Source of the DNA: Ahrensia sp.
GTDB taxonomy: Bacteria; Pseudomonadota; Alphaproteobacteria; Rhizobiales; Rhizobiaceae
Length of the DNA: 64,000 nt
Assembly (NCBI GenBank): GCA_002698425.1
Contig: NZXU01000023.1
Span: forward strand, 1-64,000
Reading direction: 5' to 3'
Below the pieces are notes generated by a model. That model saw only the letters and a program-made list of their open reading frames with translations. It was not told the DNA's origin and did not search any database. Made by a program: the position numbers and the translations under genes. This document shows positions 1 through 64,000 of this stretch, one piece after another. The first letter of the stretch is position 1; every line of letters begins with the position of its first letter.

Positions 1-1
1 G

Positions 2-430
2 AGGACGCCAACGTGCCACCCCGCCTTCGCCCTGTTCGACCCGTTCAAGCCCTTCCCCGAGCCGTGGCTGACGCCGGAGCAAATCGCCGCGCTCGACGAT
101 CCCGCTGTCTCCATGTTCGTCCCGGCCTCGCCGTCCAACGAACCCGTCGACGCCCGTCCCCTCTGCCGGCGCATCCGCGCGCTGCAGGCAGCGCTCCTTA
201 ATCTCGACGGTCAGGCGCTGCGTCTCGCCCGCTGGCGCGCCCGCCGCGCCGCCGGCTTCGGCCGGCCCGTCCGCCTGACCCCCTTCCGCCCCGGCTATCC
301 GCCCGGCTGGAAGAAGCATCCGAAGACGGACGTCGAGGAGGTGCTGAGGGAATGCAACTGTCTCGGCCTCGAAGCATGGGACACGACGTTGGGCAGGGGC
401 CCGCCAGCGACGAGCCTGCGAGTAGCTTAA
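2..430 (+). CDS. C-terminal fragment of an unrecognised protein
   Basis: The reading frame is open from the first bases of the window and ends at a TAG at 428-430, so only the last ~142 residues are present. The visible protein has a Pro/Phe-rich stretch, then an Arg/Ala-rich helix, and near the end a CNCLGLEAWDTT segment. I do not recognise the family; small uncharacterised rhizobial proteins have this look. The last ~10 residues run into the first unit of a duplicated intergenic repeat, so the natural stop may once have been elsewhere. Codon use is strongly G/C at third positions, consistent with real coding. Confidence 0.55.
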   Translation, partial: RTPTCHPAFALFDPFKPFPEPWLTPEQIAALDDPAVSMFVPASPSNEPVDARPLCRRIRALQAALLNLDGQALRLARWRARRAAGFGRPVRLTPFRPGYPPGWKKHPKTDVEEVLRECNCLGLEAWDTTLGRGPPATSLRVA

Positions 431-494
431 GGGTGGGACAGATAACGCCCGCCAGCGAGCGACAGCGAAGCCTGAAGGCGGGACAGACAGCAAC
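399..494. repeat. Two imperfect tandem copies of a ~48-bp unit
   Basis: Two adjacent units (about 399-446 and 447-494) each begin GCCCGCCAGCGA and end with GGGACAGA. Each carries a CCCGCC at its left and a GG(T/C)GGG at its right, so each could fold as a hairpin. The first unit overlaps the 3' end of the partial gene. Short palindromic units of this kind are common between genes in Rhizobiales. Confidence 0.5.
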
Positions 495-542
495 GCCACG
501 CAATCCGCCTTCGAAAGGAAGCGCGGAGGTGTTCGCGTGCGC

Positions 543-632
543 CCACTCTCCCCCCTTTGTGGGGGAGAAAGCCTTTTCCTGCGTTTACGGGGCGAAGCCG
601 CGTAAATGCTTGGAAAAGGCAAGAGAGGGGGC
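543..632. repeat. Long imperfect palindrome (rhizobial-type intergenic element)
   Basis: Nested inverted arms are visible: GCCTTTTCC (571-579) pairs with GGAAAAGGC (612-620), and inside it GCGTTTAC pairs approximately with GTAAATGC. CTCTCCCCC on the left mirrors GAGAGGGGG on the right, and the left arm holds its own CCCCC-TTTGT-GGGGG hairpin. Elements with this CTCTCCCCC/GGGGGAGA signature recur in rhizobial genomes. It lies 100 bp upstream of guaA and could act in its leader or simply be repetitive DNA. Confidence 0.55.
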
Positions 633-732
633 CGGGATGCCAGCCGCCACATGGACGTATCCACCCCCAAATCCCGGTGGGCATCGCAGCGCAGCAATTG
701 AAAGCTGCGCGGACTCGCATTAAAGCCGCTTC

Positions 733-2304
<1,572 letters not shown>

Positions 2305-2324
2305 GGGAAAGCCAAAGTTTCCCC

Positions 2325-2346
2325 ACGGGCCCGCATAGGGCCGTTT
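2325..2346 (+). terminator. Weak hairpin after guaA
   Basis: ACGGGCCC (2325-2332) and GGGCCGT (2338-2344) can pair around the loop GCATA, 20 bp past the guaA stop. Only a short T run follows, so this is a weak intrinsic terminator candidate. The ~150 bp that follow, up to the convergent YciI-like gene, hold nothing else I recognise. Confidence 0.3.
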
Positions 2347-2491
2347 GAGGATGTAAATCGGGAAAAACCCCGTAATTCCAGCGGCTTACATCAGTTTCGC
2401 GTCGGATTGAATGGCGGCAGGTGCGGCCGGACCGCGGCACGGTCGTTGATGTTCGGATGCACCCTTGTCGGCTGCCTTTGCGCGGCGGTTG

Positions 2492-2875
2492 TCAGTCCAG
2501 GGCGACGCTGCCGTCGGATAGGTCGAGCCGCAATCCGACGCGGCCTTCATTGACCACCCACCGGCGGATCGTCTGTTCACGGTATCCCGCGATCGCGAAC
2601 GGATCTTTCCGGGCAATCGTCTCGGCCTCTTCGAACGATGCGGCCCGTATGATCGTGACGCCGTCGCCGGTCATGCCGCCATTCTTGTCGAAGAGCGGTC
2701 CGGACAGGAACAGCACGCCGGATTTCTCGAGATCGATCATGTAGAGCAGGTGCTCCTTGAGCTTTTCCTGCAGAGCCGCCGGTTCGGCCACGAGCCGGTT
2801 TTCGATCAGGTAGAACTCCTTGGCCATCATGCGGCCGAGGAGATCCTGGACGGTCATTGACCCCGGGTCGGTCAT
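2492..2875 (-). CDS. YciI-like (YCII domain) protein
   Basis: A 127-aa protein with the YCII ferredoxin-like fold pattern: FYLIENRLVAEP, then HLLYMIDLEKSGVLFLSGPL, FEEAETIARKDPFAIAGY and a closing beta strand. Members are small dimeric proteins; some act as dehalogenase- or lactonase-like enzymes, and most are uncharacterised. The ATG at 2875 overlaps the stop of the upstream GntR gene in an ATGA, so the two are translationally coupled. A longer open frame upstream of this ATG is antisense noise inside gntR. The role is likely tied to the catabolic module its partner regulates; the substrate is unknown. Confidence 0.8.
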   Translation of the reverse strand: MTDPGSMTVQDLLGRMMAKEFYLIENRLVAEPAALQEKLKEHLLYMIDLEKSGVLFLSGPLFDKNGGMTGDGVTIIRAASFEEAETIARKDPFAIAGYREQTIRRWVVNEGRVGLRLDLSDGSVALD

Positions 2876-3591
2876 TGGACGTCTCCATTCTCGGGTTTCA
2901 GCGCTTCCAGCGCCATGTTCATGGTGACGCGATAGTGATTTTGCAGCGCCGAGACCGACTTCTCGATGTCGCGATTGAGGACGGCGTCGACGATCTGCTG
3001 GTGCTCCTTCGCCGGATCGCGGCTGTTGCCGGAGGTCGCGGTCTTGACCGCGCGAAGAATGCGGAAGCGCTCCGCCTGGTCGAAGAGAAGGTCGGCGAGA
3101 TAGATCTGCCATTCGGATTGGCAAGCCGAAATCAGGGCCATGTGGAAGGCCTTGTGGTTTGCCGTCCAGACCTCCGCTTCGGGCCCCTGGCTGGTCGGAA
3201 ACGGAATACGGGACAAGGCGTGGTGGGTGGCGACCACCCTTGTCTCCCAGCCGACGTCGCCGATCTCGATCGACCGCGTCAGCGCTGCGCACTCGATCAC
3301 CAGCCGCGTCTCCGTGATGTCGACGACGCTCTCGGCATCGATCCGCGCCACGCGAAAGCCGCGCTGGCCCGAAGATGTGACGAGACGCTCGCTCGCAAGG
3401 CGTGACAGCGCCTCCCGAAGCGGACTGATTCCCGCGTCATAGCGTTTTCGCAAATCGTCGGAGCGCAGCGGAGAACCGGGGGGAAGGACGCCCCAAATGA
3501 TGTCGGATCGCAGTTTGCGGTAAACCGACTCGGCGATCGTCTTGGGAGCGTCCGTCACTCCGAAACCTGATGTGGACACCATCTGCGTCAT
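2872..3591 (-). CDS. GntR-family transcriptional regulator (FadR/FCD type)
   Basis: A 239-aa regulator. The N-terminal winged helix (about 17-80) shows AESVYRKLRSDIIWG, RKRYDAGISPLREALSRLASERLV and the wing GQRGFRVARI. The C-terminal all-helical FCD ligand domain carries candidate metal/ligand residues in DITETRLVIE, NHKAFHMALI, EHQQIVDAV and NHYRVTM. Proteins of this class usually repress organic-acid catabolic operons until a carboxylate ligand binds. It lies downstream of the molybdenum hydroxylase genes on the same strand and is coupled to the YciI-like gene. A TTGGAA...AATATTT-like motif sits 60 bp upstream of its start and recurs at three other promoters of this module. Confidence 0.9.
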   Translation of the reverse strand: MTQMVSTSGFGVTDAPKTIAESVYRKLRSDIIWGVLPPGSPLRSDDLRKRYDAGISPLREALSRLASERLVTSSGQRGFRVARIDAESVVDITETRLVIECAALTRSIEIGDVGWETRVVATHHALSRIPFPTSQGPEAEVWTANHKAFHMALISACQSEWQIYLADLLFDQAERFRILRAVKTATSGNSRDPAKEHQQIVDAVLNRDIEKSVSALQNHYRVTMNMALEALKPENGDVQ

Positions 3592-3650
3592 TTCTCAACC
3601 TCAGCATGACTTCATCGCACGGCACCCGCGATGAATCTGTATGAATGTGA

Positions 3651-3675
3651 AATATTCCCCAATCTTCCAAGTATT
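3651..3675. promoter_or_regulatory. Candidate GntR operator, site 1
   Basis: Read on the minus strand this is AATACTTGGAAGATTGGGG followed by AATATT, upstream of gntR. It resembles three other intergenic copies at 6418, 7741 and 13602. The match is weaker than sites 2 and 3. Confidence 0.4.
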
Positions 3676-3730
3676 GCACGCCGGACTGCTGATACGACCT
3701 CGATAAGGGGTTGTTCCTGTTTCGCCGGCA

Positions 3731-5818
3731 TCATGCTTCCAGGAGGGCGGTCATGATCTTCTCCCGGGAGAATGGCAAACTACGCAGCCGAACGCCCAGC
3801 GCATGGGCCACGGCGTTGGAAATCGCCGCTGTTGTCGGCCCAACGGAGACTTCGCCCGCGCCGAGCGGTACCGGGTCCGGCGTGTCGACGATGTCGAGAT
3901 GAATTTCGGGAATGTCGGGAAAACGCATGATCGGGTAATCGTCCCAATGCTGCGGAAGCGTGCCCTCATGCGTGAGCCGGACTTCCTCGAACAGCGCCCA
4001 GCTCGCCGACTGGATGATGCCTCCTTCAATCTGGTTTCGCAGACCGTCCATGTTGATGATCCTGCCGGAATCCGCGCAACACCAGATCTTGTTGAGACGA
4101 ACCGTTTCCTCGACCGTCACATGCGCGACCATGGCGACATAGGCGGCGCGGTTCTTGTACCGGCTATACGCGATCCCCCATCCGTCGCCGGTCCCCGCCT
4201 CAGGCCTTTCGGCCCAGGCCGCGGTTTCGGCGACGCGGACGAGCACGTCGCGGGCGCGGGTATCCTCCAGAATGGAAAGACGGTAATCGAGCGGGTCCGC
4301 GCCGGCGCGAAGGGCGAGCTCGTCGATGAATGACTCGATCGCGAGCACGTTGATATGCGTTCCGAGCCCGCGCATCGCTGAGGTTCGCAGCCCCGGCGGA
4401 TCCACCAGTCGAAGCCGGGCGTTCTGCGAAGCTATGGCATAGGGGGAGATCGCGTTGCGGAGGCCGCCCCATCCGTGCATCTCGGGGACTTCGATCGGAT
4501 CCGGCAACGACTGCGCTTCCGATCGGTGCAATTCGCCGAGCAGGGTACCCGCCGGGGCGGTGCCGGGGCGGCGCGCATGCGTCGCGCTCGCGATGTCCAG
4601 CGTCATCGACACCGGCCGCCCATCCTTGCCGATCTTCGCGCTGATGATTGCGTCCCCCGCGCTGGCGAGCGGAGAACTCGCGAATTCCTCGCTGCGGGAC
4701 CAGCTCACGCGAACCGTGCGCCCCGGAAAATGGCGCGCTACCAGCGCGGCATCGGCGGCAACATCGTCCGCGCCGTTATGGCCGTAACAGCCGGCGCCCG
4801 GGGCGTGCGTGACGCTCACGGAAGCGGGACTCAGATCGAAGAGGACCGCCAGGGCGTCGCGCAGCTGATAGGGCCCCTGCGACTGACTGATGACATGCAG
4901 TTCATCGCCATTGTTCCATCGGGCGAGGGCGGTGACGCAACCGATCGAGGCATGCATGAGATAGGGGCGCCGGTAGACGGCCGTGACCTCTTCCAGCCCT
5001 TGTGCCTCGGGCGGTTCCTCGCCGTGTTCGATCACTTTGTGAGGCAAGTCGCGGAGTGTCTCCGCATTGAGCATGCTCTGCGTGATCTCGGTTCCGCCGG
5101 TCCATTCCAGGCGCGCGGCCAATCGTTCCGCCTTGCGTGTCGCCGACATGAGGTCATCGCTGACGACAGCCACGAAGCTGCCCTCGATGATAACGTCCGA
5201 CCGGTCTTTTTCGGACAGGGCGCTTGTGTCGACCCTCGCGCCCAGGCGGGGAGGGCGGAGAACACGCGCATGGAGCATGTTTTCGACAGCGATGTCCTGG
5301 ATCATCCCGCCGCCGGCGATTTTCTGCGGCAGATCCGTCCGCGGAAGCGATGGAGACTGGCTGTTTAGCGGCGGCTTGGCCGTGTTGTCGGCGACTTCGA
5401 AGTCGAGGCCGATGTCCGCCGCGACCGACCACAAAGTGGTCGCGTCAGGTATGCCGGGGCCCGTGAAGCGCCCCGCCGCGAGATCGATTTCTCCCGAATC
5501 CACGCTGTGTCGCTTCGCGATATGCTCTCGAAAACGGGAGACGCATGTATCGCATGCCGCTTCGAGCGCGGTGGCCGAATGAGGCACGCTCAGGCTTCCC
5601 GCGGTGTAGCCTTCATTGGGTGTGACGCCGGTAACGCCGGACACGACGGTGACGCAGGCGGGATCGACGCCGAGGCTCGTCGATGCGACCTGCGCGAGCG
5701 CGGTGAGAATGCCCTGGCCCAACTCCACTTTGCCGGTGCGGACGATGACCGTATCCGGCTCGGACAAATCGAGCCAGTCTGCGACCAAGGGCGCTGCTGC
5801 GAGAGAGGGCGACTTCAT
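3731..5818 (-). CDS. Molybdenum hydroxylase, molybdopterin-binding large subunit
   Basis: A 695-aa large subunit of the xanthine dehydrogenase / isoquinoline 1-oxidoreductase / nicotinate dehydrogenase superfamily. These enzymes insert a water-derived hydroxyl into N-heteroaromatics, purines or aldehydes. Visible landmarks are TGKVELGQGILTALAQVA near residue 30, EGYTAGSLSVPHS, the Mo-cofactor segment GAGCYGHNGADDVAADAA, MRGLGTHINVLAIESFIDELA, and GAGE at the C-terminus, whose Glu (about 656) is the catalytic base. The ATG at 5818 overlaps the stop of the iron-sulfur subunit gene (ATGA), so the open frame upstream of it is not coding. No FAD subunit or cytochrome gene is adjacent, so electron transfer must use another partner. 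Confidence 0.9.
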   Translation of the reverse strand: MKSPSLAAAPLVADWLDLSEPDTVIVRTGKVELGQGILTALAQVASTSLGVDPACVTVVSGVTGVTPNEGYTAGSLSVPHSATALEAACDTCVSRFREHIAKRHSVDSGEIDLAAGRFTGPGIPDATTLWSVAADIGLDFEVADNTAKPPLNSQSPSLPRTDLPQKIAGGGMIQDIAVENMLHARVLRPPRLGARVDTSALSEKDRSDVIIEGSFVAVVSDDLMSATRKAERLAARLEWTGGTEITQSMLNAETLRDLPHKVIEHGEEPPEAQGLEEVTAVYRRPYLMHASIGCVTALARWNNGDELHVISQSQGPYQLRDALAVLFDLSPASVSVTHAPGAGCYGHNGADDVAADAALVARHFPGRTVRVSWSRSEEFASSPLASAGDAIISAKIGKDGRPVSMTLDIASATHARRPGTAPAGTLLGELHRSEAQSLPDPIEVPEMHGWGGLRNAISPYAIASQNARLRLVDPPGLRTSAMRGLGTHINVLAIESFIDELALRAGADPLDYRLSILEDTRARDVLVRVAETAAWAERPEAGTGDGWGIAYSRYKNRAAYVAMVAHVTVEETVRLNKIWCCADSGRIINMDGLRNQIEGGIIQSASWALFEEVRLTHEGTLPQHWDDYPIMRFPDIPEIHLDIVDTPDPVPLGAGEVSVGPTTAAISNAVAHALGVRLRSLPFSREKIMTALLEA

Positions 5819-6270
5819 GGCGTTCCTGCCGACATGATTGCGGTCACGATGCGTTGGTGCGCGCCACAGCGGCAAAGATGCGGCTCGAGCGCGGACAAGA
5901 CCTCCGCCCGCTCGGGATGCGGGTTCCGGCGGAGCAGTGCTTTCGCAGACATGACGATGCCGGGAAGACAGAAGGCGCATTGCGCCGCCTGATGTTCGAT
6001 CAGGGACGTGAAGAGCGGATCATTCCGGTCCAGGCTTTCGATGGTTTCGATGTCCCGGTTCGCGACGGTTGCGGCTTCCCGAGCGCAGGAAAAAGTCGGC
6101 GCGCCATCGAGGAGAACCATGCACGCGCCGCACTTCTCCTGGCCGCATCCGAAGCGCGATCCATTCAGGCGCAACTCTTCGCGCAGAACCTCGAGAAGCG
6201 TCGCATCTTCGGGCACGCTGACGTCGATGTCTCGGCCGTTAATACGCAAACTCAGATCAATTTTGGTCAT
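5815..6270 (-). CDS. Molybdenum hydroxylase, [2Fe-2S] small subunit
   Basis: A 151-aa iron-sulfur subunit carrying two [2Fe-2S] clusters. The plant-ferredoxin-like domain has Cys42, Cys47, Cys50 and Cys62 (GCGQEKCGACMV, then SC). The helical domain has Cys98, Cys101, Cys133 and Cys135 (QCAFCLPG, HLCRCGAH). The order, small subunit then large subunit with a 4-bp overlap, is typical of IorAB-type two-subunit hydroxylases. Its promoter region contains candidate GntR operator site 2 and is shared with the divergent alcohol dehydrogenase gene. Confidence 0.93.
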   Translation of the reverse strand: MTKIDLSLRINGRDIDVSVPEDATLLEVLREELRLNGSRFGCGQEKCGACMVLLDGAPTFSCAREAATVANRDIETIESLDRNDPLFTSLIEHQAAQCAFCLPGIVMSAKALLRRNPHPERAEVLSALEPHLCRCGAHQRIVTAIMSAGTP

Positions 6271-6417
6271 CTTCAGATTTCACTCACCCCGATCAAGGTT
6301 ATGGCGGAAGACGATTCGGAACTTGGCTTTCGGCAAATTCTCGAACCTTGTTCGATCAATCCTGGATTGAAGGCTCCATCCCCGCATCGATCACGACAGA
6401 AGTTTAACCTTCCTCAG

Positions 6418-6447
6418 TATTTTGGAAAATGCTAATATTTTTCCAAA
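6418..6447. promoter_or_regulatory. Candidate GntR operator, site 2
   Basis: TATTTTGGAAAAT (6418-6430) and ATTTTTCCAAA (6437-6447) form an interrupted inverted repeat in the 368-bp divergent region between the iron-sulfur subunit and the alcohol dehydrogenase. It is AT-rich in a GC-rich background. The remainder of this gap shows no gene I can support. Confidence 0.5.
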
Positions 6448-6637
6448 TGATAATGAGGCGCTACACCGTGACTGTCAAATGCTCGTTTCGTCCTCCCTGG
6501 GGGCGAGATGGGAGCCGGAGCGGGAAATCAGCCCGGTAATGGCGTGTTTCCGTTTTGCGCGAACTGGTCGGTCGTCATTGCGGTAGGTCGCCTCGGAATC
6601 GGGGTAGGACGCCATGGTGAGGCTTTTGGGAGGCGGT

Positions 6638-7678
6638 ATGAGAGCATTGGTGTTGGAAGCGCCGAACACCCCCTTTGTCATGAAGGAGGTGCCGGATCCG
6701 GTGGCGGGTCCCGGCGAGGCGGTGGCAAAGGTTTTCGCCGTCGGTGCAGGGCTGACCATTCAGCATATAAAGATGGGGCGCCTACCCGGCGAGTTCCCCC
6801 GCATCATCGGTCACGAAATAACAGCGGAAATCGTCGAAGTCGGCAGCGGTGTTACCGATCTCAAGGTGGGAGATGCGGTGACCAGCAATTTCTATCTGAT
6901 ATGCGGGCATTGCCGTAACTGCCTGCAGGGGCGCGAAAATCTCTGCGAGAACTTCGGTGGAATGGTCGGCAAGGAATGCGACGGCGGCTACGCGGAATAT
7001 ATCAAACTGCCCGCCCGGACATTCGTGAAGCTGCCGGATGGCCTGGACTACAGGAACAATCCCGAGGAAGTCGGCGTTGTCACCGACGCCCTCGCCACGC
7101 CGTACAAGGTGCTCAAGCGCGCTGACGTGAAGCCCGGTGAATGGGTTGCGGTGATCGGCGCCGGCGGCGGATTGGGGGTACATCAGCTCATGCTCGCCAA
7201 ATGGGCGCATGCACGCGTCATCGCCGTGGATGTCGACACGGACAAGTTCGAGGCTTGCCGGCAGGCGGGCGCCGATGCGGTCGTCGACGGGAAGAGCGAA
7301 ACTCTGGCCGAGGCGCTGATGGATCTGACCGGCGGCCGGGGCGTCGATGTCGTGGTGGATTACGTCTCGGCGGCGAAAACGCTGGAAACCGGTCTCTCCG
7401 TTCTCGCGCCAAGCGGTCGTCTGGTCACGCTCGGAGGAGCGGGACAGGATTTCCGGGTCAACGCATTCAACCTTCTCAACCATGAGCAATCCATTCTGGG
7501 CAGCAGATATGTGAACCGGATCGAATTGCTCGAAACGCTGGAACTGTGCGCGCGGGGCGACATCTGGCCGATTATCGGTCTCAAGCGTCCCTGGCAGGAT
7601 GCCGAACGCGTCCATGACATGCTGGAGCAGGGCAAGGTTACGGGGCGTGCGGCCCTGAGGATTACCGATCCGGATTAG
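6638..7678 (+). CDS. Medium-chain zinc-type alcohol dehydrogenase with altered catalytic site
   Basis: A 346-aa NAD(P)-dependent dehydrogenase of the MDR superfamily. The start at 6638 has GGGAGG at 6628-6633. The structural zinc site is intact: Cys89, Cys92, Cys95 and Cys103 in CGHCRNCLQGRENLC. The catalytic GHE is present (His59), and the Rossmann glycine motif is GAGGGLGVHQ. The position that normally supplies the first catalytic-zinc Cys (GVCHTD in relatives) reads GAGLTI here, so that ligand is missing, and the third ligand may be Asp in VTDALATP. It lies in module 1 between the hydroxylase and the TRAP importer, so an alcohol or hydroxy-acyl intermediate of the same pathway is the likely substrate. 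Confidence 0.87.
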   Translation: MRALVLEAPNTPFVMKEVPDPVAGPGEAVAKVFAVGAGLTIQHIKMGRLPGEFPRIIGHEITAEIVEVGSGVTDLKVGDAVTSNFYLICGHCRNCLQGRENLCENFGGMVGKECDGGYAEYIKLPARTFVKLPDGLDYRNNPEEVGVVTDALATPYKVLKRADVKPGEWVAVIGAGGGLGVHQLMLAKWAHARVIAVDVDTDKFEACRQAGADAVVDGKSETLAEALMDLTGGRGVDVVVDYVSAAKTLETGLSVLAPSGRLVTLGGAGQDFRVNAFNLLNHEQSILGSRYVNRIELLETLELCARGDIWPIIGLKRPWQDAERVHDMLEQGKVTGRAALRITDPD

Positions 7679-7740
7679 CCGAGAAGACAGTGCCGGGATG
7701 CCCTATCGGCCATTGGCATATTTCCCGCTCAGCCGCGAAA

Positions 7741-7770
7741 TTGGAATATTTTCAAATTTTTCCAAAATAT
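7741..7770. promoter_or_regulatory. Candidate GntR operator, site 3
   Basis: On the minus strand this reads ATATTTTGGAAAAATTTGAA followed by AATATTCCAA, closely matching site 2. It lies 150 bp upstream of the TRAP binding-protein gene, in the 246-bp gap after the alcohol dehydrogenase, and would control the dctPQM-cocE operon. Confidence 0.5.
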
Positions 7771-7923
7771 CTTGCTCAGGCGAATGCTCTTTCATAGAGT
7801 GGTGTCCACGAACAGCAGGAAGAGGTGGGTCGCCTCCCGGGGGGAGGCGGTTCGGTTGCGCTGTAGCGAAGAGACCTCGCGAACGGTCTCGCGGTGCGCG
7901 CGGCAAACAAAAGGGAGAGAGAA

Positions 7924-8994
7924 ATGCACATCAAGGAAACACTGTTGGCCGGCGCCCTGATCGTGGGGCTTGGTTCCACCCCGGCACTGTCGGATACATT
8001 CAGGCTCACCGTCGCCGCCGGGCAGACGCCCCAGGCCCTGCCTTCATTGGCCGCAGTCCAGGATTTCTTCATTCCCGAGGTTCAGCGCCGCCTGAAGGAA
8101 TCGGGAAGCGAGCATGAAATCGTCTTCCAGGAGGCCTATGCGGGCTCACTCCTGAAGGCGGGCACGGTGCTCCAGGGCGTCGCGGACGGCATCGCCGATA
8201 TCGGCTATGTCCCGACGATTTTCCATCCGGACAAGCTTCCGCTCGATCAGGTCAGCTTCGTCGCCCCGTTCTGCACCACGGACCTTCCCAAAGTGTCCGC
8301 GGCGATGTCGGAAGTGTTCAAGAACGTATCGGCCATGAACGAGGCCTATGACAAGTTCAACCAGGTACGCCTCGCAGGCATGGGCACCGATTCCTACGAA
8401 CTTCATTCCAGCAAGCCGATCCGCTCATACGCGGACCTTAAGGGCATGAAGATCGGCACCGCCGGCGCGGCCCTCGCCTGGATGAAGGGCGTCGACGTGG
8501 TCCCCGTGTCGAGCAATATGATGGAGTATTACAACTCGACGCAGAGCGGTGTTTATGACGCCTTCATCGTGATGCCCTCGACCATTCCGGGCATGCGCTA
8601 TCCGGAAGTCGCACCCTATGTCACCGAGGTGAACTTCGGGGCGATGGGCGCGGTCGCTCTCACCATCAACAAGGATTCGCTCGCGCGGCTGCCTGAAGAC
8701 GTCCAGGCTGTTATCAGGGAGGTTGGCGCCGAATACGGCAAGGTCGCCGACGAGGCCTATGAAAACGCCGGCGAGCGCGGCTTCAAGGTGCTGGCCGATA
8801 TGGACGGCACCGAGCGCATCGCGTTCCCCGAAGAGGACCGCAAGAAATGGGCCGGCGATATGGACAATCTCGCCAAGGAATGGGCCGCCGCCCAGGATGC
8901 CGCGGGTCGTCCCGGAACCGAAGTGCTGAGTGAATACATGAATGCACTGCGCGCACAGGGCGTGACCTGCGAGCGCGACTGGGACAAGGAGTAA
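7924..8994 (+). CDS. TRAP transporter substrate-binding protein (DctP type)
   Basis: A 356-aa periplasmic binding protein delivering an organic acid to the DctQ/DctM pair encoded next. ATG 7924 follows GGGAGAGAA, and the first ~23 residues (MHIKETLLAGALIVGLGST..) form a Sec signal peptide. The mature part has the DctP pattern: ADGIADIGYVPTIFHPDKLPL, LKGMKIGTAG and YVTEVNFGAMGAVALTINKDSLARLP. DctP proteins bind carboxylates through a conserved Arg. This fits uptake of an acidic substrate for the surrounding module, but the ligand cannot be named. Confidence 0.9.
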   Translation: MHIKETLLAGALIVGLGSTPALSDTFRLTVAAGQTPQALPSLAAVQDFFIPEVQRRLKESGSEHEIVFQEAYAGSLLKAGTVLQGVADGIADIGYVPTIFHPDKLPLDQVSFVAPFCTTDLPKVSAAMSEVFKNVSAMNEAYDKFNQVRLAGMGTDSYELHSSKPIRSYADLKGMKIGTAGAALAWMKGVDVVPVSSNMMEYYNSTQSGVYDAFIVMPSTIPGMRYPEVAPYVTEVNFGAMGAVALTINKDSLARLPEDVQAVIREVGAEYGKVADEAYENAGERGFKVLADMDGTERIAFPEEDRKKWAGDMDNLAKEWAAAQDAAGRPGTEVLSEYMNALRAQGVTCERDWDKE

Positions 8995-9000
8995 ATCCTG

Positions 9001-9525
9001 ATGGAGCCGGCTGAATTTTGGCGCCGTCCCGTCGGCTGGCTCCATTCCGTCACGATGGCGCTCAATCTGGTCGCGACGGCGTGGATCGTGGTCCTGCTGA
9101 TCATGATCAATCTCGACGTGTTCAGCCTGAATGTCGTCGGACGCCCCATCATCGGCGTCAAGGAGGCTGTGGGCGTTTCGATCGCCGGGATCGTGTTTCT
9201 GCAATTGGCCGAAACGCTGCGAGCGGATCGTCATATCCGCAGCGACATGTTCCTCAACAGGATGAAGGCTTCACGGCCGCGCTTCGGATACGCTCTTGAG
9301 GCGCTCTACGGTCTGACCGGCGCCGTCCTGATGATGTTTATCGTCTGGTTCGCCATCCCGATCGCCACAAGGGCTTATGACAGTTCCTATTATGTCGGGA
9401 CGCCCGGCGTATTCACTTTGCCGACATGGCCTGTGCTGGCGGTCGTCGTCCTGGGGGCGTTTATGACGATGCTTCAATTCCTGGTTCAGGCAGTCGCGGC
9501 GGCCGGCAAGGCCATCAGAACCTGA
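9001..9525 (+). CDS. TRAP transporter small membrane subunit (DctQ type)
   Basis: A 174-aa integral membrane protein with four hydrophobic segments (about 18-42, 52-70, 95-118 and 137-165). It matches the TRAP small permease pattern, including RADRHIRSDMF between helices 2 and 3. It starts 7 bp after dctP, with AGGAG at about 8987-8991. It pairs with the DctM subunit to form the sodium-driven importer. Confidence 0.9.
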   Translation: MEPAEFWRRPVGWLHSVTMALNLVATAWIVVLLIMINLDVFSLNVVGRPIIGVKEAVGVSIAGIVFLQLAETLRADRHIRSDMFLNRMKASRPRFGYALEALYGLTGAVLMMFIVWFAIPIATRAYDSSYYVGTPGVFTLPTWPVLAVVVLGAFMTMLQFLVQAVAAAGKAIRT

Positions 9526-9544
9526 TCGAGGACATCTTCTACTC

Positions 9545-10888
9545 ATGGGCATTGAAATCTGGATAGGCCTTGGCTGCATCGTCGGGTGCCTGCTACTCGT
9601 GCAGGCCGGCATGCATATCGCGGTCGCGCTGATGTTGCTGTCGCTGCTCGGCGTGAGCGCTGTCATAGGAATCCAGCCGGCCGGCCGCATGCTGGCGTCA
9701 TCGTCGATTTCCTCAATATCGAGCTATTTGTTCGGCGTCATTCCGCTGTTCGTGCTCATGGGGCTGGTCGTATCCGTCACCAGTCTCGGACGTGATCTCT
9801 TCGACTCCGCGGGCCGCATATTGAGCGGATCGCGCGGCGGACTGGGAATGGCGACCGTCATCGCCAATGCCGTGTTTGCCGCTTGCACCGGAACGTCAAT
9901 CGCATCCGCATCGGTCTTCACGCGCATCGCCGTTCCGGAAATGGAGCGTCACGGTCACACGACGCGGTTTTCCGTGGGCGTTGTCGCCGGAAGCTCCATC
10001 CTGGGCATGCTCATCCCGCCCAGCCTTCTGTTCATCGTCTTTGGCGTCATTGCCAATGTCTCGATTGGGGCATTGTTCATCGCTGCCATACTGCCCGGTG
10101 CCCTGATGGCCGTGGCGTTTTGCGCGACCATCTTCCTCCTGTCAGTCTTCAGGCCCTCTTTCGTTTATGCCTCGGGAAGCGCCGGTCATGACGCGCAGCC
10201 AGACGCTGAACAGGGTGAAGAACCGCAGGCGATTGTCAGGCTATGGTCCGTGGTCAAACCGCTCATCCCCGTCGGCATCCTGGTCTTCGTGGTCCTTGGT
10301 GGCATCTATGGTGGCTTTTTCACGCCGACCGAAGCTGGCGGCGTCGGAGCCTTGGCGGCAATCGTGATCGGTTTCCTGCGTCGTGAACTGAGCCTGAAAA
10401 AGATCTGGAATGTCGTCCTTGAAACGGGACGCGTGACCGCTTCGATCGTCTTCCTGCTGATGGCTGCGCAGATCTATTCGCAGATGCTCACGCTCACCGG
10501 TTTGCCGATTTTTCTCAACAACTGGATGGAAGCGAGCGGCATCGGCGCGGTGGGGTTCATCATTCTCTATCTTGTGCTCCTGATCATCCTCGGCACGTTC
10601 CTCGACTCGATGTCGATCCTGTTGATCGTCGTTCCCTTCGCTTTGCACTTCGCAACCAATTTCAACATGGACCTGATCTGGTTTGGCGTGATCTCCATCA
10701 TCGCGGTCGAGATCGGTCTTCTGACGCCGCCATTGGGGCTGTCCTGCTTCGTGGTGAAGGCGACACTCGACCGCGAGGACGTCACGATACGAGACATTTT
10801 CGCCGGTTCGTTTCCGTTCTTTGTCGCGATGGTCGCGGTGCTCGCCATTGTCGCCATGGCGCCATCGATTGCGCTCGTTCTGGGATGA
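9545..10888 (+). CDS. TRAP transporter large permease (DctM type)
   Basis: A 447-aa permease with about 12 membrane segments. Family landmarks include SLGRDLFDSAGRILSGSRGGLGMATVIANAVFAACTG, PPSLLFIVFGVI, FFTPTEAGGVGALAAIV and ILGTFLDSMSILLIVVPF. It performs sodium-coupled import of the substrate handed over by the DctP protein. A Shine-Dalgarno GAGGA precedes the ATG. A non-conserved cytoplasmic loop (about 208-232, acidic) separates the two halves. Confidence 0.93.
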   Translation: MGIEIWIGLGCIVGCLLLVQAGMHIAVALMLLSLLGVSAVIGIQPAGRMLASSSISSISSYLFGVIPLFVLMGLVVSVTSLGRDLFDSAGRILSGSRGGLGMATVIANAVFAACTGTSIASASVFTRIAVPEMERHGHTTRFSVGVVAGSSILGMLIPPSLLFIVFGVIANVSIGALFIAAILPGALMAVAFCATIFLLSVFRPSFVYASGSAGHDAQPDAEQGEEPQAIVRLWSVVKPLIPVGILVFVVLGGIYGGFFTPTEAGGVGALAAIVIGFLRRELSLKKIWNVVLETGRVTASIVFLLMAAQIYSQMLTLTGLPIFLNNWMEASGIGAVGFIILYLVLLIILGTFLDSMSILLIVVPFALHFATNFNMDLIWFGVISIIAVEIGLLTPPLGLSCFVVKATLDREDVTIRDIFAGSFPFFVAMVAVLAIVAMAPSIALVLG

Positions 10889-10894
10889 CCTGCG

Positions 10895-12511
10895 ATGATT
10901 GTTGAAAGCGACGTCAAGGTCGAAATGCGCGACGGCACCAGGCTGAGCGTTCGCATCAGCCGCCCGGACACGGATGCGCCGGTGCCGGCGCTCCTCGCGG
11001 TTTCGCCTTATCAGCACGTCACGGACGGCTTGCCGCATTCAGCCATGTTCCTCTGGCACGAGGTCGGCCCGGTCGAGTGGTATGTCGAGAACGGGTATGC
11101 CTATGTACATGCCGATGTCCGCGGCACGGGGTTGTCCGAGGGCACGTTCCGCTTTCTCGATAAAGCGGAGCAGAAAGATCTCTACGACCTTGTCGAATGG
11201 ATCGGCGCGCAAGCCTGGTGCGTCGGTGCTGTCGGCGGGATTGGGCAGTCCTATTACGCCTGGAGCCAGTGGTGGATGGGGGCGGTGAATCCGCCTTCGC
11301 TGCGCTGCATCGCCCCTTACGACGGATCGGTCGATCTCTATCGCGACGCCGTCTATCACGGCGGTATCTACAGCGAGTTTCAGGTCTGGTGGTTCAACAT
11401 GCTCCGGGTCAACAACCAGCACGGCCCGCTTGGCGTCGCGCCCGGACGATCGCAGGACCACGACCTCGCCCGGGACATCATCGCTCACCAATATTATGAC
11501 GAGTTCTGGAAGGAGCGCTCGGTTTACGAGCGCCTGTCCGACATCGAGGTGCCCGTCCTTTCAATCGGTCATTGGGGCAAGATGGGCTTGCACCTGCGCG
11601 GCAATCTTGTCGGGTTCGAGGAACTGGATACCCCGAAATGGCTGATGGTGACCAGGTCCCGCGACGTCTTCGAAGCGCACGAACTCTTTGACGAGATCGC
11701 GTTTCACGAAAAGTACCTTTTGCCGTTTTACGACCGCTTCCTCAAAGGCGAGGAAAACGGCTTTGAGAGGTCGACGCCAAAGGTGCGCCTCGAAGTCAGC
11801 GATGGCGGTACACTGGAGGCGGACGCCTGGCCGCTGCCGGAGGCGAAAGCGAAATCCCTTTATCTTGCGGGCGGGACGTCGGGCAGCGTTCAATCGCTCA
11901 ATGACGGTGTCTTGAGCGATGCCGCTCCGTCGGACGAAGCGGCGGCCACAAGCTATTCCTATCCCGATCCGGAGTGGAAACTCGGCGTCGTCAAGGTCGG
12001 TCCCAACGGCCCCGATCCCGTGGCGCGGGTTCTGACCTTTACGACGCCGCCGCTGGAAGAGGACCTTGTCGTCGCCGGGTCGGCGACGCTCGACCTTTTT
12101 CTGAGCACCACTGCTCCGGATGCGGATGTTATCGTCAAGGTATCGGACCAGGCCCCTGCACGGGGGGAGGGGCAACCGCCTTCGCAGATCGTTGCGAGAG
12201 GCTGGCTTCGCCTTTCGCATCGGGAACGGGACACGGAACGCAGCCGGCCGCACCGGCCTTTTTATAAACACGCCGCTCCGGGCCCGGTCGAAGCTGGTGA
12301 GGTGTACAAAGTGGAAGTCGAGATCTTCTCTTTTGCGCACCGTTTTCCCAAGGGGCACCGTATTCGCCTCGAGATTGTCAATGGCGACAGCGCACTGACG
12401 GACAGCATCTTCACCCATCAATATGCGTGGTGGAAGGTCGGCACGGACACAATCCATCACGATGCCGGCCATCCCTCGCGCCTCAGCCTCTCGGTCGTCG
12501 AAGACGCATAG
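10895..12511 (+). CDS. CocE/NonD family alpha/beta hydrolase
   Basis: A 538-aa hydrolase of the CocE / X-Pro dipeptidyl-peptidase family: an N-terminal alpha/beta-hydrolase domain with nucleophile Ser119 in GIGQSYYAW and a C-terminal jelly-roll (about 330-530, with FPKGHRIRLEIVNGD). Members hydrolyse esters, amides or acyl-amino acids. The gene begins 6 bp after the dctM stop, so importer and hydrolase are co-transcribed. This suggests that the imported compound is an ester or amide cleaved on entry. No signal peptide is visible, so it is probably cytoplasmic. Confidence 0.9.
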   Translation: MIVESDVKVEMRDGTRLSVRISRPDTDAPVPALLAVSPYQHVTDGLPHSAMFLWHEVGPVEWYVENGYAYVHADVRGTGLSEGTFRFLDKAEQKDLYDLVEWIGAQAWCVGAVGGIGQSYYAWSQWWMGAVNPPSLRCIAPYDGSVDLYRDAVYHGGIYSEFQVWWFNMLRVNNQHGPLGVAPGRSQDHDLARDIIAHQYYDEFWKERSVYERLSDIEVPVLSIGHWGKMGLHLRGNLVGFEELDTPKWLMVTRSRDVFEAHELFDEIAFHEKYLLPFYDRFLKGEENGFERSTPKVRLEVSDGGTLEADAWPLPEAKAKSLYLAGGTSGSVQSLNDGVLSDAAPSDEAAATSYSYPDPEWKLGVVKVGPNGPDPVARVLTFTTPPLEEDLVVAGSATLDLFLSTTAPDADVIVKVSDQAPARGEGQPPSQIVARGWLRLSHRERDTERSRPHRPFYKHAAPGPVEAGEVYKVEVEIFSFAHRFPKGHRIRLEIVNGDSALTDSIFTHQYAWWKVGTDTIHHDAGHPSRLSLSVVEDA

Positions 12512-12529
12512 TCGGAAGACTGGCGCGCC

Positions 12530-13483
12530 TCAGTCGGTTTCCGCGGCTGTTTCGTGATAGCTCGTATCGACGTGATCCTCGATGCTACCCAGTTCGGCGT
12601 CGGGCGAGCCGTAATCGCGCCGAAGTTCCAGGGCCGTCTTGGCGCCGGGCAGATTGAGCGCCGCGTCGCGGTAGAAACCGGAATCCGGATCGAGGAGAAT
12701 GGCGTAGGATATCTCCGCCACCGCGGGTTCCATGTTGGGAAGGTGTTCTTGCAGCAACGCGATGGCGGCCTGCTTATTGGCCGGGTCGAACAGCCAGGCA
12801 AGCGCCTCGCGCCACGCGGCGATGTAGCCTGTCACGCAGTCCCGGTTCTCCGCCGCCCATCGCCGGCGCACCGCGGCGACCACGCCCTGATAGGCGCCAA
12901 GCGTGTCCAGCCCGCTGCCGAGCCGGGCAAATCCCTTCTTTTCGGCCGCCGCATCGAAAGGCGACACGAGCAGGGTCGCGTCGAACTTCTGCTGCATCAA
13001 CGCTTCGAATCGGGCCATGACGCCCCCGGCCTCGACGAATTCGACGGCGCTTCGCTTCACGCCCGCCAGTTCCAGCATGCGCAGCAGGACGAACGCGTAG
13101 CCCGTGGTCAGTGCATCCACGCCGATCCTGCGGCCCTTCAGCGCACTGATCGGACCGGCGCCCGGTACGCCCATGAGATGCAGAAATCCGGAATCGGCGC
13201 CCATCACGGCGACGAGATCGGATTCGTTCTCGGTAGGCGCTTCGCCCTGTCCGGAATTATATGCAAAGACATTGTCGATCGCCGTCATCGCGATGTCGTA
13301 CGCGCCGTCGATCAGGCCGGCCATCTGCTGCTTGGAATTGGTCGTTGGAACGACCTCGACCTCCAGTCCGTGGGCCGTGAACAAGCCCAGATCCTGCGCG
13401 ACGAAGATCGGCCAGTTGAACCCGCCCGGAAAAACGATGGCCCTCACGGTTTGGATGTCGGTGGGCGCTGTCTTGTCGGTCAT
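12530..13483 (-). CDS. NMT1/THI5-like periplasmic-binding-fold protein without signal peptide
   Basis: A 317-aa protein of the NMT1/SsuA-like binding fold: GGFNWPIFVAQDLGLFTAHGL, TTNSKQQMAGLIDGAYDIAMTAIDN and ALKGRRIGVDALTTGYAFVLL. It starts MTDKTAPTDIQTVRAIV, with no hydrophobic signal sequence, although GGAAGAGGA upstream of ATG 13483 supports this start. No ABC ATPase or permease gene adjoins it. It faces the hydrolase convergently and shares a 447-bp upstream region with the dehydrogenase at 13930. It may be a cytoplasmic ligand-binding protein or enzyme: Pht5-type decarboxylases have this same fold. Confidence 0.75.
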   Translation of the reverse strand: MTDKTAPTDIQTVRAIVFPGGFNWPIFVAQDLGLFTAHGLEVEVVPTTNSKQQMAGLIDGAYDIAMTAIDNVFAYNSGQGEAPTENESDLVAVMGADSGFLHLMGVPGAGPISALKGRRIGVDALTTGYAFVLLRMLELAGVKRSAVEFVEAGGVMARFEALMQQKFDATLLVSPFDAAAEKKGFARLGSGLDTLGAYQGVVAAVRRRWAAENRDCVTGYIAAWREALAWLFDPANKQAAIALLQEHLPNMEPAVAEISYAILLDPDSGFYRDAALNLPGAKTALELRRDYGSPDAELGSIEDHVDTSYHETAAETD

Positions 13484-13929
13484 CGTTTAGGTCCTCTTCC
13501 TGATAGACGGTTTGCCGGGTCGCTCGCCCGTCCGCGAGGTCTGTCGTTGAAAATCCTCGCGATTTGTGCGGAACATACTTGACGATTTCGAATTAATCCA
13601 CGATTTTGGAAATTATTGAAATTCGCACTTTGTGAAACGCCTGAGGAGACGGAGGAGCGATCGCAAGGCATTCGTGACCGGCGCTTGCCCGGAATATGCC
13701 GGACTGCGGTCTCGTACCGTACCGGTCTGGTGAGTAGAGGCCAATCGCACTTGCACGGTTCGCCGAATATCCGGAGCGACGGGAATACGACCGGCGCCTT
13801 GCGATCATCGAAGCTGCACAGGGAAGAGCCGGCGGTCGTCGCCTGATCGGGGTGAGATGTCATCCTGTCCGGTGTCGCGAGCTCTTTGCGCGACGCAAGA
13901 ACGCTGAACCTTCAGGGAGGAGGACACAC
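13484..13929. other. Divergent intergenic region (446 bp)
   Basis: No gene is supported here; a 127-codon minus-strand frame has no recognisable protein features. The notable content is a local AT-rich segment at 13580-13625 holding candidate GntR operator site 4, and AGGGAGGAGGA just before the start at 13930. Confidence 0.5.
13602..13624. promoter_or_regulatory. Candidate GntR operator, site 4
   Basis: GATTTTGGAAATTATTGAA followed by ATTC resembles one arm and part of the second arm of the motif at 6418 and 7741. It lies between the NMT1-like gene and the dehydrogenase operon. The second arm is poorly conserved. Confidence 0.35.
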
Positions 13930-14844
13930 ATGGCTACAGTCGGTCTCATCGGCCTTGGCAACATGGGCATACCGATGGCCAGGAATCTCATCGAAGCAGG
14001 GTATGAAGTGCTGGGTTTCAGGCGCGGCGACGCTTCGGATTTCGAGGCGCTCGGGGGGCGACTGGCCGCGTCGCCGCGCGCCGTGGCCGAAGGCGCGGAA
14101 ATCGTTCTGTGCTGCATCCCGGGAGATGCAGCCCTGCGGGAGGTCGTCTCCGGACCGGACGGCATCGCGACCGGCGACTGTACCGGACGGATCGTGGTGG
14201 AGCTTTCCACGCTGTCGGCCGATGTGAAGGCGGAGGAAGCCGAGGCTCTCGCGGTGAAGATGCAGGGCGGCGTCATGCTGGACGGCGCCATCAGCGGCCT
14301 GCCGCCGATGGTTGCCGCGCGCACCGCCGTTTTCATGCTGAGCGGCGACGAAGCGGCCTATGCGAAGGTGAAGCCGATCCTTGAAGTGCTGACGAACAAG
14401 CTCTTTTTCATGGGCGAGTTCGGCGCCGCCATGAAAACCAAACTATGCGCCAACATGCTGGTTGCGGCCAATATCGCGGCGACCGCGGAGACCTTGGCGT
14501 TCGGCGCGAAGATGGGCCTTGATCAGGCGAAGCTGGTCGAGGCGCTGCGAGAGGGGGCGGGCGGCTCGATCCAGTTCACCGCACGGGCTGCGCGCATGGC
14601 CGGCGGTGACTGGGACAATGTGCTGGCCTCGACCGAGATGCTCGCCAAGGACATCCGCCTGATCAAGAAAACCGGTGACGACTTGGGATCGCCGATGCCG
14701 GTACTCTCCAGCGTCGCGCCCTACTACGAGCAGGCGATTTCTGCGGGTTATGGCGATACCGATGTCGCCTCCGTCTATGCGGCGTTTGCCAAGGCCGCCG
14801 GTCTCCCGGTTCCCGGAGAGGAAGAAGGAAATAACGACAAATGA
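13930..14844 (+). CDS. NAD(P)-dependent beta-hydroxyacid dehydrogenase (HIBADH family)
   Basis: A 304-aa member of the 3-hydroxyisobutyrate / tartronate-semialdehyde / 6-phosphogluconate dehydrogenase family. The dinucleotide-binding motif is GLIGLGNMGIPMARNL (residues 5-20), the substrate segment DGAISGLPPMVAA replaces the usual DAPVSGG, and the catalytic Lys region is MKTKLCANMLVAANIAATAE. ATG 13930 follows AGGGAGGAGGA; the open frame upstream is not coding. Its stop overlaps the FAH-type hydrolase start (ATGA). It probably oxidises a hydroxyacid or reduces a semialdehyde produced after ring cleavage. Confidence 0.88.
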   Translation: MATVGLIGLGNMGIPMARNLIEAGYEVLGFRRGDASDFEALGGRLAASPRAVAEGAEIVLCCIPGDAALREVVSGPDGIATGDCTGRIVVELSTLSADVKAEEAEALAVKMQGGVMLDGAISGLPPMVAARTAVFMLSGDEAAYAKVKPILEVLTNKLFFMGEFGAAMKTKLCANMLVAANIAATAETLAFGAKMGLDQAKLVEALREGAGGSIQFTARAARMAGGDWDNVLASTEMLAKDIRLIKKTGDDLGSPMPVLSSVAPYYEQAISAGYGDTDVASVYAAFAKAAGLPVPGEEEGNNDK

Positions 14845-15719
14845 CCGAATACAAACTTGGGACGGGGCTCGTCGACGGCGAAGCCACGCCGATGGTCCTG
14901 TGCAACGACAAGATTTACGTGCTGCGTGACGTGCTGGGCGGGGCCGCGGTTTCCAGCCTCGAGGACGTGTTTGCCGACTGGGCTTCCTTCGATCCGCTGA
15001 TCTCCGAAAGGGCGGGCGCTGCCGAAGCGCCCGAACTCGATCCGAACGCGATCACCTTCCTGACGCCGCTCGCAAATCCGCGCAAGGTGGTCTGTATCGG
15101 GACGAACTACCACGATCATCTCGAAGAGATGAAGGTCACGCATCTTCCCGAATTTCCCTATGCCTTCATGCGCCCGCAAACGTGTCTCGCGGCGCATGGA
15201 GAGGATGTGCGGTTGCCGGAAGGCGCGAAGATGAACGATTGGGAAGCAGAGTTGGGGATCGTGATGGGCCGTCAATACGGCCCCGGCGACACGTCCGACC
15301 CGTTGGATGCCGTGGCTGGCTACACCGTCATCAACGATGTCTCTGCGCGGGACTGGATTGCGAACCGCCCATTCGTGGGCATCGACTGGATCATGCAGAA
15401 GGGCTGGGACAAGTTCCAGCCCACCGGCCCATGGATTACGCCGGCGCGTTTCGTCGCGGACCCGCAGCATCTCGACATCGAGCTGACCGTCAACGGGGTC
15501 GTCAAGCAGAAGTCGAACACCGGCAAGATGATCTTCGGGATCAGCGACATCATTCGCCATCTCGCGGGCATGATGACGCTCGAGCCCGGCGATATCATCG
15601 CGACCGGAACGCCGGCAGGCGTCGGTTTCGGACGTCATCCGCAGGAATTCATCGCGGCAGGCGATAGTGTCGCAGTCACCATCCAGGGGCTTGGCACGCT
15701 GGAAAACAGGTTTGTTTGA
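14841..15719 (+). CDS. Fumarylacetoacetate hydrolase family protein
   Basis: A 292-aa FAH-superfamily hydrolase or decarboxylase. The core signature is VCIGTNYHDHLEEM (about 83-96), followed by metal-site segments WEAELGIVMGRQYG, YTVINDVSARDW and the C-terminal GDIIATGTPAGVGFG. Such enzymes split C-C bonds of acylpyruvates or decarboxylate oxo-acids in meta-cleavage pathways, using Mg or Mn. It is translationally coupled to the preceding dehydrogenase and followed 13 bp later by the extradiol dioxygenase, so a ring-cleavage product is the natural substrate. Confidence 0.9.
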   Translation: MTEYKLGTGLVDGEATPMVLCNDKIYVLRDVLGGAAVSSLEDVFADWASFDPLISERAGAAEAPELDPNAITFLTPLANPRKVVCIGTNYHDHLEEMKVTHLPEFPYAFMRPQTCLAAHGEDVRLPEGAKMNDWEAELGIVMGRQYGPGDTSDPLDAVAGYTVINDVSARDWIANRPFVGIDWIMQKGWDKFQPTGPWITPARFVADPQHLDIELTVNGVVKQKSNTGKMIFGISDIIRHLAGMMTLEPGDIIATGTPAGVGFGRHPQEFIAAGDSVAVTIQGLGTLENRFV

Positions 15720-15732
15720 GGAAGGAAACGAC

Positions 15733-16617
15733 ATGATCAAGGTAAACCGCATCGTATACGGCGCCTTCGAGACCCCCGATCTGGAGGGGCAGATCGACCA
15801 TTACACCAAGATTATGGGCCTGACGCTCGTCGCAAAGGAAGCCGACGCGGCGTATCTGTCGACGAGCAGCGACCATCACACGGTCGTGTTGCGCAAAGGC
15901 GCGGAAGCAAAGTGCGGCGCCATCGGCTTCCAGCTGGCTCCGGGCACCGATCTCGGCGACTACGCCAGGCAGATCGAAGCGCACGGGATCAAGACGGAAC
16001 GCCGGTCGGATCCGCAGCCGAACATCAAGGAAGCAGTGATCTTCGAGGATTCCAAGGGCACCCAGATCGAGGTCTTCGTCGAAGCCGAGCCGTCAGGCGC
16101 CGGCTTCCAGCCCTCCGGCATATCGCCCAACAAGGTCGGGCATATCGCTTTCAACTGTACCGATGTGCAAAAGGACGTCGCGTTCTACTGCGACGTGATG
16201 GGCTTCAAGGTCAGCGACTGGATGGGCGATTTCTTCGCATTCCTGCGCTGCGGTCCGGACCATCACACGATCAATCTGGTCGCAGGCCAGAAGGTGAAGA
16301 TGCACCATATCGCCTTCGAACTTCGCGACTGGACCCATATCCGCGACGCTTGCGACTGGCTCGCCAAGGATCGTGTTCCGTTGGTGTGGGGACCGGTCCG
16401 CCACGGGATCGGGCACAACATTTCCACCTATCACCGCAATGCGGACGGCCAGATCATTGAGCTCTACTGCGAGCTCGACCGGGTCAATGAAGACCTCGAT
16501 ATTTACGAGCCGCGCCGCTACCACCAGGATTTCCCGGAGAAGGGCAAGGTTTGGGATGATATCGCGCTCGGCGCGAACATGTGGGGCACGCCGCCGCCCG
16601 ACGGTTTCCTGGACTGA
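15733..16617 (+). CDS. Extradiol ring-cleavage dioxygenase (VOC family, type I)
   Basis: A 294-aa two-domain VOC protein resembling catechol 2,3-dioxygenase and 2,3-dihydroxybiphenyl dioxygenase. Iron ligands are predicted at His137 (VGHIAF), His191/192 (MHHIAFEL) and Glu243 (GQIIELYCE), with second-shell His228 and Tyr233 in GHNISTYH. It would open a catechol-like ring next to the diol using Fe(II) and O2. ATG 15733 follows GGAAGGAAACG; the frame upstream belongs to the previous gene region. This is the last gene of a three-gene operon closed by a strong terminator at 16721. Confidence 0.9.
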   Translation: MIKVNRIVYGAFETPDLEGQIDHYTKIMGLTLVAKEADAAYLSTSSDHHTVVLRKGAEAKCGAIGFQLAPGTDLGDYARQIEAHGIKTERRSDPQPNIKEAVIFEDSKGTQIEVFVEAEPSGAGFQPSGISPNKVGHIAFNCTDVQKDVAFYCDVMGFKVSDWMGDFFAFLRCGPDHHTINLVAGQKVKMHHIAFELRDWTHIRDACDWLAKDRVPLVWGPVRHGIGHNISTYHRNADGQIIELYCELDRVNEDLDIYEPRRYHQDFPEKGKVWDDIALGANMWGTPPPDGFLD

Positions 16618-16934
16618 AGCCGGCACCGCCAAGCCTTGGCGCCAGGCGGATCCGGGCAAGGGCGCCCGCCTGGCTGATCCGGCTGCAAACACTCCGCCGA
16701 ACGGCTGAATATAGATAATGAACGCAGTGTCTTAGGGCGCTGCGTTTTTCTTTTTCTTGCTCGGTTTTTCGTCGAAAATCGCCGCTTTGGATGGCGGTCG
16801 GTCAGTCCAATATTGCTGTCCTATCGTCATCGAGAGGGACGGGACGGCGATATGGTGATGGCCGCGTTTCGCGGCGACGGATCGGTCTGCCACGCGCCGC
16901 GTCGGCGAGAGCGGGGCGAGGCCCGACGCCGATG
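16618..16934. other. Convergent intergenic region (317 bp)
   Basis: Lies between the dioxygenase stop and the LysR stop. It contains one clear intrinsic terminator at 16721-16757. I see no gene or other signal. Confidence 0.6.
16721..16757 (+). terminator. Rho-independent terminator after the dioxygenase operon
   Basis: AACGCAG (16721-16727) pairs with CTGCGTT (16740-16746), followed by a long T-rich tract (16745-16757). It is placed to end the 13930-16617 operon. Confidence 0.7.
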
Positions 16935-17918
16935 TCAGCTGGGCGCGGTGATCGGGGTATTCGCCGGATAACGCTGGCTGTTGGTTTGTTCGATCAACCA
17001 TTCTTCGAACAGCTTCAGCGAACGCATCCCGATCATGTTTTTGGGATAGACGAGGTTGCAACTCGGGCCTTTCAGGCAGAGGTCCACCGGGATGACGAGA
17101 TCCCCGTTCGCGAGTTCGCGTTCGATAAGGGCGATCGGTGCGATCGCCACCCCGAGGCCTGCTGTTGCAGCCTGCAGAACCATTGAGAAATGTTCGAAGA
17201 CGACGACCTTTGAATTCTTGCCGCTTCCCTCGCGGCCGCTTTTGGAGGCGCACCACTCATCCCACAGGTCCACCTCCGAGATGTGCAATAGGATCGGGAC
17301 GTTGTGCAGATCCTCGCTCGTCCGCACGTCAAGGCCGGCGACCACATCGGGTCTTGCGACGGCGACAATGTCGAACGCCATCAGGCGGCGCCAGTAATGG
17401 TCGGTGTCCTGATGCGTCGCAAACTCGATAGAGACGTCGAGATTGGCGAAATCGGCATGCAATCTGGCTCCGAGACGGGTCGCGAATTCGAGGCTGATAT
17501 CCGGATGCTTCTCGTAGAAATCCGTAATTCGCGGAATGAGCCAGCGGCTGCCGAAGGTTGCCGGGACCCCCAACCGCAACGCGCGCGAGTTCCCCTTGAA
17601 CGAGATGGTTCCGGCCGTCGCCGCGCTGAGGCTGGTCAGGATCTGTCGCACGCGTTCATAGTAGAAATTGCCGGCCGGCGTGAGCGCCGCCGAACGTGAC
17701 TTGCCCTGTTCGAACAGCTTGATGTTCAACATGGCCTCCAGCGAGGCAATCTGCTTGCTGACAGCGCTCTGCGAAAGCGCCAGTTCCGCACCTGCCTTGG
17801 TGAAGCTGCCACAGCGCGCGACCGCCTCGAAAGCGGCCAGAGAGGCGGTTGACGGCAGCAGTCGCCGCGATCGGGATGAACTATTCCATTCGGTCATGAC
17901 ATCATGAGCTTTCGCCAT
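16935..17918 (-). CDS. LysR-family transcriptional regulator
   Basis: A 327-aa LysR regulator. The N-terminal helix-turn-helix lies about residues 18-75 (LAAFEAVARCGSFTKAGAELALSQSAVSKQIASLEAML), followed by a linker and a periplasmic-binding-type effector domain (LRLGVPATFGSRWLIPRI..). The GcvA-like subgroup has this layout. The start is uncertain: an ATG at 17918 or 17897, or a TTG at 17930, would all work, and none has a clear ribosome-binding site. It diverges from the ABC importer operon, which it probably controls. Confidence 0.88.
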   Translation of the reverse strand: MAKAHDVMTEWNSSSRSRRLLPSTASLAAFEAVARCGSFTKAGAELALSQSAVSKQIASLEAMLNIKLFEQGKSRSAALTPAGNFYYERVRQILTSLSAATAGTISFKGNSRALRLGVPATFGSRWLIPRITDFYEKHPDISLEFATRLGARLHADFANLDVSIEFATHQDTDHYWRRLMAFDIVAVARPDVVAGLDVRTSEDLHNVPILLHISEVDLWDEWCASKSGREGSGKNSKVVVFEHFSMVLQAATAGLGVAIAPIALIERELANGDLVIPVDLCLKGPSCNLVYPKNMIGMRSLKLFEEWLIEQTNSQRYPANTPITAPS

Positions 17919-17956
17919 TTGCCCGGGCAACCCCGACTATATAGGATTTTGATGAT

Positions 17957-17967
17957 CGCTTGAAGCG
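17957..17967. promoter_or_regulatory. Small palindrome in the LysR/ABC divergent region
   Basis: CGCTTGAAGCG is a perfect 11-bp inverted repeat 39 bp upstream of the LysR start. LysR proteins bind short interrupted palindromes in such regions, so it is a possible operator, but one copy proves little. Confidence 0.3.
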
Positions 17968-18039
17968 GGCGTGCAATCTCGGAGGAGTTGCTTACCCGGT
18001 GTATTTTCAGGCGAACCAGGTCATCTGAAGGGAGGTCAG

Positions 18040-18219
18040 GTGCCGAATATGGCGACAAGATTTACGTCTTTTCCGCTTGACGTGTTGATCGATTGCAGGC
18101 CCGCCGATGGTTCGTCGGCATTCCGGTTTGGCTTCAAGGTCGGCGTCTCGCGTCCCTTTCATTCCCGCGATGCGGGCGTAGCGGACATGTCGGATTCCGC
18201 GGGAGGGGGAGCGCTGTGA
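18040..18219 (+). CDS. Possible 59-aa leader ORF overlapping the ABC ATPase start
   Basis: A GTG at 18040 follows GGGAGG (18030-18035) at good spacing. It opens a 59-codon frame ending in a TGA that overlaps the ATPase start (GTGA at 18216-18219). The peptide has no recognised domain or membrane segment; its middle reads [15 protein letters not shown]. Third positions are moderately GC-rich. It may be a real small protein or a leader that couples translation into the operon, or chance. An alternative in-frame ATG lies at 18049. Confidence 0.35.
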
Positions 18220-18977
18220 GTGCGGCCAAGGTAATCGAGGTCAAGGATCTCAGGCTTAAATTTGGCCATGAGGATATCTATGACAGTCTGTCGTTTTCAG
18301 TGCGCGAGGGCGAGTTCCTCTGCATTCTCGGCTCGAGCGGCTGCGGCAAGTCCACAATGCTCCGGCTGTTCGGCGGCCTGATCAAGCCCAATTCCGGCCA
18401 GGTCATGGTCGAAGGGCTGTCTCCGGAGGAAGCCTGGTCGAAGATAGCCTACGTCTTCCAGTCTCCGCGACTGGTCCCTTGGCGCAATGCGTTGCGTAAC
18501 GTGACGCTTGGCAAGGAACTCCGCGCGGGAGGGCGGCCGTCTTCAGGCGATATTGAGCACGCAAAAGAGCTGCTGGACATGGTCGGGCTTGCCAATGACA
18601 GCAAGAAGTTTCCGGCGATGCTGTCGGGCGGCGAACGTCAGCGCGTGTCGATCGCGCGCGCTCTGGCCGTGGATCCCGAGATCATCTTGATGGACGAGCC
18701 ATTGTCCGCGCTCGATATCGTGACCCGGCAAATGCTCCGTTCGAAAGTGCTCGATGTGTGGCAGCAGACCGGCAAGACCGTCGTGTTCGTGACGCATGAC
18801 ATCGATGACGCCCTGACGATGGCCGATCGGGTCATCGTCCTGTCGCGAAAACCGGCCCGCATCGTCCAGGACATCCGTATCGAGGAGCCGCGGCCGCGAT
18901 CGTTGGACCGGGAGGGAAAGATGGGTGAACTGCGCACGCTCCTCGAGCAGCAGTTCCACATTGCGGAGGCGGCCTGA
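18216..18977 (+). CDS. ABC transporter ATP-binding protein (NitT/TauT type)
   Basis: A 253-aa ATPase with Walker [10 protein letters not shown] (39-47), Q-loop [13 protein letters not shown], signature LSGGERQR, Walker B IILMDEP and switch His in [10 protein letters not shown]. The GTG at 18216 is preceded by GGGAGGGGGA at 18201-18210; the longer frame from 18093 has no domain content. It energises import by the two permeases encoded at 20025 and 20827. The LVPWRN after the Q-loop is typical of nitrate/sulfonate/taurine-like importers, a group whose true ligands vary widely. Confidence 0.9.
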
Positions 18978-19025
18978 CGCCGCTTCCAAAAACCAGAAGT
19001 CAATTCATCAACCAGGGAGGATAAG

Positions 19026-20012
19026 ATGAAAAGACGGACATTCCTGATGGGCGCGACGGCTGCTACGCTCGCGGCGCCCGGCATCGTGAGAGCGCAGTCG
19101 AAAACGACGCTGACGATGGGGCAGGCCAACGACCCCGCGCTGATCGCGCCGCTATGGGCGGCGGCGAACAACAAGGTTACGTCGGACCTGGTCGAGATCG
19201 ACTTTTCCTATGTCAGCATTCCGGCGATCATCCAGGCCATCATGACGCAGCAATATGATCTTGCGCCATGTGTGACGCAGGCGATGCCGAAGCTTGCTGC
19301 CCGCGGACTGCCGGTCAAGGCGATCTCGGCAGGCTTCCGCTATTCGGAAGGCGGCGGCGGCAGCCGGCTTTGGGTCATGGCGGACGGCGCCGCATCGCCG
19401 AAGGAACTGAAAGGCGGCAAGATCGGCGTCAGCAGCCTTGGCAGCGGCGGCGTCACCAACAACCGCATCATGATGGCCGAGGTCTACGGTCTCGACGTGT
19501 CGATCGACGGCGGTGACTTTACCTGGCTCGAGATTCCGCCGGGAACGCTGCCCACGGCGCTTCGTTCCGGCCAGATCGACGCGGCCGTCCTGTCGAATTC
19601 CCAGGACTACTCGGCCTCAGAAAACGACGATATGCGCCCCTTGTTCGACGTGAATGGCGAGATGCGCAAGTTCTTCGACGTTCAGGTGCCGGGTATCATG
19701 ACCGTCAGCTTCGAAGACCGGCTCAACGAGCGTCCCGATGAGTTCAAGGCGGCGGACGAGTTGTTGCTCGCATCGCGAAACTACATGCTCGAAAACCGGG
19801 AAGAGGTCTTCGGCGCCGTTGCCGAGGAGCAGGACAGCGATACGGCCTATCTCGACTGGTACTACAGCAAATACGCCGATGCGGGTTACGATCTGCTGCA
19901 ATCGGATCTTGTCGCCATGGACGCCTATTGGGCTGCCCTCAAGAAACTTGGCGAACTGAAGTCCTATCCCGATCCCAAGACGTTGATCTGGGATCAGGCG
20001 ACCTACGAATAA
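19026..20012 (+). CDS. ABC transporter substrate-binding protein with Tat-like signal
   Basis: A 328-aa periplasmic binding protein of the NitT/TauT class. The N-terminus MKRRTFLMGATAATLAAPGIV has twin arginines and an Ala-rich core, pointing to Tat export with cleavage after RAQ. The mature part contains QANDPALIAPLWAAANNKV, QAIMTQQYDLAPCVTQAMPKL and LKGGKIGVSSLGSGGVTNNRI. It supplies substrate to the two permeases. GGGAGG lies just before ATG 19026. The ligand is unknown; the neighbouring FMN hydroxyacid dehydrogenase suggests a hydroxy- or carboxylic acid. Confidence 0.88.
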   Translation: MKRRTFLMGATAATLAAPGIVRAQSKTTLTMGQANDPALIAPLWAAANNKVTSDLVEIDFSYVSIPAIIQAIMTQQYDLAPCVTQAMPKLAARGLPVKAISAGFRYSEGGGGSRLWVMADGAASPKELKGGKIGVSSLGSGGVTNNRIMMAEVYGLDVSIDGGDFTWLEIPPGTLPTALRSGQIDAAVLSNSQDYSASENDDMRPLFDVNGEMRKFFDVQVPGIMTVSFEDRLNERPDEFKAADELLLASRNYMLENREEVFGAVAEEQDSDTAYLDWYYSKYADAGYDLLQSDLVAMDAYWAALKKLGELKSYPDPKTLIWDQATYE

Positions 20013-20024
20013 GACAGGCATCCC

Positions 20025-20843
20025 TTGAGCAAGTCCCTCGCACTAGGCCGCGGCTTCAGGGTGTTCCCCCTGCGTCGTGAAACCGGCGACAAGCCCGGCG
20101 TCGTGACGGCGTGGGTGCTCTCGGTGCTGCTGTTATTGATCTGGCAGGGGGCGGCAATGTTCATGCCGCCCTATCTGCTGCCGAGCCCGGTCGAGGTGTT
20201 TCCGCTGATCGTGGAACTGTTCTCGACACGGTCCTTCTATTACCATTCGGCCATGTCGCTTTGGCATGTGGCGGCCAGCATCACCGTCGCGTTCGCCGTG
20301 TCGCTGGTCATCGCCGTCCTCGCCCATTTTCAGCCGGTCATACGCAAGGCGGTCTATGAGAGGCTCAACCTCTTTCTGAGCTCTTTCTCGACGATCGGCT
20401 GGACGTTTCTCGCCATCATGTGGTTCGGGCTGAACGAGTTTACCGTCATCTTTGCGGTGGCTGTAACGCTGACGCCGTTCGCCCTTTCCAATTTGCGCAC
20501 CAGCCTGGAAGAATTGGATAGCGAGGCCGTGGAAATGGCGGCGAGTTTCGGCCGAAGCCGGCTGCGCAATCTGCAGTTGGTCATCCTGCCGCTGATGGTT
20601 CCCTACATTTTCGCGACCCTGCGCATTTGCCTGGGTGTCGCCTGGAAAGTGGTTTTGACAGCTGAACTTTTCGGGGGTGCGTCGGGCCTTGGCTATCTTG
20701 TCAGCCGGGCCCGCGCCAATTTTGAAATCCCGACGCTGTTTGCGATTTTCGTGGTCATCGTCTGCTTCGTCTATCTCACCGACAAATACGTGCTCGATGT
20801 CATCCACCGCCGACTAAGGAAGAACTATGCTGCCCTCGGATAG
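20025..20843 (+). CDS. ABC transporter permease (NitT/TauT type), first of two
   Basis: A 272-aa permease with six predicted membrane helices and the EAA-like coupling segment SEAVEMAASFGRSRLRNLQLVILPLMVPYI. The start is a TTG at 20025 with a weak ribosome site; a GTG about 35 bases further in (VFPLRRETG) is an alternative. The end overlaps the next permease by 17 bp, so the two are made together and probably form a heterodimer. Confidence 0.87.
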   Translation: MSKSLALGRGFRVFPLRRETGDKPGVVTAWVLSVLLLLIWQGAAMFMPPYLLPSPVEVFPLIVELFSTRSFYYHSAMSLWHVAASITVAFAVSLVIAVLAHFQPVIRKAVYERLNLFLSSFSTIGWTFLAIMWFGLNEFTVIFAVAVTLTPFALSNLRTSLEELDSEAVEMAASFGRSRLRNLQLVILPLMVPYIFATLRICLGVAWKVVLTAELFGGASGLGYLVSRARANFEIPTLFAIFVVIVCFVYLTDKYVLDVIHRRLRKNYAALG

Positions 20844-21621
20844 CCAGGGAACGTCGCGCCTGTCTCGCTTCAACCTGATGCAATCGGTTTTTGCGGAAGG
20901 ATTGATCGTCGTCGCTCTTGTCGCGTGGTGGCTGGGATCGCTCGTGCTGCCATCCTATGCATTTCCCGGCCCCGGCGAGGTTTTCCTGGCCATGGGACGG
21001 CTGCTGGTGGATCCGGACTTCGCCGTGCACAGCTTTGCGACCGCAAGCCGTATCCTGATCGCTATCGTCTTCGCGATGCTGATCGGCGGCGGCCTGGCGA
21101 TGTTGCCCCGCTACGTGCCGGAATTCGGCGTCTTCGTGAATGAACGGGTCCGGCCGATCATGAACTCGTTCCCGTCGATCGGATGGGCGATCCTGGGATC
21201 GATCTGGTTCGGTGTTTCGTGGACCGCCGTCATCTTCGTTCAGACCGCGATCCTGATCCCCTTCACGATGATCAACATTTCCGAGGGGCTGCGCGAAATC
21301 AGTTCCGAGGAACAGGAAATGGCGCGCAGCTTCACGCGAAACAAATGGCGCGCGTTCTCGCTGGTGATCTTTCCGATGCTTTTTCCGTATCTGGTCACCG
21401 CGGTGCGCATTTCCTACGGCGTCGCGTGGAAGATCAGCCTCGTGGCCGAACTGTTCGGTGCGCGGATCGGGCTGGGTACGCTGATCCTGCAGTCGCAGAC
21501 GAACAACCGCATCGATATCGTGTTCGCGGTCTGTCTGATGATCGTGGTTTTCTTCATTCTGGGCGAGAAGCTCGTATTGGCGCCGCTGGCACGGCTTTAT
21601 CGCGCCCCGCAGCGTATCTGA
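20827..21621 (+). CDS. ABC transporter permease (NitT/TauT type), second of two
   Basis: A 264-aa permease with about six helices and the coupling loop SSEEQEMARSFTRNKWRAFSLVIFPMLFPYLVTAVRISYGVAW. AAGGAAG precedes ATG 20827 within the end of the first permease gene. It is clearly diverged from the first, so this importer likely uses two different membrane subunits rather than a homodimer. Confidence 0.88.
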   Translation: MLPSDSQGTSRLSRFNLMQSVFAEGLIVVALVAWWLGSLVLPSYAFPGPGEVFLAMGRLLVDPDFAVHSFATASRILIAIVFAMLIGGGLAMLPRYVPEFGVFVNERVRPIMNSFPSIGWAILGSIWFGVSWTAVIFVQTAILIPFTMINISEGLREISSEEQEMARSFTRNKWRAFSLVIFPMLFPYLVTAVRISYGVAWKISLVAELFGARIGLGTLILQSQTNNRIDIVFAVCLMIVVFFILGEKLVLAPLARLYRAPQRI

Positions 21622-21623
21622 TC

Positions 21624-22856
21624 ATGGTCTCTCTTTCTCCGGATGCACAGCGCGCCGGACCCCTGGAGGCAGGCCGGGGCGCCAGCGGAACAAGCGGTCT
21701 CTCGGCTCTTCAGCGACGTTTGCCGACCGTTGACGATCTGCGATCGAGGTCGCGGCGCCGGGTCCCCAAATTCGTCTTCGACTTCGTCGATGCGGGATGC
21801 GGAGACGACATCTGCCTTGCCGAGAACCGAAAGGCGCTCGACCGTATCAAGATCGTGCCGAAATACGGATTCGCCAGTGTGAAGCCGCGCATGGAGGTCG
21901 AGCTTTTCGGTCGGCGTTACAACCTGCCTCTCGGGATTTCTCCGATGGGCTTCGGCGGGATCATCTGGCCGGGCACCGAGGCCGCGCTGGCCCGGGCCGC
22001 TCAAGCGGCGAAGATTCCCTACGTGCTGGCGACGCCCGCCTGTGCAGCGATCGAGGATATCGCCTCGCTCGCGCCCGATGTCTTCTGGTTCCAGCTCTAC
22101 CAGACGCCCGCAAATGATTTTCAGGTGGCGCTCGATCTGGTGGCCCGCGCGGACGCCGCCGGAGCGCATGTCCTCGTCATCACGATGGATGTGCCGGTGC
22201 GTGGCAAACGCCCGAAGGACATGCGCAACGGTTTGGCCAACCCCTTCCGCAAGGATCTGCGAACCTTTTGGGATATCGCCTCGTCGCCGCGGTGGGCCAT
22301 GTCCACGCTGCGGGCCGGTGCGCCGCGCTGCCGCAACTTCCTGCCCTATGCCGAGGGCGATAGCCCCTCTCTGCTTGCAAAGGCCGTCGAACGGGAGATC
22401 AAGGGCGCGTTCACCTGGGAGTTCGTCAGGCGCGTCAGGGCGGTCTGGCCACGCGCGCTCGTCGTCAAAGGTGTCTTGAGCCCCGTCGACGCGCAAGCCG
22501 CGATAGAGGCAGGGGCGGACGGCGTCATCGTTTCCAACCATGGGGGCCGGGTGCTCGATGCCGCGCCGGCGGCGATCGATGCCCTGGAGCGGATTGTCTC
22601 CGTCGTGAACGGGCGCGCCGAAGTCCTGCTGGATAGCGGCATACGCACCGGGCTCGATGTCACCCGGGCATTGGCGCGAGGCGCGAAGATGGCCATGGCC
22701 GGCCGGCCCTTCCTGTTTGGACTGGGCGCCCTCGGGCCGTCCGGAGCCGGCCACGTCATAGATTTGTTCGACAGTGAGATCCGCATGGCTCTCGGTCAAC
22801 TCGGGTGCGCCGATTGTTCCGCCGCCGGCCGCCTGGAACTGGCGGTTCAGGTCTGA
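21624..22856 (+). CDS. FMN-dependent alpha-hydroxyacid dehydrogenase/oxidase
   Basis: A 410-aa TIM-barrel flavoenzyme of the L-lactate / (S)-mandelate dehydrogenase / glycolate oxidase family, oxidising an L-2-hydroxyacid to the 2-oxoacid. Landmarks are the N-terminal FDFVDAGCGDD, PLGISPMGFGGIIWP, FQLYQTP, the FMN-phosphate segment VKGVLSPVDAQAAIEAGADGV, catalytic His and Arg in VSNHGGRVLDAAP, and DSGIRTGLDVTRALARGA. ATG 21624 lies two bases after the permease stop, so it belongs to the importer operon. A paralogue is at 52309-53469. Side-chain specificity is not readable. Confidence 0.9.
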   Translation: MVSLSPDAQRAGPLEAGRGASGTSGLSALQRRLPTVDDLRSRSRRRVPKFVFDFVDAGCGDDICLAENRKALDRIKIVPKYGFASVKPRMEVELFGRRYNLPLGISPMGFGGIIWPGTEAALARAAQAAKIPYVLATPACAAIEDIASLAPDVFWFQLYQTPANDFQVALDLVARADAAGAHVLVITMDVPVRGKRPKDMRNGLANPFRKDLRTFWDIASSPRWAMSTLRAGAPRCRNFLPYAEGDSPSLLAKAVEREIKGAFTWEFVRRVRAVWPRALVVKGVLSPVDAQAAIEAGADGVIVSNHGGRVLDAAPAAIDALERIVSVVNGRAEVLLDSGIRTGLDVTRALARGAKMAMAGRPFLFGLGALGPSGAGHVIDLFDSEIRMALGQLGCADCSAAGRLELAVQV

Positions 22857-22940
22857 AGGGCGGTCATATGGGCGTCGCTGGAAATTTCGGGCTTCGCGAC
22901 GGTCTCCGACTGGCCGTTTTAGAAGAATGACGAGGTGAGC

Positions 22941-23915
22941 ATGCGTTTCTGCATATTCGGGGCCGGCGCGGTCGGGGGCCACATGCTGGCGCGGCTGAGC
23001 CTTGGGGGCGCCGAGCTCTGCGCCGTCATGCGGGGGCAAAGGCTGGCGGCCGTCAGGGAAGAGGGGCTCCGCCTGAAAATCGACGGTGAAGCGGATCTGC
23101 ATTTGTCGCCGACCGTGAGCGATGACCCCGCCTCGCTCGGCGTGCAGGATGTCGTGGTGATATCGGTCAAGCTCGCCGCGCTGAAAGAGGCGCTGGCAGC
23201 GGCGCGGCCGCTCATCAACGATCACACGCGGGTCGTGTTTGCGATGAACGGGCTGCCCTGGTGGTTTCCCCAAGGCCTGGACTTGCCGGAAACCCCTGAA
23301 CTGGCGGCCTGCCTCGATCCCGACGGCTCGCTCCGGCGTGCCGTGGACGTCACCCGCTGGGTCGCCTGCGTCGTCACCTCCGGAAATGTCGTCGAGCGGC
23401 CGGGGGTCGTGATCAACACGACGCCTGGGCGCAACAAGCTGCGTCTCGGGTTCTCCGACGGACGCCGAGACGCGATCGTCGAGAAGTTCGTCGCAGCGGC
23501 ATCGAGGGGCGGATATGACGCTGAGTTCTCCGACGATATCCGGCGTGAAATGTGGTCGAAACTCCTGATCAACGCGGGCATGTCGAGCGTCGCGACGGTG
23601 TCCGAGCGAACGATTTACGAAATCTGCAACGACCCCGAAACACGGCTGGTCTGCAGGCGTCTGATGGAGGAAATCGTCGAGATCGGCAATGATCTGGGTA
23701 TCGGGATCGATGCGGATATCGATCGCCTCACCGACCCCGCGACCGCGCCGCATCACACGACGTCATTCCTTCAGGACCTGCGGTCAGGGCGGCCGTTGGA
23801 AATATCCAACGGCATACTCGCGGTGCGGGCGATTGCCCGGGCGAGGCACATCGCTGCGCCACATCTCGATACGGTGGCGGCGTTGATGCAGGCGCGCTCG
23901 TCCCGCTTCGAATGA
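22941..23915 (+). CDS. Ketopantoate reductase (ApbA/PanE) family dehydrogenase
   Basis: A 324-aa NADP-dependent 2-oxoacid reductase of the PanE fold. The N-terminal MRFCIFGAGAVGGHMLARLSL is a Rossmann motif, VISVKLAALKEAL and VFAMNGLPWWFP are family segments, and the C-terminal domain has the catalytic Lys region MWSKLLINAGMSSV. The chosen ATG 22941 has GAGG at 22932-22935; a GTG at 22935 is an alternative. Because it follows a hydroxyacid dehydrogenase in a catabolic operon, it more likely handles a pathway oxo- or hydroxyacid than pantoate. Confidence 0.88.
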   Translation: MRFCIFGAGAVGGHMLARLSLGGAELCAVMRGQRLAAVREEGLRLKIDGEADLHLSPTVSDDPASLGVQDVVVISVKLAALKEALAAARPLINDHTRVVFAMNGLPWWFPQGLDLPETPELAACLDPDGSLRRAVDVTRWVACVVTSGNVVERPGVVINTTPGRNKLRLGFSDGRRDAIVEKFVAAASRGGYDAEFSDDIRREMWSKLLINAGMSSVATVSERTIYEICNDPETRLVCRRLMEEIVEIGNDLGIGIDADIDRLTDPATAPHHTTSFLQDLRSGRPLEISNGILAVRAIARARHIAAPHLDTVAALMQARSSRFE

Positions 23916-23970
23916 GGTCATCGGCCGACATCCGCCTTGACGGGCGCCGGCCGGGAAATCGGTGGCAAGT

Positions 23971-23997
23971 CATTCCAACGGGGAATGCCTCATGAGG
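23971..23997. repeat. Two adjacent short inverted repeats
   Basis: CATTCC-AACGG-GGAATG (23971-23987) is immediately followed by the palindrome CCTCATGAGG (23988-23997) in the gap before the M24 gene. They could be an operator or a decayed terminator; there is no T tract. Confidence 0.3.
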
Positions 23998-24082
23998 ATT
24001 TGCCATCACATTGAAACAGATAACGATTTTGTCGCTTTTGCTCAGCCCTTAGGCTGGTTTTGCGCAGGGAGGGAGAGACCCA

Positions 24083-25285
24083 ATGACCGATGAACGCCAT
24101 CTTGATCCGACGCCGCACCGCGAATTGGAGCGGCGTTGGCGCATCCTTCGCGACGTGATGAAGGAGGAGGGTCTCGACGCCATCCTGTGCCAGTCATCGA
24201 GCAATCTCAGCGGCTCGGCCGGATATCTGCGCTGGATGACCGGATATTCGGCGATGAACCCCTACACGGTCGTCGGTATCCTGCCGGCCGAGGAGCCGCT
24301 GGTCATGGTCCGGCACGGGGCGTTCGACGGTCGCCAGGTAGCCTCGCCGGAAATGCGCGCGATGGGCTTCGGCGACGTTCTCACGACCCCGAGCCTGCCT
24401 GCCGTCGACTATACCGGCGGATACGATGCGGCGCTCGTCAAGGACTACCTCTCCTCCATTCGCGCCAGGCGGGTGGGCATTCTCGGACGCGCGGGCATGT
24501 ATTTCGGATTCGGATCGGAGCTCTACCGTCTTTCCTCCGGCGAAATCGAACTGGTGGATGTCACGGACCGGGTCGATCCCTTCAAGGCGCAGAAGAGCGA
24601 AGACGAGATCGAGATGATCCGGGTCGCCGCGAAAATGCAGGACGACTCCATCGCCAAACTCGCGGAGTTCATCAGGCCCGGGCTGACCGATCTCGAGATC
24701 ATCGCCTATGCGCAATATATCGGTCAGACGCTGGGCAGCGAGACGGGCTTCTTCCTCGGGTCGTCATTCGAGTTCGGCGACGGTTCCCTGCCGCTCCGGC
24801 ACCGCACGGAACTGGGCCGGACGGTCCGCGAAGGGGACCTGATGTATCTCCTTCTGGAGAACTCCGGCCCGGGCGGCATTTTCACCCATATCGGCCGCTT
24901 CTTTTCGGTTGGAGAACCGCCGGCCGTTCTCGAGGATACGTTTCAGGACGTTCTCGAAACACGGATATTCCATCTCGGCCAGTTCGAGATGGGCCGTGAA
25001 TGCGCCGATATTTTTGCCGAGTACAACAGCTATATGCGCGAACACGGATATCCCGAGGAGAAGCGACTACATTCCCACGGCCAGGGGCTGGATGTGGTCG
25101 AACGACCGCTCATCAGGTCCGATGAAACGATGCGCATCATGCCCAATCTGAATATGGGCATCCATCCGTTCATCTTCGACGAAACGAAATTCGTGACCTG
25201 CTGCGACAATTACCTATTCCGCTCGGATGGGACCATGGAGCGTCTCCATGCCGCCCCGGAGGAGATTATCCGCGTGACGCCATAG
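24083..25285 (+). CDS. M24-family (Xaa-Pro peptidase/creatinase fold) protein, altered metal site
   Basis: A 400-aa two-domain protein: N-terminal creatinase-like domain (about 15-165), then a pita-bread catalytic domain starting near DPFKAQKSEDEIEMIRVAAKM. In metal-dependent aminopeptidases P the centre carries two Asp in a VDxGxxxxGYxxDxTR motif; here the equivalent stretch reads YLLLENSGPGGIFTHIGR, with both Asp absent. The later His is kept (HSHGQGLDVVERP) and the last Glu is not obvious. Creatinase is a known metal-free relative, so this may be a C-N hydrolase of that kind. GGGAGGGAG precedes ATG 24083. Confidence 0.82.
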   Translation: MTDERHLDPTPHRELERRWRILRDVMKEEGLDAILCQSSSNLSGSAGYLRWMTGYSAMNPYTVVGILPAEEPLVMVRHGAFDGRQVASPEMRAMGFGDVLTTPSLPAVDYTGGYDAALVKDYLSSIRARRVGILGRAGMYFGFGSELYRLSSGEIELVDVTDRVDPFKAQKSEDEIEMIRVAAKMQDDSIAKLAEFIRPGLTDLEIIAYAQYIGQTLGSETGFFLGSSFEFGDGSLPLRHRTELGRTVREGDLMYLLLENSGPGGIFTHIGRFFSVGEPPAVLEDTFQDVLETRIFHLGQFEMGRECADIFAEYNSYMREHGYPEEKRLHSHGQGLDVVERPLIRSDETMRIMPNLNMGIHPFIFDETKFVTCCDNYLFRSDGTMERLHAAPEEIIRVTP

Positions 25286-25561
25286 CGGCCGCGCAATTCC
25301 TTCAGGGCAAGCGGCCGCGCTCTTCTCACGTCTCGCCTGTAGAGCACATGCAAAGAGGGCGAACGCCGATCGTTGCTGTGTCGCGCCCACAACTCGTTTT
25401 CCTGCCTTGAGCTCGGCCACCCGGAAGGGATGATTCCTCACTTCTCCCGGGATGTCGCGAAATAACGTCCCGGGAGATTGCAGCCTCGAAGGTCGCGAAT
25501 ACGGCTCGGCGAGATCGGAAGCCTTTCGGGCCTTCGCCTTCATGGGGCCGTTAGGCCTCGA
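25286..25561. other. Convergent intergenic region with perfect inverted repeat
   Basis: TCTCCCGGGA (25443-25452) and TCCCGGGAGA (25468-25477) are perfect inverted arms around a 15-base spacer, placed between two convergent genes. There is no T tract, so it may be a factor-assisted terminator or a decayed one. Nothing else is recognisable. Confidence 0.4.
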
Positions 25562-27673
25562 TTACTGTTCGAGCACGACCAGGGCGTCGAGCGCGACAGC
25601 GCCCGCCTCGTTTACTCGCAGCGGGTTGATTTCCACTTCGCGGATTTCCGGATGATCAGCCAGCAACTGGCCGACGGCGATCGCGACGGCGGCGATTGCG
25701 GCGCGATCGCATCGCGGCAGGTCGCGAAATCCGTCCAGGACCTTCTTGCCGCGCAGGCCGTCGAGCATGTGGGCGACGTCGGCTTCGCCAAGCGGCGCCA
25801 GCGCGACCGAAGAGTCCGACACCGCTTCGGCGAGCACGCCGCCAAGGCCGATCACCACGCATGGCCCCCAGGAGGGATCGCGAACGCCGCCCACGATCAG
25901 TTCGACGCCGGCGGGCGCCATTTCCTCGATGAGGACACGGCCGGGCGTCGCCGTCGGGATGCGCCCGATGCGGTCGAGGGCGTCTTCGAGGCCCTTGTCA
26001 TCGCGGACATTCAGGATCACCCCGCCGACCTCGGTTTTGTGGGCGACGTCCGCTGCGGCGATTTTCACGACCACCGGCTTGTCGAGCTCGGCGAAGGCGC
26101 GGACCGCTTCGTCACGCGTTTCACACAGAACGCTGCGCGGCGCGGAGATGCCGTAGGAGCGCATCAGCTGTTTGGCGCTGCTTTCGTCGAACGGACCGGA
26201 CAAGGTCTCGGCATCGGGCGATGCTGTTCTCTCCGATCGCTGCGACAACAGCCACTGGTGGCGGGCGTCCGCGTCGAGCGCGATCCCGGCAAGGGCGAGC
26301 CGGTCCGGGCCGAGCACCATCGGCGTGCCGGACGGTTTCAGGTCGTTGCGGGCCTTTTCGAGATCGGGCGCGGGCCCGAGCGTCCCGAACAGGACCGGCT
26401 TGCCGGTGGCTTCATGGGCCGGGCGCAGCGCTTCCGCCGGATCGAGGACCGACGGTTCGCTGATTCCGAAAACGAGCACGGCGTCGATGGCGTCGTCTTC
26501 TGCCGCGGCGCGGACGACATCCGGGAAACCGGGGCCGGGGCGGCCGGTGTCGATCGGGTTCTTGATGAAGGTCATCGGCGGCAGCAGTTCGCCGATCCGC
26601 TCCATCGTGTCGCCGGCCAGTTCGGGGAGCGCGATATCCGCGGATTTCAGGGCGTCGGTGATGAGCAGGCCCGGGCCGGCCTGGCCGGTGATCAGGGCCA
26701 TGCCGTTCGCCGATTTCGGCGGCAGGCGGCGGCGCGACAGCACGGCGACGGCCTGGGCAAGATCGTCGAGCGTGTCGACGACGATGGCGCCACCTTGCGT
26801 GAGCGCCGCCACGGTTCGCTCGCGCGATCCCATCAGGTTGCCCGTATGCGAAACGGCGAATTCGCCGATATCGGCGCGTCCGGCCACGACCGCGACCACC
26901 GGTTTGCGCGGCGTGACGCGGCGGAGCGTCTCGAACATCGCGCGCCCGTCGGTGACGCCCTCCAGATGCAGGGCGATCGCGGCCGTGTTTTCGTCGTCGG
27001 CCAGCAGTTCGAGCATGTCGCGGGTTCCGATATCGGCCGCATTGCCCAGACCCGCGGCGATCGAAACGCCTTCGCCGAGGCTGTCGAGCAGATACCCGAC
27101 GCTCAGATTGACGCCACCCGACTGCGCCACGACGGCGATATTGCCCGCCGCGATCGTGTCGACACCGGGGACGAAACTCGCGATGCAGCCCGCCGCCGGA
27201 TTCACGAAGCCGGACGTGTTCGGGCCCAGCAACCGCAAGCCCGTCGTCCGGCAAATTTCCTCGAGTTGCCGTTCAAGCTCCGCGCCTTCCTCGCCGGTTT
27301 CGCCGAAGCCGCCCGAAACGATGAAAACGCCGCCGACGCCACGCGCGGCAGCGTCGGCCGCGGCCTGGACGCAATGCCTTGCGGGAATGGCGAGAATGGC
27401 GAGATCAACCGGCTCCGGCAGGTCGGTCAGGCTGGGATAACAGGGAAACCCCTGTATTTCGGTTTCGCGCGGGTGCACGGCGACGAGCTTGCCCGGGAAA
27501 CCCGACAATGTCTTGAGCGCTTGAGAACCCGCCTTGGCCGGATCCTTCGAGGCGCCGACGACGGCAATCGATTTGGGGTTGAAAAGCCGGCTGATGTTGT
27601 TGCGCCGCTTCTCTTCGAGGAGGCCGTCTTCCGCGGCTTCGTTTTCACGTGCCGAGCCATGTGCAGCTATCAT
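25562..27673 (-). CDS. Acyl-CoA synthetase, ADP-forming (acetate--CoA ligase family, fused alpha-beta)
   Basis: A 703-aa single-chain NDP-forming acyl-CoA synthetase. Domain order: CoA-binding Rossmann domain (about 27-125, SIAVVGASKDPAKAGSQAL), succinyl-CoA-ligase-like domain with phosphorylatable His276 in AVSHTGN, then a C-terminal ATP-grasp domain (from about 490, RSYGISAPRSVL, KPVVVKIAAADVAHKTEVGGV). It interconverts acyl-CoA plus ADP/Pi with acid plus ATP. GGAGG precedes ATG 27673. It stands alone between a convergent M24 gene and the IclR gene on the same strand. It could activate or release an organic acid of a neighbouring pathway. Confidence 0.9.
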   Translation of the reverse strand: MIAAHGSARENEAAEDGLLEEKRRNNISRLFNPKSIAVVGASKDPAKAGSQALKTLSGFPGKLVAVHPRETEIQGFPCYPSLTDLPEPVDLAILAIPARHCVQAAADAAARGVGGVFIVSGGFGETGEEGAELERQLEEICRTTGLRLLGPNTSGFVNPAAGCIASFVPGVDTIAAGNIAVVAQSGGVNLSVGYLLDSLGEGVSIAAGLGNAADIGTRDMLELLADDENTAAIALHLEGVTDGRAMFETLRRVTPRKPVVAVVAGRADIGEFAVSHTGNLMGSRERTVAALTQGGAIVVDTLDDLAQAVAVLSRRRLPPKSANGMALITGQAGPGLLITDALKSADIALPELAGDTMERIGELLPPMTFIKNPIDTGRPGPGFPDVVRAAAEDDAIDAVLVFGISEPSVLDPAEALRPAHEATGKPVLFGTLGPAPDLEKARNDLKPSGTPMVLGPDRLALAGIALDADARHQWLLSQRSERTASPDAETLSGPFDESSAKQLMRSYGISAPRSVLCETRDEAVRAFAELDKPVVVKIAAADVAHKTEVGGVILNVRDDKGLEDALDRIGRIPTATPGRVLIEEMAPAGVELIVGGVRDPSWGPCVVIGLGGVLAEAVSDSSVALAPLGEADVAHMLDGLRGKKVLDGFRDLPRCDRAAIAAVAIAVGQLLADHPEIREVEINPLRVNEAGAVALDALVVLEQ

Positions 27674-27771
27674 TGTTTTTCCTCCAGGTCTCCGGTCGGG
27701 GCCGCCTTCGGCCGCGAACCGGGAAGTTCAGTAAATCGTGGAAAAGCCGCGCAGGATGTCGGCTGGAAGCA

Positions 27772-28554
27772 TCAGGCGGTGTCCCGGACCACCGAGCAGT
27801 CCCGACAATATTCAAGCAGGGCCTTTACGGCGGGGGAGTCGGGCAAAATGGCCTTGGGATCCACGCCAAAGACGGTGACCGCAGCCTGGGCTTCACCCTG
27901 CCAATCCAGTATCGGCGCCGCGGCGGCGACCAGTCCGGGAATGAACTGGCTGTCTACCGAGGCGAAGCCGCGCTCGCGAATTTGCCGCGCCAATTCTGCG
28001 ATGGCGGTCTTGGTGGGCGCCGTATCGGGAAGCAGCGCCGGATTGCGCGTTGCCCGTCGCAATTCATTGTCACGGGCGTTTTCTATGGTCGGTTTCGGGG
28101 CCCAGGCAAGAAAGACACGCCCGGTCGCAGAGTTCAGGAGCGGCAATGTTGTGCCGAGCCCCATGGAGGTTACCGTTGGCGTGACTCCGCGCTCCCAGCG
28201 GACGACGGTCGCGCCCTCATTGGCCCAAACTGCCAACAGAACCGTCATCGATGTCTTGTGAGCGAGATCGGGCAGTCCGTCCGCCGCGCGGTTGACGAAA
28301 TCGTTTCGCGCCAGCGCGGCGAGCCCGAGTTGCATCGCCTCCGGCCCGAGGTCATAGCGCCCCGACCGGCCTTCCTGGCGTGCAAGCCCGGCGTGGACGA
28401 AGGAAGCGAGGTAGCGATGCACCTTGCTGAGCGGCATTCCGCAATTGCGCCCGATCTCCGAAAGCGTGAGCGGCCCGTTCTGGCGCGCCATGAAGGTGAG
28501 CACTTCCAGCGCGGCGTCCAGTGATTTCAGCCCGCTGCCGTTTTCGTCCGCCAA
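27772..28554 (-). CDS. IclR-family transcriptional regulator
   Basis: A 260-aa IclR regulator: winged helix at about 8-70 (LKSLDAALEVLTFMARQNGPLTLSEIGRNCGMPLSKVHRYLASFVHAGL) and C-terminal GAF-like effector domain (GTTLPLLNSATGRVFLA, DSQFIPGLVAAAAPI, CRDCSV). The longer open frame has no conserved sequence upstream; a TTG at 28554 with GGAGGGAG ahead of it gives a normal IclR N-terminus. It diverges from the aryl-CoA hydroxylase operon and is its likely regulator. IclR members commonly control aromatic-acid and gentisate catabolism. Confidence 0.88.
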   Translation of the reverse strand: MADENGSGLKSLDAALEVLTFMARQNGPLTLSEIGRNCGMPLSKVHRYLASFVHAGLARQEGRSGRYDLGPEAMQLGLAALARNDFVNRAADGLPDLAHKTSMTVLLAVWANEGATVVRWERGVTPTVTSMGLGTTLPLLNSATGRVFLAWAPKPTIENARDNELRRATRNPALLPDTAPTKTAIAELARQIRERGFASVDSQFIPGLVAAAAPILDWQGEAQAAVTVFGVDPKAILPDSPAVKALLEYCRDCSVVRDTA

Positions 28555-28912
28555 TTGGTTTCTCCCTCCACTCGCATGACCCCGATGCGTCATATGCAAT
28601 GTCGATCGGCCGCTGGCAATCTGACGCCGGCCGTGTCGGCCGCGGCGATATCCGCTTCGCTCCGGAAAGGCGCATCCATAATCATCCTCTACACGGCTTT
28701 TTTCGCCGGAGGCAACGCCATCCGTTCGACGGGTTGAAGCATGCAAGGTATTGAAAGGAAAAGGATAATTTCTTTGTGCCTTGGTGTTTGCGTCGGGTTT
28801 CATGCTGCGCCGAGTGTGGTTCGTTTGATTTCCAATTTATAAAAACCATTGCACATAGCGGAAAAATTGTCTAGCTAACCGCCGTCGATGCCGAGTGCCT
28901 GGAGGAGCAAAA
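28555..28912. other. Divergent intergenic region (358 bp) between IclR and hydroxylase operon
   Basis: No gene is supported. The stretch 28825-28875 is unusually AT-rich and holds CAATTTATAAAAACCATTG, whose ends CAAT/ATTG are inverted, a plausible promoter/operator zone for the hydroxylase operon. GGAGGAG at 28901-28907 is the ribosome site of the first gene. Confidence 0.45.
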
Positions 28913-30055
28913 ATGTCGAAACTTCAGAGTGTCGAAATTCTGGGTGGAGGTCCGGGCGGACTCTATTGCGCCATTCTCATCCGGAAGCTTTTGCCGGAGG
29001 TGAAGGTACGGGTGACCGAGCAGAATCCCGTCGGCGCCACATGGGGTTTCGGCGTGGTGTTTTCCGACCAGGCGCTGGACTTCCTGAAAGCGGACGATCC
29101 GGAGATTCACGACCTCATCGTTCCGGGGATGGAGCGCTGGCGGAACATGACGTTGAATCTGCCGGGCGGTACGGTGACCCTGGATGGCGTCGGCTTCACC
29201 GCCATCGGACGGCTGGAACTCATCGAGACACTGCGCAAGCGCGCGGAAGAGCTCGGAGCGGAGTTGCGCTTTTCCCACCATCTCGAATCGGTGGACGAAC
29301 TTGAGGCCGATCTGATTATCGGCGCCGACGGGCTCAACTCGCTGGTTCGGGCGTCGGATCCGCAGGCATTCGAAGAGGATATCAGCGTCCGTAACAACCA
29401 TTTCGCATGGTTCGGCACCAACAGGCCTTTCGATACGCTGACGCAAACATTCGTCGAGACGGACAAGGGCGCGCTCAACGCGCACCACTATCGTTTCTCG
29501 CCGACGACCTCGACATTCATCGTCGAGTGCACGGGCGAGGTCTTCGACGCCTGGGGTTTCGCGGACATGGACGAAGCCAAAAGCGCCGAGGTCTGCGCCG
29601 AGATTTTCTCAGACGTGCTCGAGGGCGCGCCGCTGATCACCAACCGGTCGATCTGGCGGCAATTTCCCCGGCTCTGGTGCAACAAGTGGTATTCCGGCAA
29701 CCGGGTCTTGCTCGGCGACGCGGTCCATACGGCGCATTTCTCGATCGGTTCCGGCACCCGGATCGCGATGGAGGATGCGATCGCGCTGGTCCATTCGCTC
29801 GCTCAGGAAGGCGACGTCGAAGCCGGCCTGGCCCGGTATCAGGAGACGCGGCCCCCGATCGCCTACAAGATCGTCGACGCCGCGACGACATCCGCGATCT
29901 GGTACGAATCCTTTGGCGAGAAAATGAAGCTGCCGCCGATGGAGTTCGCCTACGACTACCTCATGCGTTCCGGGCGCATGACGACGGAGCGGTTGAGCGA
30001 AATGGCGCCGAAATTCGCGGCCGACTACGCGGCGTTCAAGGCAAAATCGGCTTGA
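28913..30055 (+). CDS. FAD-dependent aryl-CoA hydroxylase (salicylyl-CoA 5-hydroxylase-like)
   Basis: A 380-aa class A flavoprotein monooxygenase. The FAD-binding GGGPGGLYCAILIRK is at about 11-25, the GD motif is GDAVHTAHFSIGSG, and GADGLNSLVR lies between. The N-terminal stretch WGFGVVFSDQALDFLKADDP matches the N-terminal domain of salicylyl-CoA 5-hydroxylase and 2-aminobenzoyl-CoA monooxygenase, rather than the plain salicylate or 4-hydroxybenzoate hydroxylases. It would hydroxylate an aromatic CoA thioester with NAD(P)H and O2. ATG 28913 follows GGAGGAG. It is a close paralogue of the N-terminal half of the next gene. Confidence 0.85.
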   Translation: MSKLQSVEILGGGPGGLYCAILIRKLLPEVKVRVTEQNPVGATWGFGVVFSDQALDFLKADDPEIHDLIVPGMERWRNMTLNLPGGTVTLDGVGFTAIGRLELIETLRKRAEELGAELRFSHHLESVDELEADLIIGADGLNSLVRASDPQAFEEDISVRNNHFAWFGTNRPFDTLTQTFVETDKGALNAHHYRFSPTTSTFIVECTGEVFDAWGFADMDEAKSAEVCAEIFSDVLEGAPLITNRSIWRQFPRLWCNKWYSGNRVLLGDAVHTAHFSIGSGTRIAMEDAIALVHSLAQEGDVEAGLARYQETRPPIAYKIVDAATTSAIWYESFGEKMKLPPMEFAYDYLMRSGRMTTERLSEMAPKFAADYAAFKAKSA

Positions 30056-30158
30056 CGGGATCGCCGCCCATGGCGGTTGCGCGGCCTTGCGCCGGTATCG
30101 ATTGCCGGCCGGGCGGCCGTGACAATTCCGGGACGCTGAAAAAGCAAAGAGGAAGAGT

Positions 30159-32906
30159 ATGAATCGGCTTAAGACCGTGGATATTCTGGGAGCCGGACCT
30201 GCCGGTCTCTACACTGCAATCCTGCTCCGGCGGCATCTGCCCGATATTCGGGTGCGCGTCACCGAACAGAATGCGCGGGACGCGACGTTCGGATTCGGCG
30301 TCGTCTTCTCAGATCAGGCGCTCGAAGCGCTGAAATCGGACGATCCCGAAACCCATGATCTGATCGTGGATCACATGGAGCGCTGGCAAAATATGACGCT
30401 CAGCCTGCCGACGGGGCAGGAAGTGATCGACGGCGTCGGGTTTTCCGCGATCGGCAGGCTGGAGCTGAACCAGCTCCTTGCAAGGCGCGCCGAGGAACTG
30501 GGAGCGGAGGTCCGCTACGAAACCGAAATTGCCTCGCTGGATGAACTGGACGCCGATCTGGTCGTCGGCGCCGACGGCTTGAATTCGCTGGTGCGGCGAT
30601 CGCAGGAAGAGGCCTTCGCGCCGAAACTCTCCCATTTCAGCAATCATTTCGCCTGGTTCGGGGCGACGATCCCCTTCGATACGCTGACCCAGACCTTCGT
30701 GAAAACGGACAAGGGCTGCTTCAACGCGCATCACTATCGCTTCGCGCCGGACCGCAGCACGTTCATCGTCGAATGTGACGACGCGACCTACAAGGCCTAC
30801 GGTTTCGACGCGATGGGCGAGGAGGAAAGCGCGCGCGTCTGCAGCGCGGTCTTCGCGGATGCGCTCAACGGCACCCAACTGGTGACGAACAAGTCCGTCT
30901 GGCGGCAGTTTCCGCGCTTGTGGTGCGATAACTGGGTCGCGGGCCGGCATGTCATTCTCGGCGATGCCGCGCATACCGCGCATTTTTCCATCGGCTCCGG
31001 GACGCGCCTGGCGATGGAAGACGCCATGGCGCTGGTCGCCGACCTGCGCGCGCATGAAGACCTTGACGAGGCGCTCGCCGCTTATCAGCGGGAGCGCCCG
31101 CCGGTGGCGAAGAAGATCGTCGACGCGGCCAACACCTCGGCCGCCTGGTACGAGACCTTCGCCGAAAAGCTCGATCGCGCGCCGCTCGATTTCGCCGTCG
31201 ACTACCTGACCCGCTCGAACCGCGTCGACATGGAGCAGGCGCGTGAAATGGCGCCGCAATTCATGGCCCGCTACGACGCCTACAAGCAGGACAGTCCGGA
31301 CGTCGTCGCCGATCCGGTGCCGGAGCACACGCCGGGAGCCGATGAGATCGGCTATCGGAAATCCGACCACCGCAACTGCTCCGGGATCCTCTGGCAGAAC
31401 CTCGCCCGTAATCCTGACAAGGTCGCTGTCGCCGGTCCCGCCGGGTCGCTGACTTACAGCGAACTCGTAGCCGAGGCCGCCCGCTGGGGTAACGCCTTTC
31501 TGGCCGCGGGTCTCGAGCGTGGCGAGCGGATCGCCTTTTTCCTCGACGACACGCCGGCCTTTCCTGCCGCCTTTTATGGTGCGGTGCGGGCCGGTTTCGT
31601 TCCGGTCCTGTTGAACATTCAGACCAAGCCGGACGTCCTGAACTACTTCCTCAAGGATACGTCCGCCCGGTTCGCCGTGGTCGATGCGGAACTCGCGGAC
31701 ATCTTCAGCGGCGAGACCGTTGAAGGAACGCGGCTCGAGACCACCATCATTGCCAATGGCGAGGTCGAAGGAGCGGGTTTCCTTTCCGCAACCGCGTTTC
31801 TCGACGGGCAGCCGTCTGAGCTGGCATGCGCGGATACCGGGCCGGACGACATGGCGTTCTGGATGTATTCGTCGGGCTCGACGGGCCGTCCCAAGGGGAT
31901 CGTCCACCTGCATCATGACATGGCCTATGTGCAGCAGAGCTATGGTGACCATGTCCTGAAGCTGAAGGATGACGATATCAGCTACTCGGTGCCGAAAGCC
32001 TATTTTGCGTACGGCTTCGGCAACTCGCTGATCTTCCCGTTCTCCTGCGGCGCGACGACGCTGTTGATTCCGGGTCAGCCGCGCCCGGACGTCGTGCTCG
32101 ACGCGATCGAAACCTACAAGCCGACCGTCCTGTTCGGCCTGCCGACGCTCTACACGGCGCTCGCCCGGTCGGAGGGGATCGAGAAACGCGATCTCTCGTC
32201 CCTGCGGCAATCCATGTCCGCGGCCGAAATCCTGTCCGAGGATGTCTACAAGGCGTGGAAACAGAAGGTCGGACACGGCCCGACGGAGGGGCTCGGCTCG
32301 ACCGAGGTCTTGCATATCTACCTGTCGAATTCGCTCGACGATCACCGCATCGGCGCGGCAGGCGCCCGTGTGCCGGGCTATGAGGTTCGTCTGGAGACGC
32401 CGGAGGGCGAGCCGGCGAAACCGGGTGAGGAAGGTGTCATGCTGGTGCGCGGCCATTCGACGGCGCCGATTTACTGGAACCGGCCGGACAAGACCCGCGA
32501 GACGATGCGCGGCGAATGGCTCTATACCGGCGACCGGTTCTTGGAACGCGACGGCTATTACTACTTCCAGGGGCGTGCCGACGATCTCATCAAGGTGTCG
32601 GGCCAGTGGGTCTGGCCGCTCGAGGTCGAGCGCTGCCTGAACGAGCATCCCGACGTGCATGAATGCGCGGTGCTGGCGCATCAGTTGGAAGACAAGCGCA
32701 TGGCGCTGCGTGCGGTGGTGAGCCTCGTGCCCGGTGTGGCGGCGGACGATGCGAAGACGCGTGAGCTTCGCGATTACGTCAAGTCGCAGCTGACGCCGTT
32801 CAAGTCGCCCCGGCTTTTCGAATATCTCCCTGAATTGCCCAAGACGGGCACGGGGAAAATCGATCGCCAGGCAATCGTCAACATGCCCGTTGCGGATACC
32901 GCCTGA
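30159..32906 (+). CDS. Fused aryl-CoA hydroxylase and benzoate-CoA-ligase-type enzyme
   Basis: A 915-aa two-part enzyme. Residues ~1-385 are a FAD monooxygenase (GAGPAGLYTAILLRR at 11-25; FGFGVVFSDQALEALK; GDAAHTAHFSIGSG) very like the preceding gene product. Residues ~405-915 are an AMP-forming aryl-CoA ligase of the benzoate-CoA ligase group, with P-loop YSSGSTGRPKG, GLGSTEV, YTGDRF, hinge FQGRADDLIKVSGQWVWP and catalytic Lys in PKTGTGKIDRQ. One polypeptide would therefore form the aryl-CoA thioester and hydroxylate it. GAGGAAGAG precedes ATG 30159. The frame runs through with no break, so the fusion is genuine. The gentisate genes downstream point to gentisyl-CoA as product. Confidence 0.88.
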   Translation: MNRLKTVDILGAGPAGLYTAILLRRHLPDIRVRVTEQNARDATFGFGVVFSDQALEALKSDDPETHDLIVDHMERWQNMTLSLPTGQEVIDGVGFSAIGRLELNQLLARRAEELGAEVRYETEIASLDELDADLVVGADGLNSLVRRSQEEAFAPKLSHFSNHFAWFGATIPFDTLTQTFVKTDKGCFNAHHYRFAPDRSTFIVECDDATYKAYGFDAMGEEESARVCSAVFADALNGTQLVTNKSVWRQFPRLWCDNWVAGRHVILGDAAHTAHFSIGSGTRLAMEDAMALVADLRAHEDLDEALAAYQRERPPVAKKIVDAANTSAAWYETFAEKLDRAPLDFAVDYLTRSNRVDMEQAREMAPQFMARYDAYKQDSPDVVADPVPEHTPGADEIGYRKSDHRNCSGILWQNLARNPDKVAVAGPAGSLTYSELVAEAARWGNAFLAAGLERGERIAFFLDDTPAFPAAFYGAVRAGFVPVLLNIQTKPDVLNYFLKDTSARFAVVDAELADIFSGETVEGTRLETTIIANGEVEGAGFLSATAFLDGQPSELACADTGPDDMAFWMYSSGSTGRPKGIVHLHHDMAYVQQSYGDHVLKLKDDDISYSVPKAYFAYGFGNSLIFPFSCGATTLLIPGQPRPDVVLDAIETYKPTVLFGLPTLYTALARSEGIEKRDLSSLRQSMSAAEILSEDVYKAWKQKVGHGPTEGLGSTEVLHIYLSNSLDDHRIGAAGARVPGYEVRLETPEGEPAKPGEEGVMLVRGHSTAPIYWNRPDKTRETMRGEWLYTGDRFLERDGYYYFQGRADDLIKVSGQWVWPLEVERCLNEHPDVHECAVLAHQLEDKRMALRAVVSLVPGVAADDAKTRELRDYVKSQLTPFKSPRLFEYLPELPKTGTGKIDRQAIVNMPVADTA

Positions 32907-32963
32907 CCGAAAGGCGAAGGCCTTTTCCATGGGCGCAGACAAGACATTCGAATGGAGGAATGA

Positions 32964-33929
32964 ATGAAAGCGATGAAATATCTGATGGCGGCCGGGCTGG
33001 TGCTTGGCATGGCCGGAACCGCCAATGCCCAGGTCGCGTCCATCTCGACGCCGCCGCAGGGCTCTGTCTGGAACACGATGGCCTCGGTGATCGCCGGTCA
33101 GGCGCGCGAAAGCGCCGGCATGCGCATGGTCGTGCAGCCTTATGGCGGTAACGCGCAGATGATGCAGTCCGTCAATGAAGGTCTTGCGGAGTTCTCGCTC
33201 AACGATGTCAACGACGTGATCACCGCCGTCGAGGGCAGCGGCGAATACAGTGCCGCCATGCCGAATCTGCGCGTCGTCGCGCGGGTCAATCCCTTTCCTG
33301 TCGGGCTCTACGTCAAGGAAAGCTCCGGCATGACGGCGGTCGCCGACCTCAAAGGCAAGAGCGTTCCGTCCGGCTGGGATGCCTTCCCGATCGCCCGTTC
33401 CCACATCAGCGCCATTCTCGCCGCCGGCGGCCTTACCTGGGATGACGTGAAACAGGTTCCCGTGCCGGAGCTCATCCGCGGTTCCGACGACATGGCGTCC
33501 GGTCGCGTCGACAGCGCCTTCTTTGCGGTCGGTGGCCCCAAAGTCGCGGAAGTCGACGCGTCGGTCGGCGGCGTGCGCTTCCTGACCGTCGATGCCAATG
33601 ACGAAACCCTGGCGAAGATCCAGCAGGTTCGCCCGGCGTTCTACTTCTCCGAGGTGACGCCCGCGCCGCCGCGTGTCGGCGTCAAGGAGCCGATGATGTT
33701 CGTCACCTGGGACAACGTTCTGCTGGCCGGGACGCATGTCTCGGATGAACAGGTCAAGACGCTTCTCGCGGTGCTGTTCGACGAGGCGGAGGCGATCGGC
33801 AATGCCTATCCGCCGCTGCGCGCGCTCAATCTTGAGACCGCCTATAAAGCCTATCCGGGCCTCGAATATCACCCTGCTGCCGTCGCCTTCTTCGAGGAAC
33901 GCGGCGTGGAACTGGCGCCCGCCGATTAA
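32964..33929 (+). CDS. TAXI-family TRAP substrate-binding protein
   Basis: A 321-aa periplasmic binding protein. Signal peptide is MKAMKYLMAAGLVLGMAGTA up to NAQ. TAXI features are TPPQGSVWNTMASVIAGQ, VQPYGGNAQMMQSVNEGLAEFSLNDVNDV and VAVADLKGKSVPSGW-like domain hinges. GGAGGA precedes ATG 32964. It delivers an acidic substrate to the fused permease encoded next; a strong hairpin between the two genes probably keeps binding protein in excess. Given the operon, an aromatic acid such as salicylate is a reasonable ligand, but this is inference. Confidence 0.87.
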   Translation: MKAMKYLMAAGLVLGMAGTANAQVASISTPPQGSVWNTMASVIAGQARESAGMRMVVQPYGGNAQMMQSVNEGLAEFSLNDVNDVITAVEGSGEYSAAMPNLRVVARVNPFPVGLYVKESSGMTAVADLKGKSVPSGWDAFPIARSHISAILAAGGLTWDDVKQVPVPELIRGSDDMASGRVDSAFFAVGGPKVAEVDASVGGVRFLTVDANDETLAKIQQVRPAFYFSEVTPAPPRVGVKEPMMFVTWDNVLLAGTHVSDEQVKTLLAVLFDEAEAIGNAYPPLRALNLETAYKAYPGLEYHPAAVAFFEERGVELAPAD

Positions 33930-33941
33930 ACGAGAACGCAG

Positions 33942-33966
33942 CCGGGAGGCGCGGAGCGCTTCCCGG
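33942..33966 (+). other. Intercistronic hairpin between TAXI binding protein and permease
   Basis: CCGGGAGGCGC (33942-33952) pairs with GCGCTTCCCGG (33956-33966) around a GGA loop, with one G-T wobble. There is no T tract, so it likely stabilises the upstream mRNA or partly terminates. The other TAXI operon has a similar hairpin at 44650-44679. Confidence 0.55.
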
Positions 33967-33989
33967 TCTGTGCCTGTCAGGAAACGTGC

Positions 33990-35954
33990 ATGGCAACCGT
34001 CGATAATCCTGAAATACCAGAAGGCGCGGTACCGGAAGGTCCGCGCTGGCCGCGTATGCTGAAGGTCGCCTTTGCCGCCGCGCTGACGCTGCTGTCGCTT
34101 GCGCAGGCCGCCGATATCGGCTCGCGTCTGGGCTTTTCCTATTATACGGAACAGTTCCTCGCGATCGTCCTCGGTCTGAGCCTCGCGCTGGTGTTTCTCG
34201 GTAACAACGGAACGCAGGGCAAGCGGCCCCCCGGCCATGCGCCCGGTATCGTCGATGTCGTGCTCGCTTTTACGGGCCTGGGCTTGTCGCTCTATGTGGC
34301 CTGGGCCTATCCGTCTCTGGTCGGCCGGGCGATGATGCTGCCCTGGGACGCGCTGGTGACGGGAAGTGTGCTGTTCCTGCTCGTCCTCGAGGCGCTCAGG
34401 CGTTGCGTCGGTTGGGTCCTCGTTATCGTCGTTCTGGTGATTTGCGGCTACGGCCTCATCGGTCATCTTGTCCCCGGCGTGCTGCAAACGCGCGAGGTCG
34501 CGCCGCCGCGCATGGCCGTATACCTCGCATTCGATCCGAACGGATTGCTCGGCCTGACGCTGAACGTGGCTGCGACGGTGGTGATCGCCTTCGTGTTTTT
34601 CGGACAGTTGCTGTTGCATTCGGGAGGGGCGAACTTCTTCAACGACATCGCCACCGCCACGATGGGCCGCCGCCGCGGCGGCGCCGCCAAGATCTCCATC
34701 GTCGCCTCCGGCCTGTTCGGTTCGATCTCCGGCGTTGTCGTCTCGAATATCGTGGCGACCGGCGTGGTGACGATCCGCCTGATGGTCAATTCCGGCTTTC
34801 GGCGCACGACCGCCGCCGCCGTCGAAGCCGTCGCCTCCACCGGCGGGCAGATTGCACCGCCTGTCATGGGCGCGGTCGCCTTCCTGATGGCCGACATCCT
34901 GCAAAAGCCCTATTCGGAAATCGTGGTGGCGGCCATCGTGCCGGCCTTGCTCTATTACGTCTCGCTGTTTGCGCAGGCGGACCTGCAGGCGGCCAAGCAG
35001 AACATCAAACCGGTCGAGGGCGAGGACATCCCGCCGGTCTCGAAGGTGATGTCGCGCGGCTGGATTTTCATCATTCCCTTCGCGGCGATCGTTGTGGCGC
35101 TGTTCTGGTTCAACCAGCGCGCGGAAACGGCCGCGCTGTGGGGGGCGGTCGCTGCGCTGGCGATCGGCCTGACGGTCGGCTACGGCGAAGTGAAGATGAC
35201 GCTGCGCCATTTATGGGACTGCATCGTCGAAACGGGCGTGGCGATCACCGATATCGTCATGATCTCCGCTGCCGCGGGGTTCATCATCGGCGTCCTGAAC
35301 GTCACCGGCCTCGGTTTCGCCGTCACCTATGCGCTCGTCGATCTGGGGCAGGGCAATCTGTTCATCCTGCTGCTGATCTCGGCTGCCGTCTGCCTTGTGC
35401 TCGGCATGGGCATGCCCACGGTTGGCGTTTATCTTCTGCTGGCGGTTCTGGTCGCGCCGTCCCTGGTCGAATCCGGCGTCGAGCCGATCGCGGCGCATCT
35501 CTTCATCTTCTATCTCGGCATGATGTCCATGGTGACGCCGCCGGTCGGCATCGGCGCGTTTTTTGCGGCGTCGATCGCCAAGGCTCCGCCCATGGCGACA
35601 GCCTTCGAGTCTATGCGCTTCGGATGGACCGCCTACATCATCCCGTTCCTGTTCGTATTCTCGCCGGCGTTGCTGCTGATCGGCAATCCTGTCGATAGCT
35701 TGATCGCGGTCGCGACCGCGGTGCTCGGCGTCTATGCGATATCCGCCGCGTTTATCGGCTGGCTGCACGGTCCCGCGGGTCTTGTGCGGCGGACCGCGAT
35801 AGCAGCCGCGGGCATTGCGCTTTTGCTGCCGCCGGGCATCGGGGGCGAACTGACCCTGTGGGTCAACGGCGCCGGCCTGATTGTCCTTGCTATTCTGTGG
35901 ACATTCGGACGCGGTGCATCGAAACACGAAATCGCGGAGGCTGCCGGACAATGA
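33990..35954 (+). CDS. TAXI-type TRAP transporter fused permease (DctQ-DctM)
   Basis: A 654-aa permease joining a four-helix DctQ-like N-terminal part (about 18-170) to a DctM-like part (about 190-650). Landmarks include LLLHSGGANFFNDIATATMGRRRGGAAKISIVASGLFGSISGVVVSNI, STGGQIAPPVMGAVAFLMADIL and GMGMPTVGVYLLLAVLVAP. It drives ion-coupled import of the ligand bound by the upstream TAXI protein. It sits between the CoA-activation genes and the gentisate genes. Confidence 0.92.
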   Translation: MATVDNPEIPEGAVPEGPRWPRMLKVAFAAALTLLSLAQAADIGSRLGFSYYTEQFLAIVLGLSLALVFLGNNGTQGKRPPGHAPGIVDVVLAFTGLGLSLYVAWAYPSLVGRAMMLPWDALVTGSVLFLLVLEALRRCVGWVLVIVVLVICGYGLIGHLVPGVLQTREVAPPRMAVYLAFDPNGLLGLTLNVAATVVIAFVFFGQLLLHSGGANFFNDIATATMGRRRGGAAKISIVASGLFGSISGVVVSNIVATGVVTIRLMVNSGFRRTTAAAVEAVASTGGQIAPPVMGAVAFLMADILQKPYSEIVVAAIVPALLYYVSLFAQADLQAAKQNIKPVEGEDIPPVSKVMSRGWIFIIPFAAIVVALFWFNQRAETAALWGAVAALAIGLTVGYGEVKMTLRHLWDCIVETGVAITDIVMISAAAGFIIGVLNVTGLGFAVTYALVDLGQGNLFILLLISAAVCLVLGMGMPTVGVYLLLAVLVAPSLVESGVEPIAAHLFIFYLGMMSMVTPPVGIGAFFAASIAKAPPMATAFESMRFGWTAYIIPFLFVFSPALLLIGNPVDSLIAVATAVLGVYAISAAFIGWLHGPAGLVRRTAIAAAGIALLLPPGIGGELTLWVNGAGLIVLAILWTFGRGASKHEIAEAAGQ

Positions 35955-36013
35955 CACGGATGAGCCAGCCGCACTTCCAATCCTGAAGAGACCTCGAAAA
36001 CAAGGATATACGA

Positions 36014-36709
36014 ATGACATATGTATTCCCACCGGCGCCGATCCCGACTGTTGCGGTTGACGGCAGCGAGGAACGCGTTCCGGTTCGCCGCATTTTCTGC
36101 GTGGGACGGAACTACGCGGCGCATGCACGCGAGATGGGCAAGGATCCGGACCGCGAACCGCCGTTCTTCTTCACCAAGCCGGCCGATGCCGTCGTCATGG
36201 ACGGGGAGACGGTCGCCTATCCGCCGGAAACGGAGAACTTCCATTACGAGGCCGAACTGGTCGTCGTCATCGGCAAGGCGGGCCGCAACATCGCCGAGGC
36301 CGACTCGCTTTCGCACGTCTGGGGTTATGCAATCGGCAACGACCTGACGCGCCGCGACCTTCAGCTGGCGGCCCGCGACAAGGGACGGCCCTGGGATTTC
36401 GGCAAGGCCTTCGACCGTTCGGCCGTTGTCGGCCCTGTTCATCCGGCCGAGAAGGTCGGGCACCCGGACAAGGGCTCGATCAAGCTGACGGTCAATGGCG
36501 AGGTCAAGCAGGACGCCGACTTGTCGGAACTCATCTGGTCGGTGCCGGAAGTTGTTTCGATCCTGTCGCACTCCATTGCGCTGCAGCCGGGCGATCTCAT
36601 CATGACCGGCACGCCGGCCGGCGTCGGCCCCCTTGCGGTTGGAGACAAATGCACCGTCGCCATCGAAGGACTGGGCGAGATCACGACGACGATCGGGCCG
36701 CGGGCGTGA
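36014..36709 (+). CDS. Fumarylpyruvate hydrolase (FAH family)
   Basis: A 231-aa short-form FAH hydrolase that splits fumarylpyruvate to fumarate and pyruvate, the last step of the gentisate pathway. It has the typical IFCVGRNYAAHAREMG (26-41), FFFTKPADAVV, YEAELVVVIGKAGRNI metal-site strand, GYAIGNDLTRRDLQ and DLIMTGTPAGVGPL. AAGGA precedes ATG 36014. It is followed after 4 bp by the isomerase and then the ring-cleaving dioxygenase, the classic gentisate gene set. Confidence 0.9.
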   Translation: MTYVFPPAPIPTVAVDGSEERVPVRRIFCVGRNYAAHAREMGKDPDREPPFFFTKPADAVVMDGETVAYPPETENFHYEAELVVVIGKAGRNIAEADSLSHVWGYAIGNDLTRRDLQLAARDKGRPWDFGKAFDRSAVVGPVHPAEKVGHPDKGSIKLTVNGEVKQDADLSELIWSVPEVVSILSHSIALQPGDLIMTGTPAGVGPLAVGDKCTVAIEGLGEITTTIGPRA

Positions 36710-36713
36710 TGCA

Positions 36714-37361
36714 ATGACGCTGACGCTGCACAATTTCTTCCGGTCCTCCACCTCGACGCGGTTGCGTGCCGCGTTGAACCTGAAGGGCCTGGATTACGAC
36801 TATGTCGCCTATGTGCTGCGCAAGGGCGAGACGCGCACACCGCAATATCTCGCGCTCAACCCGCAGGGTCTCGTGCCGTCGCTCGAGCGCGAGGACGGCA
36901 AGGTCATGACGCAGTCGCTGGCGATCATCGAGTGGCTCGAGGAGATGCATCCCGAGCCGGCGCTGCTGCCGGCCGATCCGGACGGTCGGGCGCGCGTGCG
37001 CGCGCTCGCCTACATGATCGCCTGCGAGGTGCATCCGCTGAACAACCTGCGGGTTCTCGGCTATATCGCCGACCGTTTCGGCGCCGACGAAGCCGGGCAG
37101 AAGGAATGGTTCACCCATTGGGTCGTCACCACCTTCGACGCGCTCGAAACAATGCTCGCGCGGGACGCCGACACCGGGGCGTTCTGCCATGGCGATACGC
37201 CGGGACTTGCCGACATCTGTCTCTACGCGCAGGTCTGGAACAATCGGCGCTTCGAGATCGATACGGCCAATTGGCCGACGATAGCCGGCATATTCGGTCG
37301 GCTCGACGCCATCGCGGCCTTCCGCGATGCCGCGCCACCCAACCAACCCGACGCGACCTGA
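36714..37361 (+). CDS. maiA: Maleylpyruvate/maleylacetoacetate isomerase (zeta-class GST)
   Basis: A 215-aa glutathione-S-transferase-type isomerase. The thioredoxin-fold domain starts LHNFFRSSTSTRLRAALNLKG, with the SSTS glutathione/catalytic loop (residues ~8-11). NPQGLVPSLEREDG and the helical motif ADICLYAQVWNNRRF follow. It isomerises maleylpyruvate to fumarylpyruvate using glutathione. ATG 36714 is four bases after the hydrolase stop; the longer frame upstream is out-of-frame hydrolase sequence. Confidence 0.88.
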   Translation: MTLTLHNFFRSSTSTRLRAALNLKGLDYDYVAYVLRKGETRTPQYLALNPQGLVPSLEREDGKVMTQSLAIIEWLEEMHPEPALLPADPDGRARVRALAYMIACEVHPLNNLRVLGYIADRFGADEAGQKEWFTHWVVTTFDALETMLARDADTGAFCHGDTPGLADICLYAQVWNNRRFEIDTANWPTIAGIFGRLDAIAAFRDAAPPNQPDAT

Positions 37362-37394
37362 AACGGCGCGCGGAAAAAGGAATGGAGGATTGTC

Positions 37395-38498
37395 ATGAAT
37401 GAAGCCGTAACGCATGAGAATGTCGCGCATGCCATGCAGCCCGAGGACACGCCGGAACTGCGCGAACTCTACAAGGGTTTCGAGGCCGAAAGCCTGATCC
37501 CGTTGTGGACGCAACTCGGCGACCTGATGCCGATCCATCCCAAGTCCAAGGCCGTGCCGCATGTCTGGAAATGGTCCAACCTGCTGCCGCTCGCCGAGAG
37601 ATCCGGTGAACTGGTGCCGGTGGGCCGCGGCGGCGAGCGCCGCGCGATCGGGCTCGCCAATCCCGGCCTGGCCCCGAATGCCTATGTGTCCCCCACTCTG
37701 TGGGCCGCGATCCAGTATCTGTGCCCGGGCGAGACGGCGCCCGAACACCGCCACAGCCAGAACGCATTCCGGTTCGTGGTCGAGGGCGAGGGCGTGTGGA
37801 CGGTCGTCAATGGCGATCCGGTGCGCATGAGCCGCGGCGACCTTCTTCTGACGCCGGGCTGGAACTTTCATGGCCATCACAATGTCACCAACAGCCCGAT
37901 GGCCTGGATCGACGGCCTCGATATCCCGTTCAGTCAGCAGATGGATGTGGGCTTCTTCGAATTCGGCGCGGACCGGCTGACCGACAATGCGACGCCGAAT
38001 TATTCGCGCGGCGAGCGCCTGTGGTGCCACCCGGGCCTCCGGCCGCTGTCGCAATTGCAGGACACGGTTTCCACGCCGATCGGCGCCTATCGCTGGGAAT
38101 TCACCGACCGCGCGCTGACCGAGCAATTGCTCCTCGAGGACGAGAGCCAGCCGGCAACCGTCGAGCAGGGGCATGCGGCCATCCGCTACGTCAATCCGAC
38201 GACGGGCGGAGACGTGATGCCGACGATCCGCTGCGAGTTCCACCGCCTGAGGGCCGGGACCGAGACGTCGAGCCGTCAGGAAGTCGGGTCCACGGTGTTC
38301 CAGGTGTTCGAGGGTGAGGGAGCCGTTGTCCTTAACGGCGAAACGCGCAAGCTCGAAAAGGGCGACATGTTCGTGGTGCCGTCCTGGATCCCGTGGTCGC
38401 TTCAGGCCGAGACGCAGTTCGACCTGTTCCGCTTCTCCGATGCCCCGATCATGGAACGGCTGCACTTCATGCGCACGAAGGTCGCCGGGCAGGACTGA
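37395..38498 (+). CDS. gtdA: Gentisate 1,2-dioxygenase
   Basis: A 367-aa bicupin Fe(II) dioxygenase opening the ring of gentisate to maleylpyruvate. The N-terminal cupin has predicted iron ligands His118 and His120 (APEHRHSQNAFRFVVEG) and His159 (WNFHGHHN). The second cupin carries SSRQEVGSTVFQVFEGEGAVV without a full metal set, as in relatives. Length and the ELYKGFEAESLIPLW start match family members. GGAGG lies before ATG 37395. Its stop overlaps the next gene (TGATG). This assigns the whole 28.9-39 kb operon to a gentisate route. Confidence 0.95.
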   Translation: MNEAVTHENVAHAMQPEDTPELRELYKGFEAESLIPLWTQLGDLMPIHPKSKAVPHVWKWSNLLPLAERSGELVPVGRGGERRAIGLANPGLAPNAYVSPTLWAAIQYLCPGETAPEHRHSQNAFRFVVEGEGVWTVVNGDPVRMSRGDLLLTPGWNFHGHHNVTNSPMAWIDGLDIPFSQQMDVGFFEFGADRLTDNATPNYSRGERLWCHPGLRPLSQLQDTVSTPIGAYRWEFTDRALTEQLLLEDESQPATVEQGHAAIRYVNPTTGGDVMPTIRCEFHRLRAGTETSSRQEVGSTVFQVFEGEGAVVLNGETRKLEKGDMFVVPSWIPWSLQAETQFDLFRFSDAPIMERLHFMRTKVAGQD

Positions 38499-39049
38499 TG
38501 TCCCTGACCGAAACGGACCGGGCCGCCCGCGAAGCCTTGCGGGCGCGGCAGGGGGCGGGCGCGCGTTACGATGCGCCCAACGCCCCCGCCGGGGATCTGC
38601 TTCTGGCTCGCCGCGGAGCGGCCTTCTTCGCCCGCAAGCTCAACGAGCTTTCGGATGCGGATTTCGACGGTCCCTCGCTTCGCGGCGGCTGGTCGCGGCG
38701 GCATCTGATCGCCGATGTCAGCTATCGGGCGCGCGCCATGGCGATTGCGCTCAAGAGCCTGCGCGAGGATCTGACGGACGAGGAAGCGGAATGGAGGCCG
38801 GACGTCGCGCTGGCCGCGACGCTCCCGGTCCGCGCGCTGCGTTATCTCTACGAACACAGCGACGTCCATCTCAACGTCGAGTTCCGCGATCTTTCGGATG
38901 AGGGGTGGGACGGCGAAATACGTCTCGGGGAAGGCGCTCCGGTTGCCGTGCGGACCCTCCCGCTTCTGCGCGCGAGGGAAATCTGGCGCGCCGCCGTCGA
39001 TCTGGGCAACGGCGCGCGTATGGCGGACCTTCCGGCGAGCCTCGCCTGA
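38498..39049 (+). CDS. DinB/MDMPI-like protein, possible second maleylpyruvate isomerase
   Basis: A 183-aa protein resembling the N-terminal DinB-type domain of mycothiol-dependent maleylpyruvate isomerase: LSDADFDGPSLRGGWSRRHLIADVS lines up with the GWTRGHVLAH motif. In the zinc enzyme a later Glu and His (REVEVHHVDL-like) complete the metal site; here the matching stretch reads REIWRAAVDLG, keeping the Glu but with Ala at both His positions. Alphaproteobacteria do not make mycothiol. It could be a degenerate, structural or differently liganded isomerase. It is coupled to the dioxygenase gene by a one-base overlap. Confidence 0.75.
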   Translation: MSLTETDRAAREALRARQGAGARYDAPNAPAGDLLLARRGAAFFARKLNELSDADFDGPSLRGGWSRRHLIADVSYRARAMAIALKSLREDLTDEEAEWRPDVALAATLPVRALRYLYEHSDVHLNVEFRDLSDEGWDGEIRLGEGAPVAVRTLPLLRAREIWRAAVDLGNGARMADLPASLA

Positions 39050-39057
39050 TGCCTGAG

Positions 39058-39077
39058 CCGGGCCGCATTCGGCCCGG
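39058..39077 (+). terminator. Perfect GC hairpin after the gentisate operon
   Basis: CCGGGCCG-CATT-CGGCCCGG sits 9 bp past the last gene of the operon. The stem is perfect, but no T tract follows, so intrinsic termination is uncertain. Confidence 0.4.
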
Positions 39078-39183
39078 AACGCCCCGCGATCCCGTCACGG
39101 AACGTAGGCGCCGCACGAGACCAATCATTTCGCATGTTCCATGGCCGGCGCTGCCCGGACGCCCATCCGGCAAGCTGACCGCG

Positions 39184-39642
39184 CTATGACTTGGAGGAAA
39201 GGTTTTCGATCAGCTTGTCCAGCGCCGAATAAAGCTGCAGAAGCTCTTCCTCCTCGAAATCCTCCAAGGCGAGATTGGCGACGGACCTGGCGCGGTTCAT
39301 CGCATGATCGATCTTGCGCCGGCCATCCCCGGTCAGGCTCACGATGATCATGCGCCTGTCCTTTTGGTGACGCTCCCGGGATATGAGCTTCTTCTGGGCA
39401 AGCTCGTCCAGCACGCGCGTCGACGACGCTTTCTCGATGCCCATCCGGGCGGACAGCTCGGACTGGCTTACGGGGCCTTCTTCCTTGAGCGTTCTGAGGT
39501 GGACATATTGCGCCATGCTCAGTTCGGAGCCCGCCAGATGTCTCTGCAGCAGCTTGCCATAGAGATGATACACGAGCCGCAGCGACGCCCCGAGCCCCCT
39601 CCTTTTCGAAAGGGGAGTTGTTATATCATTGTTTTCAAACAT
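39184..39642 (-). CDS. MarR-family transcriptional regulator (first)
   Basis: A 152-aa MarR repressor-type protein. The winged helix-turn-helix is at about 55-105 (GPVSQSELSARMGIEKASSTRVLDELAQKKLISRERHQKDRRMIIVSLT), with dimerisation helices at both ends. It diverges from the Rieske/amidohydrolase unit across a 108-bp region that carries two copies of a GTAAG-N5-CTTAC palindrome, its probable operators. Confidence 0.9.
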   Translation of the reverse strand: MFENNDITTPLSKRRGLGASLRLVYHLYGKLLQRHLAGSELSMAQYVHLRTLKEEGPVSQSELSARMGIEKASSTRVLDELAQKKLISRERHQKDRRMIIVSLTGDGRRKIDHAMNRARSVANLALEDFEEEELLQLYSALDKLIENLSSKS

Positions 39643-39689
39643 AATTTGATATTTTCAAGCTCTTGACGAAATCTATAGCATTCCATACA

Positions 39690-39731
39690 GTAAGACAATC
39701 TTACCAATTTAATATGGTAAGCATATCTTAC
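39690..39731. promoter_or_regulatory. Twin MarR operators, GTAAG-N5-CTTAC
   Basis: Two perfect 15-bp palindromes, GTAAGACAATCTTAC (39690-39704) and GTAAGCATATCTTAC (39717-39731), are 27 bp apart centre to centre, just upstream of the Rieske start at 39751 and the divergent MarR start at 39642. This is the geometry of an autoregulating MarR control region. Confidence 0.7.
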
Positions 39732-39750
39732 TAAATAGGGAGGAGGTTTC

Positions 39751-40116
39751 ATGTCCGAGAGACTGCTGTGCGCGTCATCTGAGCTCAGCGAGACGGTCGC
39801 GAAAATTTTCGAAATCGAAGGCGTCGAGATCGGCGTCATTCGCCACAAGGACGATATCTTTGCCTATCTGAATATTTGCCCGCATCAGGGCGGCCCCGTT
39901 TGCGAGGGGCTCAAGATGCCGAAGGTCTGCATCGAGCTGGACGAATTGAAACGGCCGATCCGGCAAAATTTCGATACCGGCGAAATGCATCTCGTCTGTC
40001 CCTGGCATGGCTGGGAATTCAAGATCGAAACCGGTGAGGCCGCGGGGGATCCCAACATACGGCTTCGCCGGTTCAAGACCGTTGAACGCGATGAGAACGT
40101 CTATGTCGAAATTTGA
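39751..40116 (+). CDS. Rieske [2Fe-2S] ferredoxin-like protein with extended loop
   Basis: A 121-aa Rieske protein. Cluster ligands are Cys43 and His45 (CPHQGGP) and Cys83 and His86 (CPWHGWEF). The segment between the two ligand pairs is 37 residues, clearly longer than in ordinary Rieske ferredoxins. It carries the insert GLKMPKVCIELDELKRPIRQ. AGGGAGGAGG precedes ATG 39751. It would carry electrons or act as an oxygenase component for a pathway that includes the amidohydrolase downstream; no matching oxygenase or reductase gene is adjacent. Confidence 0.85.
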   Translation: MSERLLCASSELSETVAKIFEIEGVEIGVIRHKDDIFAYLNICPHQGGPVCEGLKMPKVCIELDELKRPIRQNFDTGEMHLVCPWHGWEFKIETGEAAGDPNIRLRRFKTVERDENVYVEI

Positions 40117-40402
40117 GCAGGTCGCGGCCAGGGCGCAGCCGCTGAACGCGTCATTCGAACATGTGATGAGCGCGCTCCGCGCACCGGAGGAACACGGTCT
40201 GAGCGTCGGGCAGCTACAGGCGCTGTTCGCCGAGATCGTGCGCAATTACGCCGAGCTTCGCGAACTCGAAAAGGATCTGCCTCCCTTCCCGGAAAACAAC
40301 GACGTCTCGGCCACCGAGGTTGCGATCGCCGCCACCGGCATTCTCGAGGCTGCCGACATGGCGGTGTTCGAACTGGGCATGTGGCAAACGCTGAAACAAT
40401 AG
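40103..40402 (+). CDS. Conserved-looking 99-aa protein of unknown function
   Basis: A small, largely helical soluble protein, with ELRELEKDLPPFP in the middle and a C-terminal helix TEVAIAATGILEAADMAVFELGMW. I recognise no domain. It overlaps the Rieske gene by 14 bp, so it is translationally linked; an ATG 12 bases earlier (40091) is an alternative start. Its position between a Rieske protein and an amidohydrolase suggests an accessory subunit. Confidence 0.6.
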   Translation: MSKFEQVAARAQPLNASFEHVMSALRAPEEHGLSVGQLQALFAEIVRNYAELRELEKDLPPFPENNDVSATEVAIAATGILEAADMAVFELGMWQTLKQ

Positions 40403-40422
40403 AGCGCGGGTGAGTGACACAA

Positions 40423-41658
40423 ATGACAAGTGCGAAGAAAGAATTTCTCTACGGCTCCAACGACGATCCCTCGATCCAGGAGTTCAACACGACGAAGCTT
40501 CTGAAAAACGCGAAGAAGCAGGCGCTCGACAGAAACTACAAGGACTTTTTCATCTGCGACGTGGATGCGCACCACTATGAAACCGAAGCGCTGCCGGAGA
40601 TCCTGGAATATATGGACGACCCGGTCATGCGCCATCTCGGTCTGTCGGCCGGGAATGTCGGCCGGGCCGGTCTGATCCCGCAAACGATCGGCACGCAGGA
40701 CATGGCCGGACGCGTGACGCGTTATCCCGGGCGCGCCAGGGAGGTGGTCCCCGAGACCCCGCACCGGGACATCACGCTGACGCGCCGCTGGATGGATGCG
40801 CTCGGCGTGGACATCGCCTGCCTGTTCCCGACCCCGATGCTCCTGCTGGCAACGCATCCGCAACCCGAAGTCGAAGTCGCCATGGCGCGTGCCTACAACA
40901 GGTGGCTTTGCGAACGGATCCTGGAGGAAGACGAACGGATCTGTTCGATGGTCTATCTCCCGGTCAACGAGCCTCACGCGGCGGAGCAGATCATCGACGA
41001 GTTCGCGGATCGCAAGGGCGTCGTCGGCTTCCTGTCCACGGGCTATCTGAAACGCCCCGTGCACGACACGGAACTGATGCGCGTCTATGCCAAGCTGGAG
41101 GAGCGCGGAAAGCCGCTTGGCTTCCATGCCGTCTACAATTGGGGAGACTCGTCCCTGGCGCAGCTGAACAAGTTCATCTCCGTCCATGCGCTCGGATTCA
41201 GCTTCTGCAACATCATCCATATGACGAACTGGGTGCTGAACGGGATGCCCGAACGGTTCCCCGGGCTGAATACGCTCTGGATCGAGAGTGGCCTGGCGTG
41301 GGTGCCGTTCCTGATGCAGCGCCTGGACAACGAATACATGATGCGCACCTCCGACGCACCGCTTCTGAAAAAGAAGCCGAGCGACTACATGCGCGAAATG
41401 TTCTATTCGTCCCAGCCGATGGAGAAGGTGGACAACAGGGAAGCGCTGGAAGTGACGTTCAAGATGATGAACGCGGAATCCCAGCTGCTCTACTCGTCGG
41501 ACTACCCGCATTGGGACATGGATCTGCCCAGCACGATCTACGATCTTCCCTTCCTGGGAGAACAGGCAAAACGGAATATTCTGGGCGGCAACGCGCAAAA
41601 GTTCTTCAAGCTGGAGCCGACGCTCTCCGAGTGGAAGCTGGAGGCACGCAAGGGATAG
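40423..41658 (+). CDS. Amidohydrolase family protein (ACMSD-like decarboxylase/hydrolase)
   Basis: A 411-aa TIM-barrel member of the amidohydrolase-2 group, which includes aminocarboxymuconate-semialdehyde, gamma-resorcylate and 5-carboxyvanillate decarboxylases. The first metal motif is FICDVDAHHYE, a mid-barrel His lies in LGFHAVYNWGD, and the late Asp is in LLYSSDYPHWDMD. It most likely decarboxylates or hydrolyses an aromatic or ring-opened acid. The ATG at 40423 is chosen over a GTG at 40414; neither has a strong ribosome site. It is the last gene of the MarR-controlled unit. Confidence 0.82.
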   Translation: MTSAKKEFLYGSNDDPSIQEFNTTKLLKNAKKQALDRNYKDFFICDVDAHHYETEALPEILEYMDDPVMRHLGLSAGNVGRAGLIPQTIGTQDMAGRVTRYPGRAREVVPETPHRDITLTRRWMDALGVDIACLFPTPMLLLATHPQPEVEVAMARAYNRWLCERILEEDERICSMVYLPVNEPHAAEQIIDEFADRKGVVGFLSTGYLKRPVHDTELMRVYAKLEERGKPLGFHAVYNWGDSSLAQLNKFISVHALGFSFCNIIHMTNWVLNGMPERFPGLNTLWIESGLAWVPFLMQRLDNEYMMRTSDAPLLKKKPSDYMREMFYSSQPMEKVDNREALEVTFKMMNAESQLLYSSDYPHWDMDLPSTIYDLPFLGEQAKRNILGGNAQKFFKLEPTLSEWKLEARKG

Positions 41659-41745
41659 CCCCTCGGCGCCGCGTGGCCTGCTCTACTGGCCGGTCACGCG
41701 GCATTCGGACTTGTCCGGGCTTGTCGCCTGGCCCGTGATCCACGG

Positions 41746-42471
41746 TCACAATCCTTCGAACCCGGCTCTTGCCGTCCAGTAGTCCCAGGCACGGGCGAGG
41801 GGCATGTCGCCGAGAAGCATCGCCGCTGTTTTCTCGATTTCACCGGGCGACAGATATTTTGGCTGCCCGAGGGGCAGCGTGTTCAGGATCAGTTCCGCAT
41901 TGTCTCGCATATAGATCGAGATCATGCAGATCGCCGCCAGATTCGGGGCGGCGCACACTGCGCCGTGCCCGCGCAGAAGCGCCGTGGCGTTTCCGCCGAG
42001 CGTGCGGGCGAGGGAGTGTCCCATCTCGAGCGTATCGACGAGCATGTTGGTGTCGCCGAACTCCGGCTGGCTGTCCCATACCGGCGTTTCGGCCCCGGCG
42101 ACAGCACCCATGTGGAAGGCGGGCTTCAGCGGGATATCGGCCAGCGAGAACGGGATCACCGAGTGGGCGTGATGATGCGACACCGAGTTGATTTCGGGCC
42201 GCGCCATGTAGATCGCGCCGTGGATGTATCGTTCCGCGTAAGGGCGGCGCGGATCGTCGGATATGAGCGTGCCGTCAAGCTCGAACTCCATGATATCGCC
42301 GCGCGAGACGACCTCCGGACTGCGCGACCTGGAAAGCAGGAAACGGTCGGGATTCGTCGGATGACGGACGCTCACATGGCCGAACCCGTCAATGACATTC
42401 TCACGCGCCAGAATCCGGTTGGCGATTACAAGATCCCGGATCGCATTGTCGCGCAGCTGGGCCTCACTCAT
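41746..42471 (-). CDS. Class II aldolase/adducin family protein
   Basis: A 241-aa zinc enzyme of the fuculose-phosphate-aldolase fold. Metal ligands are in SVSHHHAHSVIPF and LLRGHGAV, and the catalytic-acid region is ERYIHGAIY. Decarboxylases acting on hydroxy-oxo-muconic semialdehyde products of aromatic degradation belong here, so a role after ring cleavage in a phthalate-type pathway is plausible. GGAGGA precedes ATG 42471. It follows the EamA transporter gene on the same strand with a 30-bp gap. Confidence 0.85.
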   Translation of the reverse strand: MSEAQLRDNAIRDLVIANRILARENVIDGFGHVSVRHPTNPDRFLLSRSRSPEVVSRGDIMEFELDGTLISDDPRRPYAERYIHGAIYMARPEINSVSHHHAHSVIPFSLADIPLKPAFHMGAVAGAETPVWDSQPEFGDTNMLVDTLEMGHSLARTLGGNATALLRGHGAVCAAPNLAAICMISIYMRDNAELILNTLPLGQPKYLSPGEIEKTAAMLLGDMPLARAWDYWTARAGFEGL

Positions 42472-42501
42472 TGTGTCCTCCTCCTCTGAAAAACTTTCGG
42501 G

Positions 42502-43431
42502 TCATGGTTTGACCGCCATCAGCAGAACACCGGCGGTCGCGATGATCGTGGCGACGATGACGGTCTTGCCCGGCATCCGTTCGGTCCGGAATATGGCGAC
42601 CGCGAGTAGCGCCGCGATGAAGACTTCGATCGAATTGATGAAGGCAACCCGGCCGACGCTCGTCAGCGCCAGCGCCCCGAACTGCATGATTTGTCCCGCG
42701 GACATCAGAAATGCCGCGAAGAGTTGCCATGGATTCGGCGTTTTCAAAGCGCTGGCGACGATCGACCGATACCGGCCGCTGACTGTCGACATGCCCGCGT
42801 AGAAACAGAGCGCCGTCAAGGCGCCGATCAGTGCCCCAAAAAACGCGTTCGGGATTTCCACGAGACCGAATTTGCGCGCAACGAAACTCGATGCGTAGAG
42901 TGTTGCCGATCCGACGCCGAACGCCAGCCCGCGCGAGATGACGGCCCGCCGCTCCGGGTCGTCTGTCGAAATATGAACGCTTGCGCGATTGTCCCAGTAA
43001 AGCAGCAGGAAGCTGACCGCGATCAGCGCCATGCCGCCGCCGGCCAGGGGCGAAATCGTCTCCCCGATGACGAGCGCGGACAGCAGCAGCGATATGAAAG
43101 GCATCAGGCGGCGCGTCGTCGAGGCCCGGATCACACCGGCGAACTCGATCGACTTGAACATGGTGATCCTGCCGCCGACCGTTGCCAGCAGCCCGGACGC
43201 GATGAACCAGCCGGTGGCCGTCCAGATGGCGCCCGTACCCGATGCCGGCTCGCTCGCGCCCCCCGTGCCGCCGCCGAGCAGCATCCACGCCAAGCCGGCC
43301 AACAGCCCCGTGACAATGGCGGAAAGGAAAACACCGCTTTCACCGCTGCTGGAGCTGGCGCCCTTCGCGATCGCGACGCTCGACATCGCATTCGCGAATG
43401 CGGCCCCAAGGGCGAGGAGTTCACCGGTCAA
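42502..43431 (-). CDS. EamA/DMT-family transporter
   Basis: A 309-aa membrane protein with about ten hydrophobic segments in two EamA repeats (repeat 1 from ELLALGAAFANAMSSVAIAKGA; repeat 2 from RAVISRGLAFGVGSATLYASSFVARK). Such proteins export or import metabolites, often organic acids or amino acids. The start is a TTG at 43431; no in-frame ATG fits the first helix. A TTAG-N4-CTAA site lies 71 bp upstream. Confidence 0.85.
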   Translation of the reverse strand: MTGELLALGAAFANAMSSVAIAKGASSSSGESGVFLSAIVTGLLAGLAWMLLGGGTGGASEPASGTGAIWTATGWFIASGLLATVGGRITMFKSIEFAGVIRASTTRRLMPFISLLLSALVIGETISPLAGGGMALIAVSFLLLYWDNRASVHISTDDPERRAVISRGLAFGVGSATLYASSFVARKFGLVEIPNAFFGALIGALTALCFYAGMSTVSGRYRSIVASALKTPNPWQLFAAFLMSAGQIMQFGALALTSVGRVAFINSIEVFIAALLAVAIFRTERMPGKTVIVATIIATAGVLLMAVKP

Positions 43432-43501
43432 AGTTTCATCGTCACGACTGTTGTTCGCATCGTCTGGAACGGTGACCCGGCGACCTTGCGACCCATATAA
43501 C

Positions 43502-43513
43502 TTAGAGAGCTAA
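43502..43513. promoter_or_regulatory. Candidate MarR operator TTAGAGAGCTAA
   Basis: An exact TTAG-N4-CTAA palindrome upstream of the EamA/aldolase operon. It is one of six sites (two in each of three divergent regions) between 43.5 and 56.5 kb. Confidence 0.65.
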
Positions 43514-43612
43514 TTAAAATCGTATATCGCGTTTCGATTTGCGTGTCGAGTTGTGCGCTATGGCCGTTTCGTCGATTGACAAGCCGGTTTTCCGCGCCTT
43601 ATGTTTGATAAG

Positions 43613-43624
43613 TTAGCAATCTAA
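43613..43624. promoter_or_regulatory. Candidate MarR operator TTAGCAATCTAA
   Basis: An exact TTAG-N4-CTAA palindrome 23 bp before the TAXI binding-protein start at 43648, where a bound repressor would block transcription or its early steps. Confidence 0.65.
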
Positions 43625-43647
43625 TGATTGCCATTTGGGAGGAAACC

Positions 43648-44637
43648 ATGAAAAAACTGTTTGCGAGCGCCGTAACCGGCGTAGCAGCGCTGTTGCTCGT
43701 CGCATCCACCGGCGCGCAGGCGCAAACCTATAATCTGACTCTCTGCGGAGCGAGCCCCGGCGGTTTGTGGAGCCTTCTCGGCGCCGGCATCGATGCGGCC
43801 GTCAAGAAATCCTATCCGGGATCCACGGTGACATATCAGACATCCGGCGGCGGACTCGCCAATGTCGCCCTGCTCGATCAGGGCACCTGCGATCTCGCCA
43901 TCATCCACGACGCAGAGGCGAAGCTGGCCTTGGGCGGCAAGCCGCCGTTCAAGGCTCCCATCGAGAGCATGGCGACCGTCGCGCAGCTCTACACCTGGGC
44001 GCCGATGCAGGCGATCGTGAGCGCCGACTTCGCCAAGGAGCACAACCTCGCGAAACTGGAAGACATCGCTGAGCAGAAACTGCCGATTCGCATCGCCCTC
44101 AACAAGCGCGGCAACATCGTTAGCTCCGTCGGTGAATCCATGTTGAACGCCATTGGCGCCAGCATCGACGACATCAAGTCATGGGGCGGCGACGTGCAGT
44201 TTGCGGCGTCCGGCGAACAGGGCGATCTGATGCGCGACCGCCGCGTCGACATGATCCTCAACTCGCTGTTCGTGAATCACAGCTCGATCCGCGAACTCGC
44301 ATCCTCCATCGATGTCGATCTGTTGCCGATCACCGAGGAAACGGCCCAGAAGGTCATCGACGAGTGGGACATCAAGCCTTACACGATCAAGAACGATGCC
44401 TATGACTGGACCGACAGCGATGTGCTCACGGTAACCGTGTCGGCGCAGCTCTTCGTGCGTGCCGACGCCGACGAGGAAATGGTCCACAACATCTCCAAGG
44501 CGCTGGTGGACAATGTCGACCAGCTGAATGGCGTTCACAAGGCGATGGCGCCGCTTGACGTCGAACTGATGGCCGGCGCCCGGACGGTGCCCTATCACCC
44601 TGCCGCGAAGAAGGTCTTCGAGGAAGCGGGTTACTGA
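43648..44637 (+). CDS. TAXI-family TRAP substrate-binding protein (phthalate-locus)
   Basis: A 329-aa periplasmic binding protein with signal peptide MKKLFASAVTGVAALLLVAS ending near AQAQ. TAXI signature segments are TLCGASPGGLWSLLGAGIDAAVK, GGGLANVALLDQGTCDLAIIHDAEAKLA, and FVRADADEEMVHNISKALVDN. GGGAGGAAACC precedes ATG 43648. It shares the TTAG-N4-CTAA control with the phthalate dioxygenase genes, so an aromatic dicarboxylate or related acid is the likely ligand. Confidence 0.88.
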   Translation: MKKLFASAVTGVAALLLVASTGAQAQTYNLTLCGASPGGLWSLLGAGIDAAVKKSYPGSTVTYQTSGGGLANVALLDQGTCDLAIIHDAEAKLALGGKPPFKAPIESMATVAQLYTWAPMQAIVSADFAKEHNLAKLEDIAEQKLPIRIALNKRGNIVSSVGESMLNAIGASIDDIKSWGGDVQFAASGEQGDLMRDRRVDMILNSLFVNHSSIRELASSIDVDLLPITEETAQKVIDEWDIKPYTIKNDAYDWTDSDVLTVTVSAQLFVRADADEEMVHNISKALVDNVDQLNGVHKAMAPLDVELMAGARTVPYHPAAKKVFEEAGY

Positions 44638-44649
44638 TCCGCTGAAGTT

Positions 44650-44679
44650 TGCGCCGGGGCGTTTTCACGCCCCGGCGCA
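44650..44679 (+). other. Strong intercistronic hairpin between TAXI binding protein and permease
   Basis: TGCGCCGGGGCG (44650-44661) and CGCCCCGGCGCA (44668-44679) form a perfect 12-bp stem with loop TTTTCA and no terminal T tract. It probably protects the binding-protein mRNA from 3' decay or causes partial termination. Confidence 0.6.
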
Positions 44680-44714
44680 GTGACGCCCACCAATCAAAAA
44701 ATGGCACAAAGCCA

Positions 44715-46634
44715 ATGCTCAGCATTTTCTTCGACACCGGGACACGCCGATCTCCGGGTGGCCTGACCGGCCATGCCGTAAAGGCATTCGCGGCCGCGAC
44801 GGCCGTGTGGACCGTCTATGCGGCGGCGTTTTCGCGCGCCGACGCCCTCACGCTCATCATGACGTTCCTGTCGCTGATGCTGGTCCTGACATTCGTGCTG
44901 ATCGGTCCGACGGCGCACTCCGACCGCGAGCGGATCCCGTTCTTCGACTGGGGGCTGGCGCTTCTTGCGGCCGCGACCGGGGTCTATTTCGTGTCGCAGG
45001 CCGACATCATCGCGCAACGCATCACGTTGCTCGATCCCTTGTCCACCTATGACGTCCTGTTCGCGTCGCTGATCCTGGCCCTGACGATCGAGGCCATGCG
45101 GCGCACGGTGGGGGTCGGGCTGACGCTCATCGTCCTCATATTCCTGGTGTACAATCTCTTCGGCGACCGGCTTGGCGGCGTGCTCGGTCATGGCCTCATC
45201 ACCTACGAGCATTTTCTCGACATCACCATTTTCACGACGGATGGTCTGTTCGGGGTACCGCTTCGCGTCGCCGCGACCTACGCCTTCCTGTTCGTGCTGT
45301 TCGGAACGACGCTGTCCTATGCCGGCGGATCGGTGTTCTTCTTCAATATCGCCGCCTATCTGACCGGCCGCTCGCCGGGCGGTCCGGCAAAGATCGCGGT
45401 CATCTCGTCCGGACTTTACGGAACGATTTCGGGCAGTCCGACATCCGATGTCGTGACGACCGGCGCCATCACCATTCCGATGATGAAGAAGATGGGCTAT
45501 CGCGCGACCTTTGCCGGCGCGGTCGAGGTGGCGGCGTCCACGGGCGGCAGCCTGTTGCCGCCTGTGATGGGCGCCGCGGCCTTCATCATGTCGGAATATA
45601 CCGGCATCGATTATGTCGACATCGCCTTCGCAGCCCTGATCCCGGCGCTGCTCTATTACATCCCGATCTATCTTCAGGTGCACCTGCGCGCCAAGCGAAA
45701 CAATCTCGCCGGCGTCGACCGGTCGGAGATTCCGTCGCTGAAGGTGACGATGCGCGACGGCGGGCTGTTCATCATCCCGCTGATCGCGATCACCTGGGCG
45801 CTCGTCGAGGGGTACACGCCGACCTATGCGGCGGTTTACGGCGTCGCGGCGGTTCTCGTCGTCTCGATGGTCCGCAGCAACACACGGCTGTCTCCCGGAA
45901 AGATCTACGACATCCTGGCGGAAACCAGCCTGCGCACCGTGCCCGTGGCCGGCGCATGCGCGGCCGCCGGGCTGGTGATCGGCGGGATCACCATGACCGG
46001 GCTGGCGTCGAAGTTCAGCGCGCTGGTGTTCCTGCTGTCGGGATCGGACCTGTTCTCGTCATTGACCATCGCCGCCTTGCTGACCACGCTGCTCGGCATG
46101 GGGATGCCGACCCCCAGCGCCTATATCCTCGCGGCGGTGCTGATTTCTCCAGTAATGCGGTCGCTCGGCATCGAAGACCTGCCGGGCCATCTGTTCCTGC
46201 TCTATTTCGCCGTCATGTCCGCACTGACCCCGCCCGTGGCGGTGGCGGCCTATGCGGCGAGCGCGATCGCCGACGAGAACCCGCTGAAGATCGCCGCGCA
46301 ATCGGTGAAGATCGCCATCGGCGCGTTCCTGATCCCGTTCTGCTTCGTCTACAATCCGGCGTTGCTGCTGCAGGGAACCGTTGTGGAAATCGTCTTCACG
46401 ACCGTGTGCGCCATCAGCGGGCTCGTCATGATCGCGATCGCCGTCGAAGGGTACTGGGACCGGCGTCTGACCGCTCTGTCGCGCATCGCCTTCACGGCCT
46501 CCGGTCTCCTGTTCCTGGCCGCGGGTTACACGACGGCGGCGATCGCAGTCGCGGCCCTGGTCGCCGGCGTTCTGATCGCGAAAATCTCGGGCAAGGAAGA
46601 GAGCATCACAACCGGGACGCGAGCCGGCGAATAG
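44715..46634 (+). CDS. TAXI-type TRAP transporter fused permease (DctQ-DctM)
   Basis: A 639-aa fused permease: about four N-terminal DctQ-like helices (to about residue 165), then the DctM-like domain with SYAGGSVFFFNIAAYLTGRSPGGPAKIAVISSGLYGTISGSPTSDVVTTG, ASTGGSLLPPVMGAAAFIMSEYTG and GMGMPTPSAYILAAVL. ATG 44715 is chosen; the 22 codons upstream overlap the hairpin and are not conserved-looking. It imports the TAXI protein's ligand. The MarR gene follows 62 bp downstream in the same orientation. Confidence 0.92.
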   Translation: MLSIFFDTGTRRSPGGLTGHAVKAFAAATAVWTVYAAAFSRADALTLIMTFLSLMLVLTFVLIGPTAHSDRERIPFFDWGLALLAAATGVYFVSQADIIAQRITLLDPLSTYDVLFASLILALTIEAMRRTVGVGLTLIVLIFLVYNLFGDRLGGVLGHGLITYEHFLDITIFTTDGLFGVPLRVAATYAFLFVLFGTTLSYAGGSVFFFNIAAYLTGRSPGGPAKIAVISSGLYGTISGSPTSDVVTTGAITIPMMKKMGYRATFAGAVEVAASTGGSLLPPVMGAAAFIMSEYTGIDYVDIAFAALIPALLYYIPIYLQVHLRAKRNNLAGVDRSEIPSLKVTMRDGGLFIIPLIAITWALVEGYTPTYAAVYGVAAVLVVSMVRSNTRLSPGKIYDILAETSLRTVPVAGACAAAGLVIGGITMTGLASKFSALVFLLSGSDLFSSLTIAALLTTLLGMGMPTPSAYILAAVLISPVMRSLGIEDLPGHLFLLYFAVMSALTPPVAVAAYAASAIADENPLKIAAQSVKIAIGAFLIPFCFVYNPALLLQGTVVEIVFTTVCAISGLVMIAIAVEGYWDRRLTALSRIAFTASGLLFLAAGYTTAAIAVAALVAGVLIAKISGKEESITTGTRAGE

Positions 46635-46696
46635 CCGATCGGGATTGCGGTATCCCTCCATGCGCAATAAAGGGCATAGAAGAAGGGATCGCCAAG

Positions 46697-47200
46697 ATGG
46701 ACGACAACAACGCCAACACCCAACCGCCCCCCCCAGAAAATGCAACGCTGCCTTTCGAGGAGAGCGTCGGCTATCAGGTCCGACAGACGCATCGCCTTCT
46801 TCAACGCTATCTCCAGCGCAAGATCGAGCCATACGGGGTAACGCCCGGAATGTGGTATTTCCTGCGGGCGCTCTGGGATCAGGACGGGATGACCCAGCGC
46901 GAATTGTCGATTGTTGTCGGAACGATGGAACCCACCACACTTACGGCGATCAAGGCGATGGAGCGCAGCGGTCTTGTGCGGCGTATCAAGAACGCGGAGG
47001 ACAGGCGGAAGATCAACATCTTCCTGACCCGGCGCGGGCAGGCTCTGCGCGCCGAACTCATGCCTTTGGCAAAAGAGGTCGTCGGCAATGCCGTCGCCGA
47101 TTTCTCCGAGCAGGAAAAACAGGCGCTTCTCGGCTATCTCAAGGCTGTCCAGGACAATGTTTCGGAGCGTATGGAAGCCGATACGGTGGCCGCGAAGTAG
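46697..47200 (+). CDS. MarR-family transcriptional regulator (second)
   Basis: A 167-aa MarR protein with helix-turn-helix at about 60-115 (LRALWDQDGMTQRELSIVVGTMEPTTLTAIKAMERSGLVRRIKNAEDRRKINIFLT) and a long C-terminal dimer helix. A much longer open frame that includes it starts inside the permease gene and is not coding there. It is the last gene of the TAXI operon and is the best candidate to bind the TTAG-N4-CTAA sites, making the operon autoregulated. Ligand is unknown; phthalate or a pathway intermediate is likely. Confidence 0.88.
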   Translation: MDDNNANTQPPPPENATLPFEESVGYQVRQTHRLLQRYLQRKIEPYGVTPGMWYFLRALWDQDGMTQRELSIVVGTMEPTTLTAIKAMERSGLVRRIKNAEDRRKINIFLTRRGQALRAELMPLAKEVVGNAVADFSEQEKQALLGYLKAVQDNVSERMEADTVAAK

Positions 47201-47233
47201 CGCCGCCGGGAGATGGTTGAGAGAGGTCGCGTG

Positions 47234-47665
47234 TCAGGCGAGTTTCTTCAGGAACGCATCCACGGGCATGACCTCGCGCATCGGAAGATCGGCTGAGTTC
47301 GCATCGAGTTCGGCCACATAGCTGAGACCCTCGCCGTCCCACAGCCACCAATAGGCGATACCGCCCTTCTTGTCGCGGATCGGCATTCTGAAGGTCGGAA
47401 AGTCCTTGAGTTCCGCCGGGATCGCCGCCGTCCCGACCTTCGAGGCGTTTATCCGCTTGTTCTCGATGGCCCCGCCCAACGGCAGCATGGCGACAAAATC
47501 GCTTTTCGAGCGCGCCAGGATCCCGAAATCGTCGGGACGGCTCGCATGACGTCCCGGCAGGACCCGCACCACCTCGGGATAGGAGGCATGGTTGTGTGTG
47601 ACCTGAACATAGGCGTTTCCGCCTTCGGTTTCGATTTCGATGATATCGCCGGGATTGAGTTTCAT
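47234..47665 (-). CDS. Unrecognised 143-aa protein at the end of the pht operon
   Basis: A soluble protein beginning MKLNPGDIIEIETEGGNAYVQV, a beta-rich start reminiscent of small SH3-like or Imm26-like folds, with IAYWWLWDGEG near residue 110. I cannot assign a function. ATG 47665 has GGAG at proper spacing; the 8 codons upstream are not needed. It lies 28 bp downstream of the Pht5-like gene on the same strand, so it is probably expressed with phthalate catabolism. Confidence 0.65.
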   Translation of the reverse strand: MKLNPGDIIEIETEGGNAYVQVTHNHASYPEVVRVLPGRHASRPDDFGILARSKSDFVAMLPLGGAIENKRINASKVGTAAIPAELKDFPTFRMPIRDKKGGIAYWWLWDGEGLSYVAELDANSADLPMREVMPVDAFLKKLA

Positions 47666-47693
47666 GACCTGCTCCTTTCCTTCCCCCAATCGT

Positions 47694-48686
47694 TCAAAGG
47701 CTATACGCCTCTACGGTGGCGGGATGGAAAAGCTCCTCGACCTCGACCTTTCTCGGCGAGAGGCCCTGCGCGTTGTGGTAGGTCAGGAACTTCTCCAACG
47801 TCTTGCGGTTGGCATCGAGGCCGTAGGGCCAGATGTCGGCGCCCATTAGCGCATGGGCCCGGGCGAGACTGTCTTCCACGAAAGGCATGGTGACCTTTGT
47901 CGCCGACGTGTCGGAGAGCGCTTTTTCCGCGGCCTGCTTGGCTTGCGTGAACGCCTTGAGCAGCGCGCCCGGCAACCATGGATGGACGTCGGCGAGCGAC
48001 CGGCGCAAGCCGAGAACGTGCATGATCGGGAAGATCGCGGTCTTGCGATAGTAGCTCTCGGCCTCCGCGATCGTATCGGCGAAGAGACGGCGGACATGCG
48101 GGTGGCGTTCGTCGAAACAGCGCGGCGCCCTCGGGCCAACGAAACCGTCGATCTCGCCATCGATGAGCATCTGGTTCAAAGTCGCGCCCTCCGGCGCATT
48201 CGTCATCCTTATGTCGTCGGGCAGGTCGACCTTGATCTTCTCCGGCCGGCCGGGCGTATCCATCCCGCCGCGCACCCATTCGATTTCGGAGGGTTTGACG
48301 CCATATTCGTCTTCGAGAATCCCCCGGAACCAGACATTGGCGGACAGCTGGTATTCGGCGATGCCGATACGCCGTCCCCGCAGATCCGCAGGGCCGTCGA
48401 TGCCGCGGTCATTGCGTACATAGATCGAAGTGTGCCGGAATGCGCGTGACAGAAACACCGGGATCGCGATATAATGCGGATCACCACGCGCGACGGAGAT
48501 CGAATAGGACGAGATCGAGAGCTCGCTGATATCGAAGGCCTGGTGACGGAACGCGCGGAAGAACATCTCCTCCGGCGAAAGATGCATGCAGGTCGGATCG
48601 ACGCCGTCGATCTTCACCCGGCCATCGTAGATGGCGCGCGTCCGGTCGTAATCGCCCATTGCGATGGACAGCTTCAGATCGCTCAT
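47694..48686 (-). CDS. pht5: 4,5-dihydroxyphthalate decarboxylase (Pht5-like)
   Basis: A 330-aa protein of the Pht5/OphC family: MGDYDRTRAIYDGRVKIDG near the start, PEEMFFRAFRHQAFDISELS, IPVFLSRAFRHTSIYVR, PEGATLNQMLIDGEIDGFVGPRAP and the ending AQGLSPRKVEVEELFHPATVE are all family landmarks. It removes one carboxylate from 4,5-dihydroxyphthalate to give protocatechuate. The fold is that of periplasmic binding proteins, but there is no signal peptide, in keeping with a cytosolic enzyme. The start overlaps the stop of the Pht4-like gene (ATGA). Confidence 0.92.
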   Translation of the reverse strand: MSDLKLSIAMGDYDRTRAIYDGRVKIDGVDPTCMHLSPEEMFFRAFRHQAFDISELSISSYSISVARGDPHYIAIPVFLSRAFRHTSIYVRNDRGIDGPADLRGRRIGIAEYQLSANVWFRGILEDEYGVKPSEIEWVRGGMDTPGRPEKIKVDLPDDIRMTNAPEGATLNQMLIDGEIDGFVGPRAPRCFDERHPHVRRLFADTIAEAESYYRKTAIFPIMHVLGLRRSLADVHPWLPGALLKAFTQAKQAAEKALSDTSATKVTMPFVEDSLARAHALMGADIWPYGLDANRKTLEKFLTYHNAQGLSPRKVEVEELFHPATVEAYSL

Positions 48687-49876
48687 GATGTCGTGGTCTC
48701 CAATCCCGTTTGATGTTCCAGCGTTACCGGCATCCCGCTTTCGGCCGCCGAAAGGATCGCCCGGCAGATCTCGAGGCTGGCCAGCCCCCAGGCGCCGGTC
48801 TGGGCCGGCGGCTTTCTGTCGCGCACGGTGGCGACCACCGCGTCGATGACCTCCTTGCGGGGGTAGAGGAGGTCCGGCGCTTGCCTGAATTCACGGTCGA
48901 TGTCGCCATAGACATACACGCCCTCCGGCGTAAGGCGCAGGTCGGCCCGGTCGCAGGAAACGATAATCGGCCCGAAATGCTCGTACCGGCTCGCCGGTTT
49001 CGGCATGTCGCCGGACCCGTAGGTGCGCGCCGATTTCAGTTTGATCTCGTCTTCGGCAGAGGAAACCGATTTAAGTTTCCGGCGGGCGTCGCCATAGGCT
49101 TTCGGATCCTTTGCGTTTCCGAGTTCGCCCGTCCACCCCATCCATTCGTCGCTGTCGAAATGCGCGTAACCGGAATAGGTCAGCGAGGCGAAGACACCGC
49201 CGGCAAAGGAGACGAGGGCGGAGTAGGCGCCTTCGGTCGGCCGTGCGGGATCCCATTTTCCGGTCATGGCAAAGACCCTTTCCGCCATGCCGCCGGCCAG
49301 CAGGCGCACGATGTCGATCTGGTGGACACCCTGCGAGAACAGCACGCCGCCGCCCTTTTCGGTATCCAGCTCCTCCGGTCGTCGCGGCCGGTATAGGAAA
49401 TCGGTGTAGTTGAAGGCGTTGATCATGCGGACGCGGCCATAGTCGCCGCTGTCGATCAGTTGTCGCGCAAGGGCGACCGGCGCATCGAAACTGTGGCTTG
49501 GACCGACGATCAGCTGCACGCCGGCCTCGCGGCATGCCTCGACCATGCGCTTCGCGTCTTCGAGGCTGATCGCGATCGGCTTGTCGACGAAAACGTGCTT
49601 TCCGGCTTTTGCCGCGGCGATCACATGCTCGCAATGCAATTCGTGCGGCGTGGCGACATAGACGATCTCGACCTGTGGATCGGCGCAGAGACGGTCGACA
49701 TCCGGATAGGCGTTTCCGCCGAATTCCGCACGGAAGGCCGCACGCGATTCCTCGCGCGGCGCACATGCGGCAACGAGACGGACGCGCTGATCCGCCCGGA
49801 AGGCGGGCAACATCAAGACAAAGCCCCGGCCGAGTCCGATGACCCCGATGCCGACGGGAGAGGCGCTAGAGGTCAA
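48683..49876 (-). CDS. pht4: cis-4,5-dihydroxy-4,5-dihydrophthalate dehydrogenase (Pht4-like, Gfo/Idh/MocA)
   Basis: A 397-aa NAD-dependent dehydrogenase: Rossmann motif GIGVIGLGRGFVLMLPAF (9-26), VYVATPHELHCEHVIAAAKAGKHVFVDKPIA, then the C-terminal GFO/IDH domain with KGGGVLFSQGVHQIDIVRLLAGG. Between the dioxygenase reductase and the Pht5-type decarboxylase it matches Pht4/OphB, which rearomatises the cis-dihydrodiol of phthalate. The start is a TTG at 49876 overlapping the reductase end by 11 bp; no ATG or GTG lies nearby in frame. Confidence 0.9.
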   Translation of the reverse strand: MTSSASPVGIGVIGLGRGFVLMLPAFRADQRVRLVAACAPREESRAAFRAEFGGNAYPDVDRLCADPQVEIVYVATPHELHCEHVIAAAKAGKHVFVDKPIAISLEDAKRMVEACREAGVQLIVGPSHSFDAPVALARQLIDSGDYGRVRMINAFNYTDFLYRPRRPEELDTEKGGGVLFSQGVHQIDIVRLLAGGMAERVFAMTGKWDPARPTEGAYSALVSFAGGVFASLTYSGYAHFDSDEWMGWTGELGNAKDPKAYGDARRKLKSVSSAEDEIKLKSARTYGSGDMPKPASRYEHFGPIIVSCDRADLRLTPEGVYVYGDIDREFRQAPDLLYPRKEVIDAVVATVRDRKPPAQTGAWGLASLEICRAILSAAESGMPVTLEHQTGLETTTS

Positions 49877-50816
49877 TGACGAGATTCCCCGAGCGCGCCC
49901 GCGAGATACAGATCATGATGTAGTCGTCCTTCTCGTCGTCCATCAGCACCATGTCGCGATGATCGACATCGCCCGAGATCAGCCGTGTCTTGCATGTGCC
50001 GCAAGTGCCGCTTTCGCACGAACTGACCGTCGGGATACCGCTGTCCCGCACGGCTTCCAGGATCGAACGGTCGGCCGGAACGGTGACCGTCTTGCCGGAT
50101 TTCGCCAGTTCGACGTCGAACTCCACATCGTCGGGGCGGATGACCTCGACCGGCTTGAAGTCCTCGAAATTCACGCGCCCTTCCGGCCAGTGGCCCGAGA
50201 TCGATTTGATCTCCTCCATCAGCGGCTTGGGGCCGCAGCAATAGACATGGATATTCCGTGGCTCGGCAAAATGGTCCCAGAAGTCGTAGACCTTGGACGG
50301 GTCGCCGCTGTCGTGATGGACAATGACCGCGCTGCCGTAGGCTTGCTTCAAATCGTCGAGATAGGCGGCCTCCTCGGCGCTGCGCGTGCAATAGATGATC
50401 TTGAGCGGCTTGCCCTTCTCGGCCACGTAGCGGGCCATGGCGACGATGGGCGTTACGCCGATACCACCGGCGATCAGCAGGTATTTCGGAGCGTCTTTCA
50501 GCGGGAATTCGTTCTCGGGCGGCTCGACGAGAAGCTCGGTTCCCTCCAGCGCCTCGTCATGCATCGATTGGGAGCCGCCGCGTGAATCGGGTTCTTTCTT
50601 GACGGCGATGATATAGTTTTCCGGATGCGTTCCCGGGCCGACCAGCGAGTATCGCCGCATCGCACCGGACGGTGTCTGAACTGTCACATGGGCGCCGGGG
50701 CCATAGTCGGGCAGTGTTACGCCCGCTTCCGGGACGAGCGTGAATTCAGCGATTGTCGGCGTCAGCATGCGCCGGCTCGCCACCGTCATTTTCATTGCTC
50801 CGCTGCTATCGCTCAT
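49866..50816 (-). CDS. pht2: Phthalate 4,5-dioxygenase reductase (Pht2-like)
   Basis: A 316-aa FMN/NADH/[2Fe-2S] reductase of the phthalate dioxygenase reductase family. Flavin-binding RRYSLVGPG is at about 54-62, the NADH domain has IAGGIGVTPIVAMARY and YCCGPKPLM, and the C-terminal plant-type ferredoxin has CESGTCGTCKT plus a later Cys in IMICISRA. It passes electrons from NADH to the oxygenase encoded divergently at 50952. It heads the pht2-pht4-pht5 operon, with a TTAG-N4-CTAA site 38 bp upstream. Confidence 0.93.
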   Translation of the reverse strand: MSDSSGAMKMTVASRRMLTPTIAEFTLVPEAGVTLPDYGPGAHVTVQTPSGAMRRYSLVGPGTHPENYIIAVKKEPDSRGGSQSMHDEALEGTELLVEPPENEFPLKDAPKYLLIAGGIGVTPIVAMARYVAEKGKPLKIIYCTRSAEEAAYLDDLKQAYGSAVIVHHDSGDPSKVYDFWDHFAEPRNIHVYCCGPKPLMEEIKSISGHWPEGRVNFEDFKPVEVIRPDDVEFDVELAKSGKTVTVPADRSILEAVRDSGIPTVSSCESGTCGTCKTRLISGDVDHRDMVLMDDEKDDYIMICISRARSGNLVIDL

Positions 50817-50854
50817 GTCCCGTTATCGCCTTTCATTCCATAGGGTTTGCATAC

Positions 50855-50866
50855 TTAGAAACCTAA
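50855..50866. promoter_or_regulatory. Candidate MarR operator TTAGAAACCTAA
   Basis: An exact TTAG-N4-CTAA palindrome in front of the pht2 operon, within the 135-bp divergent region. Confidence 0.65.
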
Positions 50867-50915
50867 TTATTTTGTGTCAATGGCTGGACGGGGCACATCC
50901 CCTGTTGTAAATTGC

Positions 50916-50927
50916 TTAGTCATCTAA
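50916..50927. promoter_or_regulatory. Candidate MarR operator TTAGTCATCTAA
   Basis: An exact TTAG-N4-CTAA palindrome 24 bp before the pht3 start, facing the site at 50855 across the same divergent region. Confidence 0.65.
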
Positions 50928-50951
50928 TGAGATTTGATGAGAGAGGAAACC

Positions 50952-52232
50952 ATGCTCACGCCCGAAGAGAATGATATTCTGACGCAAGTCGGCCCGGACA
51001 AGCCGATGGGCAAGCTGATGCGCCAGCATTGGACGCCGGTTTGCCTGTTGGAGGAGGTTGCGGAACCGGACGGCGATCCCTTGCTCGTCGAAGTGCTGGG
51101 AGAACGCTACGTCGCCTTCCGCGATTCCGACGGCAAGCTGGGTCTGCTCGATGAGCTTTGCCCTCATCGCCGCGCATCGCTTGTGCTTGGGCGTAACGAG
51201 GAATGCGGCCTGCGTTGCCTCTATCATGGCTGGAAATTCGACGTGGAGGGCAATGTCGTCGCGATGTCTTCGGAACCCGAAGGCAGCCCGCTGATGGACA
51301 AGGTCAAACAGCCCTCCTATCCGGTGAAGGAGTGGGGCGGCTTTGTCTGGGCCTGGTTCGGCGACAAGGAAAACGTGCCCGAGTTCGATCCGCCGGCCTT
51401 CGCGCCCACGGAGGATTCGCCGATCGCGATCCTGAAAATCCGCATTCCGTGCAACTGGGCGCAGATCCATGAGGGACAGATCGACAGCGCTCATTCGTCG
51501 AGCCTGCACTCGTCCGACATGGTGCCGGCGCGTGTCGAGCGGGCTTCCGCCGACGACAAGTCCTGGTATCGGCCGTCGACCGACAAGTCGCCGCGCATGC
51601 AGACGCAAACGACCAGCTACGGTTTCCACTATGCGGCGATCCGGCGTCCGATCAAGAACGCGGATACGCAGAACTATCTGCGCATCACCGAATATGTGGC
51701 GCCCTATTATTCGCTGATCCCGCCGAACAACATGTACAATGTCGCCAGCGTCATCGTGCCGATCGACGACGTGACGACTGCCTTCCATTTCATCGCCTGG
51801 GGTACGCAGGACGTGCCTTCCACCGAGGAGTGGCGCAAATTCACCTATGCGCGCAAAGGCATCGATCTGAACGATCGCTGGGAGCCGGTCCGCACCAAGG
51901 AAAACAATTTCCTGCAGGACCGCCAGGCGATGAAGCTCGGCAATTTCACCGGCATCAAGGGCATCCCCAACCAGGATATCGCCATGTGGGTGACCCAGGG
52001 TCCGATCGCGGATCGGTCCGTCGATACGCTCGGAGCGTCCGATCTGGCGATTGTGGAGTTCCGGCGCCTGATGGTCGACGCGGCGCGCAAGGTCGCCGAA
52101 GGCGGCAAGGCGATCGGCACGGAAGAGCCTCGCGTCAAGCAGTCGACGATCAACTCGCGCGAAGGCGTCTTCCCGAAAACCGTCGATTGGCGCACGATCG
52201 GCGAGAACGGGGGGATCATGGCGGCCGAATAG
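50952..52232 (+). CDS. pht3: Phthalate 4,5-dioxygenase, oxygenase subunit (Pht3-like)
   Basis: A 426-aa Rieske non-haem iron oxygenase of the phthalate dioxygenase type (single alpha subunit). The Rieske ligands are Cys70, His72, Cys89 and His92 (CPHRRAS, CLYHGWKF). The mononuclear iron site is predicted at Asp178, His181 and His186 in GQIDSAHSSSLHSSD. It converts phthalate to the cis-4,5-dihydrodiol. ATG 50952 follows GAGAGGAAACC; six codons upstream are dispensable. It is monocistronic and closed by a strong terminator at 52274. The reductase is encoded divergently. Confidence 0.93.
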   Translation: MLTPEENDILTQVGPDKPMGKLMRQHWTPVCLLEEVAEPDGDPLLVEVLGERYVAFRDSDGKLGLLDELCPHRRASLVLGRNEECGLRCLYHGWKFDVEGNVVAMSSEPEGSPLMDKVKQPSYPVKEWGGFVWAWFGDKENVPEFDPPAFAPTEDSPIAILKIRIPCNWAQIHEGQIDSAHSSSLHSSDMVPARVERASADDKSWYRPSTDKSPRMQTQTTSYGFHYAAIRRPIKNADTQNYLRITEYVAPYYSLIPPNNMYNVASVIVPIDDVTTAFHFIAWGTQDVPSTEEWRKFTYARKGIDLNDRWEPVRTKENNFLQDRQAMKLGNFTGIKGIPNQDIAMWVTQGPIADRSVDTLGASDLAIVEFRRLMVDAARKVAEGGKAIGTEEPRVKQSTINSREGVFPKTVDWRTIGENGGIMAAE

Positions 52233-52273
52233 ACGGCACGCCTGATCTATTCCACCAATCGTTTGGTGTTCTG

Positions 52274-52309
52274 GCCATCCTGACATCCCGTCAGGATGGC
52301 TTTCTTTTT
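52274..52309 (+). terminator. Strong Rho-independent terminator after pht3
   Basis: GCCATCCTGA (52274-52283) and TCAGGATGGC (52291-52300) form a perfect 10-bp stem with a 7-base loop, followed by TTTCTTTTT. It separates pht3 from the convergent FMN dehydrogenase gene. Confidence 0.9.
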
Positions 52310-53469
52310 CACAGGTCGAGCGGCTTCGACTTGTCGAAATGGAGATGGTCGCGGGAAATCTCGGCGATCTCCCGGCATCCGAGCAGGCGCATCGTCCGCC
52401 GGATTTCCTCACCGAGAATGCCGAGAGCCTGGGACGAACCGGCTTCTCCGCTCGCAGCCAGGCCGTAAAGCGCGGCGCGGCCGATGAGCACCGCGCGTGC
52501 GCCGAGCGCGAGCGCCTTGACGACATCGGTCCCGCGCCGAAAGCCGCTATCGACCAGGACGCTCATCTTGTCTCCGACCTCGTCGACGATCGAGGGGAGG
52601 GCTTCGATCGTGGAGATCGCGCCGTCGAGCTGACGACCGCCGTGGTTCGAAACGACGACGCCGTCCACGCCGGTCTCGTGCGCGATCGCCGCGTCCTCCG
52701 CCGTGAGCACGCCCTTCACCAGTAGCGGCCCCTTCCACTGATCGCGGATGCGCCTGATATCCGACCAGTCGAATGACGGATTGCGCTGGCTGCGGGTGAA
52801 CTCCGCCATCTCGGCAGCCGTTGCCCCGGCTCTGAGCAACGGCGCCAGGTTTTCGAGGCGCGGGGTGCCGAAACGGAGCCAGACCGATGCCAGCCAGCGC
52901 GGATGGGCTAGGCCGTCGATCACGATGCGCGGCGACCACTGGATCTGATGGGCGAAACCGTGACGCCGGTCGCGCTCCCTGTTGCCGGCGACGAGCGAGT
53001 CGACCGTTAAGATCACCGCGCCGTATCCGGCCGCCGCCGCGCGGTCGAGCAGATGCGCCGAGAAGTCCGGCCCGCCCCACGGATAGAGCTGGAACCACCG
53101 GGGACCGCTGTGGTGTCGGGCGATGTCTTCGAGCGAGGTGTTCGATGCCGTCGAAAGCGCGAAGCCGACATTCGCCCGGCCGGCGGCGCGGGCGAGGCAG
53201 ACATCGCCCTTGGGCCAGAGAAGGCCGTTCAGGCCGGTGGGGGCGACGACCAGGGGCAGGGCGATTTTCTCGCCGAAGAGGGTCGTCGCGGTGTCGATCT
53301 CGCCGCCCGCAAGAATCCGCGGTCGGAAGGATATTCGCTCGAACGCCTCACGGTTGCGCCGAAGCGTCGTCTCGTCCTCCGCGCCGCCATCCACATAGTC
53401 GAAGACGACCCTCGGCAGACGCCGGCGCGCCCTGCGGCGCAGGTCGTCTATGTTGACGGGCATCGCCAT
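52309..53469 (-). CDS. FMN-dependent L-2-hydroxyacid dehydrogenase (mandelate/lactate dehydrogenase family)
   Basis: A 386-aa FMN TIM-barrel enzyme: FDYVDGGAEDE near residue 25, PLVVAPTGLNGLLWPKGD, FQLYPWGG, VKGVLTAEDAAIAHETGVDGV, catalytic VSNHGGRQLDG and DSGFRRGTDVVKALALGA. It oxidises an L-2-hydroxyacid to the oxoacid, passing electrons to the membrane or oxygen. In the mandelate pathway the equivalent enzyme is MdlB. Start at ATG 53469 (or 53463), 13 bp after the D-hydroxyacid dehydrogenase gene, in an operon with a ThDP decarboxylase. Confidence 0.88.
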   Translation of the reverse strand: MAMPVNIDDLRRRARRRLPRVVFDYVDGGAEDETTLRRNREAFERISFRPRILAGGEIDTATTLFGEKIALPLVVAPTGLNGLLWPKGDVCLARAAGRANVGFALSTASNTSLEDIARHHSGPRWFQLYPWGGPDFSAHLLDRAAAAGYGAVILTVDSLVAGNRERDRRHGFAHQIQWSPRIVIDGLAHPRWLASVWLRFGTPRLENLAPLLRAGATAAEMAEFTRSQRNPSFDWSDIRRIRDQWKGPLLVKGVLTAEDAAIAHETGVDGVVVSNHGGRQLDGAISTIEALPSIVDEVGDKMSVLVDSGFRRGTDVVKALALGARAVLIGRAALYGLAASGEAGSSQALGILGEEIRRTMRLLGCREIAEISRDHLHFDKSKPLDL

Positions 53470-53482
53470 GCCGTCGGCGCTT

Positions 53483-54520
53483 TCAGGCGACCGCGTCGAG
53501 ACGCGACAGCCTTTCGCGCCATGCCGGTTCGATCTCCGGGTTCTTCGGATAGAGCGGCAGTTCCCCGCGCATGATCCTCTCGGCATTCTCGATGACCGCG
53601 CGGGGCATCGCGTCGTAAAGATCATTGGTGTGACCGACCATATGTGGCGTCAGGATCACCCGGTCGATGCCCCGCAGCGGATGGTCCATTGCCGGTGGCT
53701 CGGGATCGAGCACGTCCAGAGCGCCCCCGCCGAGCCGGCCTTCCTGCATGATCGTCGCGAGCGCGTCCTCATCGACGACCCCGCCGCGCGACGTATTGAT
53801 CAGGATGGCGTCCTCCTTCATCTGCCGAAGTTCTTCGAGGCCGATCAGGTTCCGCGTCTCCGGGGATAAAGGCACATGCAGACTGACGACGTCGCTGCGC
53901 CGCAGGAGTTCTTCCTTTTCGACAAATTCGACACCGGGCCCCGCACTGTCCCTTGCCACATAGGGATCATTGACGATGATGGTAGCGCCCCATCCATTCA
54001 GTCTTTTGACCACGCCGCCGCCGATACGGCCCATCCCGATGATCCCGATCGTGCGGTTCTTCAGCATCCGTGCATGCATCCAGGCAGGCCGCGGCTGGTT
54101 TTCCCGCAGCAGCCTTTCGGTCCGCTTCAGCCCGTACAACAGGACCAGCATGAACATGATGGTGGATTCCGACATGGCCTCGAAATTCTCCGGTATAGGT
54201 CCGTGGCCGACGATGAGCGATCGCGCCGCGCACTCGCCGAGATCGACCGCATCCACCCCGATCGACGGGAAGACGATGCCTTTCAGCCTCGGCGCGGCAT
54301 CGAGGTCCTCGCCGGAGATCCGGCTGCGCGAGCTGGTCACGATGATATCGGCTTCCCCAAGAAGTTGCGCGCGTTCGGAGGCGGAGAGGCGATAGGGGAT
54401 TCCCGGCGTCGCCCTGGGTCCGTGGATGACTGTCCAACCGGCCCTTTCAAAAGATGCGGTGGCGGATTTCAGAACCTCCACCAGATTGGGATCGTCGCAG
54501 ATGTAAACGGTTCCGGGCAT
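53483..54520 (-). CDS. D-isomer-specific 2-hydroxyacid dehydrogenase
   Basis: A 345-aa NAD(P)-dependent dehydrogenase with the family layout: NAD motif IGIIGMGRIGGGVVKRL at about 165-180, and catalytic Arg (INTSRGGVVDE), Glu (DVLDPEPP) and His (ILTPHMVGHT). It interconverts a D-2-hydroxyacid and its 2-oxoacid. ATG 54520 is four bases after the decarboxylase stop; the longer frame upstream is decarboxylase antisequence in another frame. Side by side with an FMN L-type enzyme it may let the cell use both enantiomers. Confidence 0.9.
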   Translation of the reverse strand: MPGTVYICDDPNLVEVLKSATASFERAGWTVIHGPRATPGIPYRLSASERAQLLGEADIIVTSSRSRISGEDLDAAPRLKGIVFPSIGVDAVDLGECAARSLIVGHGPIPENFEAMSESTIMFMLVLLYGLKRTERLLRENQPRPAWMHARMLKNRTIGIIGMGRIGGGVVKRLNGWGATIIVNDPYVARDSAGPGVEFVEKEELLRRSDVVSLHVPLSPETRNLIGLEELRQMKEDAILINTSRGGVVDEDALATIMQEGRLGGGALDVLDPEPPAMDHPLRGIDRVILTPHMVGHTNDLYDAMPRAVIENAERIMRGELPLYPKNPEIEPAWRERLSRLDAVA

Positions 54521-54524
54521 CCGA

Positions 54525-56306
54525 TTAATCGCTCCGCGTGAGGCCCGCGGCCATGTTCGGGTTGTAGCCGGGGCGCACCCGGGCATCGACGACAACGCTT
54601 TTGCCCTGTTTGGCCATCGCGACCGCTTCGCGCACTGCGTCCGCAAGTTCGCCCACTGTGTGGACCGGGCCGATTCCCTCGAGCCCCTGCGCTCTGGCGA
54701 CGCCGGCGAGGTCGATATCGGGGTCGGCGATACGCTGGCCGATCCATTTGTTTTCGACCGGGCGGTCGCGCATGACCGCCACACGTTCCTGGTGAACCTC
54801 GTCATTGAAGAAGGACTGGTTGTTCGCCACGACGGCAACGAAGGGAACGCGGTAATGCGCGCCGCTCCACAGAGCCGCGACGCCCATCATGAAGTCGCCA
54901 TCGCCGAGGACGGCAACCGGCAGCCGGCCGGTGTCCTGCAAGGCCAGGGCTGCACCGACAAGCATCCCGGGGCCGGCTCCGATTCCGCCGCCGCCGTCGG
55001 TGCCCAGATAGTCCAGCGGATGGCGGAAATGCCAGGTCTCGCCAGCCCAGCCGAGCGGCAGGCGGATCAGCGAGACGCATTCCCCCTCGAGACCGGCGCC
55101 CAGCGCCCCGGACAGGCCCATGATGTCGATGGGGGTATCGGGAGCGGGGCAATCGACGGCGCATTTCGCAACGGCGTTTTCGGGACCCGTGCCGGGGCCG
55201 ACGCCGAGTTCGTCGGCGATCAGATGCATCGCGATATCCGGGTCCGACGCCAGATGAAGATCGGTCGCCGGCAGCCCCTGATAATCCATGCTCCAGCCAT
55301 TGTGGATTTGATGGTCCAGCGAGATGCTGACGATCTTCGCGGAAACCTCGCCTGCCTGCTTGCAGGCGCCCGCGAGATCGAGCCAGTCGAGACTGAGTAT
55401 CACATCCGCGTTGCGGATCGCCTCGGTCGCGGCGTCGTCGAAGAAATGCGCCGGTTTGCTGCGATGAAGCGGATGGTTTGTCGGGAAGGCCGCGCCGATC
55501 TTGATGTCGGTCAGGACGCCGGCATCGAGCGCTTCGGCAAGCGCGACGCGACGGGCCCAGTCCTCCGGCTTTCGCGAGACGCGACCCGCCAGAATAAGTG
55601 GCGACTTGGCACCGCGCAGCAATTGCGCGACATGCCTGACCCCGTCGCGCGGCGGCTCTGCCGGCAGGGGCGGGCGGTAGCGTTCGATATCCGGAAGCGC
55701 CGGCATCGCATCCAGCTTTTTCTCCTGTATCGAGACATCGAAATTGACATAGGTCGGCCCGCACGGCGCAGTGCGCGCAATGACATTGGCGCGCAGCATG
55801 GCCTCGATCGCCGCTTCGACCGAGGCCGGCTGGTCGTCCCACTTCGTGAAGTTGCGAACAAGCGCGCCCTGATCCCGCGCCGTGTGGATCCAGTCGATCC
55901 ACGGACGCCGCCGTGCCGCGTCGACCGGCCCGGTCGCGCCGAAGACCAGCATCGGCACGCGATCGCACCAGGCGTTGAAGATGGCCATCGAGCCGTGCAT
56001 CAGGCCGACATTGGAGTGCATGATCACGGCCATCGGCTCACCGGTCACTTTCGCATAGCCATGCGCGATGGCGGCTGCGTGCTCCTCATGCAGGCAGAGC
56101 AGCATTTGCGGGCTCTCGTTTCCGAGCCGGTTGACGAGACTGTCGTGAAGGCCGCGGAAGCTGGCGCCCGGATTGAGCGCCACATACTTCATGCCGGTCA
56201 GCCGCAGCATCTCGGCAAAGACGTCGCTGCCCCAGGCATTACCTTCGGCTGAAGGCACCGGCTTTTCGACTTCGGCACGTGCTGTCGGCGATGATTTCGG
56301 GTTCAT
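54525..56306 (-). CDS. Thiamine-diphosphate-dependent 2-oxoacid decarboxylase (benzoylformate decarboxylase-like)
   Basis: A 593-aa ThDP enzyme of the acetolactate synthase / benzoylformate decarboxylase superfamily. The catalytic Glu74 is in CLHEEHAAAIAHGYAK, HSNVGLMHGSMAIFNAW is the substrate-side loop, a central domain is at about 215-370, and the ThDP motif GDGDFMMGVAALWSGAHYRVPFVAVVANNQS lies near residue 470-500. It would decarboxylate an arylglyoxylate to the aldehyde. GGAGGACCAGGA precedes ATG 56306. It heads the operon with both hydroxyacid dehydrogenases; a TTAG-N4-CTAA-like site is 89 bp upstream. Confidence 0.85.
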   Translation of the reverse strand: MNPKSSPTARAEVEKPVPSAEGNAWGSDVFAEMLRLTGMKYVALNPGASFRGLHDSLVNRLGNESPQMLLCLHEEHAAAIAHGYAKVTGEPMAVIMHSNVGLMHGSMAIFNAWCDRVPMLVFGATGPVDAARRRPWIDWIHTARDQGALVRNFTKWDDQPASVEAAIEAMLRANVIARTAPCGPTYVNFDVSIQEKKLDAMPALPDIERYRPPLPAEPPRDGVRHVAQLLRGAKSPLILAGRVSRKPEDWARRVALAEALDAGVLTDIKIGAAFPTNHPLHRSKPAHFFDDAATEAIRNADVILSLDWLDLAGACKQAGEVSAKIVSISLDHQIHNGWSMDYQGLPATDLHLASDPDIAMHLIADELGVGPGTGPENAVAKCAVDCPAPDTPIDIMGLSGALGAGLEGECVSLIRLPLGWAGETWHFRHPLDYLGTDGGGGIGAGPGMLVGAALALQDTGRLPVAVLGDGDFMMGVAALWSGAHYRVPFVAVVANNQSFFNDEVHQERVAVMRDRPVENKWIGQRIADPDIDLAGVARAQGLEGIGPVHTVGELADAVREAVAMAKQGKSVVVDARVRPGYNPNMAAGLTRSD

Positions 56307-56395
56307 TCCTGGTCCTCCACGCGTCCGGCCACAGAGCCTGTGTCCGGTTCCTCCTCCGGGGTGCTCTCCCGGCCAAGGCTCGGAAAAACAGATGC

Positions 56396-56407
56396 TTTGT
56401 ATGCTAA
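56396..56407. promoter_or_regulatory. Candidate MarR operator TTTGTATGCTAA (one mismatch)
   Basis: Matches TTAG-N4-CTAA with one mismatch in the left arm. It lies before the ThDP-decarboxylase operon, in the third divergent region. Confidence 0.5.
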
Positions 56408-56517
56408 CTTAATTTTCAGGCCGTAACCCGCGGGCGGGATATTTTCAAGACGTCCCTCCCGGCAAACCGGAGCGCCGGGAAACGAATTGACAAGACGGAA
56501 TCGCCTCCATAGTTTGC

Positions 56518-56529
56518 TTAGTATCCTAA
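56518..56529. promoter_or_regulatory. Candidate MarR operator TTAGTATCCTAA
   Basis: An exact TTAG-N4-CTAA palindrome 43 bp before the ABC ATPase start at 56573, facing the site at 56396. Confidence 0.65.
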
Positions 56530-56572
56530 TTTGTCTGGTCGCCAGACGCGGGATGGGAGGAGAAATTTTCGG

Positions 56573-57376
56573 ATGGTGCTAGATATCCGCGGGGTCGGAA
56601 AGTCATTTCGGGCGGCCAACGGCCATACAGTTCATGCCTTGTCCGACGTGTCGCTGACGCTGGACGAAGGCGAGTTCGTATCGATCATCGGGCCGAGCGG
56701 TTGCGGGAAGTCGACCCTGTTCAACATCGTCGGCGGCATGCTGACCGATTTTGACGGAAGCGTTGCCGTCGACGGCAAGGAGATACGCGGACCGCACCGC
56801 GAAATCGGGATGGTCTTCCAGGAAGAGTCGACCTATCCGTGGCGCACCGCGTCGAGGAATGTCGAACTTCCGCTGGAGATCGCCGGCGTGCCGGCAGGCG
56901 AACGGCGCGAGCGCGCCCACAAGCTGATCAAGCTCGTCGGCCTCGAAGGGTTCGAGGACCGCTATCCCGGCGAACTCTCCGGCGGAATGAAGCAACGTAT
57001 CTCGATCGCCCGTACGCTGGCCTTCCAGCCACGCATCATGCTGATGGACGAACCGTTCGGCGCGCTCGACGAGCAGACGCGCCTGCTTCTCGGCGACAAG
57101 ATCCTGCAGATCTGGCAGGAGATCCGCCAGACGACCATGCTGATCACGCACAACATCACCGAAGCCGTGCAGATGAGCGACCGCGTCGTCGTCATGTCGC
57201 ACCGGCCCGGGCGGATCAAGCGCATCATCGACATCGACCTGCCGCGGCCGCGGAGCTCCGAGAACATCGCGGATAAGGCCTTCGGCGACTATGTCGGGAT
57301 GATCTGGAGCGACCTTCGAGAAGAGGCGTCCCAGTATATGAGCGAAAGCGAGGCCGAGAGCCGCGCCGTCGCGTGA
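56573..57376 (+). CDS. ABC transporter ATP-binding protein (phthalate-locus importer)
   Basis: A 267-aa NitT/TauT-type ATPase: Walker A GPSGCGKST (about 44-52), Q-loop MVFQEESTYPWRTASRN, signature LSGGMKQR, Walker B IMLMDEP and switch His in LITHNITEAV. GGGAGGAG precedes ATG 56573 at slightly long spacing; a frame extending 14 codons upstream crosses that site and is not likely used. First gene of an operon with binding protein, two permeases and aldehyde dehydrogenase. Confidence 0.9.
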   Translation: MVLDIRGVGKSFRAANGHTVHALSDVSLTLDEGEFVSIIGPSGCGKSTLFNIVGGMLTDFDGSVAVDGKEIRGPHREIGMVFQEESTYPWRTASRNVELPLEIAGVPAGERRERAHKLIKLVGLEGFEDRYPGELSGGMKQRISIARTLAFQPRIMLMDEPFGALDEQTRLLLGDKILQIWQEIRQTTMLITHNITEAVQMSDRVVVMSHRPGRIKRIIDIDLPRPRSSENIADKAFGDYVGMIWSDLREEASQYMSESEAESRAVA

Positions 57377-57419
57377 ACCGCCCGTATAGCCGGGCAAGAT
57401 TAATTCATGGGAGGAAAAC

Positions 57420-58391
57420 ATGAAGATCAGCAGACTAGCAGCAGCTGCGGCCCTGGCGGCGGCGACTGTACTTTCGGGAAGTGCATGGGCCGCCGATACC
57501 GTTCGCGTCGCCAACGCGCAGAAGGGTTTCTGGGACCAGACGATCATCATGTTCGGCGATGAGGCCGGCATCTTCGACAAGCATGACATCGACCTCGAAA
57601 TTCTCTGGACCGACGGCGGCGCGGATGCGCAACAGGCCGTGATTTCGGGAAGCATGGACGTGGCGTTCGGCACCGGCATGCTCGGCGTGATCAGCGCATG
57701 GGCGAAGGGCGCTCCCGTCGAGATCATCTCGGCGTCGATGACAGGCTCGTCCGACCTCTACTGGTATGTGAAGAGCGACAGCGACATCCAGTCGATGGCC
57801 GATACCAGCGGCAAGACCGTCAGCTTTTCGCGCCCCGGTTCGTCGACAAACCTGGTCTCGGCCAAGCTTGTCGCTGCTGCCGGCACCGATGCCGAACTGG
57901 TCCCGACCGGCGGGCCCGCCGCCACCATGACCCAGGTCATGTCCGGACAGATCGATGTCGGCTGGTCGGCGGTCCCGATTGGACTCGACCGCGAGGTGAG
58001 CGGCGATATCCGCATCATCGCGAGCGGCAATGACGCGCCGGGCGTCGCCCAGCAAACGGTTCGCGTCCAGATCGCCAATCGGAACTTCCTCGAGAAAAAC
58101 GAGGATGCCGTGAAGCGCTTCACCGAAGCCTATCAGGAGGTTCTCGACTGGGCCTACAGCGGAGACGAGGCGCTCCAGAAGTGGGCCGAGATGAACAATC
58201 TGACGCTGGAGGACGCAAGGTCCGCGCGCGATCGCGGCTATCCCAAGGAAGCACTGCAGCTCTACCCGCTTCAAGGCATGGATGCGAACGTCCAGGAGGC
58301 CGTGGACAATGGCCGGCTCGACGAGCCTTTGAGCGAGGAGCAGATCGCCGAGATGACGGCGACTGCGAAAAAAATCCACGGCGACATGTGA
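57420..58391 (+). CDS. ABC transporter substrate-binding protein (NitT/TauT type)
   Basis: A 323-aa periplasmic binding protein; the first ~24 residues (MKISRLAAAAALAAATVLSG.., ending AWAA) are a Sec signal. The mature part has VANAQKGFWDQTIIMFGDEAGIFDKHDIDLEI, QQAVISGSMDVAFGTGMLGVISAWAKGAPV and VMSGQIDVGWSAVPIGLD. GGGAGG lies before ATG 57420. It is co-regulated with phthalate genes, so the ligand is probably an aromatic acid; ABC importers for phthalate are known in other bacteria. Confidence 0.88.
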   Translation: MKISRLAAAAALAAATVLSGSAWAADTVRVANAQKGFWDQTIIMFGDEAGIFDKHDIDLEILWTDGGADAQQAVISGSMDVAFGTGMLGVISAWAKGAPVEIISASMTGSSDLYWYVKSDSDIQSMADTSGKTVSFSRPGSSTNLVSAKLVAAAGTDAELVPTGGPAATMTQVMSGQIDVGWSAVPIGLDREVSGDIRIIASGNDAPGVAQQTVRVQIANRNFLEKNEDAVKRFTEAYQEVLDWAYSGDEALQKWAEMNNLTLEDARSARDRGYPKEALQLYPLQGMDANVQEAVDNGRLDEPLSEEQIAEMTATAKKIHGDM

Positions 58392-58410
58392 AAATCATTT
58401 CGGACGAACC

Positions 58411-59172
58411 GTGACCATTATTCAATTCTACAGATGGGGGCCGGTTATCGCCGGCCTTCTCTTGCTTTCTCTCATAGGTCTCGCGCTGCAATATGCGACG
58501 ACCTCCGGGATTATCTCGCCCTTCGTGGTCCCTCCGCCGGCCGATATCCTGCAAGCGATCCCGAAGCTCTTCATCAAGGAAGGGCTGATCGGCTATTTCT
58601 TCGTGACCGTCGGCATCACGCTGTCGGCGACCCTGATCTCGATCGTCATCGGCTTGCCGATCGGCTGGGTGCTGTTCCGCAGCCCGGATTTCGGAAAAGC
58701 CTATGAGAGCTGGCTCGGCGCGATATTCTCGGCGCCGATCATCCTTCTTTATCCGCTGTTTCTCGTGGTCCTCGGCCGGGGCGTGACGACCATTATCGTC
58801 ATGAGCGTGGTGGTCGGCATCACGCCGATCATCCTCAGCACCTATACGGGCCTCAAAGGCGTTCCGCCGGTCTACCTGCGTGTCGCCAGAAGCTTCAACA
58901 TGGCGAGCCGCGACATCTTCTGGCAAGTCTACGCGCCGGCCGCCATCCCCGCGATCTTCACCGGGGTCCGCCTGGCACTTATCTACGTCATGATCAACGC
59001 GGTGGCGATGGAGTTCCTGATCAGCATCGGCGGGCTCGGCTATCTGGTTGGCGACCTCTACGATCGCTACAACCTGCCGGAGATGTACGCCGCCGTCATC
59101 TTCGTCGTCGTCGCGAGCATCATCTTCTTCACCATCATCGACAGGACGGAAAAATGGCTGAGACGGCGATGA
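58411..59172 (+). CDS. ABC transporter permease, first of two (phthalate-locus importer)
   Basis: A 253-aa permease with about six helices and the coupling loop PPVYLRVARSFNMASRDIFWQVYAPAAIPAIFTGVRLAL. The start is a GTG at 58411. Its end overlaps the second permease by 19 bp. Confidence 0.88.
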   Translation: MTIIQFYRWGPVIAGLLLLSLIGLALQYATTSGIISPFVVPPPADILQAIPKLFIKEGLIGYFFVTVGITLSATLISIVIGLPIGWVLFRSPDFGKAYESWLGAIFSAPIILLYPLFLVVLGRGVTTIIVMSVVVGITPIILSTYTGLKGVPPVYLRVARSFNMASRDIFWQVYAPAAIPAIFTGVRLALIYVMINAVAMEFLISIGGLGYLVGDLYDRYNLPEMYAAVIFVVVASIIFFTIIDRTEKWLRRR

Positions 59173-59945
59173 AAATGCGCGAGGAGCGGCGGCCGTATCT
59201 CGACCGGATCACCGTCATCCGCATCGCCACGGTCTTCGTCGTCTGGGCGATCTACGAGACGGCGGCGCAGTCCGGCCTGTTCTTCGAGGGCGTCGTCCCC
59301 TCGTCGGTCCTGGTTGTGCGTGCCCTCTTCGCGACCCTGGCCGATCCCGGCTTCTACCCGCATCTCTTCCGCACGGCGCAGGAAGTCGTGAGCGGCTTTG
59401 TCCTTGGCGTCTTCTTCGGCATCGCGATCGGCATCATCTTCGGATCGTCGCTCTTCATTGCGCGGATGCTCAACCCGTGGGTCTATTTCATCTCGCCGGC
59501 GCCAAAGATCATCTTTCTGCCGATCATCTTTCTGGTTTTCGGCGTTGGTATCGGCTCGAAGATCGCGATGGCGGGCTTTTCGGCGTTCTTTCCCGTGGTC
59601 ATCGCCACCTATGCCGCGATGCGCGAGATCCCCGGCATCTATATCCGCGTCGGCAACGCGTTCAATGCGAGTTGGTGGCAGATGGTGACGAAGGTCTATA
59701 TCCCGTCGCTCGTCGCGCCGGTGATCACGAGCCTGCGGCTGGCGCTCGGGGTGGCGATCATCGGAACGCTACTCGCCGAGATCAAGCTGTCGAATCTCGG
59801 GCTCGGTCATCTGATCATCCAGCATTACAACTTCCTGCGGATACCCCAGATGTACGCGGTTCTTCTTCTCACTTTTGCAATCGCGGTGTCCGCGAACGGC
59901 TTCATGGGCTGGCTGGCGAACCGTGTCGAACACGACCGCAAATAG
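59154..59945 (+). CDS. ABC transporter permease, second of two (phthalate-locus importer)
   Basis: A 263-aa permease with about six helices and the coupling loop PGIYIRVGNAFNASWWQMVTKVYIPSLVAPVITSLRLALG. AGGACGG precedes ATG 59154. It differs clearly from the first permease, so a heterodimeric channel is likely, as in the importer at 18-21.6 kb. Confidence 0.88.
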   Translation: MAETAMKMREERRPYLDRITVIRIATVFVVWAIYETAAQSGLFFEGVVPSSVLVVRALFATLADPGFYPHLFRTAQEVVSGFVLGVFFGIAIGIIFGSSLFIARMLNPWVYFISPAPKIIFLPIIFLVFGVGIGSKIAMAGFSAFFPVVIATYAAMREIPGIYIRVGNAFNASWWQMVTKVYIPSLVAPVITSLRLALGVAIIGTLLAEIKLSNLGLGHLIIQHYNFLRIPQMYAVLLLTFAIAVSANGFMGWLANRVEHDRK

Positions 59946-59989
59946 GCCATTCAACGAAATCCTGAACCGCATACGAACCGGAGAATTCG

Positions 59990-61483
59990 ATGAATATGAC
60001 GGCAACCACATCTTCCAGCGGCGTTTGGGAGCCTGCCTTGCCTGCAAACAGGGACCTTTACTACGCGGGTGCCTGGCACGGGCCGGTCAAGGGCGGAACC
60101 TCCGAAACCTTCGATCCCGGCAGGGGTATATCGCTTGGCCATGTCGCGGATGCGTCGAAGGAGGATGTCGACAAGGCGGTCGCCGCCGCGCGGGAGGGAT
60201 TTCTCGTCTGGCGCGACGTGGCGCCGCTTGAGCGCGCAAGGATACTCAAGGAGATCGCGCGTATCCTGCGCGACAATCACCGGGAACTAGCGACGATCGA
60301 CGCGGCGAACTGCGGCAATCCCGTTGCCGAGATGATGGGCGATGCCAATGTCGCCGCCGCGCAGCTCGACTTCTTCGCCGGCCTCGTCACGGAGATGAAG
60401 GGCGCGTCGATACCCATGGGTCCGAATGCGGTGAACTTCTCGGTTCGCCAGCCTCTCGGCGTCGTGGCGCGAATCCTGGCCTATAATCACCCGTTCATGT
60501 TCTGCGGCGGCAAGATGGCGGCACCGCTTGCGGCCGGCAATGCTGTCATCATGAAGCCGCCGGCCCAGGCCCCGCTTTCGTCCCTGCGCCTTGCCGAACT
60601 GATCGACGGTCTCATGCCCGCCGGTGTGTTCAATGTCCTGCCGGGCGGCGTCGAGGCCGGCGCGGCGCTGGCGAGCCATCCGGATGTCGCCAAGGTCACG
60701 CTGATCGGGAGTGTGGCCGCGGGCAGGGCCGTGATGCGAGCGGCAAGCGACACGATCAAGCCGGTCCTGCTCGAACTCGGCGGCAAGAACGCCCTGATCG
60801 CCTTTGGCGATTCCGATCCGGAAGCGGTGGCGCGCGCGATCGTCGGCGGCATGAATTTCACCTGGTGCGGCCAGTCTTGCGGTTCGACCAGCCGGGCCTT
60901 CCTGCATGAGGACATCCACGATGCCGTGATAGACCGCGTCCGGCAGGCGGTCAGCAACTTCAAGCCGGGCATCCCGACCGATCCAGAAACGACGATGGGC
61001 GCGCTTGTCAGCAAGGCGCAGCACGAGCGGGTCATGGGATATATCCAGTCTGCAAAGGACGAGGGCGCCACGACCGTGTGCGGCGGCGCGGTCCCGGATG
61101 ACGAGAGCCTGAAAAACGGCTTCTACATCGAGCCGACCATATTCGCTGGCGTGACACGCGACATGAGGATCGCGCGCGAGGAAATCTTCGGGCCGGTCCT
61201 GTCAGTGTCCAAATGGGCGGACGAAAAGCAGATGCTTGCCGACGTGAACGCCCTTGAATACGGACTGACATGCTCGATCTGGACGCGCGACGTGACCCGT
61301 GCGCATCGGACCGCGATGGCGGTGGAAGCGGGGTTCGTCTGGATCAACGAGGTCTCCAAGCACTTCCTGGGCGCGCCCTTCGGCGGAGTGAAGCAGTCAG
61401 GCATCGGGCGCGAGGAATGCCTCGACGAGCTCCTGAGTTTCACGCACGAAAAGAACATACATCTCAGCCTCGTTGGGCAATAA
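59990..61483 (+). CDS. NAD(P)-dependent aldehyde dehydrogenase
   Basis: A 497-aa aldehyde dehydrogenase with cofactor segment ARILAYNHPFMFCGGKMAAPLAAGNAVIMKPP, general-base Glu in LLELGGKNALIAF, nucleophile Cys in CGQSCGSTSRAF and the ending FGGVKQSGIGREE. It oxidises an aldehyde to the acid. As the last gene of the importer operon under the same TTAG-N4-CTAA control as the ThDP decarboxylase, it could oxidise the aryl aldehyde that enzyme releases, producing phthalate or a similar acid. Aliphatic aldehydes remain possible. Confidence 0.92.
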   Translation: MNMTATTSSSGVWEPALPANRDLYYAGAWHGPVKGGTSETFDPGRGISLGHVADASKEDVDKAVAAAREGFLVWRDVAPLERARILKEIARILRDNHRELATIDAANCGNPVAEMMGDANVAAAQLDFFAGLVTEMKGASIPMGPNAVNFSVRQPLGVVARILAYNHPFMFCGGKMAAPLAAGNAVIMKPPAQAPLSSLRLAELIDGLMPAGVFNVLPGGVEAGAALASHPDVAKVTLIGSVAAGRAVMRAASDTIKPVLLELGGKNALIAFGDSDPEAVARAIVGGMNFTWCGQSCGSTSRAFLHEDIHDAVIDRVRQAVSNFKPGIPTDPETTMGALVSKAQHERVMGYIQSAKDEGATTVCGGAVPDDESLKNGFYIEPTIFAGVTRDMRIAREEIFGPVLSVSKWADEKQMLADVNALEYGLTCSIWTRDVTRAHRTAMAVEAGFVWINEVSKHFLGAPFGGVKQSGIGREECLDELLSFTHEKNIHLSLVGQ

Positions 61484-61563
61484 TCCGGTGGGCCAGGCTG
61501 TCGCTTGACCGGGGTCACGCAAACTTCCGCGGCCTCCTGTAAAGGAGCCTGCGGAGACGCTGG

Positions 61564-62310
61564 CTATTCCGTCCCCGACAGGAACGGGATCAGCGCCGCG
61601 GCGAGGAGCGGCGGGTTGCTCAATTGCGGCGCATGGCCCGTCGGCAGCGATTTGACGATGGCGCCGGGATCCAGTTCCTGCATACGTCGCTGTGCCAGCA
61701 GGACGACGGAGCGGTCGTCGGTCGCCTCGACATAGAGACGTGGCAGGGTTCCGAACCGCGCTTCTGTCAGTTCCGGGAGGATAGCCCGCGCGCCTTCCGC
61801 CTGCGGCGTCAGCTTCATGGCCGCCTCCATGGCGACATCGCGCGGACAGTCGTTGAAGAAGATCGCCGCCGCTTCCTCCGGCGGAACGGTGCTGCTCTGC
61901 CGGTCCTCGGAATAGACGATCCGATCGCTGATCCCCTGTGAAAAGCCGTCCTGACCCTCCAGTTCTTTCTGCAGGTCGCCGAAGGTCATGCCGGACGGCA
62001 GCATCATGCCGGCGACATAGGCGATCCGGTTGACACGATCGCGAAACCGTTCGCCGGCGGCGCTGGCGATCACGCCGCCGCCGGAGTGGCCGACTAGGGA
62101 GACCGGCCGGCCGATCTCCGCGAGGACGCCATCGAGATAGTCGAGGCAAGTTTCGAGCGTGATTTCGCTCGCCGGCACGGTTTCCGTACCGCTGCCCGGA
62201 AGATCGACCGCACGGCATTCCAGCCCGGCGGCTTCGAGCAGCGGGATCAGATGCGCCCAGCCCCAGCTGCCCTGCCACGCGCCATGGATCAGGATGACGG
62301 GATCAGCCAT
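61564..62310 (-). CDS. Alpha/beta hydrolase (esterase/hydroxynitrile-lyase-like)
   Basis: A 248-aa alpha/beta hydrolase with oxyanion-hole segment LIHGAWQGSWGWAHLIPLLEAAG, nucleophile Ser in LVGHSGGGVIA (about residue 78), acid Asp near ATDDRSV and His in LPTGHAPQLSNPP. This pattern is shared by small esterases and plant-type hydroxynitrile lyases. Its start overlaps the upstream oxygenase gene by 8 bp, so they are coupled. It converges on the aldehyde dehydrogenase. The ester or lactone it cleaves is unknown. Confidence 0.87.
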   Translation of the reverse strand: MADPVILIHGAWQGSWGWAHLIPLLEAAGLECRAVDLPGSGTETVPASEITLETCLDYLDGVLAEIGRPVSLVGHSGGGVIASAAGERFRDRVNRIAYVAGMMLPSGMTFGDLQKELEGQDGFSQGISDRIVYSEDRQSSTVPPEEAAAIFFNDCPRDVAMEAAMKLTPQAEGARAILPELTEARFGTLPRLYVEATDDRSVVLLAQRRMQELDPGAIVKSLPTGHAPQLSNPPLLAAALIPFLSGTE

Positions 62311-63286
62311 AGGACTGCTTGTACATCTTCATCAGATGCCCCTCGACGGTGATCGGAGCGTATTTCGGCTCCTCGCCGGGTTTCAGGCACGTCGGAATGC
62401 AGGTCACCTCATAGTCGGCATCGCCCTCGTAGAAATAGGGAATCGAATAGCGTTCGCGCCCGGAGGAATTGACCACGCGGTGCCGGGTCGACTTGTAGAG
62501 GTCGTTGGTCCAGTGAGCCAGGCTGTCGCCCAGATTGACCACGAAGCTTCCGGCAATCGGGTCGGCGTGGATCCACCCGTCGGTCGCGTGGTCATAGACC
62601 TGCAACCCGCCGACCTGGTCCTGGAGAAGCAATGTCAGCGCGCCCCAGTCGGTATGGGCGCCGGCCCCCTTCTCGTTCGGTTCGGCATTCTCGCGTTGCG
62701 GCGGATAATGCAGGAGCCGCAGAGTGGCGATCGGGTCGCGCTTGTAGATCTCGAAATAGTCCTCGGAAAGGTCGAGCGACAGGGCGATCCCGTTCATCAG
62801 CAGTTCGCTGAGACTGCGCATGGCCGCGTAATAAGCGCTCATGGTCGGACGAAAGCCGGGAAGATCGGTCGGCCAGACATTGGGGCCGCGATTGAAGCGG
62901 CCATCCACGACCCGCGGATCGTCTTCCGGCAATTCGAGGCCGATATAATAGCCTTCCTTCCTGTCGGGCGGCGCGCCGGCTTCCAGAACCTGTCCGCCGA
63001 GGACCTCGTAACCGCGATTGCACTTTGAAACCTGGGACTTCTCGTAGCGCATTTTCATGTCGACGGGCTGGTCGAAAAACCGCTTTGTTTCCGCGAACAC
63101 GGCATCGATCAGTCCTTGCGGAACGCCGTGGCCGACGCAGTAGAAAAAGCCCTTGTCGAGGCAGGCGGCCCGTAGCGCCGCGCCGACGGCTTTGCGTTGT
63201 TCGGGATCGGAGGAGGAAAGGCCGGAGACGTCGACCACCGGCAAGGCTTCGCCGGCGACGCGTTTGGCATCGAGAGACGTGTTCAT
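62303..63286 (-). CDS. Isopenicillin-N-synthase-like Fe(II)/2-oxoglutarate-type oxygenase
   Basis: A 327-aa jelly-roll iron oxygenase. The N-terminal DIOX_N part has LPVVDVSGL and DKGFFYCVGHGVP; the catalytic core has the iron ligands His and Asp in GAHTDWGALTLLLQD and the second His in STRHRVVNSSGRERYSIPYFY, whose Arg binds the 2-oxoglutarate carboxylate. Bacterial members are mostly of unknown substrate. It lies 79 bp downstream of a second, similar gene and is coupled to the alpha/beta hydrolase. Confidence 0.88.
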   Translation of the reverse strand: MNTSLDAKRVAGEALPVVDVSGLSSSDPEQRKAVGAALRAACLDKGFFYCVGHGVPQGLIDAVFAETKRFFDQPVDMKMRYEKSQVSKCNRGYEVLGGQVLEAGAPPDRKEGYYIGLELPEDDPRVVDGRFNRGPNVWPTDLPGFRPTMSAYYAAMRSLSELLMNGIALSLDLSEDYFEIYKRDPIATLRLLHYPPQRENAEPNEKGAGAHTDWGALTLLLQDQVGGLQVYDHATDGWIHADPIAGSFVVNLGDSLAHWTNDLYKSTRHRVVNSSGRERYSIPYFYEGDADYEVTCIPTCLKPGEEPKYAPITVEGHLMKMYKQSYG

Positions 63287-63323
63287 AGGAACGGCTCCTT
63301 GATTATTTGCGGGGCGCAGGGGA

Positions 63324-63344
63324 GGCGGCCCCGTCGGGGCCGCC
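63324..63344. repeat. Intercistronic inverted repeat between the two oxygenase genes
   Basis: GGCGGCCCC (63324-63332) and GGGGCCGCC (63336-63344) form a perfect 9-bp stem with a 3-base loop. No T tract follows in the direction of transcription (minus strand), so it may be an mRNA-stability hairpin. Confidence 0.5.
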
Positions 63345-63365
63345 GTTTCGTCTTGCGCCGGGTTC

Positions 63366-64000
63366 CTAGAGGGAGTTGGCGGCGATGCGTTGCAGCAGGT
63401 AGTCCTGCGCGGTGATCGGGTCGTATTTCTTGCCCGGCCCCTGGATGATCACGTCCTTGTTGGCCTGGCAGAAGAAGGGCAGCGAATAGCGCGGACCCAG
63501 ATACTCGTCCTGGCGGGGCATGCGGACCCGGTGCAGCGTCGACTGAAGCTGGTCGTCGCTCCAGCGCATCAGCATATCGCCGATATTGCAGGTCACCACG
63601 CCCGGCAGCGGCGGCACGTCTGTCCATTCGAGCTCGCCGCCGGTCGCTTCCTTGCCGGGGCACAGCTGCAATCCGCCCTGTCCGGTGCGCTGGTGCAGCA
63701 GCGTCAGGCAGTCGAAGTCGGTATGCGCGCCGGCGCGCCAGCCGGTGAAATCCTCCGGCTTGGCGTTCTCCATCGGCAGGTAATGGATCATGCGCAGCGT
63801 GCTCTGATATTCCGGCGACATCGGGTCATGTGCTTCGGTGAAGAAGTCCTCCGAAAAACCGAGCTTCAGCGCAAAACAGGAAAGCACCTTCATGCCGAGC
63901 GCCCAGTTGGCGCGCTCGAAGGCCAGCATGATGGCCTTGAAGCCCGGTGCTTCCTCGCCGGTCGGCCATAATTTGCCCATGCGCGGCAGGGTGATCTGGT
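63366..64000 (-). CDS. Second isopenicillin-N-synthase-like oxygenase, N-terminus beyond the window
   Basis: The frame is open to the window edge, so the N-terminal part (about a third) is missing. The visible C-terminal ~211 residues include the iron ligands in GAHTDFDCLTLLHQ and STLHRVRMP, with the R/S pair in PRYSLPFF and the ending DYLLQRIAANSL. The Met at 63980 is internal: in-frame codons continue upstream to the last base. It is related to the next gene downstream; the pair probably arose by duplication. Confidence 0.87.
   Translation of the reverse strand, partial: QITLPRMGKLWPTGEEAPGFKAIMLAFERANWALGMKVLSCFALKLGFSEDFFTEAHDPMSPEYQSTLRMIHYLPMENAKPEDFTGWRAGAHTDFDCLTLLHQRTGQGGLQLCPGKEATGGELEWTDVPPLPGVVTCNIGDMLMRWSDDQLQSTLHRVRMPRQDEYLGPRYSLPFFCQANKDVIIQGPGKKYDPITAQDYLLQRIAANSL

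Follow-up and report, generated by a model that had tools for sequence, protein, structure and literature searches.

A conserved, co-regulated gene cluster in Ahrensia sp. that may link mandelate-type side-chain chemistry to phthalate catabolism

Which compound is degraded by a locus that combines phthalate ring-degradation genes with enzymes of the mandelate type is a question raised by the window analysed here, a stretch of 64,000 nt from Ahrensia sp. (GCA_002698425.1, contig NZXU01000023.1, positions 1 to 64,000, forward strand). A preliminary description, whose reading extended from position 47694 onward, had proposed hydroxyacid oxidation, ThDP-dependent decarboxylation and aldehyde oxidation leading to phthalate and then to protocatechuate. 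All of the genes that it named were present with the same coordinates and strands, except that the starts of the two hydroxyacid dehydrogenases were trimmed. The locus is real, conserved and co-regulated, and this order of steps was well supported: the gene families fit it, the operators are shared, and the gene set is conserved from taxon to taxon. The starting point may differ: that description missed a conserved four-gene module at 39184–41658 (for a MarR regulator, an 'amidohydrolase', a Rieske ferredoxin and a small protein), which suggests an additional first step in which an arylacetate (e.g., homophthalate) is hydroxylated.

The phthalate 4,5-dioxygenase pathway is represented by predicted genes for its oxygenase, reductase, Gfo/Idh/MocA dehydrogenase and 4,5-dihydroxyphthalate decarboxylase. 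The Pht3-type oxygenase component (50952..52232, + strand, inferred start; LigXa_C and Rieske domains) matched PDB 7fjl/7v25/7v28, which we take to be the phthalate dioxygenase of Comamonas testosteroni KF1, nearly over its full length (602 bits, 416 residues), and had Arg at both positions aligned to Arg207 and Arg244 of that enzyme, presumably its phthalate ligands. The Pht5-type 4,5-dihydroxyphthalate decarboxylase (47694..48686, − strand) matched PDB 9jp7 over its full length (448 bits), while the Pht4-type dihydrodiol dehydrogenase (48683..49876, − strand) was assigned by Pfam (Gfo/Idh/MocA) and operon context and reached no NCBIfam cut-off. The Pht2-type reductase (49866..50816, − strand) contains Fer2 and NAD-binding domains and has homologues annotated as PDR/VanB. 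A small protein encoded after Pht5 (47234..47665, − strand, inferred start) is kept in many pht operons and had no match in Pfam or NCBIfam. The cluster differs from the known pathway in that a MarR-type operator is common to its Pht, hydroxyacid dehydrogenase, ThDP and transporter genes.

Three side-chain genes form one operon on the minus strand in the order ThDP > D > L, and trimming to the inferred starts places D 4 nt and L 13 nt downstream of their respective neighbours. The FMN-dependent L-2-hydroxyacid (mandelate-type) dehydrogenase (52309..53469) had (S)-mandelate dehydrogenase 6bfg as the top match (343 bits) of 47 PDB sequences with E values up to 1e-30, ahead of glycolate and lactate oxidases, which belong to that family too. 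The NAD-dependent D-2-hydroxyacid dehydrogenase (53483..54520) carries PF02826/PF00389 and is followed in the window by L, whereas L follows Pht3 in loci L001, L082 and L092. The ThDP-dependent 2-oxo acid decarboxylase (54525..56306) is a candidate phthalonate decarboxylase. On the plus strand, an aldehyde dehydrogenase (ALDH; 59990..61483; PF00171, 491 bits), a candidate 2-carboxybenzaldehyde dehydrogenase, was 71–73% identical to its counterparts in the closest clusters and 48–58% identical to those in many others. As in the mandelate pathway (MdlB, MdlC and MdlD), an FMN mandelate-type dehydrogenase, a ThDP decarboxylase fold and an aldehyde dehydrogenase would act in the same chemical order; however, that pathway has a racemase where this cluster has an NAD D-2-hydroxyacid dehydrogenase (no mandelate racemase was found among the proteins scanned, which covered part of the window's ORFs), and the product here would feed phthalate rather than benzoate.

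The earlier label of benzoylformate decarboxylase (BFD)-like fitted the ThDP enzyme in fold and key residues, but not in overall similarity. The enzyme has a BFD-type fold, and its E74 and H97, aligned to BFD Glu47 and His70, were conserved in 91 and 93 of 93 rows, respectively. Its identity to BFD is only ~20–22%, a further difference from the mandelate pathway, and it fell below the cut-off of every NCBIfam model among the matches listed (25 of the 48 matched), scoring 128 bits against the BFD model PRK07092, for which the cut-off is 493. Fold scores barely separated BFD, HKA synthase and acetolactate synthase. In the clade to which the enzyme belongs (100% support), Pht3 or dehydrogenase genes lay nearby in 29 of 31 rows, the exceptions being L016 and L012 (a 5.6-kb contig). 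Both dehydrogenases (at least 50%) were missing from 20 of these 31 rows, and the association of ThDP with Pht genes is broader than the subset that also has hydroxyacid dehydrogenases.

That these genes share operators, as had been claimed, was confirmed by an exact search for the inverted repeat TTAGNNNNCTAA, which occurred five times in 64 kb compared to 0.07 expected copies, a number reached in none of 100 shuffles. Two copies precede the TAXI/TRAP genes (TTAGAGAGCTAA, 43502..43513, and TTAGCAATCTAA, 43613..43624), two occupy the Pht2/Pht3 divergent promoter (TTAGAAACCTAA, 50855..50866, and TTAGTCATCTAA, 50916..50927), and one lies in the ThDP/ABC divergent promoter (TTAGTATCCTAA, 56518..56529), together with an operator-like site with one mismatch (TTTGTATGCTAA, 56396..56407). 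Across 88 sequences (87 loci plus the window, 1.70 Mb), 62 exact sites were found relative to 1.5 expected; 56 of them fell in the 300 nt preceding the matched start of one of the set's genes, and 32 of the 87 loci had at least one. Side-chain and ring genes have these operators in common both in the window and in its relatives. The probable reader of TTAGNNNNCTAA is a MarR-family regulator (46697..47200, + strand), as the operator was present in 31 of 33 loci with a homologue of this protein (at least 40%) vs. 5 of 59 without; here and below, we infer which MarR binds which motif.

Two transport systems are placed under the same operator. The ABC genes on the plus strand encode an ATPase (56573..57376, inferred start; 59–69% identical to homologues that neighbour ThDP in many relatives, one of which is annotated as an ABC transporter ATP-binding protein), a substrate-binding protein (57420..58391; 62% identical to an annotated one in L083) and two permeases (58411..59945, comprising 58411–59172 and 59154–59945), after which comes the ALDH gene, with no operator site of its own. 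The TAXI-type TRAP solute-binding protein (43648..44637, + strand, inferred start) was 40% identical to L001 and L082 proteins annotated as TAXI, and the TRAP fused permease (44715..46634, + strand, inferred start) was 51% identical to annotated fused permeases. An EamA-type transporter (42502..43431, − strand) was 37% identical to its EamA counterpart in the L082 cluster. The core genes, differently ordered, and likewise the TTAGNNNNCTAA operator were found in Thioclava, Stappia, Pelagimonas, Salipiger, Phaeobacter and a gammaproteobacterial MAG, and the set was retained through rearrangement down to ~70% ThDP identity.

Amidohydrolase-related dinuclear oxygenases (AROs) are recently recognised metal-dependent oxygenases whose natural substrates are mostly unknown. 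They have been defined as PF04909 proteins adjoining a Rieske protein under 250 aa, and the natural substrates of the candidates in that study could not readily be inferred from genomic data (PMC10811679), and their neighbourhoods offer few co-occurring proteins usable for inferring function (PMC10401708). We judged class membership by PF04909 with an adjacent Rieske protein, six metal-coordinating residues and fold. The 39184–41658 module contains such a pair, namely a small Rieske [2Fe-2S] ferredoxin of 121 aa (39751..40116, + strand; Pfam Rieske) and a PF04909 protein (40414..41658, + strand) for which AROs are the nearest solved proteins in both sequence and fold; between them lies the gene of a small conserved protein (40103..40402, + strand, inferred start) with no NCBIfam match. 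When a model of the ARO candidate (pLDDT 77.9) was searched with Foldseek, ranks 1–19 were all chains of ARO entries and ACMSD appeared at rank 20; the nearest folds were 8sm7, 8sm6 and AibH1H2, at ~19–26% identity. Eight residues (D49, D51, H53, H238, H269, E291, D363 and H366) were invariant in 32 sequences; by alignment, most correspond to identical residues of 8sm7, and AibH2 and 8sm9 lack H269. The side-by-side PF04909 protein and small ferredoxin resemble those of AibH2, SfbO and PtmU3 (PMC10811679); unlike known AROs, the module showed no second ARO-type subunit, and its location in a phthalate cluster makes a substrate guessable. The adjacent regulator gene (MarRb; 39184..39642, − strand) matched only MarR-type families, below cut-off, and is kept beside the module in L001, L092–L097, L099 and L100. 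A second operator, TAAGACAATCTTA, was found exactly at 39691..39703 with a one-mismatch copy at 39718–39730, and the pattern TAAGRNNNTCTTA occurred in 12 of 110 loci (9 distinct records), every one of which has the MarRb module.

Our best model, to which we assign an even chance, is a co-regulated peripheral pathway that would turn an ortho-carboxylated aryl acid into phthalate by shortening its side chain by one carbon, the phthalate then being degraded by the phthalate 4,5-dioxygenase route. The route is probably opened by the ARO-type oxygenase, which with its ferredoxin would hydroxylate an arylacetate at its benzylic carbon, the most plausible case being homophthalate to 2-carboxymandelate (step 1). 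The L-enzyme with FMN and the D-enzyme with NAD, one per enantiomer, would then yield phthalonate (step 2), the ThDP enzyme 2-carboxybenzaldehyde (step 3) and the ALDH phthalate (step 4), from which Pht3/Pht2, Pht4 and Pht5 would produce protocatechuate (step 5). Each of these substrates is a proposal from chemistry, and the direction of steps 2–4 and the place of the ARO are likewise proposed. One MarR reading TTAGNNNNCTAA would govern steps 2–5 and uptake, and MarRb, acting on the second motif TAAGANNNTCTTA, would govern step 1. More tentatively, and with some doubt, the amidohydrolase-fold dinuclear (Fe2 or Mn/Fe) oxygenase and its own ferredoxin might constitute a homophthalate benzylic C–H hydroxylase starting an undescribed route assembled backwards, with Pht genes acquired before ThDP and ALDH, and these before the two hydroxyacid dehydrogenases and the ARO.

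The model is supported by the nearly full-length matches of Pht3 and Pht5 to solved enzymes, the kinship of the L-enzyme to mandelate dehydrogenase, the BFD-type fold with its Glu and His, the shared operators, the persistence of the gene set in rearranged operons, and the co-occurrence of ARO and dehydrogenases. An ARO (85–87%) was present in 5 of 6 genomes with hydroxyacid dehydrogenases vs. 0 of 21 without, and among 394 genomes, all four with ThDP at 69% or above also had L (60–61%) and ARO (85%) on the same contig, vs. neither in the 13 with ThDP only at 49–59%; several copies are 99–100% identical and plasmid-type, so these counts are not independent, which weakens the model. Further support comes from the near-identical loci L056 and L069, in which an ARO (63–64%) stands with ThDP and ALDH genes and with distantly related dehydrogenases of the L and D types, and which contain no Pht genes, although a Pht3 homologue (58%) on a separate contig of the L056 genome (G418) means that this case is not free of Pht-like genes. 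The model is also weakened by the dehydrogenase-free rows of the ThDP clade, the NCBIfam results and poorly discriminating fold scores of the ThDP enzyme, and L106, where Pht3, ALDH, ferredoxin and ARO (77%) lie under two operators on a 16-kb contig with no dehydrogenase or ThDP genes; L and ThDP were unmatched in its genome (G087) at the thresholds used, and the ARO is therefore not tied to step 2 there.

The difference between the ARO operator and that of the remaining cluster genes weakens the model too, and would suit entry at imported 2-carboxymandelate (or its lactone) or phthalonate, e.g., from naphthoquinone oxidation, with the ARO in another role. Such entry is consistent with an operator common to two transport systems, with enzyme types for both enantiomers of a racemic, non-enzymatically formed substrate, and with L083 and L084, which combine Pht and ThDP genes with the L-enzyme and show no window-type ARO in the stretch covered; L083 (29.7 kb covered), a locus that likewise counts against the best model, also lacks the D-enzyme there and encodes a P450 and an annotated amidohydrolase unmatched by the ARO query. 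We nevertheless consider such entry unlikely, given that the ARO gene closes this cluster in both L001 and L092 and that ARO and dehydrogenases go together across the 27 and the 394 genomes. A lower probability still is given to the side-chain enzymes using another 2-hydroxy acid, in which case Pht3 would be supplied with an analogue of phthalate, or the product of the ThDP enzyme would join later. The ThDP family may handle other substrates, since its relatives also occur in clusters without Pht genes, and 28 of 80 ThDP-relative loci (some of them short contigs) had no ALDH, Pht3 or Pht5 homologue; against this, the window's own ThDP clade is almost always near Pht3 or dehydrogenases, and shared operators link the side-chain genes to Pht2/Pht3.

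HKA synthase 8xod and AcHACL lie next to BFD in the fold ranking, as would be expected if the ThDP enzyme were a carboligase or lyase (acetolactate-, HACL- or HKA-synthase-like) and no decarboxylase, but the His found in all 93 rows at the BFD His70 position and the adjacent ALDH in many relatives, consistent with an aldehyde product, make this quite improbable. Finally, plasmids gather catabolic genes, and the cluster could represent ordinary phthalate catabolism with unrelated neighbours; the conserved operator and a gene set retained through rearrangement leave this the slightest probability of all.

The claim that no described operon couples these steps agreed with the open-access literature searched (subscription papers lay outside its scope), which contained no side-chain-to-phthalate route. 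No paper there brought together phthalate, benzoylformate decarboxylase and hydroxyacid dehydrogenase, or phthalate, TRAP transporter and similar terms, and no matches listed joined phthalate and side-chain terms. Titles and opening lines of abstracts for phthalonate or 2-carboxymandelate indicated no bacterial catabolism, homophthalate matched one paper, on a Rhodococcus genome, and Pelagimonas/homophthalate gave only taxonomy or community papers. Among the matches listed, there was no paper on BbmA and no phthalate paper in the ARO literature, and a 2026 phthalate review, searched by term, had no occurrence of thiamine, hydroxyacid, homophthal, carboxybenzaldehyde or mandelate.

These results predict a new entry into phthalate catabolism, carried on plasmids of marine bacteria among others, and suggest sources of phthalate besides plasticisers. 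The precise regulon motif allows pathway members to be found by sequence, and a clade of AROs gains a testable substrate. If the model is true, mandelate-type side-chain chemistry would be tied to phthalate.

ORF, Pfam and NCBIfam searches of the window confirmed every gene named in the preliminary description. The candidate 2-oxo acid decarboxylase (ThDP; 54525-56306, minus strand) heads an operon that continues on the same strand with a D-type 2-hydroxyacid dehydrogenase (53483-54520, 4-nt gap) and then an FMN L-type enzyme (52309-53469, 13-nt gap), both with predicted starts. ABC transporter genes and the aldehyde dehydrogenase gene (ALDH; 59990-61483) are transcribed rightwards from a promoter divergent with ThDP, and the phthalate-ring genes Pht2-Pht4-Pht5 leftwards from one divergent with Pht3. 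A small protein (47234-47665; no Pfam or NCBIfam match) is encoded directly 3' of Pht5 in many pht operons, with 42-56% identity. Elsewhere in the window were a class II aldolase-like gene (41746-42471), whose best family model, the 3,4-dihydroxyphthalate decarboxylase PhtC, scored 64.5 bits against a cut-off of 200; a second FMN-dependent hydroxyacid dehydrogenase (21183-22856; 40% identity to that of the cluster) adjoining ABC transporter and ketopantoate-reductase-like genes; and a salicylyl-CoA 5-hydroxylase-like FAD monooxygenase fused to a benzoate-CoA-ligase-family domain (30159-32906), near gentisate-dioxygenase-like and related genes at 36014-39049.

The main operator of the side-chain, ring and transport genes, TTAGNNNNCTAA, occurred in five exact copies in the window (0.07 expected), confined to the TAXI/TRAP, Pht2/Pht3 and ThDP/ABC promoters. 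Across 87 related loci and the window there were 62 exact sites in 1.70 Mb, a count that includes near-identical loci, against 1.5 expected; 56 of the 62 lay ≤300 nt upstream of a matched start of Pht2, Pht3, Pht5, ALDH, ThDP, TAXI, MarR or the ABC ATPase, and 32 of the 87 related loci carried the motif. Among loci L001-L092, it was present in 31/33 with a homologue (≥40%) of the cluster's MarR (46697-47200) vs 5/59 without, and in 32/34 with Pht3 vs 4/58 without. Since the motif tracks the MarR homologue, we infer that this regulator is likely its reader.

The preliminary description had missed a module at 39184-41658, consisting of the regulator MarRb (39184-39642), a Rieske ferredoxin, a small protein and a PF04909 protein (40414-41658), just such a neighbourhood as defines the amidohydrolase-related dinuclear oxygenases (AROs) in PMC10811679. 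The nearest solved sequences to the PF04909 protein were those of PMC10811679 and AibH2, and a Foldseek search with its predicted model (pLDDT 77.9) returned only chains of ARO entries at ranks 1-19. In L001, L092 and the regions of genomes G001, G002 and G003, the Pht cluster ends with an EamA gene and, after it, MarRb, ferredoxin, small protein and ARO. A palindromic second operator, TAAGANNNTCTTA, lies in the MarRb-ferredoxin gap (one exact window copy, plus one with a single mismatch); when its fifth base was relaxed to R, the pattern was found in 12/110 loci, being nine distinct records and three that overlap others of the same genome (G001, G002, G003), and every one carried the MarRb-ARO module.

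In 27 genomes searched, ARO was found at 85-87% identity in 5/6 with the dehydrogenases vs 0/21 without, one of the latter (G022) having a 56% homologue. The match in G002 was scored with one stop, yet a 408-codon open frame is present there; the sixth dehydrogenase genome is that of a MAG, G004, and arithmetic comparison with G003 would place the end of its contig inside the ARO gene. A second survey covered 394 genomes, all of one family. ARO matched at E ≤1e-60 in eight (≥77% in G003, G006, G087, G254 and G355), the L-enzyme in five (G003, G006, G186, G254 and G355) and ThDP in 17 (≥69% in G003, G006, G254, where the match starts at residue 110, and G355), with at most 3-4 L-enzyme and ThDP candidates scored per genome and drafts that may be incomplete. 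ThDP (≥69%), L-enzyme and ARO lay on one contig in all four genomes with such a ThDP, and none of the 13 with ThDP only at 49-59% had L-enzyme or ARO at the identities stated. The ThDP and ARO match lists share the longest-contig values 35785, 166687 and 4765, which suggests that these may be the same contigs. The hypergeometric value of 5e-9 overstates the co-occurrence, because few candidates were scored, drafts may have gaps, copies are near-identical, and G003 and G006 were known before the survey. In G186, which had no ThDP or ARO match in this survey, a homologue of the L-enzyme interrupted by two in-frame TAG stops (contig C10, 43078-44193) adjoins a Pht3 gene; an L-dehydrogenase homologue in G254 (contig C3, 67168-68283) likewise has two in-frame TAG stops and a Pht3 neighbour.

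If phthalate is taken as the product, the substrate of the two enantiomer-specific enzymes, a 2-hydroxy acid that is oxidised, decarboxylated and oxidised again, would on chemical grounds be 2-carboxymandelate, and homophthalate would be the candidate start for an oxygenase making it. The coupling of these steps was not found among the papers listed from the open-access literature, which was the scope of the search; we make no claim of priority. Some loci count against this scheme. In L106 (G087), two operators precede Pht3-ALDH-ferredoxin-small protein-ARO and a thiolase gene comes after it; neither the contig nor, at the thresholds used, the genome has a dehydrogenase or ThDP gene. This locus strengthens the tie of ARO to phthalate but weakens its tie to the dehydrogenase step. 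A Rhizobium locus (L083, 29.7 kb) has L-enzyme and ThDP with a P450, and its annotated amidohydrolase and ferredoxin do not match the window's ARO module. In the near-identical pair L056 and L069, ARO and ALDH are accompanied by two ThDP genes and by distantly related enzymes of the L- and D-type, with HpaB (L056) or UbiD (L069) as neighbours and no Pht in either locus; a 58% Pht3 homologue is on another contig of the L056 genome, and none was found in that of L069. This pair supports an ARO-to-aldehyde unit, there perhaps acting on another aromatic. L047, L051, L060 and L079 lack Pht3 in the locus, and their ThDP-ABC-ALDH clusters encode a pair of Pht5-like proteins (39-40% and 59-61%); they may represent a related pathway for another ring substrate.

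The quinolinate phosphoribosyltransferase gene nadC was seen in L001 (13557-14348), L082 (12995-13846), L089 (14866-15747, directly 3' of Pht5) and L092 (14996-15847), and within the phthalate clusters of L003-L007, L014, L026 and L070; none was seen among the window's scanned genes. Self-protection of NAD synthesis against phthalate is possible, since human QPRT has a similar affinity for phthalate and for quinolinate (Kd 5.2 and 4.8 μM, respectively; PMC4726147). However, the cluster nadC was the sole QRPTase_C match in G005 and G006, and six of nine cluster genomes without nadC in the locus had no QRPTase_C match anywhere.

A GTDB genome scan confirmed at least 592 ThDP relatives. The flanks of the best 80, some ending at contig edges that limit the counts, contained (≥50% identity) Pht3 in 26, the L-enzyme in five and the D-enzyme in six. 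The gene set, with pca genes, was found on annotated plasmids of Thioclava, Phaeobacter (where the stretch examined stops within MarRb, short of the ARO gene) and Salipiger. Close ThDP proteins shared 88-100% identity with one another, so several are recent transfers of one cluster; they were 70-73% identical to that of the window, whose cluster is diverged and rearranged, with the set still kept. Separate from these is L084, a betaproteobacterial plasmid whose L-type gene is short (281 codons as annotated). A tree built from 93 ThDP rows contained a clade of 31 (100% support): 18 of these were Pht-linked, 11 had dehydrogenases and formed their own subclade (99% support), and the remaining two belonged to neither group. 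L106 is at odds with a strict order of assembly in which ARO came last. The nesting of the dehydrogenase rows within this clade suggests outward growth of the pathway from phthalate, with ThDP first and the dehydrogenases later.
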